The notes beneath the pieces were generated by a model. It saw only the letters and a program-made list of their open reading frames with translations. It was not told where the DNA came from and ran no database searches. A program made the translations under genes and the position numbers. From NCBI GenBank assembly GCA_027459665.1, contig DAIDHN010000039.1, positions 1 to 37,636 of the forward strand: a DNA stretch of 37,636 nucleotides, read 5' to 3'. Origin of the DNA: Chthonomonadaceae bacterium (GTDB lineage Bacteria > Armatimonadota > Chthonomonadetes > Chthonomonadales > Chthonomonadaceae). This document shows positions 1-37,636 of the stretch, in pieces (within the stretch, counting starts at the first letter, position 1; the number at the start of each line of letters is the position of its first letter).

Positions 1-2
1 TA

Positions 3-1949
3 GCGGGTGAGCAGACCATGCGCATCCCCTCGCTGGCAGAGCGTGAGGCTGTGGAACTGTTTGTAGAGCGTGCCCGCCTGCAGCAGCCTCTGTTTGCCCT
101 CAGCGAGGTCAACCGCACTGCTGTGGAGGCGGTGTGCACAAGGCTTGACGGCATCCCTCTTGCCATAGAGCTTGCTGCAGCCCGTGTGAGGGCGATGAGC
201 GTGGAGCAGATTGGCGATCGGCTTGACCAGCGTTTTCGTTTGCTCACCGGGGGCAGCCGTCACCTGCTTCCCCGCCAGCAGACGCTTCGCGCCCTCATAG
301 ACTGGAGCTACGATTTGCTTGGCGAGAGTGAGCGTCTGCTGCTTGCGCGTGTGAGCGTGTTTGTGGGCGGCTTCAGCCTGGAGGGTTGCGAGGGTGTGTG
401 CAGCGGGGGGCTTGTAGAGGAGTGGGAGGTGCTTGATTTGCTCACCTCTCTGGTAGATAAGAGCCTTGTTCAGTATGAGGAGGGCAGGTACCGTTTGCTT
501 GAAACAGTAAGGCTGTATGGCTTGGAGAAGCTTGCCGAGTTTGGCGAGTCTGCTGCTGTGCGGTGCAGTCACCGCGACTGGCATGCAGCGCTTGCTGGCG
601 AGGCAAAGCCTCATCTGACTGGCGCAGAGCAGGGTGAGTGGCTGGCAAAGCTGGAGCAGGAGTATGGCAACCTGTGTGCTGCCATTGAGTGGTGCCGTGA
701 GGAGGGGAGTGTGGAGGCAGTGAGCCGAGGTCTGCAGATGGGTGCAGACTTGCAGAGTTTTTGGGAAGTGCGCTCTCACTGGCAGGCAGGCCGCGAGCTT
801 ATTGAGGGGTTGCTTGCTGCGCGCATCGGCGGTGAGGACGCCAGCGCAGTAGCAGGCGCGTTGTTGTGTGCTGGATGGATGTGTTTGCGGCAGGGCGACT
901 ACCCTGCAGCACGCGGGTACTACGAGCAGTCGCTTGCTATTTACAGAGAGATAGCAGACAGTAACGGCGAAGCTGCCTGCCTGAACTGCCTGGGGCTGGC
1001 AGCCATGTATACGGGCAGTTATGCTGAAGCGCTAAGCAGCTTCGATCAGGTGCTTGTCATGCACAGGAAGACAGGTAACCGGGATGGAGAGGCAGCCTGT
1101 TTGAACAACCTGGCGAATGTATCGAGGCGCACGGGCGATTACTCTGCTGCGCAGACTTATCTCGAGCAGGCGTTTGCTATCTACCAGGAACTGGGAAACA
1201 GACTAGGGGAGGCTGGGTGCCTGGGCAGCCTGGGGAATGTGGCCAGAGAAACCGGCGACTATGCAACCGCGGGCGGTTACTTTGAGCAGACGCTTGCTAT
1301 CTGCCTGGAAATAGGAAATCGTATATGGGAGGCAGGATGCCTAATCAACCTGGGGAATGTAGCCAGAGACAATGGCGACCCTGCCGCCGCGCTAAGGTAT
1401 TACGAACAGGCTCGCGCCATCTTTCTGCTGCTAGGCGACCGCCTGGGGGAATCAGTCTGCCTAAATGCTTTGGGGGCCGTATCGCTGAATGCCGGCGAGT
1501 ACGCTGCCGCAGGCAGTTATTTTGAGCAGGCGCTGGGCATCTGCCGGGAACTGGGGAACAGACTGGGTGAGGCAGGCTGCCTCAACAATCTGGGGGCTGT
1601 ATCGCTGAATACCGGCGGCTGCCCTGCCGCCCGGGGGTACTTTGAGCAGGCGCTTGCTGTCTCCCGTAAGTTGGGCGCTGCGCCGAGGATAATAGAGGTG
1701 CTGGAGGGGTTTGCAGCATATTGCTGTGTGGCAGCAGAATATCAGCGTGCCGCTCTGCTGTATGGCGCTGCCGCTGAACTGCGAATCGTCATGGGTATTC
1801 CGCTTCCGCATCCCGATGCTGATCAGCAGCAAAAATGGCGTGAAAAGTGTGAAGCCGCGCTGGGTACAGAACACTATGCCGCCTGCCTGCAGCAGGGCAG
1901 TGAACTCACAATGGAGCAGGCATGCGAACTCGCGCTGAATCATGAATGA
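3..1949 (+). CDS. STAND-type ATPase/TPR regulator, 5' truncated by the window
   Basis: The frame is open to the left edge, and the residues before the first ATG (position 18) fit the middle of an AfsR/LuxR-associated STAND ATPase. The P-loop part therefore lies outside the window. Visible are the winged-helix-like tail of the NB-ARC module (a GIPLAIELAAAR-type stretch, then RQQTLRALIDWSYDLL) and seven consecutive 40-residue TPR units. Each unit has the pattern GDYxAAxxYxEQALAI. Family members are signalling or transcription regulators that use nucleotide hydrolysis and TPR-mediated protein binding; the partner and N-terminal effector (for example a cyclase or DNA-binding domain) cannot be seen. 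The gene ends 44 bp before a tRNA gene on the other strand. Domain class is confident; the function is open. Confidence 0.85.
   Translation, partial: AGEQTMRIPSLAEREAVELFVERARLQQPLFALSEVNRTAVEAVCTRLDGIPLAIELAAARVRAMSVEQIGDRLDQRFRLLTGGSRHLLPRQQTLRALIDWSYDLLGESERLLLARVSVFVGGFSLEGCEGVCSGGLVEEWEVLDLLTSLVDKSLVQYEEGRYRLLETVRLYGLEKLAEFGESAAVRCSHRDWHAALAGEAKPHLTGAEQGEWLAKLEQEYGNLCAAIEWCREEGSVEAVSRGLQMGADLQSFWEVRSHWQAGRELIEGLLAARIGGEDASAVAGALLCAGWMCLRQGDYPAARGYYEQSLAIYREIADSNGEAACLNCLGLAAMYTGSYAEALSSFDQVLVMHRKTGNRDGEAACLNNLANVSRRTGDYSAAQTYLEQAFAIYQELGNRLGEAGCLGSLGNVARETGDYATAGGYFEQTLAICLEIGNRIWEAGCLINLGNVARDNGDPAAALRYYEQARAIFLLLGDRLGESVCLNALGAVSLNAGEYAAAGSYFEQALGICRELGNRLGEAGCLNNLGAVSLNTGGCPAARGYFEQALAVSRKLGAAPRIIEVLEGFAAYCCVAAEYQRAALLYGAAAELRIVMGIPLPHPDADQQQKWREKCEAALGTEHYAACLQQGSELTMEQACELALNHE
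855..1694 (+). repeat. Seven 120-bp TPR-coding tandem units
   Basis: Seven in-frame units of exactly 120 bp (40 codons) follow each other without gaps. Units three to seven are similar at DNA level as well, with recurring stretches coding for LGNV, YFEQAL and GNRLGEAGCL. Such arrays can gain or lose whole units by recombination without changing the frame. This is protein-repeat DNA, not a separate element. Confidence 0.85.
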
Positions 1950-1992
1950 ATTGAGCATGCAGAAAGCATTTGCAGGGGAGACGGGAAATGGG

Positions 1993-2068
<76 letters not shown>

Positions 2069-2076
2069 GCGCAGTT

Positions 2077-2106
2077 ATTATAAGGGAACCGCGACTCTTT
2101 TGTCAA
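2077..2106 (-). promoter_or_regulatory. Sigma70-type promoter of tRNA-Phe
   Basis: On the minus strand a perfect TTGACA (plus 2101-2106) and a perfect TATAAT (plus 2077-2082) are separated by 18 bp. The -10 box lies 8 bp before the mature tRNA 5' end, so the primary transcript would have almost no leader. Confidence 0.9.
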
Positions 2107-2213
2107 GGTTCAATGCTGAATGGGCATATATGCGCTTTTGTTTGGTCCAGCCATGTTTTGTGTGCAAGGCATTACCGGTTGCACGAGAGGCCGGCCAGCG
2201 CCGCTTATGGTCT

Positions 2214-2234
2214 ATACTGTTTAGAAAACAGTAT
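2214..2234. promoter_or_regulatory. Perfect inverted repeat upstream of the GH130 gene, candidate operator
   Basis: ATACTGTTT and AAACAGTAT form a perfect 9-bp inverted repeat around AGA, about 120 bp before the start of the GH130-type gene. It lies in a 283-bp gap between the tRNA promoter and that gene. The size and symmetry fit a dimeric repressor site of a sugar-utilisation regulator, but no cognate regulator is identified. No other gene or element is seen in the gap. Confidence 0.45.
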
Positions 2235-2352
2235 TCTGTTTCTGCAGCTACCCTCTTTAAACCAGTCAGGCGAGGCAGTGCTGGAAGAGAAGAAAACCCT
2301 CTGTAATTTACTTCAGGCAGCGCTTTCTGCCGCATTGTAAAGGAATATCTCC

Positions 2353-3333
2353 ATGGCAACCATTCTCGGCAGTCCCCTTCCCAACATTCCCTGGCAGAAC
2401 AAGCCTGCCGATGCGCGGGGAGTGGTGTGGCGCTATGATGCAAACCCCATCATTCCAAGAGACCTGCTTCCAGACTCAAACAGCATCTTCAACAGTGCAG
2501 TGGTATCGTACCAGGGCGCATTTGCAGGGGTATTCAGGTGCGATGATACCCGCCGTGAAATGCAGCTGCATGCGGGCCGCAGTCAGGATGGCATTCACTG
2601 GAATATCTCGCCCAGGCGCATTCAGTTCATTGCAGATGACACAGAAATCGCCCGCTGGCAGTACGGATATGACCCTCGCGTATGCTGGATAGAAGACCGG
2701 TACTACGTTACCTGGTGCAACGGCTACCACGGCCCCACCATTGGGGCGGCATATACCCATGACTTCGAGTCGTTTTATCAGCTGGAAAACGCCCTGCTGC
2801 CCTTCAACCGCAATGGCGTTTTGTTTCCCCGTAAAATAGGCGGGCGGTATGCCATGCTCAGCAGGCCCAGCGACAACGGTCACACGCCTTTTGGCGACAT
2901 TTACTACAGTGAAAGCCCCGATATGACCTTTTGGGGCAGACACCGGTATGTTATGGGTACAAAAGGCGGCTGGCAGTCTACCAAAATAGGGGCGGGGCCA
3001 GTGCCCATTGAAACTGACGAGGGGTGGCTGCTTATCTACCACGGGGTGCTTACCAGCTGCAACGGTTTTGTGTACAGCATGGGCGCCGCTCTGCTCGACC
3101 TCGATCAGCCCTGGAAGGTAATATACCGCACGGCTCCCTACATACTGTCGCCCCAAACGCTGTACGAATGCGTGGGAGATGTGCCCAATGTGGCATTTCC
3201 CTGCGCAGCCCTCGCAGATTCGGCTACAGGTCGCATTGCCATTTATTATGGCTGCGCCGATACGGTAACGGGGCTTGCATTTGCACAGGTGGAAGAACTG
3301 ATAGACTTTATCAAAAGCAACTCAGCAGTATAG
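2353..3333 (+). CDS. GH130-type glycosidase/phosphorylase
   Basis: A 326-residue protein with the features of the GH130 five-bladed propeller family, which phosphorolyses or hydrolyses beta-mannosides. Supporting motifs are GYDPRV around Asp107 (the position of the family's proton donor), a [19 protein letters not shown] block, and the downstream [18 protein letters not shown] block. The length is typical. There is no signal peptide, so it should act in the cytoplasm on imported oligosaccharides. The ATG follows an AAGGA about 9 nt upstream. The substrate (mannosyl-glucose, mannooligosaccharide or mannosyl-GlcNAc) cannot be told from the sequence, nor can phosphorylase be separated from hydrolase. 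A perfect inverted repeat upstream may control it. Confidence 0.85.
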
Positions 3334-3375
3334 GCTGTTTTGGGGTGAAGCATGCAGGGCAGAGTACGGCGAGAG

Positions 3376-4068
3376 TTAGAACATGCCCATCTGCTTCAAA
3401 GATACCCAGCGGTTGTGGCCTATCACAATATGATCGAGCAGATCGATGCCAACAATGTTCCCTGCTTCCAGCAGACGCGCCGTTACCTTGCGGTCTTCCG
3501 GGCTGGGGGTAGGGTCGCCGCTGGGATGATTGTGCGCCACAATGATAGAGGCGGCAGAGGCAACAATGGCCTCTCGAAAAACCTCGCGCGGATGCACCAG
3601 GCTGCTGTCGAGTATGCCTTTGGTAACGGTATACGACTTGATGACCTTGTTTTTTGAATCGAGCAGCAGGCTTTTGAAATGCTCCTGCTGCAGGTCTCGC
3701 AGTTCAGGCATCAGCAGGTTCGCCACATCTTGCGGCGACTGAATGCAGGGGCGGTTCTCGGCGTCTATCACCGCAATGCGGCGCCCCAGCTCTACAGCGG
3801 CCTGAATCTGCACTGCCTTGGTGCTGCCTATCCCCTTGACTGTGGTGAGGCTCTCCACTCCTGCGCAGGCAACACCTCGCAGCCCCCCAAACTGGCTGAG
3901 AATATACTCTCCCAGCCCCAGTGCAGAGCGCTCCTGGGTGCCGGTGCGCAAGAGAATGGCAATCAGTTCTGCCGAAGAAAGGGCAGAAGGGCCGGCAAGC
4001 AGCATTCGCTCACGCGGACGTTCTTCGTCGGGCATTTCGCGAATGGTAATCGAGTAGCGCTCTGGCAT
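3376..4068 (-). CDS. radC: RadC-family JAB/MPN domain protein
   Basis: RadC family protein. The N-terminus carries the ITIREMPDEERPRERM signature. A helix-hairpin-helix region follows (LTTVKGIGSTKAVQIQAAVELGRR), then the JAB domain with the metal motif HNHPSGD in an HxH-x(n)-D arrangement and ending WVSLKQMGMF. The family was named after an E. coli radiation-sensitivity locus, but a direct repair role is doubtful; JAB members are metal-dependent hydrolases. I chose ATG 4068 because GGGAGG lies about 5 nt before it and homologues usually start about ten residues before the first motif. ATG 4122, with its own AAGGAG, is the alternative and would add 18 residues. The gene is convergent with the GH130 gene, and no clear terminator lies between them. 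Confidence 0.92.
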   Translation of the reverse strand: MPERYSITIREMPDEERPRERMLLAGPSALSSAELIAILLRTGTQERSALGLGEYILSQFGGLRGVACAGVESLTTVKGIGSTKAVQIQAAVELGRRIAVIDAENRPCIQSPQDVANLLMPELRDLQQEHFKSLLLDSKNKVIKSYTVTKGILDSSLVHPREVFREAIVASAASIIVAHNHPSGDPTPSPEDRKVTARLLEAGNIVGIDLLDHIVIGHNRWVSLKQMGMF

Positions 4069-4154
4069 AAAACCTCCCGCGGCAGAATGAAATGGTTTTC
4101 TTTGATTCGCCATGCCGCGCATTCTCTCCTTCCTGAGGAGGCATTTAAGAGGAT

Positions 4155-4199
4155 ATTTGCATGCAGAGCTGTTTTTAGGCAGGGAAAGAGCGTGCAAAT
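4155..4199 (+). promoter_or_regulatory. Long-armed inverted repeat before the sialidase-like gene
   Basis: ATTTGCATGC (4155-4164) and GCGTGCAAAT (4190-4199) are inverted copies with one mismatch, separated by 25 nt. The repeat lies between the divergent radC and sialidase-like genes, and its right arm overlaps the alternative ATG at 4198. It could be a transcription-factor site pair or an RNA stem that affects translation. Evidence is symmetry only. Confidence 0.3.
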
Positions 4200-4236
4200 G
4201 GTAAATAATCAGATACTTTTTTCACAGGGTATCGCC

Positions 4237-5331
4237 ATGATTACCAATCAGCCTTTTCTGGCAGACGGTCTGCCGCGTCTCTGGCCCTCTGCGCGCCGTC
4301 TGTCTGCAGAAACCGCACTGCTGTATGCCCCGCAGGAAGAATGGACCTATTCGCATCACCCGCATATTGCCCGCTTTCAAAACCGCTGGTATGCCATCTG
4401 GTCTTGCGGGTGGAAGGATGAGGATGACCCCGGGCAGCGCGTGATGCTGGCTGAGTCGGAAGATTTTCTTCACTGGAGCGCTCCGCGGGTTTTGCTTGAA
4501 CCAGAGCCATTTCACGATGGGCGGCTGCGTGTGTTGACTGCAGGCGGCTTTCATGCATACGGAGATGTGCTTGCCGCCTACGCAGGAGACTATGGTCCGG
4601 GCAAGGAAGATACCCGTCTGCTCGCTCTCACCACGCGGGATGGTAAGAACTGGAGTGAGCCGCGCAGCATGGGCATTCCCGTCTGCCCCAATTTTGGCCC
4701 GCAGCCCACTGCCTCAGGACGCCTGATTATCACCGGCAATATCTCGTTTCCGTATACCGATGACCCTTCCGGTCTGTTTGGCTGGACCATGACGGGCATT
4801 TACCCGCCGGAGATGGCCGGCACCTCAGATGATCCTGCCGCCTTCTGGCCTGTAGCAGAGCGAATGGGCTGGCCGGCTGCCCTGTGCGAGGGGGCTTTTC
4901 ATCAGACGCCGGATGGAACCCTGCACATGCTTCTGCGCGCTACCGGCCCCGGATTTCGACACTGGCTCTGGCTGAGCGAGAGTACCGACAACGGAAGCAG
5001 CTGGAGTGCGCCCACAGAAACGCGCTTCAGCGATGACAATGCAAAATTTCACACAGGCCGCCTGCCAGACGGCAGATACTACTGCGTGGGCAACCCTGTA
5101 GAGGGAGACCGCTGCCCGCTTATTGTTTCGCTCTCTGAGGATGGGCTGCAGTTTACACAGCACTATCTGCTGGCAGATGCCCTCTACACGCAGCAGAAAG
5201 AAGGCAGGTGGAAAGAGGGGGAATACGGCTATCCCCATACGGTAGTGGAGGGCGGATACTTGCACGTGATTGTTTCCCGCAGAAAAGAAGGCATTCAGGT
5301 TTTGCGCACTTCGGTTGCATCTTTTTCGTGA
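4237..5331 (+). CDS. Sialidase-like (BNR/Asp-box) propeller protein
   Basis: A 364-residue protein with repeated Asp-box signatures: TRDGKNW, STDNGSSW and SEDGLQF. There are also spaced blade motifs such as HHPHIARFQNRWYAIWS near the N-terminus and a GRLPDGRYYCVGNP block. This is the fold of exo-sialidases and other six-bladed glycoside hydrolases; similar proteins are common in polysaccharide-degrading bacteria, and the true substrate is unknown. No signal peptide is apparent from this start. The start is uncertain: ATG 4237 has only a weak ribosome site, and ATG 4198 in the same frame would add 13 residues. The next gene begins 20 bp after the stop, which suggests one transcript. Confidence 0.75.
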   Translation: MITNQPFLADGLPRLWPSARRLSAETALLYAPQEEWTYSHHPHIARFQNRWYAIWSCGWKDEDDPGQRVMLAESEDFLHWSAPRVLLEPEPFHDGRLRVLTAGGFHAYGDVLAAYAGDYGPGKEDTRLLALTTRDGKNWSEPRSMGIPVCPNFGPQPTASGRLIITGNISFPYTDDPSGLFGWTMTGIYPPEMAGTSDDPAAFWPVAERMGWPAALCEGAFHQTPDGTLHMLLRATGPGFRHWLWLSESTDNGSSWSAPTETRFSDDNAKFHTGRLPDGRYYCVGNPVEGDRCPLIVSLSEDGLQFTQHYLLADALYTQQKEGRWKEGEYGYPHTVVEGGYLHVIVSRRKEGIQVLRTSVASFS

Positions 5332-5350
5332 GAGGCTGGAGGTAGCCTGT

Positions 5351-6832
5351 ATGCCCAGAAAAAAACGATGGATTGCTGCCGGGGCAGCAGCATGTGCTGC
5401 AATGTGGTTTGCGTATCTGCATGCAGGAGAGCAGGAACGCCGCCTGCCGGATGGAACCACCATTGCGCTTGTTCACTATGACTATGGGCTGCGGCATACC
5501 ATGCTTCCCGATGGCATGCTGGCACAGTTTGCTGCACTCTGGCAGGATAGGCAGGTAAGCTACTCGGGCACGCCCGCGCTGGGGCTGGAACTGCAGGTGC
5601 ATCAGGTAGTTGCTGCTGGCATGGCTGTCAACAGCGCAGCGCCCTCAAGCTGGTGGGATTATGCAGTGGTGCGCAACGAGAAGGGGGCAGAAACCATATC
5701 GGCAAACGGCGCTGAACAAACAGACCGCCTGGTGAACGTAGGGGGCATGCTTTACCCCGAAGCCGCAGGCATCAGCAGCACCTCGCCTGCAGTAGAGAGC
5801 GGGCTTTCATATCAAACCGATACCTCCAGTGTAGTGACTTCCCGTCAGATGCTGCTTTTTCCGCTGTTTCCACGGTCTGGCAGGCAGGTAGTGGTGCAGT
5901 TCTACAAAAATGGAAACGCCCAGCCTGTGGCAGTTTTTCGGGTGCCCAACCCGGTGCAGGGCAGCTTCCCTGTGTGGCAGGCCGGTTCACTGCCCCAGCA
6001 GCAGAGCGACAACGCTTTCACTGCCTCACTGCTGCGGGCGGTTCCTGCCAGGCCGCAGCCTGCCCAGCCTTACGGGCGCCTGGGCAAAATCTATCCGCTG
6101 CGGCTGCAGTTCGACATCCCCGAAGCGCACTGGCATCCTGCCGCCGTAGAGACCACCGACGCCGCCGGGCATCTGCTTCCTGGTTCAGACTATGCCCAGG
6201 GTGACAACGCAGCAGGAACCAGCGTGCTGCTGCCCACTCTGTTTTGCACCGACAGCCCCGTGGCAAACCTGCGGGTTCGTTTTCAGCGCGGTCTCAACAC
6301 GGCGTATCCTGTGAAAGATGTGTGGAATGCGGCTCAGCTTACTCTGCCTGCAGTCAGCAGGGTGTGGAAGGGCAGTGCGGTGCTGCAGACGCGCGGTGCG
6401 ACGCTTACCCTGATGGGAGCAGCAGGGCCGGGCAATATTTTGTATGGCAAAGGGCCAAACAACTTTGTTTCTTCAGACTGTTACTCGGTGCGTGTGCGCG
6501 TAACGCCTGCACAAGCCGGCTTGCAGCTGCTGCTGCACTGCGTAAACCAGAAAGGGCAGGCGTGCCTTTCGGATATGACAGACTGGAAACGGCCCCGCTA
6601 CTGGATGCATGCTGCAGAGACCTGGCAGCCAGGTGCAGCGCCCGTAGCCGCCACCCAGCATTTTCTTCATTCAAGCACCTGTTTTCCTGCGGGGCCGCCC
6701 AATGGCGCTTTTCAGTACAAAACCTTCTTCTTTCGCGTCCCACCCGGCACTGCCGGCATTCGCCTTGTCTTTGCCCTCAACTGGGCGCACTACCTGAACT
6801 ATCGGCTGAATCTTCTGCATCCCTCTTCATGA
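5351..6832 (+). CDS. Membrane-anchored or secreted protein of unknown function
   Basis: A 493-residue protein that I do not assign to a family. The N-terminus has basic residues (PRKKR) and a hydrophobic Ala-rich segment at about residues 8-24, so it is either exported or anchored. A LPDGTTIAL-type segment follows, resembling a strand-rich opening seen in many uncharacterised exported proteins. The rest is rich in predicted beta strands, prolines and aromatic residues, with no catalytic motif I recognise. The start was chosen at 5351 because GGAGGT lies about 7 nt upstream and the hydrophobic segment then sits at the N-terminus. It is spaced 20 bp from the sialidase-like gene, and a joint role at the cell surface is inference. 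Confidence 0.75.
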   Translation: MPRKKRWIAAGAAACAAMWFAYLHAGEQERRLPDGTTIALVHYDYGLRHTMLPDGMLAQFAALWQDRQVSYSGTPALGLELQVHQVVAAGMAVNSAAPSSWWDYAVVRNEKGAETISANGAEQTDRLVNVGGMLYPEAAGISSTSPAVESGLSYQTDTSSVVTSRQMLLFPLFPRSGRQVVVQFYKNGNAQPVAVFRVPNPVQGSFPVWQAGSLPQQQSDNAFTASLLRAVPARPQPAQPYGRLGKIYPLRLQFDIPEAHWHPAAVETTDAAGHLLPGSDYAQGDNAAGTSVLLPTLFCTDSPVANLRVRFQRGLNTAYPVKDVWNAAQLTLPAVSRVWKGSAVLQTRGATLTLMGAAGPGNILYGKGPNNFVSSDCYSVRVRVTPAQAGLQLLLHCVNQKGQACLSDMTDWKRPRYWMHAAETWQPGAAPVAATQHFLHSSTCFPAGPPNGAFQYKTFFFRVPPGTAGIRLVFALNWAHYLNYRLNLLHPSS

Positions 6833-6879
6833 TGCGGTAAACTAGTGAGACATATTTTTTTGCGAGGCACATTTCAGCC

Positions 6880-7389
6880 ATGACAGAACAGCTGGCCGCC
6901 CCCTGGCGGCTGAAATACATAGAGGCAGCAGGCAAACAGGATGGCTGCATTTTTTGTGACTTTCCGGCGCAAAGCAGGGAGCACGACCGGGAAAACCTGA
7001 TTCTGCACCGGGGAGAGCATGGCTTTATCATACTCAATGCCTACCCCTACAGCAATGGGCACCTGATGGCGGTTCCTTACAGGCATGCCTGCACCCTGGA
7101 AGAATACACCGAGGCCGAAATGCTGGAGGTTATGCAGCTTACCCGGCTGTGCACCCGCGTGCTGAAGACTGTCATGAACCCCGATGCCTACAACAGCGGT
7201 CTCAACATAGGGCGTGGTGCAGGCGCGGGAATAGCAGGGCATTTGCACTGGCATCTGGTGCCCCGCTGGATTGGCGACACCAATTTTATGACCGTGATCA
7301 ATGACATACGGGTAATTCCCGAAAGTCTGCAAAACACATACGACAGGCTGAAAGAGGCGCTGCCCGCAGCTTTGGAAGGAAAAGGATGA
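6880..7389 (+). CDS. HIT-domain nucleotide hydrolase/phosphorylase-like protein
   Basis: A 169-residue histidine-triad protein. The catalytic triad motif HLHWHLVPRW carries His121, His123 and His125. A CxxC pair (CIFC, residues 23-26) near the N-terminus is typical for the zinc-binding branch related to Ap4A phosphorylase and bacterial HIT hydrolases. The strand block ENLILHRGEHGFIILNAYPY-SNGHLMAVPYRH is canonical. Members cleave dinucleoside polyphosphates or AMP-linked compounds, and the substrate here is not known. Its last bases overlap the purB start as ATGA, so the two genes are translationally coupled, which places it with purine metabolism. Confidence 0.92.
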   Translation: MTEQLAAPWRLKYIEAAGKQDGCIFCDFPAQSREHDRENLILHRGEHGFIILNAYPYSNGHLMAVPYRHACTLEEYTEAEMLEVMQLTRLCTRVLKTVMNPDAYNSGLNIGRGAGAGIAGHLHWHLVPRWIGDTNFMTVINDIRVIPESLQNTYDRLKEALPAALEGKG

Positions 7390-8675
7390 TAGAACGCTAT
7401 ACCACCCCCGAAATGCGCAGACTCTGGAGCGCGCAGAACAAAACAGAACGCTGGCTGGAGGTGGAGATTGCAGTGTGCGAAGGGCTGGAGCATTTTGGCA
7501 AGATACCTGCAGGCACTGCAGAGGCAATACGAAAAGGCGCACGCTTCGATTTGAAGCGCATAGCAGAGTTGGAAAGGGAAACCCGGCATGATGTGATGGC
7601 CTTTGTGAAAAACGTTGCCGAAAACCTGGGGCCAGAAGGCAGGTTTGTGCATTACGGCGTTACCTCATATGACATTGTAGACACAGCGCTGGGCATGCTG
7701 CTGCGCGACGCATCTACACAGATAATTGAGCGGGCTTCTTCACTAAATGAAACCATACGCCGCCTGGCGCGTGAACACAGGCACACCGTGATGATTGGCC
7801 GCACGCACGGCATTCATGCCGAACCCATTACGTTTGGCTTCAAACTGGCTACCTGGCTGGATGAAATGAACCGCAGCCTGGAGAGGCTGGAGCGTGCCAG
7901 AACCGCGGTTGCCGTGGGCAAAATATCGGGGGCAGTGGGCACCCATGCCAACATCAGCCTGGAAATAGAACGCCATGTGTGCCACAACCTGGGCCTGGAA
8001 CCTGCGCCTATATCTACCCAGGTGGTTACACGCGACAGGCATGCAGAGCTGATGACCGCCCTGGCTATTCTTGCCGCCTCGCTAGAGCGCTTTGCCACAG
8101 AGATACGCAACATGGCGCGCACAGAGATACGTGAGGTGCAGGAGCGATTTGCTGCAGGGCAGAAAGGCTCTTCGGCCATGCCGCACAAGCGCAACCCCTG
8201 GAACTGTGAAACCGTAACAGGGCTGGCACGGGTGGTGAGGGGCAACCTGTTTCCTATGCTCGAATCGATGGCTACCTGGCACGAACGAGACCTTACCAAC
8301 AGCAGCGTGGAACGGATAGCGCTGCCCGATACCACCACATTGTGCGACTGGATGTGCTGGAAGTTTCAGGACATTCTGGAAGGGCTGGTGGTGTTTCCTG
8401 AAAACATGCGGCGCAATCTGGAGCAGATGGGAGGGCTGGTTTTTTCAGAACAGATTATGCTGGCCCTGATTGCTGCCGGCCTCGATCGCGAGGAAGCATA
8501 CACAGTGGCCCAGCGCAATGCGGCACGGGCATGGGACGGGGCCGATTTTCGCGAATCTGTTGCTGCCGACCCGATAGTGCTTGAGAAGCTTTCGCATGAG
8601 CAGGTAGACCATGCATTTGACATGGAATACCACCTGAAAAGCATTGACGATATTTTTGAGCGGCTGGGAATATAG
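7386..8675 (+). CDS. purB: Adenylosuccinate lyase
   Basis: PurB removes fumarate from SAICAR and from adenylosuccinate in purine synthesis. The 429-residue protein is full length for the short bacterial form. It carries the fumarase/aspartase-superfamily signature SSAMPHKRNP (catalytic Ser at about 262/263) and the catalytic-acid block GRTHGIHAEP (His141). The N-terminal MIERYTTPEMRRLWS is typical for this enzyme. The start overlaps the HIT gene stop in ATGA, and GGAAGGAAAAGG lies directly upstream. Confidence 0.98.
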   Translation: MIERYTTPEMRRLWSAQNKTERWLEVEIAVCEGLEHFGKIPAGTAEAIRKGARFDLKRIAELERETRHDVMAFVKNVAENLGPEGRFVHYGVTSYDIVDTALGMLLRDASTQIIERASSLNETIRRLAREHRHTVMIGRTHGIHAEPITFGFKLATWLDEMNRSLERLERARTAVAVGKISGAVGTHANISLEIERHVCHNLGLEPAPISTQVVTRDRHAELMTALAILAASLERFATEIRNMARTEIREVQERFAAGQKGSSAMPHKRNPWNCETVTGLARVVRGNLFPMLESMATWHERDLTNSSVERIALPDTTTLCDWMCWKFQDILEGLVVFPENMRRNLEQMGGLVFSEQIMLALIAAGLDREEAYTVAQRNAARAWDGADFRESVAADPIVLEKLSHEQVDHAFDMEYHLKSIDDIFERLGI

Positions 8676-8715
8676 GCAGGTTTACGACCAGGGCCAGCCG
8701 CCTCTTACGCATACT

Positions 8716-8747
8716 GCCTGCGCTGCCATACCGCCTGCAGCGCAGGC
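8716..8747. terminator. Hairpin between convergent purB and PhyH genes
   Basis: GCCTGCGCTG (8716-8725) and CAGCGCAGGC (8738-8747) are a perfect 10-bp inverted repeat with a 12-nt loop. It ends 3 bp before the stop codon of the minus-strand PhyH gene and about 40 bp after purB. A pyrimidine-rich stretch but no clean T-run follows on the plus strand. Its position suggests a shared bidirectional terminator. Confidence 0.65.
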
Positions 8748-8750
8748 TTG

Positions 8751-9641
8751 CTATTCTTTCTGGTTGGCCTTGCAGGTGCGCAGCCACACATTTTGGGGCG
8801 GGTTGTCCACCCCTTTCCAGGCATAGGGGTCGCTGCCGGCCACGGGCACTATGCACCTGCGGTCTGCGGTGGCAGGCGATTCCCCTTCAGCAATGCTCCA
8901 GGGCAGCAGAGACCAGGCATTGCAGTAATGATTCACCAGTACGCGCCGGTACATATCGCTGCGGTTTTTATGCGAGCGGTGCAGCAGGTACCCGTTGAAG
9001 AAAACCACCGTGCCCGTTTTTACTTCTACAGCCACGGCTTCACTCTCATCAAACCCGTGGCTTTCGGGGGCGAAGTCGAATTCATCCGGCTGGTTGTGCT
9101 GGCGCTGGGGGTAAAGGTACCCGCTGCGGTGCGACCCCGGTATCACCCAAAGGCAGCCGTTTTGCACTGTCGCATCGTCCAGGGCAATCCATGCTCCAAT
9201 CAGCGAACGGTCACGCGTGGGGATATATATCTCGTCCTGGTGCCATGCCTGCCCCTGAAAGCCTGGCGGCTTTACAAAAAGCATGCTTTGCATGCACTTC
9301 ACGCTGCCATCCCAAAACGGCAGGTGTGCAGCCGTAATCTGGCTCAATATTCCGCACACAGCCTTGTGCTGCACATAACGCAGCATAACAGGGCTGATAT
9401 AGTGCGGCTGATGAATGCAGAGAATGTTTTGCAGCACTTTTTGGTCGGTGGTTTCGGGCGGCAGGGCAGGCAGGTTGGGGCATGGATACCTGCCGCGTGC
9501 AATGGCGGCTGTATCCTGGCGCAGTTCTTCTGCCTCTGCCTGGGTGATCAGCCCCGGCGCTGCATAAAAGCCCTGCTCTACAAACATCTGTACCTGCTGC
9601 TCTGTGAGGATTTTTGGCGTTTCAATTATGGTGTTGGTCAT
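8751..9641 (-). CDS. Phytanoyl-CoA dioxygenase (PhyH) family protein
   Basis: An Fe(II)/2-oxoglutarate-dependent dioxygenase of the PhyH family, 296 residues. The metal-binding HxD is present as AWHQDEIYIP (His134, Asp136), with the family's NGCLWVIPGSHRSG block following. The distal His lies in the block GYLLHRSHKNRSDMYRRVLVNHY, where an Arg can bind the cosubstrate. Bacterial members hydroxylate varied small molecules, and the substrate cannot be predicted. The start was set at ATG 9641, preceded by AGGAG. It lies about 110 bp downstream of the GH99-like gene on the same strand and probably ends that transcript. Confidence 0.9.
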   Translation of the reverse strand: MTNTIIETPKILTEQQVQMFVEQGFYAAPGLITQAEAEELRQDTAAIARGRYPCPNLPALPPETTDQKVLQNILCIHQPHYISPVMLRYVQHKAVCGILSQITAAHLPFWDGSVKCMQSMLFVKPPGFQGQAWHQDEIYIPTRDRSLIGAWIALDDATVQNGCLWVIPGSHRSGYLYPQRQHNQPDEFDFAPESHGFDESEAVAVEVKTGTVVFFNGYLLHRSHKNRSDMYRRVLVNHYCNAWSLLPWSIAEGESPATADRRCIVPVAGSDPYAWKGVDNPPQNVWLRTCKANQKE

Positions 9642-9754
9642 CACCCGCTCCTGCGTTTGCCGCCTGCGGGCAGCAAACAAAATGCTTTCATTTTAATTTC
9701 ACCGCAGGCATGCAATCTCCTTCACAACTCGCCTGCAGCAGGGCTTGGCCGCTC

Positions 9755-10978
9755 TCATCGGTATTTTTGCAGCAGCTGCCTGCACTCACGCATGTGATGC
9801 GCCAGCGCCAGCGGGAAAAAAGCCTGCAGCGCATTCAGCTCAGCAGGTTTGCTGCGCAGGGCGCTGCAAAGCCTGTACCAGGCAATGGGCAGTCGCAGGT
9901 CTGCTCTGCTGTACCCTGTTGTTCGCTGCAGAAGGCTTTGCAGCAGCCGGCGGGTGGCATCTAGGTCGCGATAGCGGTACTGCACAGACGGCTCAATCAT
10001 GGTGCCTTCGCCCCAGTCATTCCACGTAACAATCTGCACGGCAAAAGAATGGCTCTGCAGCGCGCGGGTGAGGGTAAGCACATAGGTTTTACCGCTGTTG
10101 TCGCGTATTCTTCCCCATGATTTGCCAACGCCTGCCTCTGCATAAATGTCGTGAAATCGGGGGTAGGCAGCAGGAAGCGAGTATGGCAGCGAGGCCGCGT
10201 TTTTGAAAAAAACCTGCTGCAGCTGCAATGCAGCGGCAGTGCCGTCTGCCGGCAGGGGCCAGTCGAACGCTCCCTCGCTTGCACCCGGCTCGCGCAGGGT
10301 GTTTTCTGTGAGGTAGACCGGTTTTTGCGGCAGCGTCGAAAAAATATGGTTCCACTGGCCGCTGTTGAAGTAAGGGGCGCCGAATGTGAGCAGCAGCGGC
10401 CTGCCGTTTAGGTGTATGTAGGCAGGAGAAGAGAAGTAGTTTTTTTGCATGTATCGCATCTGGGCGCTGGCGCGGGCAGCACTGCTGGCGGCAGGGTAAA
10501 GATGGGCGGCAATGGCGCTGCGAATGGTTTGATCTTCAAAGCATAGAGCGAATTTCATGCCTGCCTGCTGAAGCAGTGGAACCATGTGCAGTACGTTTTG
10601 GTTTATGCCGGCGTAGTCATACAGATGGGTTGTACCGTACCAGTCGAACACCACTCCCTGTATGCCGCTCATTTTCATCAGCAGAATCTGGCATTTCAGG
10701 GCAATGGGGTCATCCGAGTCGTAAGGCCCCATCAGCGGCATGTAATGCGATGCTATGCCTGCACTGCTGCCCTGCGTCTGTTCAGGGTGATAATGGTTCA
10801 TCGTCCAGTGCCAGCCGTACTGCGGGCTGACTGGCGGGGCCTGAAACCAGGGCATGTAGTGAACCAGCAGCAGCGGCGGCCGAGGTGCAGAAAACGCTGC
10901 AGCGGCGCAGCCGCAGAGCAGCAGAAAAGCGGCGCACAGTCTGCAAAAAAGAAGGGTGCTTTTGTGTACCTGCTGCAT
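9755..10978 (-). CDS. GH99/WbsX-like glycoside hydrolase, exported
   Basis: A protein of about 407 residues with a signal sequence. The hydrophobic LLFCRLCAAFLLLCGC ends in a possible lipobox (LCGC), so it may be a lipoprotein. The mature part resembles the GH99/GH71 endo-mannosidase and WbsX-type TIM barrels. It has an HYMPWF strand at the start, GIQGVVFDWYG, and the late TWNDWGEGTMIEP motif characteristic of this group. These enzymes cut alpha-mannosides or modify surface glycans. The start is ATG 10978, 8 bp after the methyltransferase gene ends; an in-frame TTG at 11005 would overlap that gene. It fits with the GH130 gene as mannan-directed, but that link is inference. Confidence 0.75.
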   Translation of the reverse strand: MQQVHKSTLLFCRLCAAFLLLCGCAAAAFSAPRPPLLLVHYMPWFQAPPVSPQYGWHWTMNHYHPEQTQGSSAGIASHYMPLMGPYDSDDPIALKCQILLMKMSGIQGVVFDWYGTTHLYDYAGINQNVLHMVPLLQQAGMKFALCFEDQTIRSAIAAHLYPAASSAARASAQMRYMQKNYFSSPAYIHLNGRPLLLTFGAPYFNSGQWNHIFSTLPQKPVYLTENTLREPGASEGAFDWPLPADGTAAALQLQQVFFKNAASLPYSLPAAYPRFHDIYAEAGVGKSWGRIRDNSGKTYVLTLTRALQSHSFAVQIVTWNDWGEGTMIEPSVQYRYRDLDATRRLLQSLLQRTTGYSRADLRLPIAWYRLCSALRSKPAELNALQAFFPLALAHHMRECRQLLQKYR

Positions 10979-10985
10979 GATATTC

Positions 10986-11606
10986 TCAGTACTTTTCAGC
11001 AGCAAGCTCTATAAGCGCAGAAAGTCCCGCGTGCCCGATGCCTTCCATAATTTCCCTGTCGCTGCTTTCCAGCAGATGTATTTTCATATCGGCAAATGCC
11101 TCGCGCAGCATCTCTTCTGTGTAGAGCTGCTCTATTGCAGAAGGGCCGCCGGTTTTGTACTGCAGCTGTTCGGGGCGGTACCCTGCCAGCAGCAGCAGCC
11201 CGCCGGGTTTGAGGGCGTTTTTCATTTTTTCAAACAGGTCTCTTCTTTCGGCAGGGCTGGCGAACTGTATGAATATTCCCACCACCGCATCGTAGCCGCC
11301 TGCGGGCCAGTTCCATTCAAACAGGTCGGCCTGTTCAGCGTGCAGCGAAACACCCCGCTGCCGGGCAAGCATGCGTGCGCGCTCAATGGCTGTGGCAGAA
11401 GCTTCCAGGGTATGTACGTCAAAGCCCTGCTGTGCCAGAAAAACTCCGTTGCGCCCTTCACCGTCTGCCACGCAGAGCACTCTGGCTCCTGCCGGCAGGC
11501 GGCTGCATTCTCTTGTCAGAAAGTCGTTTGGCTCGGTGCCAAACAGATAGCTGTCTGTTGAGGCGTAGCGTTTTTCCCATTCGCTGTTTCTGTGTGACGC
11601 GGGCAT
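10986..11606 (-). CDS. Class I SAM-dependent methyltransferase (TehB-like)
   Basis: A 206-residue Rossmann-fold methyltransferase. Motif I is ARVLCVADGEGRNGVFLAQ, in which the usual DxGxGxG is written DGEGRNG as in TehB/thiopurine-type enzymes. The acidic end of strand 2 follows in VHTLEASATAIERA. Motif IV is YDAVVGIFIQF and motif VI is ALKPGGLLLLAGY. The N-terminal SEWEKRYASTDSYLFGTEPNDFL is typical of the TehB/Methyltransf_25-type small-molecule methylases. The start is ATG 11606 with GGAGGA just upstream. It leads a minus-strand set with the GH99-like and PhyH genes; the substrate is unknown. Confidence 0.88.
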   Translation of the reverse strand: MPASHRNSEWEKRYASTDSYLFGTEPNDFLTRECSRLPAGARVLCVADGEGRNGVFLAQQGFDVHTLEASATAIERARMLARQRGVSLHAEQADLFEWNWPAGGYDAVVGIFIQFASPAERRDLFEKMKNALKPGGLLLLAGYRPEQLQYKTGGPSAIEQLYTEEMLREAFADMKIHLLESSDREIMEGIGHAGLSALIELAAEKY

Positions 11607-11654
11607 AGTTCCTCCGGGGCTGTAAAATATCTACCATGTATACGCACTGCAGAG

Positions 11655-11672
11655 AGATTATGTGCATAATCT
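11655..11672. promoter_or_regulatory. 18-bp palindrome in the divergent intergenic region
   Basis: AGATTATG-TG-CATAATCT is a perfect 8-bp inverted repeat with a 2-nt centre. It lies 49 bp from the methyltransferase start and 97 bp from the second PhyH start. It can control both divergent units. The form fits a dimeric regulator site; the regulator is not in the window as far as can be seen. Confidence 0.5.
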
Positions 11673-11768
11673 GCCTGATATTGTGCAGGAATAACGCCGC
11701 CGGCATGGAACAGGTGAGACAGTATGCGGCGAGGCTGTTTGTACCCAGCCAGAGAAGGAGAGGAGAGC

Positions 11769-12575
11769 ATGGAAAGGCGTATTCCTGCTGCACTGGATGA
11801 TTACCTGTTTGATTTGAACGGCTGGCTTCTGCTGAAGAATGCCATTGAGCCTGCACTGCTGCAGCGTTTGAACCAGGCATTCGATGACTTTCCGCTTCTA
11901 GAGCCTATGCAGTGGTGGGGCAACGCCCAGCGGCGCGACTATACTGGCGATACAGGGTTTGAGCTGCACAACTGCGTAGAGGCAGGCGAGCCGTTTGAAG
12001 AGCTGATAGATCATCCCTCCTGGCTGGAATATGTGCGGCGGTACTGCGGCGAGCAGCATTCTTATGTAGAGGGGCTTTTTATAGATGAGTGCATTGCCTC
12101 AAAGCGCATCAGCGGCGGGCACCACCCTGCGCATTCAGGCGGGTACCGCGGCGCGCTGCGAGGCGCATACGGGTACCGGCACGGCGTGTTTCGCTGCGGG
12201 CAGGTGAATGTGCTGGCCGCGCTGACAGATATTGGACCGGGCGACGGCCCTACCATGGTGGTTTCTGCCAGCCACAAGGCAAATCTGCCGCATCCGCTGC
12301 AGGGAGATTATGCAAAAGGGGAGCGAATGGACAGCCTGCCGGGGGCAGAGCCTGTGTATATGCAGAAAGGCGATGCTCTTTTGTTTGTAGACGGGCTGAT
12401 GCATGGGGGCAGCAGCCGCACCAATACGGGTGAGCGCAGGGTAGTTATTTACCGGTACGGGGTAAGCTGGGCCGCCACGCGTTTTGGCTATGTGTATTCT
12501 GAGGCTCTTCTGAGCCGTGTTACTGCAGAAAGAAGGCGTATTTTGCAGCCAATTCCCCCTAACCTGCCCGGCTAG
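11769..12575 (+). CDS. PhyH-like dioxygenase family protein with atypical metal motif
   Basis: A 268-residue protein of the PhyH-like group. The core VNVLAALTDIGPGDGPTMVV-SASHKANLPHP and the distal LMHGGSSRTN...RRVVIYRYG blocks are clear. At the place of the iron-binding HxD the sequence reads HPAHSGGYRG, so the carboxylate position is Gly124 after His122. Related proteins with an HGG/HSG motif occur widely in planctomycete-like genomes to my knowledge. Lack of the carboxylate is a feature of Fe/2-oxoglutarate halogenases but may also mean a different ligand or an inactive protein. The start is ATG 11769 with GGAGAGGAGAG upstream. Only 3 bp separate its stop from the stop of convergent mnmE. 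Confidence 0.8.
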   Translation: MERRIPAALDDYLFDLNGWLLLKNAIEPALLQRLNQAFDDFPLLEPMQWWGNAQRRDYTGDTGFELHNCVEAGEPFEELIDHPSWLEYVRRYCGEQHSYVEGLFIDECIASKRISGGHHPAHSGGYRGALRGAYGYRHGVFRCGQVNVLAALTDIGPGDGPTMVVSASHKANLPHPLQGDYAKGERMDSLPGAEPVYMQKGDALLFVDGLMHGGSSRTNTGERRVVIYRYGVSWAATRFGYVYSEALLSRVTAERRRILQPIPPNLPG

Positions 12576-12578
12576 CCT

Positions 12579-13967
12579 TTATTTGCCCACGCAAAAGTCT
12601 GCAAATATTCGGTGCAGCAGCTCGTCGGGGGCGGTTTCCCCGGTGATGAGGCCAAGAGAATCGAGGGCGCCGCGCAAGTCTATGGCAGTGAAATCGGGGG
12701 GCAGGCTGCTGCAGAGAGTTTGCTGTGCAGCATACAGGCACTGCATTGCCTGCTCAAGCGCCTGCTGGTGCCTTGTGCGCACTATCAGCGGCGCATCGCT
12801 TTCCTGCCGGGCATAGTCTGGCAGCAGAGCCTGTTCCAGGTTCTCCATTCCTTCGCCTGTTTTTGCCGATACTTTTACCATGGGCGTATGGGCGGGCAGG
12901 TACTGCCGCGCCATTTTTTCTGTGACTTCGCCCTCTGCCAGGTCTGTTTTGTTGAGGGCGGCAACCAGGCGCGCACCGCTGTTGAGTGCGCTTTGCAGGG
13001 CGGGCATATCCTGCTCGGCGCTCCAGTGGGCGGCATCCAGCACCAGCAGGGCGGTGTCTGCAGCCTGGGCGGCCTCTTTGGCGCGTTCTATGCCCATCTG
13101 TTCTATGGGGTTTTGCGCAGTGCGAATGCCGGCAGTGTCTACCAGCGAAACAGGAATGCCCTGCAGAGAGAGGCTCTCTTCGAGCGTATCGCGGGTAGTG
13201 CCGGGCAGATCGGTTACAATGGCGCGCTCTGTGCGCAGCAGGCGGTTGAGCAGCGAAGATTTGCCTGCGTTGGGCTTGCCCAGCAAAACCACCCTCAGGC
13301 CGCTGCGCATCAGTTCTCCGCGCTGCGCCCCCTGCAGCAGACCCTGAATGTGCTGCACTGCCGTCTGCAGCTGCAGGTCTGCCGCGGCGCGGTCCCACTC
13401 GCCGGTTTCCTCGCTGAAATCTATGCTCACTTCAATGGCTGCCAGCATACCAAGCAGAGTGTGGCGCAGCGTTTCCACCTGTTCTGAAAGCGCGCCCTGC
13501 AGCAGCCGTGAAGCCGCGCGCTGCGCCTGCTGTGTGCGGGCCTCAATGAGGTCGGCAACGGCCTCTGCCCGGGCAAGGTCAAGCTTGCCGTTGAGAAATG
13601 CGCGCAGTGTGAATTCGCCGGGGTCTGCCAGCCTGGCTCCTGCCTGCAGCACGGTATGCAGCACCCTCAGTGTGTTGGCTCTGCCGCCGTGACACGATAT
13701 TTCGGCAGTGTTCTGGCCGGTGTATGAGCGGGGTGCGTAAAACAGGGCCAGCATGCCTGTATCTACTATTTCTTTGTTTGCGTCTGCAATGCACCCATAC
13801 TGCAGCATGCCGTGCCTTTCACGTATTTTGCCAGAGGCAGGGCGAAATACCCTTGCAGCAATATCAGCTGCATTTGCACCGCTGATGCGCACCAGCGCTA
13901 CGCCTCCTTCTCCCGGGGGGGTGGCTGCGGCGGCAATGTCATCGTGCAGGGCAAAACTGCTATTCAC
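12579..13967 (-). CDS. mnmE: tRNA modification GTPase MnmE
   Basis: MnmE, together with MnmG, forms the 5-carboxymethylaminomethyl modification at the wobble uridine of several tRNAs. The 462-residue length is standard. Visible are the N-terminal formyl-THF-binding domain opening (DDIAAAATPPGEGGVALVRISG), the GTPase P-loop GKPNAGKSS (about 230-238), the switch motif DLPGTTRD (about 253-260) and NKTD. The invariant C-terminal CxGK (CVGK) is present. The start overlaps the end of the corC-like gene by 8 bp, so it is the last gene of the minus-strand operon. Confidence 0.98.
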   Translation of the reverse strand: MNSSFALHDDIAAAATPPGEGGVALVRISGANAADIAARVFRPASGKIRERHGMLQYGCIADANKEIVDTGMLALFYAPRSYTGQNTAEISCHGGRANTLRVLHTVLQAGARLADPGEFTLRAFLNGKLDLARAEAVADLIEARTQQAQRAASRLLQGALSEQVETLRHTLLGMLAAIEVSIDFSEETGEWDRAAADLQLQTAVQHIQGLLQGAQRGELMRSGLRVVLLGKPNAGKSSLLNRLLRTERAIVTDLPGTTRDTLEESLSLQGIPVSLVDTAGIRTAQNPIEQMGIERAKEAAQAADTALLVLDAAHWSAEQDMPALQSALNSGARLVAALNKTDLAEGEVTEKMARQYLPAHTPMVKVSAKTGEGMENLEQALLPDYARQESDAPLIVRTRHQQALEQAMQCLYAAQQTLCSSLPPDFTAIDLRGALDSLGLITGETAPDELLHRIFADFCVGK

Positions 13968-15318
13968 TTTCTTCTGCTTCCCCGTGCTCCGGCTCTGGGT
14001 GCAGTTTTTCCATGCGCACTGTTTGTATGCGGCGGCCGTCGGTGTTGGCTACGGTAAACTGCATCTGTTTCCAGGTTACGGTCTCATTTTGCAGGGGCTG
14101 TCTGCCAAGCAGGGCAAACACAAAACCGCCCAGCGTATCGGCATCTGTTTCGGGCAGATCGGTTTCGAGCAGGCTGTTCATGTCGTTCAGGCTAATGCGC
14201 CCGTCCAGTAAAATGCTGCCGTCTTCCATGTGGTGTATCATTGGTTCTTCGTGGTCGTATTCATCCTGAATTTCACCTACAATTTCCTCCAGCAGGTCTT
14301 CTATGGTAACCAGCCCCGAAACCACACCGTATTCGTCTCTCACCAGCGCTATCTGCTGCCTGCTGTGGCGAAATTCGGTAAGCAGTTCATCCACTTTCTT
14401 GCTTTCGGGTATGAAGTACGCTGGCCGCATAATGCTTTGCAGCTTTCCGTTGTCTTGCGGCACAAGTGCAAGCAGGTCTTTTGCATGCACAATGCCCACG
14501 ATATTGTCGAGGTCTTCTTCATACACCGGTATTCGCGAGTGGCCCGATCTTTGCACGGTTTCCACCAGTTTTGCGGGCGGTTCGGTAACCTGGCAGGCGC
14601 TGATGTCTATGCGCGGCGTCATTACCTTGCGCACCACAGTGCCGGCAAAATCAAGTACCGAGTGAATCATCTCTTTTTCTTCTGGTTCAATGCCCCCGGT
14701 TCCTTCGCTGGCATCTACCATAATTTTCAGTTCGTCTTCGTTTACGGTTGGTATGCTGAATTCTGCCGCGCCTCCCAGCGGGCGCAGCAGCAGATTGGTG
14801 CAGGCGGTGATGGCAAGCACCAGAGGGGTAAGCAGGGTTTGCAGCCAGTAAAGCGGATACACTGCAAGCAGCGCAATGCGTTCAGAATGTTTTACCGCGA
14901 GGCTTTTGGGCGCAATCTCTCCCAGCACCAGAGTAAGCAGTGCAACGGGTATGCTTACCGCCAGCAGCGCCAGAGATTGTGCGGGCAGGTGCGGTGCGGC
15001 GGCGTGAATGAGTGCTGCAATGGGTTGTACCGCACTTGCTGCGGCAAGGCCGGATGAGAGCGCAGCAATGAGCGTGACCCCCAGTTGTATGGTGGCCATG
15101 AGCAGGGTGGGCTTTTGCAGCATTTTCTGCACCAGCGCTGCACTGCTGTTTCCTTCTTCCGCCAGATGCTGAATGCGCGTGCGCCTCACGGTAATGAGTG
15201 CATATTCGGCGAGAGAGAAGAGGGCATTGAATGCGATGAGCAGCAGCACCATGCCCATTTCCCATAGAATGCGGGAGGGGTAAACGGCGGCTGCGGTTTC
15301 AGGGAGCGGAGGGTGCAA
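13960..15318 (-). CDS. CNNM/CorC-HlyC family membrane protein with CBS pair
   Basis: A hemolysin C/CorC-like transporter-type protein of about 452 residues. It has an N-terminal DUF21 (CNNM) membrane domain with NALFSLAEYALI and LTLVLGEIAPKSLAVKHSE. A tandem CBS pair follows (VMTPRIDISA, HSRIPVYEEDLDNIVGIVHAKDLL, EYGVVSGLVTIEDLLEEIVGEIQDE), then a CorC_HlyC domain at the C-terminus. Members are linked to Mg2+/Co2+ or Na+ handling; CBS domains sense adenosine nucleotides. The start is doubtful: the first possible codon is TTG 15318, which overlaps the upstream gene by 20 bp, and ATG 15258 is an alternative. It sits between dgkA-PAP2 and mnmE, as CorC-like genes often lie near ybeY. Confidence 0.9.
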   Translation of the reverse strand: MHPPLPETAAAVYPSRILWEMGMVLLLIAFNALFSLAEYALITVRRTRIQHLAEEGNSSAALVQKMLQKPTLLMATIQLGVTLIAALSSGLAAASAVQPIAALIHAAAPHLPAQSLALLAVSIPVALLTLVLGEIAPKSLAVKHSERIALLAVYPLYWLQTLLTPLVLAITACTNLLLRPLGGAAEFSIPTVNEDELKIMVDASEGTGGIEPEEKEMIHSVLDFAGTVVRKVMTPRIDISACQVTEPPAKLVETVQRSGHSRIPVYEEDLDNIVGIVHAKDLLALVPQDNGKLQSIMRPAYFIPESKKVDELLTEFRHSRQQIALVRDEYGVVSGLVTIEDLLEEIVGEIQDEYDHEEPMIHHMEDGSILLDGRISLNDMNSLLETDLPETDADTLGGFVFALLGRQPLQNETVTWKQMQFTVANTDGRRIQTVRMEKLHPEPEHGEAEESE

Positions 15319-16126
15319 GTGAAACGGTTCCCCCTCGTTGCGCTGCGGCGGCAGGCGCGGGCAGGCGTACGGGCTGCATTTGGCTGGATGCAGGCAGCTG
15401 GTCGCCCATGTACGCCCTTATCCGCGGCATTACCCAAAAGATGAGTGCGGTAAGCAGCACTGCCAGCACTGCACCCAGTGCGACCTCGCGCAGGGAGTGA
15501 ATGCCAGCCTGCACACGGCTTTGCGCAACGAGAATGGCCAGCAGCACGGCAAGCACCGATTCGATCGTGCTGCGGGCGGTGAATAGAATGATGGTGGCCA
15601 GCAGGAAGCCCAGGGCGCTGTGGCCGCTGATGATGCCTCCCTTCCAGGGTGAACCTGTGTCGCTGAGAAGCTTGGAGATGATTACGATGAGTGTGAGCAG
15701 AACCACGCAGATTACCAGTACTCGAAAGACATCGGGGGTCATGTTCTGGTGAATTCTGAGCTGAATGCGTTCGAGGTTGCTGCCGCCAAAGAAAATAAGC
15801 ACACCGGCAATCATGGCGTTCATAGCCGCCAGCAAAACTGCTCCTGCGGCAACATCTTTGGCAAGTTTTGCTACCGGGTTGTAGTTTTCTGTAACCATAT
15901 CGACAACTGCTTCAATGGCAGTGTTGATCATTTCGGCCACAATAACCAGTGTAATGGCAAACAGCATCACCAGCATGTCGCGGTTGTCGAGATTGATGAG
16001 CAGGCCGGAGAGCAGCACCGCTACCAGGGTGTAGAAGTGAAAACGCATATGCGGCTGTGTTCTGAAGCAGTGCAGTATGCCTTCCTGGGCGTAACGGAAC
16101 CCTGACAGCGAAGTTTTCTTTCGCAC
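15299..16126 (-). CDS. DgkA-type lipid kinase fused to PAP2 phosphatase
   Basis: A two-domain membrane protein of 275 residues. Residues 1-115 are a diacylglycerol/undecaprenol kinase of the DgkA type with the catalytic block EMINTAIEAVVD (Glu65 to Asp76) and KLAKDVAAGAVL. Residues 130-250 are a PAP2 lipid phosphatase with SGHSALGF (167-174) and SRVQAGIHSLREV (203-215). In Gram-positive-like lineages such kinases act on undecaprenol, while PAP2 domains remove phosphate from undecaprenyl pyrophosphate or phosphatidate. One chain would therefore carry opposing or sequential steps of carrier-lipid recycling. The start is GTG 16126, with GGGAG about 10 nt before it. The C-terminal 30 residues are Ala/Pro-rich. 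Confidence 0.9.
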   Translation of the reverse strand: MRKKTSLSGFRYAQEGILHCFRTQPHMRFHFYTLVAVLLSGLLINLDNRDMLVMLFAITLVIVAEMINTAIEAVVDMVTENYNPVAKLAKDVAAGAVLLAAMNAMIAGVLIFFGGSNLERIQLRIHQNMTPDVFRVLVICVVLLTLIVIISKLLSDTGSPWKGGIISGHSALGFLLATIILFTARSTIESVLAVLLAILVAQSRVQAGIHSLREVALGAVLAVLLTALIFWVMPRIRAYMGDQLPASSQMQPVRLPAPAAAAQRGGTVSLAPSAP

Positions 16127-16179
16127 TGAATGTTTCTCCCGGCAGAAGGCTGCTGTGCTGTATGCAGCGGTGCGGCAAA

Positions 16180-16614
16180 TCAGCGCAGTGCAATGCCCAG
16201 AATATCGGTTTCACGCTGCTGCATCAACATGGCTCCGGCTTCTGTTTCATCTTCATACCCCAGTAAATGCAGCGCGCCATGCACTGCCAGCAGCGCCAGC
16301 TCGCGGGAAATGGCTATCCCGTGTTTTTCGGCCTGACGCAAGGCAGTATCTATGGATATTACCACATCTCCCAGCAGGAGAGGTATTTGCGTGCTCGAAT
16401 CGATATGATCGTATTGCGGAAACGAAAGTACATCTGTGGGAGAATCCTTGCCCCGGTACTGCAGGTTCAGTTCATGTATCTCTTCATCGCCTGTGAGCAG
16501 CAGGCTGATTTCCGCCTTCTCTATGCCTTCTTCAGCGAGGAGGCGGCGCAGGGCGTTTTTGAGGAGTCTTGTGGGAGCTTTGCGTGTATGCCGACTGCAG
16601 ATCATAATTGCCAT
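16180..16614 (-). CDS. ybeY: Endoribonuclease YbeY
   Basis: YbeY is the metal-dependent RNase for 16S rRNA 3' end maturation and ribosome quality control. The family block SPTDVLSFPQ and the strand LLGDVVISIDTA are present. The zinc motif reads HGALHLLGYED: His112 and His116 are kept, and the third ligand position is Asp122 instead of the common His of GYDH. I recall a similar Asp form in some Bacteroidetes, so it need not be inactive. The start is ATG 16614 (ATG 16605 is also possible). Either way it overlaps the end of the pgpH gene by about 75-83 bp. The order pgpH-ybeY-dgkA is the widely conserved one. Confidence 0.93.
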   Translation of the reverse strand: MAIMICSRHTRKAPTRLLKNALRRLLAEEGIEKAEISLLLTGDEEIHELNLQYRGKDSPTDVLSFPQYDHIDSSTQIPLLLGDVVISIDTALRQAEKHGIAISRELALLAVHGALHLLGYEDETEAGAMLMQQRETDILGIALR

Positions 16615-18979
16615 AAAGAAAATCCGGGTCTGAAAGTGATATTTCCGGCGAGGCTTCAGGAGCAGGCAGTTCTCCCTGAATAGCATAGACATTTGCAGTG
16701 TCGCTTGAGAGAGCTTCAAGATGAGACTGAATGTCCTGGGCGGCTTCCGGCGCCAGCGACTGGCTGGAACGGGTTTTTCCCTTGCCGGCTGCGGTTTTGC
16801 GCACTGCCGCTTCTTTCTGGCCAGGGTAGGCAATGCGCCCATGCATCATTGCGCAGAGAACATGCTGAAATGCTTCGGAGATAAGCCGCGTATCGCGGAA
16901 GGTCAGCGGGCATTCATCCAGCTGCCCGTCTTCTATTTTTGCCCTAACCAGCGAGGCGATGAGCTGTTCGAGGTGCTCTCTGTCTGGTTTGTCTACGCTG
17001 CGCGTTGCTGCCTCTACGGTATCTGCCAGCATGACAATGGCGGCTTCTGCAGTTTGAGGGTTTGGGCCGGGGTATCTGAAACGCTGTTCCATGCCCGGCT
17101 GCAGTGCGCATGCTGCGCTGTTGTCGGCCAGCGCCTTGTGGTAGAAGTACTGAATGAGTGTTGTGCCGTGATGCTGGGCTATAATATCCTGAATTTCTAC
17201 CGGCAGTTTTGCTTCTCTTGCCATTACCAGCCCTTCGCGCACATGACCAATGATCATGAGGGTGGAAAGCGATGGGCTGAGCCGTGAGTGAACATTGTCA
17301 TGGCGCTGATTTTCCACAAAAAACTCGGGGTGCGTCATTTTGCCAATGTCGTGGTAATAGCCGGCTACACGGCAGAGCAGCGAGTCGGCATCAATGGCCT
17401 GCGCGGCGGCTTCTGCCAGCGTGCCTACCAGTATAGAGTGTGCATAGGTGCCGGGAGCTACTGCGCAGAGCCTCTGCAGCAGAGGGCTGTCGAATGAGGA
17501 AAGCTCAAGCAGGGTGGAATGCGTTAGAATGCCAAACGGTCGTTCGAGCAGCATGGCACCTGTCCAGTAGAGAAAGAGCGACATGGCCGCAGCACCTACC
17601 GCCCACATCGAGTTGTGCAGCAATTCGGGCAGGGTATCGCTGAACAGCAGGCCCAGCAGCCATACCAGCCCCACATTGGCGGCGGCCAGGGCGGTGGCTA
17701 CCAGCGGGAGGTTAGAGCGCCTGCGCGCCGAGTTTGCACAGATTACCCCAACCAGGCCGCTGAGCAGGGTCATAACCGTGTAGCGAATTTCGTTGTTGAG
17801 AAGCAGCCCCGACTGTACCGAGAGCAGAGCCGCCATGAGCAAAGCCAGGTTAGAATCGAGCAGTACGCATACCAGCATGGAGGCGGCGGTTACGCTGGTC
17901 ATGGAGAGATAGCCCAGCTGCCCGCCAGAAACCTGCAGCCCAAAAAGCATTCCTCCCATTTTGAGCGAGACCATGCTGAGCAGCGAGATGGTTGCCAGCA
18001 GAGCCATGCGCCTGGTATCGGCGAACAGGGTGGGCAGTTTGCGTGCCAGGTACACCAGAACCAGCAGAACCATGAGGGCGGCCAGCAGCGAGTCGGCTAT
18101 TGTGGTGGTGACTTCCTGCGACTGGCTGATGAGACCAAGAGCATGCAGCTCATCCAGTGCGCGCTGCGTAACTATTTCACCCGGCGCCAGAATACGGTCG
18201 CCTGCAAGCACTCGCTCTACGTCGGGCGGCTGACTGCGCACTGCCGCTGCACGTGCCTGCTGCGTGCGCAGCTGGTCGTAAATGCGGTTGGGTCGCAGCG
18301 CCTGGGCCGCCACGCAGCGGGCCAGCGCCTGGTCGAGAGGGGAAGGGAGGGCATTGCTCAGCGCCTGGTCTGCATCGTTGAGCGATTCGCGCAGGTCTGA
18401 GCCGTTGTTGCGTATTTCACGCTGCATGGCGCTGTCTACTATTTCTGCAGTTTCACTGCGCACATGCTGCAGCACTGGGCTTGGTACTGTGAGCATGTGA
18501 TGCAGTGCGGCAGGGGAAAGCAGTGAACTGAACTGTGAACCTGCCATGGCTTTTGCCAGAGATCGGCGTCGCACGGGCATGCGGGTCATGAGCGCACGGC
18601 GCTCTGTGCTCATTTCATCAAAAAGCTGGCGAACGGTATGATGCGCCGCCTGCACTGCGTGCGGGTCTCTTATATACACGGGGGCAATGGCTTGCGCCGC
18701 CGCCTGCTGCAGGTAGTGTGTGCGTGTTGTATCTACATAAGAGACGCTGCGCCCGGCTCTAATCTCCACCGGGCATATAACCCCCAGCCGCAGGGCGCTG
18801 TAGTTGCTGTTGAAATGCACCGCCATGAGCGTGGTAAGAAGCAGAACCGTTGTGATGCCAAGAGCAATGCGAACGCGCCGCCTTTTTTGCAGCAGGTATA
18901 CATTATCTGTTGCCTCGCCTGCTGTAACGCTTTTTCGTTCAACCTGCCAGTGGCCCAGGCTTTTGAGGGGATTATTCAT
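16532..18979 (-). CDS. pgpH: 7TMR-HD c-di-AMP phosphodiesterase (PgpH type)
   Basis: An 815-residue membrane protein with one N-terminal transmembrane helix (about residues 37-55), an extracellular 7TMR-HDED domain, a multi-helix 7TM block (about 310-480) and a cytoplasmic HDIG domain. The HD signature is AGYYHDIGKMTHPEFFVENQ, preceded by PGTYAHSILVGTLAEAAAQAI. PgpH hydrolyses c-di-AMP and responds to ligands through the extracellular part. The tail after the HD domain is polar, low-complexity and overlaps ybeY. The start ATG 18979 has a weak GGAAACGCC upstream. It is the first gene of the operon, behind a strong promoter and a structured leader. Confidence 0.92.
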   Translation of the reverse strand: MNNPLKSLGHWQVERKSVTAGEATDNVYLLQKRRRVRIALGITTVLLLTTLMAVHFNSNYSALRLGVICPVEIRAGRSVSYVDTTRTHYLQQAAAQAIAPVYIRDPHAVQAAHHTVRQLFDEMSTERRALMTRMPVRRRSLAKAMAGSQFSSLLSPAALHHMLTVPSPVLQHVRSETAEIVDSAMQREIRNNGSDLRESLNDADQALSNALPSPLDQALARCVAAQALRPNRIYDQLRTQQARAAAVRSQPPDVERVLAGDRILAPGEIVTQRALDELHALGLISQSQEVTTTIADSLLAALMVLLVLVYLARKLPTLFADTRRMALLATISLLSMVSLKMGGMLFGLQVSGGQLGYLSMTSVTAASMLVCVLLDSNLALLMAALLSVQSGLLLNNEIRYTVMTLLSGLVGVICANSARRRSNLPLVATALAAANVGLVWLLGLLFSDTLPELLHNSMWAVGAAAMSLFLYWTGAMLLERPFGILTHSTLLELSSFDSPLLQRLCAVAPGTYAHSILVGTLAEAAAQAIDADSLLCRVAGYYHDIGKMTHPEFFVENQRHDNVHSRLSPSLSTLMIIGHVREGLVMAREAKLPVEIQDIIAQHHGTTLIQYFYHKALADNSAACALQPGMEQRFRYPGPNPQTAEAAIVMLADTVEAATRSVDKPDREHLEQLIASLVRAKIEDGQLDECPLTFRDTRLISEAFQHVLCAMMHGRIAYPGQKEAAVRKTAAGKGKTRSSQSLAPEAAQDIQSHLEALSSDTANVYAIQGELPAPEASPEISLSDPDFLYGNYDLQSAYTQSSHKTPQKRPAPPPR

Positions 18980-19002
18980 GGCGTTTCCGACATGCTCCTG
19001 TT

Positions 19003-19058
19003 AAAAACCGTCTGCCGGCATCAAAAGAAGAAGAAATGCCGGTGTGGAGGCGGTTTTT
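19003..19058 (-). promoter_or_regulatory. Nested hairpin in the pgpH leader
   Basis: In the minus-strand transcript an outer stem AAAAACCG/CGGTTTTT (plus 19051-19058 and 19003-19010) encloses an inner stem CCGGCAT/ATGCCGG (plus 19036-19042 and 19015-19021) with a purine/pyrimidine-biased loop. The outer right arm ends in five U and lies about 25 nt before the ATG. It looks like a leader attenuator or translational control element; it does not match a riboswitch consensus that I can recognise. Confidence 0.5.
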
Positions 19059-19099
19059 GCACCCGTTTTGTGTGAAGTAAATATTGTACAACTATGGTC

Positions 19100-19129
19100 A
19101 TTATAGGTTATTGCCGTTGAGAAAGTCAA
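19100..19129 (-). promoter_or_regulatory. Sigma70-type promoter of the pgpH operon
   Basis: On the minus strand TTGACT (plus 19124-19129), an 18-bp spacer and a perfect TATAAT (plus 19100-19105). Expected start of transcription is near 19093, giving a leader of about 115 nt that contains the nested hairpin. Confidence 0.8.
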
Positions 19130-19190
19130 GCAGCGCCGCTATGATGAGCCGTGCATGCATTATGACGCTGTAAAAATGCTTTTGTTTCTA

Positions 19191-19208
19191 TACGGTAATT
19201 TTACTGTA
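19191..19208. promoter_or_regulatory. Inverted repeat upstream of the small YjfB-like gene
   Basis: TACGGTAA and TTACTGTA, 2 bp apart, are inverted copies with one mismatch. They lie 68 bp before the ATG at 19276. A TAAA at 19171-19174, with TACGGTAA 16 bp further on, is vaguely like a sigma28 promoter, but the -10 part matches only 5 of 8 positions. Regulatory role is inference. Confidence 0.3.
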
Positions 19209-19275
19209 GCAACTTTCCGACAATGCATTGGCCTGTCTATTGCAGGCCCAGTTTTGAAGCAGGAGAAGAGAACAG

Positions 19276-19464
19276 ATGAACCCATTGTCTGCCGTGTCTG
19301 CCAGCGCTTATGCGCAGGCGGTTTACAAAAATCAGACACAGTCGAGCATTAGCGCCTCGCTGATGAAGAGTGTGAATTCAGAGGCTGCCACCATGGTGGC
19401 CAAGCTGCTTGCACCCCTGTCGCTGCCTCAGGTGCAGCAGGGTCGTGTTGATATAAGGGCCTGA
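19276..19464 (+). CDS. Small protein, possibly YjfB-like motility family
   Basis: A 62-residue protein with a Ser/Ala-rich start, then an amphipathic helical stretch (NQTQSSISASLMKSVNSEAATMVAKLLAPL). The general pattern, with a helix rich in Gln, Ser and Ala that ends in a hydrophobic LL segment, recalls the YjfB family found near motility genes. This match is weak and from memory. An AGGAGAAGAG lies before the ATG, and a long perfect hairpin follows the stop at a short distance, so a real monocistronic gene is likely. No motility gene is seen around it. Confidence 0.6.
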   Translation: MNPLSAVSASAYAQAVYKNQTQSSISASLMKSVNSEAATMVAKLLAPLSLPQVQQGRVDIRA

Positions 19465-19476
19465 GCAGTATATTTC

Positions 19477-19513
19477 ACCATTCTGCCCGGCGCACGCCTT
19501 CGGGCAGAATGGT
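19477..19513 (+). terminator. Strong hairpin after the small YjfB-like gene
   Basis: ACCATTCTGCCCG (19477-19489) and CGGGCAGAATGGT (19501-19513) form a perfect 13-bp stem with an 11-nt loop, 12 bp after the stop codon. No U-run follows on this strand, so it may be a processing or stabilising stem rather than a simple intrinsic terminator. Confidence 0.65.
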
Positions 19514-19648
19514 TGAGAGGGTATAAAACACCGGTGCAGATGAACAGGTTTTCGGCGCTGCCGGCAGCCTGGTTTGAACAGTTTCTAGATTTTGCAGGCT
19601 GATTGTTTTCAAGTGCTGAAATATTTTTTGTATAAAATAATATATCTC

Positions 19649-19717
19649 TTGGTCAACATTGTATTAAAGTTATAAACTTAGCATTCTTTAATTGTATAAT
19701 CTAGAGTAGACCTCTAG
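19649..19717 (+). promoter_or_regulatory. AT-rich promoter region and palindrome of the MarR gene
   Basis: The stretch is clearly AT-rich against its surroundings. It holds TTGGTC (19649-19654) with TATAAA 16 bp on (19671-19676), and a further perfect TATAAT (19695-19700). Immediately behind is CTAGAG-TAGAC-CTCTAG (19701-19717), a 6-bp inverted repeat. MarR proteins usually repress their own gene by binding such symmetric sites at the promoter, so this is the best autoregulation candidate. Confidence 0.5.
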
Positions 19718-19734
19718 CCCTGGAGAATCTGAAG

Positions 19735-20250
19735 ATGGAAAAGTATGCTGTTGATGTGAATGTAGAGCAGGAAGCGCTGGTGTTAAGCGCCGTACGTGTA
19801 GAACAATTGATGCCTCAGCTTGCACGGCGTCTGTATTCTCTTTCTTCTAACCACCCACTTTCTGATATGCCTCTGGGCCAGCTTCGCATATGTGCAATTC
19901 TGATGCATGGCCCGCGCACTCTCACCGAATTGAGCGAGGAGATGAATGCAACCGTAAGCGCCGCTACCCAGATAGCAGACCGCATGGAGCGCGCTGGAAT
20001 AGTGGTGCGAACCATGGGCAGCAGCGACCGCCGCATGCGCTATCTGCAGCTGTCGGAGAACGGGCACAAACTGATGGAAGAGCGCCGCAGCCAGCGCATT
20101 GAAAAAACCTGCGAGGCGCTTTCTGGGCTGACCGAAGATGAGAGGGCCGCCCTGGTGAATTTAATGGAGAAAATGCTCGCAGTGATGCAGGCATCCCCTG
20201 AAAAATCGTTAGCTTCTTTCGGCTGCCAAAGGGGAGTGGAAGTTCTCTGA
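19735..20250 (+). CDS. MarR-family transcriptional regulator
   Basis: A 171-residue winged-helix regulator. The recognition region reads RTLTELSEEMNATVSAATQIADRMERAGIV and the wing SSDRRMRYLQLSENG, in which the DxR signature of the family is kept. Helices for dimerisation flank it on both sides. MarR proteins sense small phenolic, oxidant or metabolite ligands and repress nearby genes. The start has GGAG about 9 nt upstream. The gene is convergent with ppx/gppA and the two coding regions overlap by 42 bp at their 3' ends. No adjacent efflux or enzyme gene shows the regulon. Confidence 0.92.
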   Translation: MEKYAVDVNVEQEALVLSAVRVEQLMPQLARRLYSLSSNHPLSDMPLGQLRICAILMHGPRTLTELSEEMNATVSAATQIADRMERAGIVVRTMGSSDRRMRYLQLSENGHKLMEERRSQRIEKTCEALSGLTEDERAALVNLMEKMLAVMQASPEKSLASFGCQRGVEVL

Positions 20251-21810
20251 GGGCGTGCAGGGTTCTGCACATATCTCAAGCGGCATTCCAAACGTCAGTT
20301 CAAGCAGGTCGCGGTTGTTTTGTGCGCCCCATACCTCCAGCTCGCAGCTGGAGGTACACAGCAGGGTGAGTACAAGCCTGTCGGGATGTTTCATCTGTTC
20401 GAGCCTTATATCGCGCACATTAGACAGGTGGCCCCGGTCCAAACCCTCTGCAATGCGCAGCAGGGCAGCCAGCACCGAAACCCTTTTGATTTGTGCGCGG
20501 TTCAGCCCTGCCAGGTTTTCGTGTCGTTTTTTAGGGATGGCCTTGCGGTGGTAGTACGCCACGTTGGCTATGATGTCTATTTCCATGTCGTCAAAGCCAA
20601 GCAGATCAGAGTAGCGTACCAGGTAGTAGGCATGCTTTTGGTGGTTGGAATGCGAGAGGAATGCCCCTATGTCGTGTACCAGCGCTGCATACTCCAGCAA
20701 TTCTCTCGAGGTGTCTCCGTATGAGTGCAGGCCCAGTTCGTGTGTTTCATCGTACAACCGCAAGGCAAGCGCTGCAGTGTGCAGTGCATGGCCCTCTTCA
20801 AATTTGCATGCGCGCGCAAGCTGAAGAATAGACCTGCGTCGAACCGACTGCGACTGAAACTGCTGCAGGGTGCTTTCTTCTCTCAGCAGATGGTCAAGCA
20901 GAATGCCGTCGCGCAGCCCCCTGTCGCTGGTTGTTATTTTCTCTATTCCCAGCTCTTCCAGCAGGGTAAGCAGAATTGCTCCTCCGCCGGGCAGAATGTC
21001 GGCCCGCTGCGGGTCCATGCCCGGTACTGTGCGCCTTTCGTGCAGGGGCAATTTACAGAGCATTTCAAGCGTTTCGCGCAGATCTGCCGTGCGAAAGGCA
21101 ATGCCGTTGCGTCCGTTGTTTTCGGCTCCCCTGTGCAGCATTACCATGCCCAGTGCATTGATGGTTCCGGCGCTGCCCAGTGCGATATCGAAGCCGGCCT
21201 CGCGAATTTTGCGCACTGCCTGCGTAGAGACGTTTTGTATGTAGCGGCAAACCTCTTCCAGCTTATCTGGCGAGATAGGGCCTTCGCCTTGAAAAAAGCG
21301 GTTGGAGATGCGTATAGCGCCCAGTTTCATGCTTTCCAGCATAGAATAGTCGCCAACAGCGCTGCCCACCGCCATTTCGGTGCTGCCGCCTCCAATATCA
21401 ATCAGCAGCGCTTTTCTGCCGCCCAGTTCTATGCCGCTGGCCACCCCCAGCCAGATAAGGCGCGCTTCTTCCACCCCCGAAATAACGCGCACCTCTATGC
21501 CGGCAGAGCGGCGCACTTTTTCGATAAATTCTTCGCGGTTGGTTGCCTCGCGCACGGCAGATGTACCCAGCGCCACAATGGGGTTTGCGCCAAAACCACG
21601 CGCTACCTCTACAAACCGCGCGCACACCAGAGCGCCGCGTTCCATTGCAGCCGCAGTCATGCGGTCGTTTTCAAATTCGCCTTCTCCCAGCCTCACTACC
21701 TCCCTGTGCTGGCTGAGAGTGGTGAGGCGCTGGTCGGCTTCAGCGCGCACCACCGCCAGTCGTATGGAATTGGTGCCAATATCTATGGCGGCAAAAACCG
21801 GCTGGCTCAT
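20209..21810 (-). CDS. Ppx/GppA family exopolyphosphatase with HD domain
   Basis: A 533-residue protein. The ASKHA fold is seen from AAIDIGTNSIRLAVV (about 7-21), NPIVALGTSAVREATN, LLIDIGGGSTEMAVG and ALGSAGTINALG. The C-terminal part is the HD-like domain with YAALVHDIGAFLSHSNHQKHAYYL. Family members hydrolyse polyphosphate or pppGpp and affect the stringent response; which of the two cannot be decided. The start was set at ATG 21810 because the ASKHA strand then begins six residues in. The 45 upstream residues of the open frame have no family counterpart. Confidence 0.93.
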   Translation of the reverse strand: MSQPVFAAIDIGTNSIRLAVVRAEADQRLTTLSQHREVVRLGEGEFENDRMTAAAMERGALVCARFVEVARGFGANPIVALGTSAVREATNREEFIEKVRRSAGIEVRVISGVEEARLIWLGVASGIELGGRKALLIDIGGGSTEMAVGSAVGDYSMLESMKLGAIRISNRFFQGEGPISPDKLEEVCRYIQNVSTQAVRKIREAGFDIALGSAGTINALGMVMLHRGAENNGRNGIAFRTADLRETLEMLCKLPLHERRTVPGMDPQRADILPGGGAILLTLLEELGIEKITTSDRGLRDGILLDHLLREESTLQQFQSQSVRRRSILQLARACKFEEGHALHTAALALRLYDETHELGLHSYGDTSRELLEYAALVHDIGAFLSHSNHQKHAYYLVRYSDLLGFDDMEIDIIANVAYYHRKAIPKKRHENLAGLNRAQIKRVSVLAALLRIAEGLDRGHLSNVRDIRLEQMKHPDRLVLTLLCTSSCELEVWGAQNNRDLLELTFGMPLEICAEPCTPSENFHSPLAAERS

Positions 21811-21947
21811 AAGTGCAGAAACTCCCCATGCTGCTGCAGGAAAAACCGGCAGCAGGGTGCAATATAATAATAGTGAATATACCACACATGTACTGCGGTT
21901 GACCGGTTTGCCGCTTAATGCAGAATGATTACCTATGAGGAGCAAAA

Positions 21948-22685
21948 ATGCAATACAACGTGATAGGGCCAGACGGGTCGAAATATGGGCCGGCGGGCAT
22001 AGACCTGCTGCAGCAGTGGATCAATGAAGAGCGTATTGTGCCCTCTACCATGCTGGAGGCAGTGGAAAGCGGCGAGCAAGTTGCTGCAAGTCAGGTAGGC
22101 AGTTTGCAGTTCAAGTCTGCCTCTGCGCCTGCCGTGGGTGGGCCTGTTTCTTTTAGCCAGCCTGCTGTAGTGCAAACTCCCCAGCAGCCCCTGTATGGCG
22201 CAGGCCAGCCGCAGCAGCCCCTGTATGGCGCAGGCCGGCCCGGCGCTCCCATTGGCTACGGGTATGCACAGGCAAATACTTCGGGCACCGACGGCCCCCT
22301 GCCGGATGAAATTGCCCGCTTGAAATGGAACTGGGGCGCTTTTGTATTCAACTGGCTTTGGCTGGTCTGTATGAACCGGGTGGCGGCAGGGCTGGGCCTG
22401 CTGGTTATTCTGGGGGTGCTTGGAGTAATTAATGTCCTGTTACTGATGAATCATGTAATTGGGCAGGCGGTCGATTTTATTGTAGGCTCGATTATTCAAT
22501 ACACTATTACGGGTCTGCTTGCCTGGAAAGGGAATGCGCTGGCCTGGCGTTCACGGCGGTTTGACAGCGTGGAGCATTACATTGCGGTACAGAAAGTGTG
22601 GATGTGGGTGGGCATTGTTTTTTTTACCCTGAGCATGCTGTATCAAATAGTGTCTGTCATCATCCAAGTTATAGCGGGTAAATAA
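21948..22685 (+). CDS. GYF_2-domain membrane protein
   Basis: A 245-residue protein with three parts. Residues 1-40 match a GYF_2 (DUF4339) domain (YNVIGPDGSKYGPAGIDLLQQWI). Residues 60-115 are a Pro/Gln-rich linker holding a duplicated QQPLYGAG decapeptide. Residues 125-245 start with LKWNWGAFVFNWLWL and carry three to four transmembrane segments, as in small bacterial membrane proteins of the DUF2628 type. GYF domains bind proline-rich peptides, and the linker may be the target. GAGGAG lies before the ATG. It precedes the defence cassette by 195 bp; a role in defence is not indicated. Confidence 0.85.
   Translation: MQYNVIGPDGSKYGPAGIDLLQQWINEERIVPSTMLEAVESGEQVAASQVGSLQFKSASAPAVGGPVSFSQPAVVQTPQQPLYGAGQPQQPLYGAGRPGAPIGYGYAQANTSGTDGPLPDEIARLKWNWGAFVFNWLWLVCMNRVAAGLGLLVILGVLGVINVLLLMNHVIGQAVDFIVGSIIQYTITGLLAWKGNALAWRSRRFDSVEHYIAVQKVWMWVGIVFFTLSMLYQIVSVIIQVIAGK
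22182..22236 (+). repeat. Tandem 30-bp duplication in the GYF_2 linker
   Basis: The same 25-bp sequence occurs at 22182-22206 and 22212-22236, with a period of 30 bp (ten codons). Identity is complete over the 25 bp, so the duplication is recent or the linker is recombinationally active. Confidence 0.8.
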
Positions 22686-22880
22686 AACCTTGCCTGCCGG
22701 GTAAACCGGTCTGCAGCTCTTGCCGCCTGCGCCGGGGCTGCGGGGTATAAACCATACTGCCCGACAGTGCAGAGATGACTGGCTTCCGCCTGCTTATGGC
22801 GCCTGCCCGCACCCTGGCAGGTACGTACTGCGCTACTCATAAAGCCTTTGCAGGCATATTCAAAGTTAGGTGTTATTAAG
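22686..22880. other. Intergenic region before the BREX-like cassette
   Basis: No gene is seen in 195 bp. The sequence holds a short hairpin, CCTGCC-N8-GGCAGG (22802-22821), and the palindrome GTACGTAC (22821-22828). A TATAAA at 22746-22751 has a TTGCCG 20 bp upstream, too far for a convincing promoter. A promoter must be expected for the cassette but cannot be placed. Confidence 0.5.
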
Positions 22881-25800
22881 ATGAAATATGGCGAACTGTT
22901 CGACCTAAACCCAATCCAATCCGTCATCCAGCTTGAGCAGGCCGATCGCAAAACCGAAGCGCGGCGGCTCGTTAGATCGTTTGTAATCACCCCGAGCCTG
23001 GGCGATGCCATTAAGGCAGTGGTCTTGCCACAGCTGGACTTCGAGAGCGGTGCGGAGGGCAAAGGCATTTTCGTGGTAGGTAATTACGGTACTGGTAAGA
23101 GCCACGTAATGAGCTTTCTCTCTATCATCGCAGAGGACGAAGCTGCCGTTGCCAGCGTGCAGGACGACTCATGGCACGCACCGCTGAGGAAGTTTGCCGG
23201 CAAATATTGCGTAAAGCGCTGCGAAATTGGCGGCACGCTCATGAATTTCTATCAGATCGTGGCCGAACAACTTGAGGAACTTGCTAAAACCTGCAACTTC
23301 AGTTTCACGTTTCGAGACCAACGCGATTTCTCCAATGTGAAAACCGAGTTCGAACGATTTATGACGGAGTTTGATAAGCACTTCCCGGGTAAGGGAGTGC
23401 TGCTCCTGATTGATGAACTACTGGAGTTCCTAAAAACCCGCAACGATAGCGACCTTGTTCTCGATCTCGCTACGCTAAGAGCGCTGGGCGAGTTTTGCGA
23501 CGGGTCGCGCTTTTCACTCATGGCAGGTATACAGGAACTGCTCTATGAGAACCGCCGCTTCAACCACATAGCAACCGATGTTAACAGGGTAAGGCAGCGG
23601 TTTTACGACTTCGTTATTGATAACAAGGGTGTAAAGCAGCTTATAGAACAGCACCTATTTCGCAAGACCGACGAACAGCGCCAGAAAATCCGGGAGATAA
23701 TGCTCACGCAGGCGCACCTGTTTGAGGTGGTCGGCCCGGAAATCGAGCAGTTTGTTGCGCTCTTCCCTGCCCACCCCCGGTTCATAGATGAGTTTCAGCG
23801 CGTGTCTGTGGTAGAACGGCGCGAAATCCTCACTATTCTCTCCAACGAGGCAAAGCTTTACGCGGAGAGAGAGCTGAATGAGCGCCATATAGATCTCATT
23901 ACTGCCGATGAATACTGGAAGCATATCGAAGCCGATGCGGGCCTCAACGCCAACGCTGAGGTGCGCACCATTAAAGCAAACGTGGCAGTGCTTAAGGGGA
24001 AGATAGAGAACGGTCTGCCAGCAAACGAGGACAAGCCTGCAGCGGAAAAACTGGTGGAAGCCCTTGCTGTGCACCGGCTTACCACGCCTAATATTACGGA
24101 CGCAACGGGGCTTACGCCAGAGAACCTTAAAAATAACCTGCTGTGGTATACACCCATCCCCATGGACGACCCGCAATTTCTTACCAGGGCAGCGCAGCGG
24201 CTATTAGATAGCACGCGAAAAGCTGCCAACGGGCAGTTCCTGGCCCTTTCGGAAGGCAGCGGGCAGTACTACATCGACCCAACGCGGGTAGTGGATTATG
24301 AACAGGATGTCGCCACCACGGCGGAAACACTGGCTAAACATGTGGTACAGCGCTATCTCAACGAGGTGATAACCCGGGCGCTAGAGATAGACAACGATAA
24401 GCCCGTACTCGAGGGTCGGCTTTGGAGTTACAACCTTCTCTGGCAGGACACCAATGTGGAGCGGCCGGGCTGGCTCTTCTTCGGGTATCCAAACCAGAGG
24501 TCTACCGCCAAGCCGCCAAAGGATTTCTACATCTTCATAATACCGTCCGAACGTATAATGGGCAAATCTGACGAAACAATCCCTAACAATCCGGATGAAA
24601 CCTACTGGTTTTTCGAGGATTTCCCGGCCGCAAAGTGCGAGAACTCCGTGAACCTGGCAGCAGATGCGCCGGATACCTTCCTGGATTCGTTACGCAAATA
24701 TGCGGCTGCTTGCGAACGGGCACGCAGCTGTCCACCCGGTGACGATCAGAAGGCGTTCGAGGGTATTGCTGGAAATATCCTGAAGAACCTGGTAGCGAAT
24801 TTCGCAGAGCACGCTGGCGATTGGCTCCGCGTTAAATTCAACGGCCAGACGAAAACCTTCAGTGAGTGGGTGCTCGAACTAGACCCTGGCCAGGCCAACT
24901 CACTCGTCAAAACCAGGTTTGATATCATATCCCAGGCAATGTTCGCACCGCATTTCGCTAGCCGGTACCCCAACTATCCGGTTTTCCGCTTTAAGGTTCA
25001 GGAGACCTCGCGTGCGCAGAGTGCCGCCAGCGCAATTGAGGTGATATGCGAAACCGGCATGAAGCCGCAAAATGGCCACGCGGTGCTAGCGGCCCTTAAG
25101 CTCTATAAAGACGACGCCTTTACACCAGACCAATCGCCCTGGCTAGGCATTATCCGCGAAAAGCTACGGAAGCTAGGTGCTAACCAGTTCATCAACAACA
25201 GCGAGCTTTTTGAGCAGGAGGAGGACAAGTGGTGGTTTAAAGGGGAGCGGCTGGAAGCGGAATGGCTGCTCGTGGTGCTAGCCGCTGGCGTGCGCGCTGG
25301 CGACATGCACCTGTACGGTAAACACAACAAGTTCGATGCCGCCAACCTGGCAGAGTTCTACAAGAACATAAAATCGCACGACGACGTTACACGAATTGGT
25401 AGGCCAAGCGAGCTGCAAATGGATATCTGGGAAAGGCTGTTCAAGCTGTTCGCCTTAAATATCGGCCTGCTTTCCAATGCTCGTACGCACGAGACGGCCG
25501 TAATCGAATTCAACAAAAAAGTAATAAGCCGTATCAACGAACTGGTGGAACTGTCGGAAGGATTTAAAGCGCCGCTGCCATTTGCGGAAGAGAGGGCTGC
25601 GGAAGGAATTGCGGAGCAGAGTAAATCCATTGAGATCGCGAAACGGATGCTGGAGACCTACCTGCAGCCGATAAACACCAAAGGGAAGATGCAGAACATC
25701 AGGATAGAGGATGCAGAGTTAAGCGACCTGGAACAGCAGCTGCAGGTGTGCGGTTCGCTCAGGGCGTTGCGCGAGTTCCTGGATCGTAATGACGTTCATA

Positions 25801-26633
25801 CACGGATAAACGCACTGGAGCGGTGGCGGCCAATGCTCGCGGAGACCAACGAGTCGTTCGCAGCGGCATGTGGGAGCTTTACGGATGTACTAAACGCGCT
25901 CTACATGCAGCCGCAAACGCTGAATGACGTTCACGAAACCGTGAAAGCTCAGCTAACCAGTGCAACGGAGGCAGCGGTCACTCTTTATCAGAACCTTCAT
26001 CGGCGATTCCGGCTGGACAAGGCCGCAGACGACCGCAAAAAGGCGCTGATAAATGGAAACAGCCTGAAGAAACTTAATAGGCTTACGAACATAGAGGTGC
26101 TCAACAGCGACAAGCTGAACACCATTCAAGCCACGTTGGGTACCCTTGTGTCGTGTAGCGGCTGTTTAGAAAGCGCCCTGCTCAAGAGTGCACGGTCGGT
26201 CTGCACCATGTGCGGGTTTAACCCAAAGGATAATCGGTCAGAAGTGGGCGCCGCAGAGGCTCTGGAAGCATGTGAAACGGACATTGAGGAGCTGCTGAGG
26301 GTCTGGGAACAGCAGCTGCTTAGCGAATTGGAGGATCCTTCCGCAGAGTCGTCGCTCACCCTTTTGTCACAGGAAGCACGCGAAGTGCTTCAGAATTTTG
26401 TAAACGCCCGGAAGCTGCCCAACGAGGTTACCGACGGCTTTACCAGCGCGGTGAACACCGTACTGAAGGGGCTAAAACGCCGTGCAATTCACGCAGAGGA
26501 ATTCGCGAAGACGGTGCTAGGCGATGGCGTTCCTCTTAAGCCGGACGAGGTGCAGACCCGTTTTGAAAAGTGGCTGAAGGAGCGTATTGGGCACGATGAC
26601 CAGAGCGCGGTGCGTTTCATTCTGGTAGACTAA
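22881..26633 (+). CDS. brxC: BrxC/PglY-like large ATPase (DUF6079-like)
   Basis: A 1250-residue P-loop ATPase. The N-terminus MKYGELFDLNPIQSVIQL and the Walker A GNYGTGKSH (about 67-75) are as in BREX BrxC/PglY ATPases. Walker B is LLLIDELLEF (about 174-183). A long helical body follows. Near the C-terminus is a four-Cys cluster C1092-x2-C1095-x12-C1108-x2-C1111, which should bind zinc. In BREX, BrxC/PglY is a large ATPase core component required for defence. The start ATG 22881 has AGGTG upstream, and the TTG at 22848 is poorer. It is the first gene of the cassette, followed by 315 bp without a gene. The family is named from memory. Confidence 0.85.
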   Translation: MKYGELFDLNPIQSVIQLEQADRKTEARRLVRSFVITPSLGDAIKAVVLPQLDFESGAEGKGIFVVGNYGTGKSHVMSFLSIIAEDEAAVASVQDDSWHAPLRKFAGKYCVKRCEIGGTLMNFYQIVAEQLEELAKTCNFSFTFRDQRDFSNVKTEFERFMTEFDKHFPGKGVLLLIDELLEFLKTRNDSDLVLDLATLRALGEFCDGSRFSLMAGIQELLYENRRFNHIATDVNRVRQRFYDFVIDNKGVKQLIEQHLFRKTDEQRQKIREIMLTQAHLFEVVGPEIEQFVALFPAHPRFIDEFQRVSVVERREILTILSNEAKLYAERELNERHIDLITADEYWKHIEADAGLNANAEVRTIKANVAVLKGKIENGLPANEDKPAAEKLVEALAVHRLTTPNITDATGLTPENLKNNLLWYTPIPMDDPQFLTRAAQRLLDSTRKAANGQFLALSEGSGQYYIDPTRVVDYEQDVATTAETLAKHVVQRYLNEVITRALEIDNDKPVLEGRLWSYNLLWQDTNVERPGWLFFGYPNQRSTAKPPKDFYIFIIPSERIMGKSDETIPNNPDETYWFFEDFPAAKCENSVNLAADAPDTFLDSLRKYAAACERARSCPPGDDQKAFEGIAGNILKNLVANFAEHAGDWLRVKFNGQTKTFSEWVLELDPGQANSLVKTRFDIISQAMFAPHFASRYPNYPVFRFKVQETSRAQSAASAIEVICETGMKPQNGHAVLAALKLYKDDAFTPDQSPWLGIIREKLRKLGANQFINNSELFEQEEDKWWFKGERLEAEWLLVVLAAGVRAGDMHLYGKHNKFDAANLAEFYKNIKSHDDVTRIGRPSELQMDIWERLFKLFALNIGLLSNARTHETAVIEFNKKVISRINELVELSEGFKAPLPFAEERAAEGIAEQSKSIEIAKRMLETYLQPINTKGKMQNIRIEDAELSDLEQQLQVCGSLRALREFLDRNDVHTRINALERWRPMLAETNESFAAACGSFTDVLNALYMQPQTLNDVHETVKAQLTSATEAAVTLYQNLHRRFRLDKAADDRKKALINGNSLKKLNRLTNIEVLNSDKLNTIQATLGTLVSCSGCLESALLKSARSVCTMCGFNPKDNRSEVGAAEALEACETDIEELLRVWEQQLLSELEDPSAESSLTLLSQEAREVLQNFVNARKLPNEVTDGFTSAVNTVLKGLKRRAIHAEEFAKTVLGDGVPLKPDEVQTRFEKWLKERIGHDDQSAVRFILVD

Positions 26634-26948
26634 CCGTGCAATACGCGGCAAGTCCTGCGGTTGCGTACGCGCTGTAGCAAATAGGCAACATGCCCCATCG
26701 AGAAGCGCAGGATTGCGACGTTGTTATGCTAATTCCTGGTTCATATTTGGGATTACGAGGGCATTATTCCAATTTAGGCGTTAAAATTGGGACAACAAAA
26801 CCCTTATTCCATTTTTTTAATTAAGGAAATGCGCGCGGCTCCGGTCCGCTTACGGTTAATTATCAGTGCCGAGCGAAATTGCGGTGAGCAGCTAGGCGCA
26901 TAGATTTACCTGCCTTGTATTCATGACTGAACTGAGGAAAACCTGACT
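26634..26948. other. 315-bp AT-richer gap between brxC-like and pglX-like genes
   Basis: No open frame of note and no BrxF-like gene is found. CCAATTT-N8-AAATTGG (26769-26790) is a clear inverted repeat, and the A/T-rich part at 26759-26825 repeats TTATTCCA twice. TCCTGCG at 26653 and CGCAGGA at 26706 are inverted but far apart. The region may carry a terminator for the first gene and a promoter for the second, so the methyltransferase could be expressed separately. Confidence 0.55.
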
Positions 26949-29738
26949 ATGAGTGATGATCCACAGATGAGCTTTTTGGGCGACGTGCCTGCCGCACCTG
27001 GCACGGAAGCGCGCAACGCGGAGCGTGAGAAGTACCTGGCCCTGCTTGCGGAAAAGCTGAAGGACCCAGAGTTCCGCAAGATAGAGGGTTTTCCTATTGG
27101 AACCGATGAGGCCATCCTGGCGCTTAGCGATCCTCCCTACTACACGGCGTGCCCCAACCCGTTCATAGAGGAGTGGCTGGCGGAGCACGCAAAGCCTTAC
27201 GACGCCGCTACCGACGACTACCACCGCGAGCCGTTCGCTACGGATGTGAGCGAGGGCAAGAACGACCCCATCTATAACGCGCACAGCTACCACACCAAGG
27301 TTCCACACAAGGCGATCATGCGCTACATCCTTCACTACACCCAGCCAGGCGACGTGGTGTACGATGGCTTTTGCGGCACCGGCATGACGGGCGTGGCCGC
27401 ACAGATGTGCGGCGATAAAGCGCAGGTGGAATCGCTGGGGTACCGCGTGTTGCCAGATGGCACCATCCTGGATAATGCAGGTGCGCCATTCAGCAGGCTG
27501 GGCGCGCGCAAGGCCATTCTCAACGACCTCTCACCTGCCGCAACCTTCATTGCCTACAACTACAACATGCCAGTTGACGCTGAAGCATTTGAACGGGAGG
27601 CGAAACGGATCCTTGCCGAAGTTGAAGAGGAGTGCGGATGGATGTACCGTACGCTGCACGACGCCACGCCAGAGGAGACTGCGCGTGTTGCGGCCGCCAT
27701 TGAGGTTTGCCAGACGGCTGATGAACTCCGAAATCTCTGGAGGCGGCTGGAAGCACGGGACCAGGAATTTTACGTACCTGGTTCGCGCATGCAGGCGGGC
27801 CGCATAAACTACACCGTGTGGAGCGACGTTTTTATATGTCCGTCATGCGGCGGCGAGATCATCTTTTGGGATGCAGCGGTGGACAAAGACGCAGATAAGG
27901 TACGGGATATTTTTAGCTGCCCCCACTGCCTAGCGGAAACCACAAAACGTAGATGCGCCCGGGCCCAACACACATTTTACGATGACGCGCTCGGTAAAAC
28001 CATCACCCAGGCTCGACAGGTTCCGGTTCTCATAAACTATTCCATTGGAAAAAATCGCTATGAAAAGCGGCCTGACACATACGACAATAGCCTGATCATA
28101 GCGATAAACAAACTTCCAATTCCGCACTGGTTCCCAACAGACAGAATGCCTGATGGTGAAGAGAGTCGGCGGAACGATCCTGCGGGCCTCACCCACGTGC
28201 ACCACTTCTACACCAATAGAAATTTGCTGTCTGAAGCCATGTTTCTTGCAGCCGCGCGCAACGCCGGCCTCTCCGAACTACAATTTTTAGTTTCCGCGCT
28301 CAATGTACACGTCACGAAAATGCGGCGATACCAGCCGGTTAAACCTGGTGGAACACCAAACCTCGCCGGCACTTTGTTCGTGTCGTCTTTGCCGGTGGAG
28401 TTGACCTTCTTCGACGGTATGCCCCGGAAGGTTAGTGACATCAAAAATGCTATGAGACCGCAGAATTGCACCAATAATCTTGTTTCAACCGGTTCGGCAA
28501 GCGAAACCGCAATGGCGCGTTGCGATTATTTGGAATACATCTTTACCGATCCGCCATTCGGAGGCAACCTCATGTACTCGGAATTAAACTTCCTTTGGGA
28601 GTCGTGGCTCAGGGTGAAGACGAACAACAAACGAGAGGCCATCACTAACGAGATCCAAAAAAAGGGAATACTAGAATATCAGGCAATTATGACTTCCAGT
28701 TTTAAGAATTACTATCGCTCGTTAAAACCGGGCAGGTGGATGACCGTGGAGTTTCATAACAGCGAGAACGCGGTATGGAATAGCATTCATGAAGCAATTT
28801 TACGCGCAGGCTTCCTCATTGCAGACGTACGGGTGTTAAATAAACAGCAAGGAACCTTCAAACAAGTAACTACGAGCGGCGCAGTAAAAGCGGACCTTGT
28901 CATCTCGTGCTACAAGCCGCACCATGCCTTTGAAGAGCGATTTCGCGCACTGCAAGGCAAACCGGAAGGGGTGGTCGAATTCCTGCAGGAGCACCTCGTT
29001 ATGCTGCCCGTGGCGCCGCTCAGCGCTGGAGGCAACCTAGAGATGGTTGCTGAGCGCACACGCCACCTGCTCTACGACCGCATGCTCGCCTACCACCTGC
29101 AGCGCGGCGCACGCATCCCGTTATCCGCCAGCGACTTCTACGCGCTGCTAGACGAGCAGTTTGTTGAGCGCGATGGCATGTACTTCCTGCCAGAACAGGC
29201 GTCCCGCTTCGACGCTATCAAGGCGCGCGGTGTAAAAACCGAGCAGTTCTCCATTTTTGTAAGCGACGAAAAGAGCGCGGTGCAGTGGGTGCGCGCCCGC
29301 CTCACAGAGCATCCCCAAACGCTGGGTGAGCTTACGCCCTCGTTCATGCAGGAGATGCGCGAATGGGACAGCCATGAGCCCCGTCCAGAGCTGCGCGACC
29401 TACTTCGCGAGTACTTCATCGAAGTCGGCGGTGTATGGCGCGTCGCGGATCCTAACAATGAGAAGGACTTGGAGCAAGTACGCCGCAACGCGCACCTCAA
29501 GCTCTTCCGCGAATACGCCAACAACACAACACAGCTAAAAACCTTCCGCAAGGAGGCCGTGCTAGAGGGCTTCCGTTACTGCTGGCAAACCAGGCAGTAC
29601 AGCGTTATCACAGCAGTATGCGAAAAGATGCCGCTCAAAGTACTGCAGGACACCCACGAGTTCGTCCAGTTCTACGACATCGCAAAAGACCTTGCGGGCA
29701 CGACTACTGGGCAGGCTGCGTTTAGCTGGGACGTCTGA
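26949..29738 (+). CDS. pglX: PglXI-like DNA methyltransferase with inserted zinc ribbon
   Basis: A 929-residue DNA methylase. Motif I is YDGFCGTGMTG (about 138-148) and motif IV TDPPFGGNLMY (Asp534), the N6_N4_Mtase-type active site for amino-group methylation. The two motifs lie nearly 390 residues apart; between them CPSC (297-300) and CPHC (324-327) form a likely zinc ribbon. In BREX the methylase marks host DNA at a nonpalindromic adenine site and is also needed for defence. The start has GAGGAA about 10 nt upstream. The middle third of the gene is poorer in GC than both ends. The last codons and the stop are duplicated in the spacer behind the gene. Confidence 0.88.
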   Translation: MSDDPQMSFLGDVPAAPGTEARNAEREKYLALLAEKLKDPEFRKIEGFPIGTDEAILALSDPPYYTACPNPFIEEWLAEHAKPYDAATDDYHREPFATDVSEGKNDPIYNAHSYHTKVPHKAIMRYILHYTQPGDVVYDGFCGTGMTGVAAQMCGDKAQVESLGYRVLPDGTILDNAGAPFSRLGARKAILNDLSPAATFIAYNYNMPVDAEAFEREAKRILAEVEEECGWMYRTLHDATPEETARVAAAIEVCQTADELRNLWRRLEARDQEFYVPGSRMQAGRINYTVWSDVFICPSCGGEIIFWDAAVDKDADKVRDIFSCPHCLAETTKRRCARAQHTFYDDALGKTITQARQVPVLINYSIGKNRYEKRPDTYDNSLIIAINKLPIPHWFPTDRMPDGEESRRNDPAGLTHVHHFYTNRNLLSEAMFLAAARNAGLSELQFLVSALNVHVTKMRRYQPVKPGGTPNLAGTLFVSSLPVELTFFDGMPRKVSDIKNAMRPQNCTNNLVSTGSASETAMARCDYLEYIFTDPPFGGNLMYSELNFLWESWLRVKTNNKREAITNEIQKKGILEYQAIMTSSFKNYYRSLKPGRWMTVEFHNSENAVWNSIHEAILRAGFLIADVRVLNKQQGTFKQVTTSGAVKADLVISCYKPHHAFEERFRALQGKPEGVVEFLQEHLVMLPVAPLSAGGNLEMVAERTRHLLYDRMLAYHLQRGARIPLSASDFYALLDEQFVERDGMYFLPEQASRFDAIKARGVKTEQFSIFVSDEKSAVQWVRARLTEHPQTLGELTPSFMQEMREWDSHEPRPELRDLLREYFIEVGGVWRVADPNNEKDLEQVRRNAHLKLFREYANNTTQLKTFRKEAVLEGFRYCWQTRQYSVITAVCEKMPLKVLQDTHEFVQFYDIAKDLAGTTTGQAAFSWDV

Positions 29739-29934
29739 ATCACGGATTAAACGGATTACACGGATTACACTGATGGTGCACTGGCACAGGTACTGCCTAT
29801 TACGGCAAGCTTAGGTAGCATGAAAGACCTGCCAGGCACGACTACTGGGCAGGCTGCGTTTAGCTGGGACGTCTGAATCACGGATTAAACGGATTACACG
29901 GATTACACCGATGGCGCACTGGCACAGGTACTGC
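29685..29934 (+). repeat. 112-bp segmental duplication including the methyltransferase 3' end
   Basis: 29685-29796 and 29823-29934 are near-identical copies, 138 bp apart, differing at only a handful of positions. The first copy covers the last 18 codons of the methyltransferase gene, its stop and about 60 bp of spacer; the second repeats the same gene end without a gene. Each contains three 9-bp units of the type CGGATTAAA/CGGATTACA. Confidence 0.9.
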
Positions 29935-30093
29935 GATAGTGCCTCAAGCTGAATAACCGCGAACAACGGTATTACCGTGAAATCAGTGTAATCTGTCTAA
30001 TCCGTGATTCAGACATCAATTACGCGACACTTATCACGAACAACGGTATTACCGTGCAATCAGTGTAATCCAACTAATCCGTGATTCAGACAT
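29733..30093. repeat. Four copies of a 17-mer and two 56-bp direct repeats
   Basis: GTCTGAATCACGGATTA occurs at 29733-29749 and 29871-29887, and inverted at 29998-30014 and 30075-30091. The inverted copies are parts of a 56-bp direct repeat (29961-30016 and 30038-30093, period 77). Each of these begins with GAACAACGGTATTACCGTG, which holds a near-palindrome. The first 17-mer contains the TGA stop of the methyltransferase. Facing copies could pair into a long stem. This fills most of the 390-bp gap 29739-30128; no gene is seen in it. Confidence 0.88.
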
Positions 30094-30128
30094 TTTACAG
30101 ATTCCTATAAAACGCAGGACTAAAACCG

Positions 30129-32777
30129 ATGTATGACCACGATGACATAATGTGGTGCCCTACCATAAACAGCTGGGTGAGGGTGCTTGAGGTGCGCACG
30201 CTGTTCGGTTCCAGCGTGGCGCGTGTCGTGCCGGAGGGCGGAAGCACCGTTCACACTGTGCCGGTGGAGACGCTGCAAAGCGGGCGTCCGTTCGATATCC
30301 AGGCGGCACTGGCGACGGTCGCTGGTGCCAGGACGTGGAGCGCATTGGGCTCCGACCTGTTTCTTGCACCTCTTGTTAGTGAGGTGATACCGCTGCCTCA
30401 CCAGTACCGTGTATTGCGCTCCGCCATGGCCGGGTTTCCTGTTCGTATGATGCTTGCCGATGAGGTCGGCATGGGCAAAACTATTGAAGCTGGGCTACTC
30501 CTAAAAGAACTGAAGTTGCGCGGCATGATAGAGCGCATTCTCGTACTTGCGCCTAAAAGTCTGCTGCTGCAATGGATAGTAGAAATGGACAGCCTGTTTA
30601 ACGAGCCGTTTGAACTTGTGCTTCCAGGGGATTGGAGCGCGGCCGTAGGCTTACGGGGGGAGAACGCATGGAAGCGACATCCTCAAATTGTAACATCCGT
30701 GGACTCCGTGAAGCCCAAAGAGGCACAGCGCGGTTGGTCGCTAGAAAAGATCGCACGGTACAACCTTGAGCGGTTCCACGACATAGTGGGCGCAGGGTGG
30801 GACCTGGTTATCATTGACGAGAGCCACAAAATCGCTGGGGCAAGCGATGACGTGTCGCGCTATGAGCTTGCTAAAGAGTTGGCGAAAGCGTCGCCGCACC
30901 TGCTGTTGCTCACTGCAACCCCTCACAGCGGCAAATCCGACGCGTTCAGGCGGCTGCTCGCACTTATAGACCCTGGGGTATTCACCGACGGTGTTACGCT
31001 CACTCGCGAATTAACCACGACAGTGGTTATTAGAACGGAGAAGCGTACTGCCCTGGATGCCGATAGCAAGCCGCTGTTTGCCCCTCGCTCTACCAGGCTT
31101 CTAAAAGTACCGTTTGGCCCTCGGCACGATGCCCAGCAGACACTCTATGAAGAGGTGTCTGCCTACGTTAGAGAAGGTTACAAGGCGGCGGAGCGAGATG
31201 GAGATAGAGGCTCGCACCTGCTGCTCATACTCATTCAGCGGCTGGTGAGCAGCTCCACAAGGGCGGTTCGCCATTTTCTGGAACAGCGCCTGCAGAAGCT
31301 GCTGGAAGGCAGCACAACCGAGGAAGCGGACGGCACCGACCGCCTGCCGGATGATGCAGACCTGGATGAGTTGGCGCAGACCGTGCTTTTATCTGAACCT
31401 TCGAACGAGCGAGAGCGCGAAGATGTAGAGAAGCTTTTGGCGTTGGCCATACGTGTAGAGAACGAGGGTCCCGACGCCCGTGCAGAAGCCCTCTATGAGC
31501 AGATGAAGCAGATTGCCCTCGCCGAAGAGACGCCTAGCACCAAATTCCTGGTGTTTACAGAATTTAGAGCCACCCAGACAATGCTAAAGGAGTTCCTGGA
31601 ACAACGAGGTTACCCCGTCGCTATACTAAACGGTGCAATGGAGATCTCCGAACGGCGTGCTGCGCTAGACACCTTCAGGAAGGAGGCGCAGATCCTCGTC
31701 TCTACCGATGCCGGTGGTGAAGGGCTCAACATGCAGTTTGCCCATGTCGTCTTTAACTACGACCTGCCGTGGAACCCCATGCGTGTTGAACAGCGCATTG
31801 GTCGGGTGGACCGCATAGGGCAGTCGCGGCCCGTTACTGCCACGAACCTTGTGCTTCAAAATTCCGTGGAGGCCCGCCTATACGATATCTGGCAGGAGAA
31901 GCTGGAGACCATCCTGCTGGAATTTGGCGTAGACAAAACGGGTGACGTTCTTGACTCATCGGATGCCAGTGCGCAATTTGAGAGGCTGGCGCGCACTGCA
32001 TTGCTGAATCCGGAGGCATTAAACGATGAGGTAGACCTGGTAGTGATGGACATTCGCAAGGCAGCGGCAAAGGCTTCCCAGCTGCACTCCCTATACACCA
32101 GCCCCGTGGAAGAACGGGATAGGGTGCCCTCCGTGCCGCTGCACGCGTGGATACGCACAATGGCCGGTGAAGTTTCCACGTCAGACACTGTGCAGGGCGA
32201 GCAGATTGATTTATCGGCGCAGGTCATTGAGCGCATCAACGCACTAACGCCTTTTTTTGCGGTTGGCAAACCCATTCCACGGCTCAAGGTGGAGGGTCTG
32301 GGTTTTCCACTCGATGGCTGGTTTTCTCTGTGGAAGGTAGGTATAGCGGAAGGCATTTGGCGCCAGCAGAACGTGTTTGCCCTCTTTAACACACCGGAAG
32401 GAAAATCGTTTAGCAAATCTGCACAGCGCGTGTGGGACGAGCTGGCTGCTAACCAGGTCACCATTACCGTAGAGGGCGAAACAGATGATTACGACCTGGA
32501 TAAAATTCAGGAGCAGGCTGAGCGAGAATCCATCGAGCTATACAACTCGGTCGTACGCAAGGCGCAAACGCGGGCAAAGCACAGGATCTTCGCGCTAGAA
32601 ACGAGCTACCTGGCGCGCAAGTCGTCGCTCGCCCGCATTGGCCTGGATGCAGTGCGAGAGTCACGACGCCGGGAGCTGGAGACGGAGTATGCAACGCGCC
32701 GGGCAGAAATCAATCTGGTGACACAGGCACTGCCGGATATAACGTGCCTCTTCCTTGCAAGGATAGTGGCGGAATGA
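30129..32777 (+). CDS. brxHII: SNF2-family helicase, BrxHII-like
   Basis: An 882-residue superfamily 2 helicase/translocase of the SNF2/HepA type. Motif I is DEVGMGKT (111-118), motif II is DESH (230-233), motif III is LLTATPHSGK, and motif VI is QRIGRVDRIGQ (555-565). The N-terminal part before motif I is a short beta-rich domain and the C-terminal part is helical. Position and type agree with BrxHII of BREX type 3. It would move along or remodel DNA in the defence complex; the exact action is not established. The start has AGGA about 10 nt upstream and lies right after the repeat-filled spacer. Its stop overlaps the next start as ATGA. Confidence 0.9.
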   Translation: MYDHDDIMWCPTINSWVRVLEVRTLFGSSVARVVPEGGSTVHTVPVETLQSGRPFDIQAALATVAGARTWSALGSDLFLAPLVSEVIPLPHQYRVLRSAMAGFPVRMMLADEVGMGKTIEAGLLLKELKLRGMIERILVLAPKSLLLQWIVEMDSLFNEPFELVLPGDWSAAVGLRGENAWKRHPQIVTSVDSVKPKEAQRGWSLEKIARYNLERFHDIVGAGWDLVIIDESHKIAGASDDVSRYELAKELAKASPHLLLLTATPHSGKSDAFRRLLALIDPGVFTDGVTLTRELTTTVVIRTEKRTALDADSKPLFAPRSTRLLKVPFGPRHDAQQTLYEEVSAYVREGYKAAERDGDRGSHLLLILIQRLVSSSTRAVRHFLEQRLQKLLEGSTTEEADGTDRLPDDADLDELAQTVLLSEPSNEREREDVEKLLALAIRVENEGPDARAEALYEQMKQIALAEETPSTKFLVFTEFRATQTMLKEFLEQRGYPVAILNGAMEISERRAALDTFRKEAQILVSTDAGGEGLNMQFAHVVFNYDLPWNPMRVEQRIGRVDRIGQSRPVTATNLVLQNSVEARLYDIWQEKLETILLEFGVDKTGDVLDSSDASAQFERLARTALLNPEALNDEVDLVVMDIRKAAAKASQLHSLYTSPVEERDRVPSVPLHAWIRTMAGEVSTSDTVQGEQIDLSAQVIERINALTPFFAVGKPIPRLKVEGLGFPLDGWFSLWKVGIAEGIWRQQNVFALFNTPEGKSFSKSAQRVWDELAANQVTITVEGETDDYDLDKIQEQAERESIELYNSVVRKAQTRAKHRIFALETSYLARKSSLARIGLDAVRESRRRELETEYATRRAEINLVTQALPDITCLFLARIVAE

Positions 32778-34498
32778 AATGGGTAGAGGCGATAGTCAGC
32801 GAGCTGTACCCGTCATTCGGTGGATTACCCACGTTCTGCGAGGACGACGACGCGCTTCTAGATATTCCAGAGGTAAGGGAAGCGCTGCGCAAGGCGGGAA
32901 TGACAATTGACGAGTGGGACGGTAGCCCGGAATCACTCGCCGCGCTGAAATGCCTTCAGCCTGATGAGCGCCCTTTGCTAATCGTAACTGACCCTACCCG
33001 CAAACATATCGTTACGGCGTGCCTTGAGAACTACCAGTGGACACCCATAGCCATTAGCGATATTATGCCCCGGTTTAACAATGAAATCGTGAAGTCGGTT
33101 CCCACCCTCCATTGGGACACCCTGCTGCAACTGCATACCACATTGCGATACCCGCTAAACCTCCCCGACACCGCACTCCTTGTAGCCCGCGCCGTTTACG
33201 GTGTTGATACTCTTGCCATTGAGTACGGCAATGGGTGGCTGCGCCTGCTTGGCTGTCTCGCTTGCGGCGACGACACCCTGCCGATGCCAGTTGCCCGCGA
33301 AGTTGCCCAGGCTGTAACATGGCCCACCGGCTTTAGCGCATCCGCTGCAGGTGAGGCTATGCAGTCGGCCGCGGCTGCCCGGGCCCTGCTATTGGATGCT
33401 GTAGCTAACGATGCGCAAGCCGTTGACGAAGCCGCGCCTTTCGTGAACGCCATTGTTTCGGTTCTTCGCGAAAGTAGGCAGACACAAACAGACGTGCATG
33501 TTGCATCGCTCGATTTACTCGCCCTATGGGCAGAACAGTGCAGCAGGCCGCAGGATGTGCTGCAGTTCGGCTTAAGTTACGCGGCGGCAGCGGTGCACGG
33601 TGATATTTCGCATGAGGTAAAACTAGAGGTCAACGCACTATTCTACCAGTGGCTAAAGCATAACTATGCACTTATGTTAAGTGCACCAAACCCGGAGACA
33701 CTGCGACTACCGCGCCTGTTGGACCGCCTGGATGCCGAGTACCAGAATGACAAGCTGCTGCTGCTGGTAATCGATTCCCTTTCGCTGCGCGCATGGGAAG
33801 TTACACGCCAACGGTGGCAAATCAGCGGCATAATTGGCACAGCAAACACGCGTGCGGCTTTTGCTGTACTGCCAACCATTACCTCGCTAAGCAGGCGCGC
33901 AATTTTCGAGGGCAGGTCGCCAAGCCAGTTTTTGGATGGAAATCACTCTGTTCGCCTGGAGCGGCAGTTATGGAAGGCGCGTTACCCGCGCGGCCATTAT
34001 CACACGGCTACCGAAGTTTTAGGCATTCAGGACAGCTTTGCCAGGTCGCGCAATCGTATATGTGTTGTGGATGTAACCTGGGATAAGCGCGGGCACAGTA
34101 TCGACCCACGCTTAGACTCGATAGAATCCGCCGCCGGCGTTTGGGCAGATAATACGAAACTTCAGGAAATTGTGAAAATGGGGCTGGAACATGGCTACCG
34201 CGTCATAATTACGGCTGACCACGGACAGGTTGAATGCCGGGGAACAGGGCGGCCAAACGTGGGCACACTGACGAATGAAAGATGCAGGCGAGTTATGATT
34301 TTTGACAACGAAGAAGTGTGCATGAGCTATGCAAACGAATCGGCGCAGCCGTTCCGCCCGTCAAACCTTTCAAAAGATATGTGGCCGCTGTTTGCTATGG
34401 GCACATGCAGCTTTGACCTGGAGGGGGCAGAATCTGTAAGCCACGGGGGTCTTACTATCGACGAGGTGCTGGTGCCTGTGGCAGAGGTGTTGAAATGA
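32774..34498 (+). CDS. pglZ: PglZ-domain protein (alkaline phosphatase superfamily)
   Basis: A 574-residue protein whose second half is the PglZ domain. It contains LLLVIDSLSLRAWE (Asp334), the following VLPTITSLSRRAIFEGRSP (Pro367 onward), ITADHGQVE (Asp482, His483) and a last HGGLTIDEVLVPVAEV (His557). This is the metal-binding order of the alkaline phosphatase superfamily. PglZ is the component common to all BREX types. The N-terminal half (1-320) is a helical region without a motif I can name. It overlaps the helicase stop and the following start by ATGA on both sides, so three genes are translated in a chain. Confidence 0.92.
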   Translation: MKWVEAIVSELYPSFGGLPTFCEDDDALLDIPEVREALRKAGMTIDEWDGSPESLAALKCLQPDERPLLIVTDPTRKHIVTACLENYQWTPIAISDIMPRFNNEIVKSVPTLHWDTLLQLHTTLRYPLNLPDTALLVARAVYGVDTLAIEYGNGWLRLLGCLACGDDTLPMPVAREVAQAVTWPTGFSASAAGEAMQSAAAARALLLDAVANDAQAVDEAAPFVNAIVSVLRESRQTQTDVHVASLDLLALWAEQCSRPQDVLQFGLSYAAAAVHGDISHEVKLEVNALFYQWLKHNYALMLSAPNPETLRLPRLLDRLDAEYQNDKLLLLVIDSLSLRAWEVTRQRWQISGIIGTANTRAAFAVLPTITSLSRRAIFEGRSPSQFLDGNHSVRLERQLWKARYPRGHYHTATEVLGIQDSFARSRNRICVVDVTWDKRGHSIDPRLDSIESAAGVWADNTKLQEIVKMGLEHGYRVIITADHGQVECRGTGRPNVGTLTNERCRRVMIFDNEEVCMSYANESAQPFRPSNLSKDMWPLFAMGTCSFDLEGAESVSHGGLTIDEVLVPVAEVLK

Positions 34499-35055
34499 AC
34501 CGCCGCATTCCCATTCTCTATGATGCGGCTTTACGGCCAGAGTGGATAGACTATGCCCTTGATCAGTACATGAGCGAACCGGGCGAGCGGGAACTTCGCG
34601 CAATACTTACAAACTACCTTCGCCCGCAAATTAAAGGCGCTGTTACTCTCGACAAGGCAGTGAGGCAGCTTCAGCGCACTGTTGGCTATAAGTCGCCGCT
34701 GCCCAAAGAGCGCCTCGCCGCTGTACACAGCAACATGAGCGCGCTCTCTCCCGATGAACGGGCAGACTATCGCATTTACCTCTTAACAGAATCCAGCCCC
34801 TTCCTGAGCGCCTGTATCAACGCAATGAAGAAGCTTGCGCTGCTAGGCTTGGATGGTATAGAGATCAAGCACATTTACGAGCGGGTATGCACACAGTTTG
34901 GCGACCGGTCTACTGTTTACCGGCGGGTGCGGTATGTGCTGCAGACACTGCTTTTGTGTGGCTTTGCAACCAACCGCGACCGCCGCTGGTTTCTGGTAGA
35001 CAGCACTTTTGCAACACGTTCGAGAGAGAATCAGTTTAAACCTGAGGGGCTGTAG
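34495..35055 (+). CDS. BrxA-like small protein (DUF1819-type), tentative
   Basis: A 186-residue, mostly helical protein at the place where BREX type 3 has brxA. It starts with RRIPILYDAALRPEWIDYALD and ends with a winged-helix-like part. That part includes ISAL-type helices before RSTVYRRVRYVLQTLLLCGFATNRDRRWFLV, in which a helix is followed by a strand carrying RDRRWF. BrxA proteins are small DNA-binding proteins by published structure work on other BREX types, as I recall. The start overlaps pglZ by ATGA. Function follows from position and shape; direct family similarity is not obvious to the eye. Confidence 0.7.
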   Translation: MNRRIPILYDAALRPEWIDYALDQYMSEPGERELRAILTNYLRPQIKGAVTLDKAVRQLQRTVGYKSPLPKERLAAVHSNMSALSPDERADYRIYLLTESSPFLSACINAMKKLALLGLDGIEIKHIYERVCTQFGDRSTVYRRVRYVLQTLLLCGFATNRDRRWFLVDSTFATRSRENQFKPEGL

Positions 35056-35171
35056 AAATGGAGCTGCTGGGGGCACTAGCGGCTAGAAGATGGAGGAGAC
35101 TCATCTGTTGAAACGAAAGAATACAGTATGCCTTGCCCTGCCGGCCTGTACCACATGAAAAATAGTTTACA

Positions 35172-35208
35172 TCAACCCTGAACTCTTACCTTATGAAAAC
35201 AGGGTTGA
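35172..35208. promoter_or_regulatory. 9-bp inverted repeat reaching into the str promoter
   Basis: TCAACCCTG (35172-35180) and CAGGGTTGA (35200-35208) are a perfect inverted repeat with a 19-nt spacer. The right arm covers the first four bases of the -35 box of the promoter before rpsL. It could be the terminator stem of the upstream cassette or an operator that masks the promoter. Confidence 0.5.
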
Positions 35209-35234
35209 CAGAGCGGCATATCTTGAAGTACACT
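35205..35234 (+). promoter_or_regulatory. Sigma70-type promoter of the str operon
   Basis: A perfect TTGACA (35205-35210), an 18-bp spacer and TACACT (35229-35234). Expected transcription start is near 35241, about 200 bp before rpsL. Confidence 0.75.
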
Positions 35235-35240
35235 ACTACA

Positions 35241-35398
35241 GTTAAGTTAGCGACAACCGTACGGTAATGACCGTGCGCACAGAGGGAGGCAGCAGGAAGG
35301 GCATTTCGCCCGCTTCCGGGATGCATTGCGGATACAAACTGCATGAATTTCATCCATATGCCCCCACGCCCTGTGTGCGAAATTCACAGGGTTTTTTT
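35241..35398 (+). ncRNA. Structured rpsL leader, candidate attenuator RNA
   Basis: The untranslated leader holds the palindrome ACCGTACGGT (35256-35265). A stem GGAAG-GGC/GCC-CTTCC with an ATTTC loop follows (35295-35317), and then a terminator-like hairpin at the end. No reading frame in it has a convincing ribosome site. Structures in front of ribosomal-protein genes are often autoregulatory, but this one is not a family that I recognise. Confidence 0.45.
35369..35398 (+). terminator. Intrinsic terminator/attenuator upstream of rpsL
   Basis: CCCTGTG (35369-35375), a 9-nt loop, CACAGGG (35385-35391) and then seven T (35392-35398): a complete intrinsic terminator. It lies between the str promoter and rpsL (start 35443), so it can stop transcription of the operon before its first gene unless it is prevented from forming. 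Confidence 0.8.
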
Positions 35399-35442
35399 CT
35401 GTGCCTTCAGTACCGTGCGATCCCGGAAGGAACCGCCCAGGA

Positions 35443-35817
35443 ATGCCTACGATCAATCAGCTGGTCCGCAAGGGCCGCAAGCGAATTGTAAAGAAAACAA
35501 AGGCGCCCGCTCTGAAAGGCAACCCGCAGCTGCGAGGGGTCTGCACTGTGGTGCGCACCCAGTCGCCTAAAAAGCCCAATTCTGCCATGCGCAAGATCGC
35601 CCGTGTGCGCCTTACCAATAAAATGGAAGTAACCGCATACATCCCTGGCATTGGGCACAACCTGCAGGAACACTCTGTGGTAATGATTCGCGGCGGCAGG
35701 GTAAAAGACCTGCCCGGTGTGCGCTACCACATTGTGCGCGGTACGCTGGATGCCTCAGGCACACGCGACCGCAAATCCAGCCGTTCCAAATACGGCTCCA
35801 AAAAACCAAAGTCTTAA
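35443..35817 (+). CDS. rpsL: 30S ribosomal protein uS12
   Basis: A 124-residue S12 with [13 protein letters not shown] at the start, KKPNSAMRK and the [14 protein letters not shown] block. Both lysines tied to streptomycin resistance keep the wild-type residue, as far as the alignment by eye goes. It sits at the decoding centre of the small subunit. The start ATG 35443 was chosen over an upstream GTG at 35401 because it begins with the conserved PTINQL; GGAAGGA lies 12 nt before it. First gene of the str operon. Confidence 0.99.
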
Positions 35818-35824
35818 TCGTCTC

Positions 35825-35842
35825 GCCGGCAGCTTTGCCGGC
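35825..35842 (+). promoter_or_regulatory. Hairpin between rpsL and rpsG
   Basis: GCCGGCA and TGCCGGC, separated by GCTT, form a perfect 7-bp stem-loop about 20 nt before rpsG. In E. coli the rpsL-rpsG spacer is the S7 autoregulation site, so a role in translational control of rpsG is possible here but not shown. Confidence 0.45.
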
Positions 35843-35862
35843 AGCAGGAGAGCAGTGAAGGA

Positions 35863-36342
35863 ATGCCGAGAAATACGCCCAAAGGCGGTGTAAGACCGCG
35901 CCAGATTTTACCAGACCCCATTTATGGAAGCGTTCTGGTGCAGAGATTTATTAACCGCCTGATGCTCGATGGAAAAAAGTCGGTGGCAGAACGTGCGTTC
36001 TACAAAGCTATGGAGCTGGCTGAAAGCCGCGCCCGCAAGCCTGCCCTGGAAGTGTTTGAACAGGCTATTAGAAACGTAGCCCCCGTGGTGGAAGTGCGCC
36101 CGCGGCGAGTGGGAGGCTCTACCTATCAGGTACCGGTAGATGTGCGCGAGGCGCGCCGCTACTCGCTGGCCCTTCGATGGCTCATCGGCAACGCACGCAA
36201 GCGCTCTGGCAGGGGAATTGTTGAAAAATTGGCCGGAGAACTTGTAGATGCAGCAAACAACACAGGCGCCTCTGTAAAACGCAGAGAAGAAGCGCACCGC
36301 ATGGCGGAAGCCAACAAGGCTTTTGCCCATTACCGTTTCTGA
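35863..36342 (+). CDS. rpsG: 30S ribosomal protein uS7
   Basis: A 159-residue S7. It opens [43 protein letters not shown], where KxxAE is typical, and carries [20 protein letters not shown] and [11 protein letters not shown]. It nucleates assembly of the 30S head on 16S rRNA. AAGGA precedes the ATG directly. It sits second in the str operon, 45 bp behind rpsL. Confidence 0.99.
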
Positions 36343-36373
36343 AATTAAGGCAAACTGAGGAACCATAAAAATC

Positions 36374-37636
36374 ATGGCACGAGAGTACGCCCTGAGTAAA
36401 ACCCGCAACATTGGCATTGCAGCACATATTGACGCAGGAAAAACTACCTGCACCGAACGAATTTTGTTTTATACCGGTCGCACCCATAAAATAGGTGAGG
36501 TGCATCAGGGTGCTGCTACCATGGACTGGATGGCGCAGGAGCAGGAAAGAGGCATTACAATTACCTCTGCTGCTACCACCTGTTTCTGGGGGCTTAAGCC
36601 AGACCCCAGCACAGGGCAGCGTGAAAGATCGCACCGAATCAATATCATAGACACCCCCGGCCACGTAGACTTTACCGTGGAAGTGGAACGCTCTTTGAGA
36701 GTGCTTGACGGCGTGGTGGCCATTTTTTGCGCGGTAGGGGGCGTACAGCCGCAGTCGGAAACAGTGTGGAGGCAGGCAAACAAATACCACGTGCCCCGCA
36801 TTGCCTTTATCAATAAAATGGACCGCATGGGGGCCAACTTCTACAGCGTTCTTGAAAAAATTCGAGAGAGACTGGGGGCAAATGCAATCCCCGTGCAGCT
36901 GCCCATCGGCTCTGAAGCCGATTTTCTGGGCGTGGTCGACCTCATCAACGGCAACGCAATTGTTTACCTTGATGACATTGGTCAGAAGTATGAAACCCGC
37001 GAGATACCTGCCGAACTGAAGGATATTGCACAGGAATACCATACAAAACTGGTGGAAGCCGCCGCAGAAGCAGACGAAAGCCTGATTGAAAAGTACCTTG
37101 AAGGAGAGCCAATCTCGCCTGAAGAGCTGAAAGTCGCTCTTCGCAAAGGCACCATTGCCGGTACCGTTGTGCCGGTGCTGTGCGGCTCTGCATACAAAAA
37201 CAAGGGCGTTCAGCCCCTGCTTGATGCGGTTATAGAGTATCTGCCCGCACCAGATGACGTAGAAGCCATCCCCGGCAAAAACCCGGATACCGGGGCCGAT
37301 GAAACACGCAAACCTTCAGATAGCGAGCCGTTTAGCGCACTGGCCTTCAAAATCGCAACCGATAAGTACGGCCTGCTCACATTCTTTAGAGTCTACTCTG
37401 GCACCCTCACTACCGGGCAGACAGTGACCAACGCTACCAGGGAAAGAAAAGAGCGCATAGGGCGCATTGTGCGCATGCATGCCAATACCCGCGAAGACGT
37501 AGACAGCGCCTATGCAGGCGACATTGCAGCCATCGTCGGTCTGAAAGATACCAAAACCGGTGACACACTGTGCGATGACAAGGCGCCCATTCTGCTCGAA
37601 TCTATTTCCTTTCCAGAACCGGTTATCTCTATTGCC
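36374..37636 (+). CDS. fusA: Elongation factor G, 3' truncated by the window
   Basis: EF-G moves tRNA and mRNA through the ribosome with GTP hydrolysis. The first 421 codons are present. They show [10 protein letters not shown] (P-loop), [11 protein letters not shown] (switch I), DTPGHVDF (G3), NKMDR (G4) and [16 protein letters not shown] (G5 region). Domain II then begins and runs off the end with no stop. GAGGAA lies about 11 nt before the ATG. It is the third gene of the str operon. A second copy type (mobile fusA paralogue) is unlikely because the gene stands in the standard rpsL-rpsG order. Confidence 0.98.

What the first reader, a model, noticed from the sequence alone, without database searches (positions are those of the whole stretch)
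22881..35055. BREX type 3-like locus without a visible brxF
Gene order BrxC-like ATPase, methyltransferase, SNF2 helicase, PglZ and a small BrxA-like protein agrees with BREX type 3, known to me as brxF-brxC-pglXI-brxHII-pglZ-brxA. No brxF is found upstream or in either spacer. The PglXI-type enzyme has its motifs nearly 390 residues apart with a zinc ribbon between, and the BrxC-like ATPase has a C-terminal four-Cys cluster. Either a minimal BREX-3 variant works without BrxF, or BrxF lies elsewhere.
Basis: partly seen in the sequence, partly recalled or inferred. Interest (0 to 1): 0.72.

Follow-up and report, generated by a model that had tools for sequence, protein, structure and literature searches.

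The report
BREX type 3 lineage lacking BrxF
A five-gene bacterial anti-phage system of the BREX type 3 family, found in at least seven Armatimonadota and Myxococcota genomes, has no trace of the small BrxF linker protein that essentially every other type 3 system carries, so the family's supposedly universal core may be smaller than thought.

Summary
Window 22881-35055 encodes BrxC (DUF6079), PglXI, BrxHII, PglZ and BrxA, all matching BREX type 3 profiles, with intact catalytic motifs and no brxF. A BrxF profile finds nothing in the 99.86%-complete genome. This is not a private deletion: it belongs to a strongly supported clade (BrxC and PglXI trees) of seven genomes, five Armatimonadota and two Myxococcota. 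None has BrxF anywhere, whereas 47 of 47 other PglXI loci with visible brxC upstream region, four Chloroflexota composites aside, have it. No iSTAND domain is fused into PglZ or the other proteins. The clade also has BrxA cut to two HTH modules and PglZ about 80 residues shorter, and its BrxC and PglZ have diverged far more than PglXI. In type 1, BrxB (the BrxF counterpart) bridges BrxC to PglZ and breaking that contact abolishes defence (PMC13326643), so this clade must couple them differently. I favour direct BrxC-PglZ contact (inferred). The PglXI spacing and zinc ribbon are type 3 hallmarks, and the BrxC cysteine cluster is ordinary. New variant of a known kind; function untested.

The parts
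22881..26633 (+). BrxC, 1250 aa, AAA+ ATPase (DUF6079); Walker A GTGKS at residue 70, Walker B IDELLE at 177, conserved Arg 240 (aligned with the arginine at the BrxC-BrxC ATP interface of Acinetobacter BrxC)
   Evidence: PADLOC PDLC02482 E 2.9e-280 full length; Pfam PF19557 2e-265; motifs; alignment to 9zn5
26634..26948 (+). spacer, no brxF; the same slot holds an Abi_2/PD-T4-5-like gene in two clade relatives (L101, L106)
26949..29738 (+). PglXI (BrxXI) N6-adenine methyltransferase, 929 aa, with target-recognition insert carrying CPxC/CPxC zinc ribbon
   Evidence: PADLOC PDLC02541 1196 bits; motifs; type 3 hallmark in PMC12839542
29739..30128 (+). spacer made of repeats: 112-nt direct repeat that duplicates the pglXI 3' end, and a 57-nt direct repeat in inverse relation to it; no gene
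30129..32777 (+). BrxHII, 882 aa SNF2/RapA-like helicase
   Evidence: PADLOC PDLC02500 E 5.9e-274; SNF2 and Helicase_C
32774..34498 (+). PglZ, 574 aa; small N-terminal alpha/beta domain, helical linker, phosphodiesterase domain with the metal-binding D/T/D/H/D/H/H set intact; no fused iSTAND domain
34495..35055 (+). BrxA, 186 aa; only two HTH modules, lacks the C-terminal third wHTH of other type 3 BrxA

Best explanation
This is a complete, probably functional BREX type 3 system of a distinct sublineage that lacks BrxF. PglXI marks host DNA at its recognition sites; BrxC is the ATP-driven DNA-binding motor and scaffold; BrxHII unwinds or translocates DNA; [quoted passage not shown] BrxA is the small DNA-binding regulator. 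In other type 3 systems BrxF is the counterpart of type 1 BrxB, which docks on the ATP pocket of BrxC and holds the PglZ N-terminal domain. In this clade I propose that PglZ contacts BrxC directly, through its retained N-terminal domain, and that BrxC oligomerisation is no longer capped by an iSTAND subunit. Shown: gene content, intact motifs, absence of BrxF from seven genomes, monophyly, clade-specific divergence of BrxC and PglZ, shortened BrxA and PglZ. Inferred: that the system restricts phage and methylates DNA, and how BrxC and PglZ are coupled.
For: All five proteins match type 3 families, and the catalytic and metal-binding residues match those of type 3 relatives. BrxF is absent genome-wide in G000, G044, G088, G092, G095, G291, G368, while the same profile finds it at 3e-59 to 2e-49 in five positive-control genomes. 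BrxB is absent in six of the seven; in G291 (Myxococcota) a BrxB hit lies on another contig. BrxF lies in 47 other loci, nearly always directly beside brxC. The clade has SH-aLRT 100 in BrxC and PglXI. Identity to other type 3 loci against identity among those loci: PglXI 47/57, BrxHII 37/48, BrxC 28/46, PglZ 19/36 percent, so the presumed BrxF partners changed most. The PglZ N-domain has no added P-loop domain, and no protein has room for a 130-150 aa fusion. The BrxC-BrxC interface arginine is kept in every aligned BrxC. BrxC and BrxHII are under purifying selection (NG86 dN/dS 0.02-0.04; dS saturated or nearly so), while the PglXI recognition insert is at 33-50% identity against over 90% in the adjacent catalytic part in the same pair, as expected of a working system that changes target site. 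Type 1 biochemistry: PMC13326643, PMC12205998.
Against: No experiment on any member of the clade. Direct BrxC-PglZ contact is not modelled here, as no complex prediction was available. The divergence pattern could follow from the clade's overall fast evolution rather than from loss of BrxF. A non-homologous replacement encoded elsewhere cannot be excluded.
Confidence: 0.55

Rival explanations
1. BrxF has been replaced by an unlinked host protein, or by an iSTAND protein too diverged to be recognised, so the six-part logic is unchanged.
For: BrxB/BrxF-type iSTAND proteins evolve fast (PMC12839542); only linked genes and profile hits were tested.
Against: No unassigned ORF of suitable size sits in the window locus, and no gene is shared at the brxF position among clade members. 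Profiles built from one BrxF group find the other at 70-100 bits, one archaeal case at 31.6, while the best score in clade loci is 7.6 bits. BrxC and PglZ of the clade are still found easily despite their divergence.
Confidence: 0.27
2. The locus is a decayed or reduced system, for example methylation only, that no longer restricts phage.
For: Loss of BrxF, of the third BrxA wHTH and of part of PglZ; in type 1, breaking the BrxB-BrxC contact abolishes protection (PMC13326643).
Against: All active-site residues of BrxC, PglXI and PglZ are intact across the clade; the five genes are kept together in the window and in L021, L022, L023, L036 and L101; purifying selection and recognition-insert turnover.
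Confidence: 0.12
3. The locus belongs to a neighbouring system: a type 3 BREX-related (BR, DUF499) system or DISARM class 1.
For: The helicase also scores against DISARM DrmD (332 bits), and type 3 BR systems have ATPase, MTase, helicase and PglZ (PMC12839542).
Against: ATPase is DUF6079 (884 bits) with no DUF499 hit; methyltransferase is best against PglXI; BrxA is present; DrmD score is far below its 610-bit cut-off.
Confidence: 0.03
4. Artefact: brxF lost by misassembly.
For: Draft assembly in 118 contigs.
Against: The locus lies inside a 37.6-kb contig with normal genes on both sides, and seven independent assemblies, one with a 916-kb contig (G088), agree.
Confidence: 0.02

Closest known systems
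BREX type 3 (brxF-brxC-pglXI-brxHII-pglZ-brxA)
   Same: Five of six core components, same order and strand, same PglXI insert with zinc ribbon, same BrxHII architecture family
   Different: No BrxF anywhere in the genome; BrxA has two instead of three HTH modules; PglZ about 80 aa shorter; BrxC and PglZ only 28% and 19% identical to other type 3 members
BREX type 1 (brxA-brxB-brxC-pglX-pglZ-brxL)
   Same: BrxC, PglZ and a two-HTH BrxA (7zge is the top fold match)
   Different: Type 1 has BrxB bridging BrxC and PglZ, a different methyltransferase, and BrxL instead of an SNF2 helicase
BREX type 4
   Same: Reported iSTAND retention only 64% (PMC12839542), the only other type with frequent lack of it
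   Different: Phosphorothioation instead of methylation; iSTAND when present is fused to the PglZ N-terminus
Type 3 BREX-related (BR) systems
   Same: ATPase, insert-type methyltransferase, SNF2 helicase, PglZ
   Different: DUF499 ATPase, BrxA not among the components listed for them, PglZ domain stands alone

Membership tests
BREX type 3 | BrxC ATPase of the DUF6079 family | tested here: met
BREX type 3 | PglXI methyltransferase with large recognition insert and four-Cys zinc finger | tested here: met
   PMC12839542
BREX type 3 | BrxHII SNF2/RapA-like helicase | tested here: met
   PADLOC PDLC02500 910 bits, labelled BrxHI|BrxHII
BREX type 3 | PglZ with intact phosphodiesterase active site | tested here: met
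   NCBIfam type 3 PglZ is the best model but below its cut-off
BREX type 3 | BrxA homologue | tested here: met
   weak by sequence (2.4e-10, first 148 of 238 positions), supported by fold; shortened
BREX type 3 | BrxF (iSTAND) gene upstream of brxC | tested here: not met
   absent from locus and genome; so it is filed as a BrxF-less type 3 sublineage, not as canonical type 3
BREX type 3 | phage defence and site-specific N6-adenine methylation | not testable with these tools
   needs phage challenge and methylome
Type 3 BR system | DUF499 ATPase | tested here: not met
   no DUF499 hit in Pfam scan
DISARM class 1 | DrmD-type helicase over its curated cut-off | tested here: not met
   332 of 610 bits; the other DISARM genes were not searched for

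The most novel reading that the evidence does not exclude
A stable, functional BREX sublineage in which the motor BrxC couples directly to the nuclease PglZ without any BrxB/BrxF-type bridge, showing that the iSTAND subunit reported as universal to BREX is dispensable and how it can be bypassed.
Probability: 0.45. Interest if true: 0.7.

Novelty: new variant of a known kind. Interest (0 to 1): 0.58.

Why it matters
Two 2026 papers describe the BrxB/BrxF-type iSTAND protein as consistently retained across BREX types (PMC12839542) and, in type 1, as the bridge between BrxC and PglZ whose loss abolishes defence (PMC13326643). A natural lineage without it, with otherwise intact genes in seven genomes of two phyla, makes it directly testable what the bridge is for and gives a five-gene minimal system for reconstitution.

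Tried and rejected
Fused iSTAND in PglZ: rejected, since the N-terminal domain aligns with that of other type 3 PglZ and the model shows only the expected four-strand domain; BrxC, PglXI, BrxHII and BrxA were judged by length and by the BrxF profile only. BrxF as an unrecognised ORF in spacers or upstream: none. Conserved replacement at the brxF position: neighbours differ in every clade member with upstream sequence. Extra genes inside relatives (Abi_2-like, SLFN/AlbA_2, an unknown 166-aa protein): not shared across the clade. Clade members on plasmids: none, best BrxC identity 29%. Viral contigs: BrxC pattern scan found no relative. Wider spread: none in 324 Planctomycetota, 331 Chloroflexota, 327 Acidobacteriota genomes, where BrxC scores at most 904 bits against 1465-1999 in the two Myxococcota members. 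Empty site upstream of rpsL: the neighbours differ in each relative and no clean junction was found. Mapping the type 1 BrxC residue D204 (BrxB contact) onto this BrxC: that region did not align. dS is saturated for most pairs, so only the BrxC and BrxHII dN/dS values of one pair are quoted, and they are rough.

Full report
What is in the window. The genome is an Armatimonadota assembly: 3.67 Mb, 118 contigs, 99.86% complete; its nearest BREX relative is annotated as uncultured Chthonomonas. Between a DUF2628 gene and rpsL-rpsG-fusA lie five genes on one strand. They match BrxC, PglXI, BrxHI/HII, PglZ and BrxA of PADLOC, DUF6079, N6_N4_Mtase, SNF2/Helicase_C and PglZ of Pfam, and, below its curated cut-off, the type 3 PglZ model of NCBIfam. 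Order and strand are those of BREX type 3 without the first gene. The published type 3 definition has six core components, with a PglXI insert bearing a four-Cys zinc finger as its hallmark and BrxF as the iSTAND counterpart of BrxB (PMC12839542).

Is BrxF absent. No ORF of the right kind exists upstream or in the spacers. The NCBIfam BrxF model finds only noise in the genome. I took BrxF from 31 relatives and searched the whole genomes: no match in the window's genome and only noise in its BrxF-less relatives, while five control genomes gave E of 3e-59 to 2e-49. Sensitivity check: a profile of one half of BrxF diversity finds the other half at 73-94 bits, and the reverse at 71-102 bits except one archaeal case at 31.6. 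Type 1 BrxB is also missing from six of the seven genomes; in the Myxococcota genome G291 a BrxB hit lies on a different contig.

Is it one genome or a lineage. A scan of genome contigs with PglXI gave 80 loci. In the loci where the region upstream of brxC is visible, 47 carry a BrxF ORF (31 of these built the profile, the rest are independent). The exceptions are (a) the window, L022, L023, L036 and L101, with L021 cut at the contig end, and (b) four Chloroflexota loci of another architecture (see noticed in passing). A whole-genome BrxC search added a Myxococcota genome, G368, with 1465 bits against at most 904 for other loci; it too lacks BrxF near brxC and genome-wide, though only brxC and the start of pglXI lie on its short contig. 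Group (a) forms one clade with SH-aLRT 100 in BrxC and in PglXI rooted on related methyltransferases; G368 was placed by its BrxC score, not by tree. The seven genomes are five Armatimonadota and two Myxococcota, so the variant has probably moved between phyla or is old. Since iSTAND proteins occur in all BREX types, loss in this clade is the simpler reading, but the base of the type 3 tree is not resolved.

What changed along with BrxF. Mean identity of the clade to other type 3 loci, against identity among those loci: PglXI 47/57, BrxHII 37/48, BrxC 28/46, PglZ 19/36, BrxA 22/29 percent. In BrxC, residues 230-289 and 350-529 are well conserved within each group but differ between groups. PglZ is 556-600 aa against a median of 662. 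BrxA is 172-186 aa and aligns with the first two thirds of canonical BrxA; its model is confident (pLDDT 89), shows two HTH modules and has type 1 BrxA 7zge as top fold match. No protein gained length that could hide an iSTAND. PglZ keeps its N-terminal four-stranded domain, which in type 1 is the BrxB-binding part (PMC13326643), and has no added domain. Short PglZ is not by itself a sign of BrxF loss, since Bacillota with 480-510 aa PglZ keep BrxF.

Is it alive. Walker motifs, the BrxC-BrxC interface arginine, PglXI motifs and all PglZ metal ligands are intact across the clade. L022 and L023 are 83-86% identical in BrxC and BrxHII with dN/dS near 0.02-0.04 (rough), but their PglXI inserts are only 33-50% identical while the adjacent catalytic part is over 90%, the picture of a system that exchanges its recognition specificity.

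How it likely works. In type 1, BrxB sits in the ATP pocket of BrxC, caps BrxC oligomers, holds the first 98 residues of PglZ, and mutating the BrxB-BrxC contact removes protection (PMC13326643); PglZ is a metal-dependent nuclease (PMC12205998). With no bridge gene, direct PglZ-BrxC contact is the simplest reading, and it fits the unusual divergence of exactly these two partners. This step is inference. The main rival is an unlinked, unrecognised replacement.

Novelty. I found no paper in the held library that describes a BrxF-less type 3 lineage; PMC12839542 reports over 90% retention of the iSTAND in types other than 4 and calls it consistently retained. It is a new variant of a known kind, of moderate to good interest because it bears on a universality claim published months earlier.

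Noticed in passing
L049, L054, L066 (complete), L039 (partial); e.g. L054 4336-22261: Chloroflexota loci with NERD-UvrD helicase, BrxC (DUF6079), PglXI, an unknown 1200-1284 aa protein without any Pfam hit, a very large protein (1659-1726 aa; DruE/YprA-like helicase in L054, the one scanned) and a BrxA-sized gene (BrxA in L054), and without PglZ, BrxHII or BrxF: apparently a BREX-3/Druantia composite. I found no description of it in the parts read of two papers (PMC12839542, PMC12458937).
   Followed up: partly
window 29685-30093: The spacer between pglXI and brxHII is built of repeats: the last ~54 bp of pglXI plus a GGATTACAC-rich tail are duplicated 138 bp downstream, followed by two 57-bp copies in inverse relation. 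The 30-base core word occurs nowhere else in the genome with up to 3 mismatches.
   Followed up: partly
L101:8087-8953 and L106:11016-11909 (minus strand): The brxC-pglXI slot holds related Abi_2/PD-T4-5-like genes in two clade members, suggesting an accessory-gene hot spot at the position of the window's 315-bp spacer.
   Followed up: partly
A4 alignment; e.g. L026:3453-4049, L032, L033, L044: Many BrxF outside the Bacillota/Chloroflexota groups keep a full Walker A (GxxGxGKT-like), at odds with the description of BrxF as an inactive STAND NTPase.
   Followed up: no
L103:8653-11761: A canonical type 3 locus of another Armatimonadota genome (G217) has pglXI split into two ORFs with in-frame stops inside the match.
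   Followed up: no
L096 and L098, about 9953-15150: Methanomicrobiales type 3 loci carry two tandem pglXI genes (862 and 869-871 aa) after brxC.
   Followed up: no
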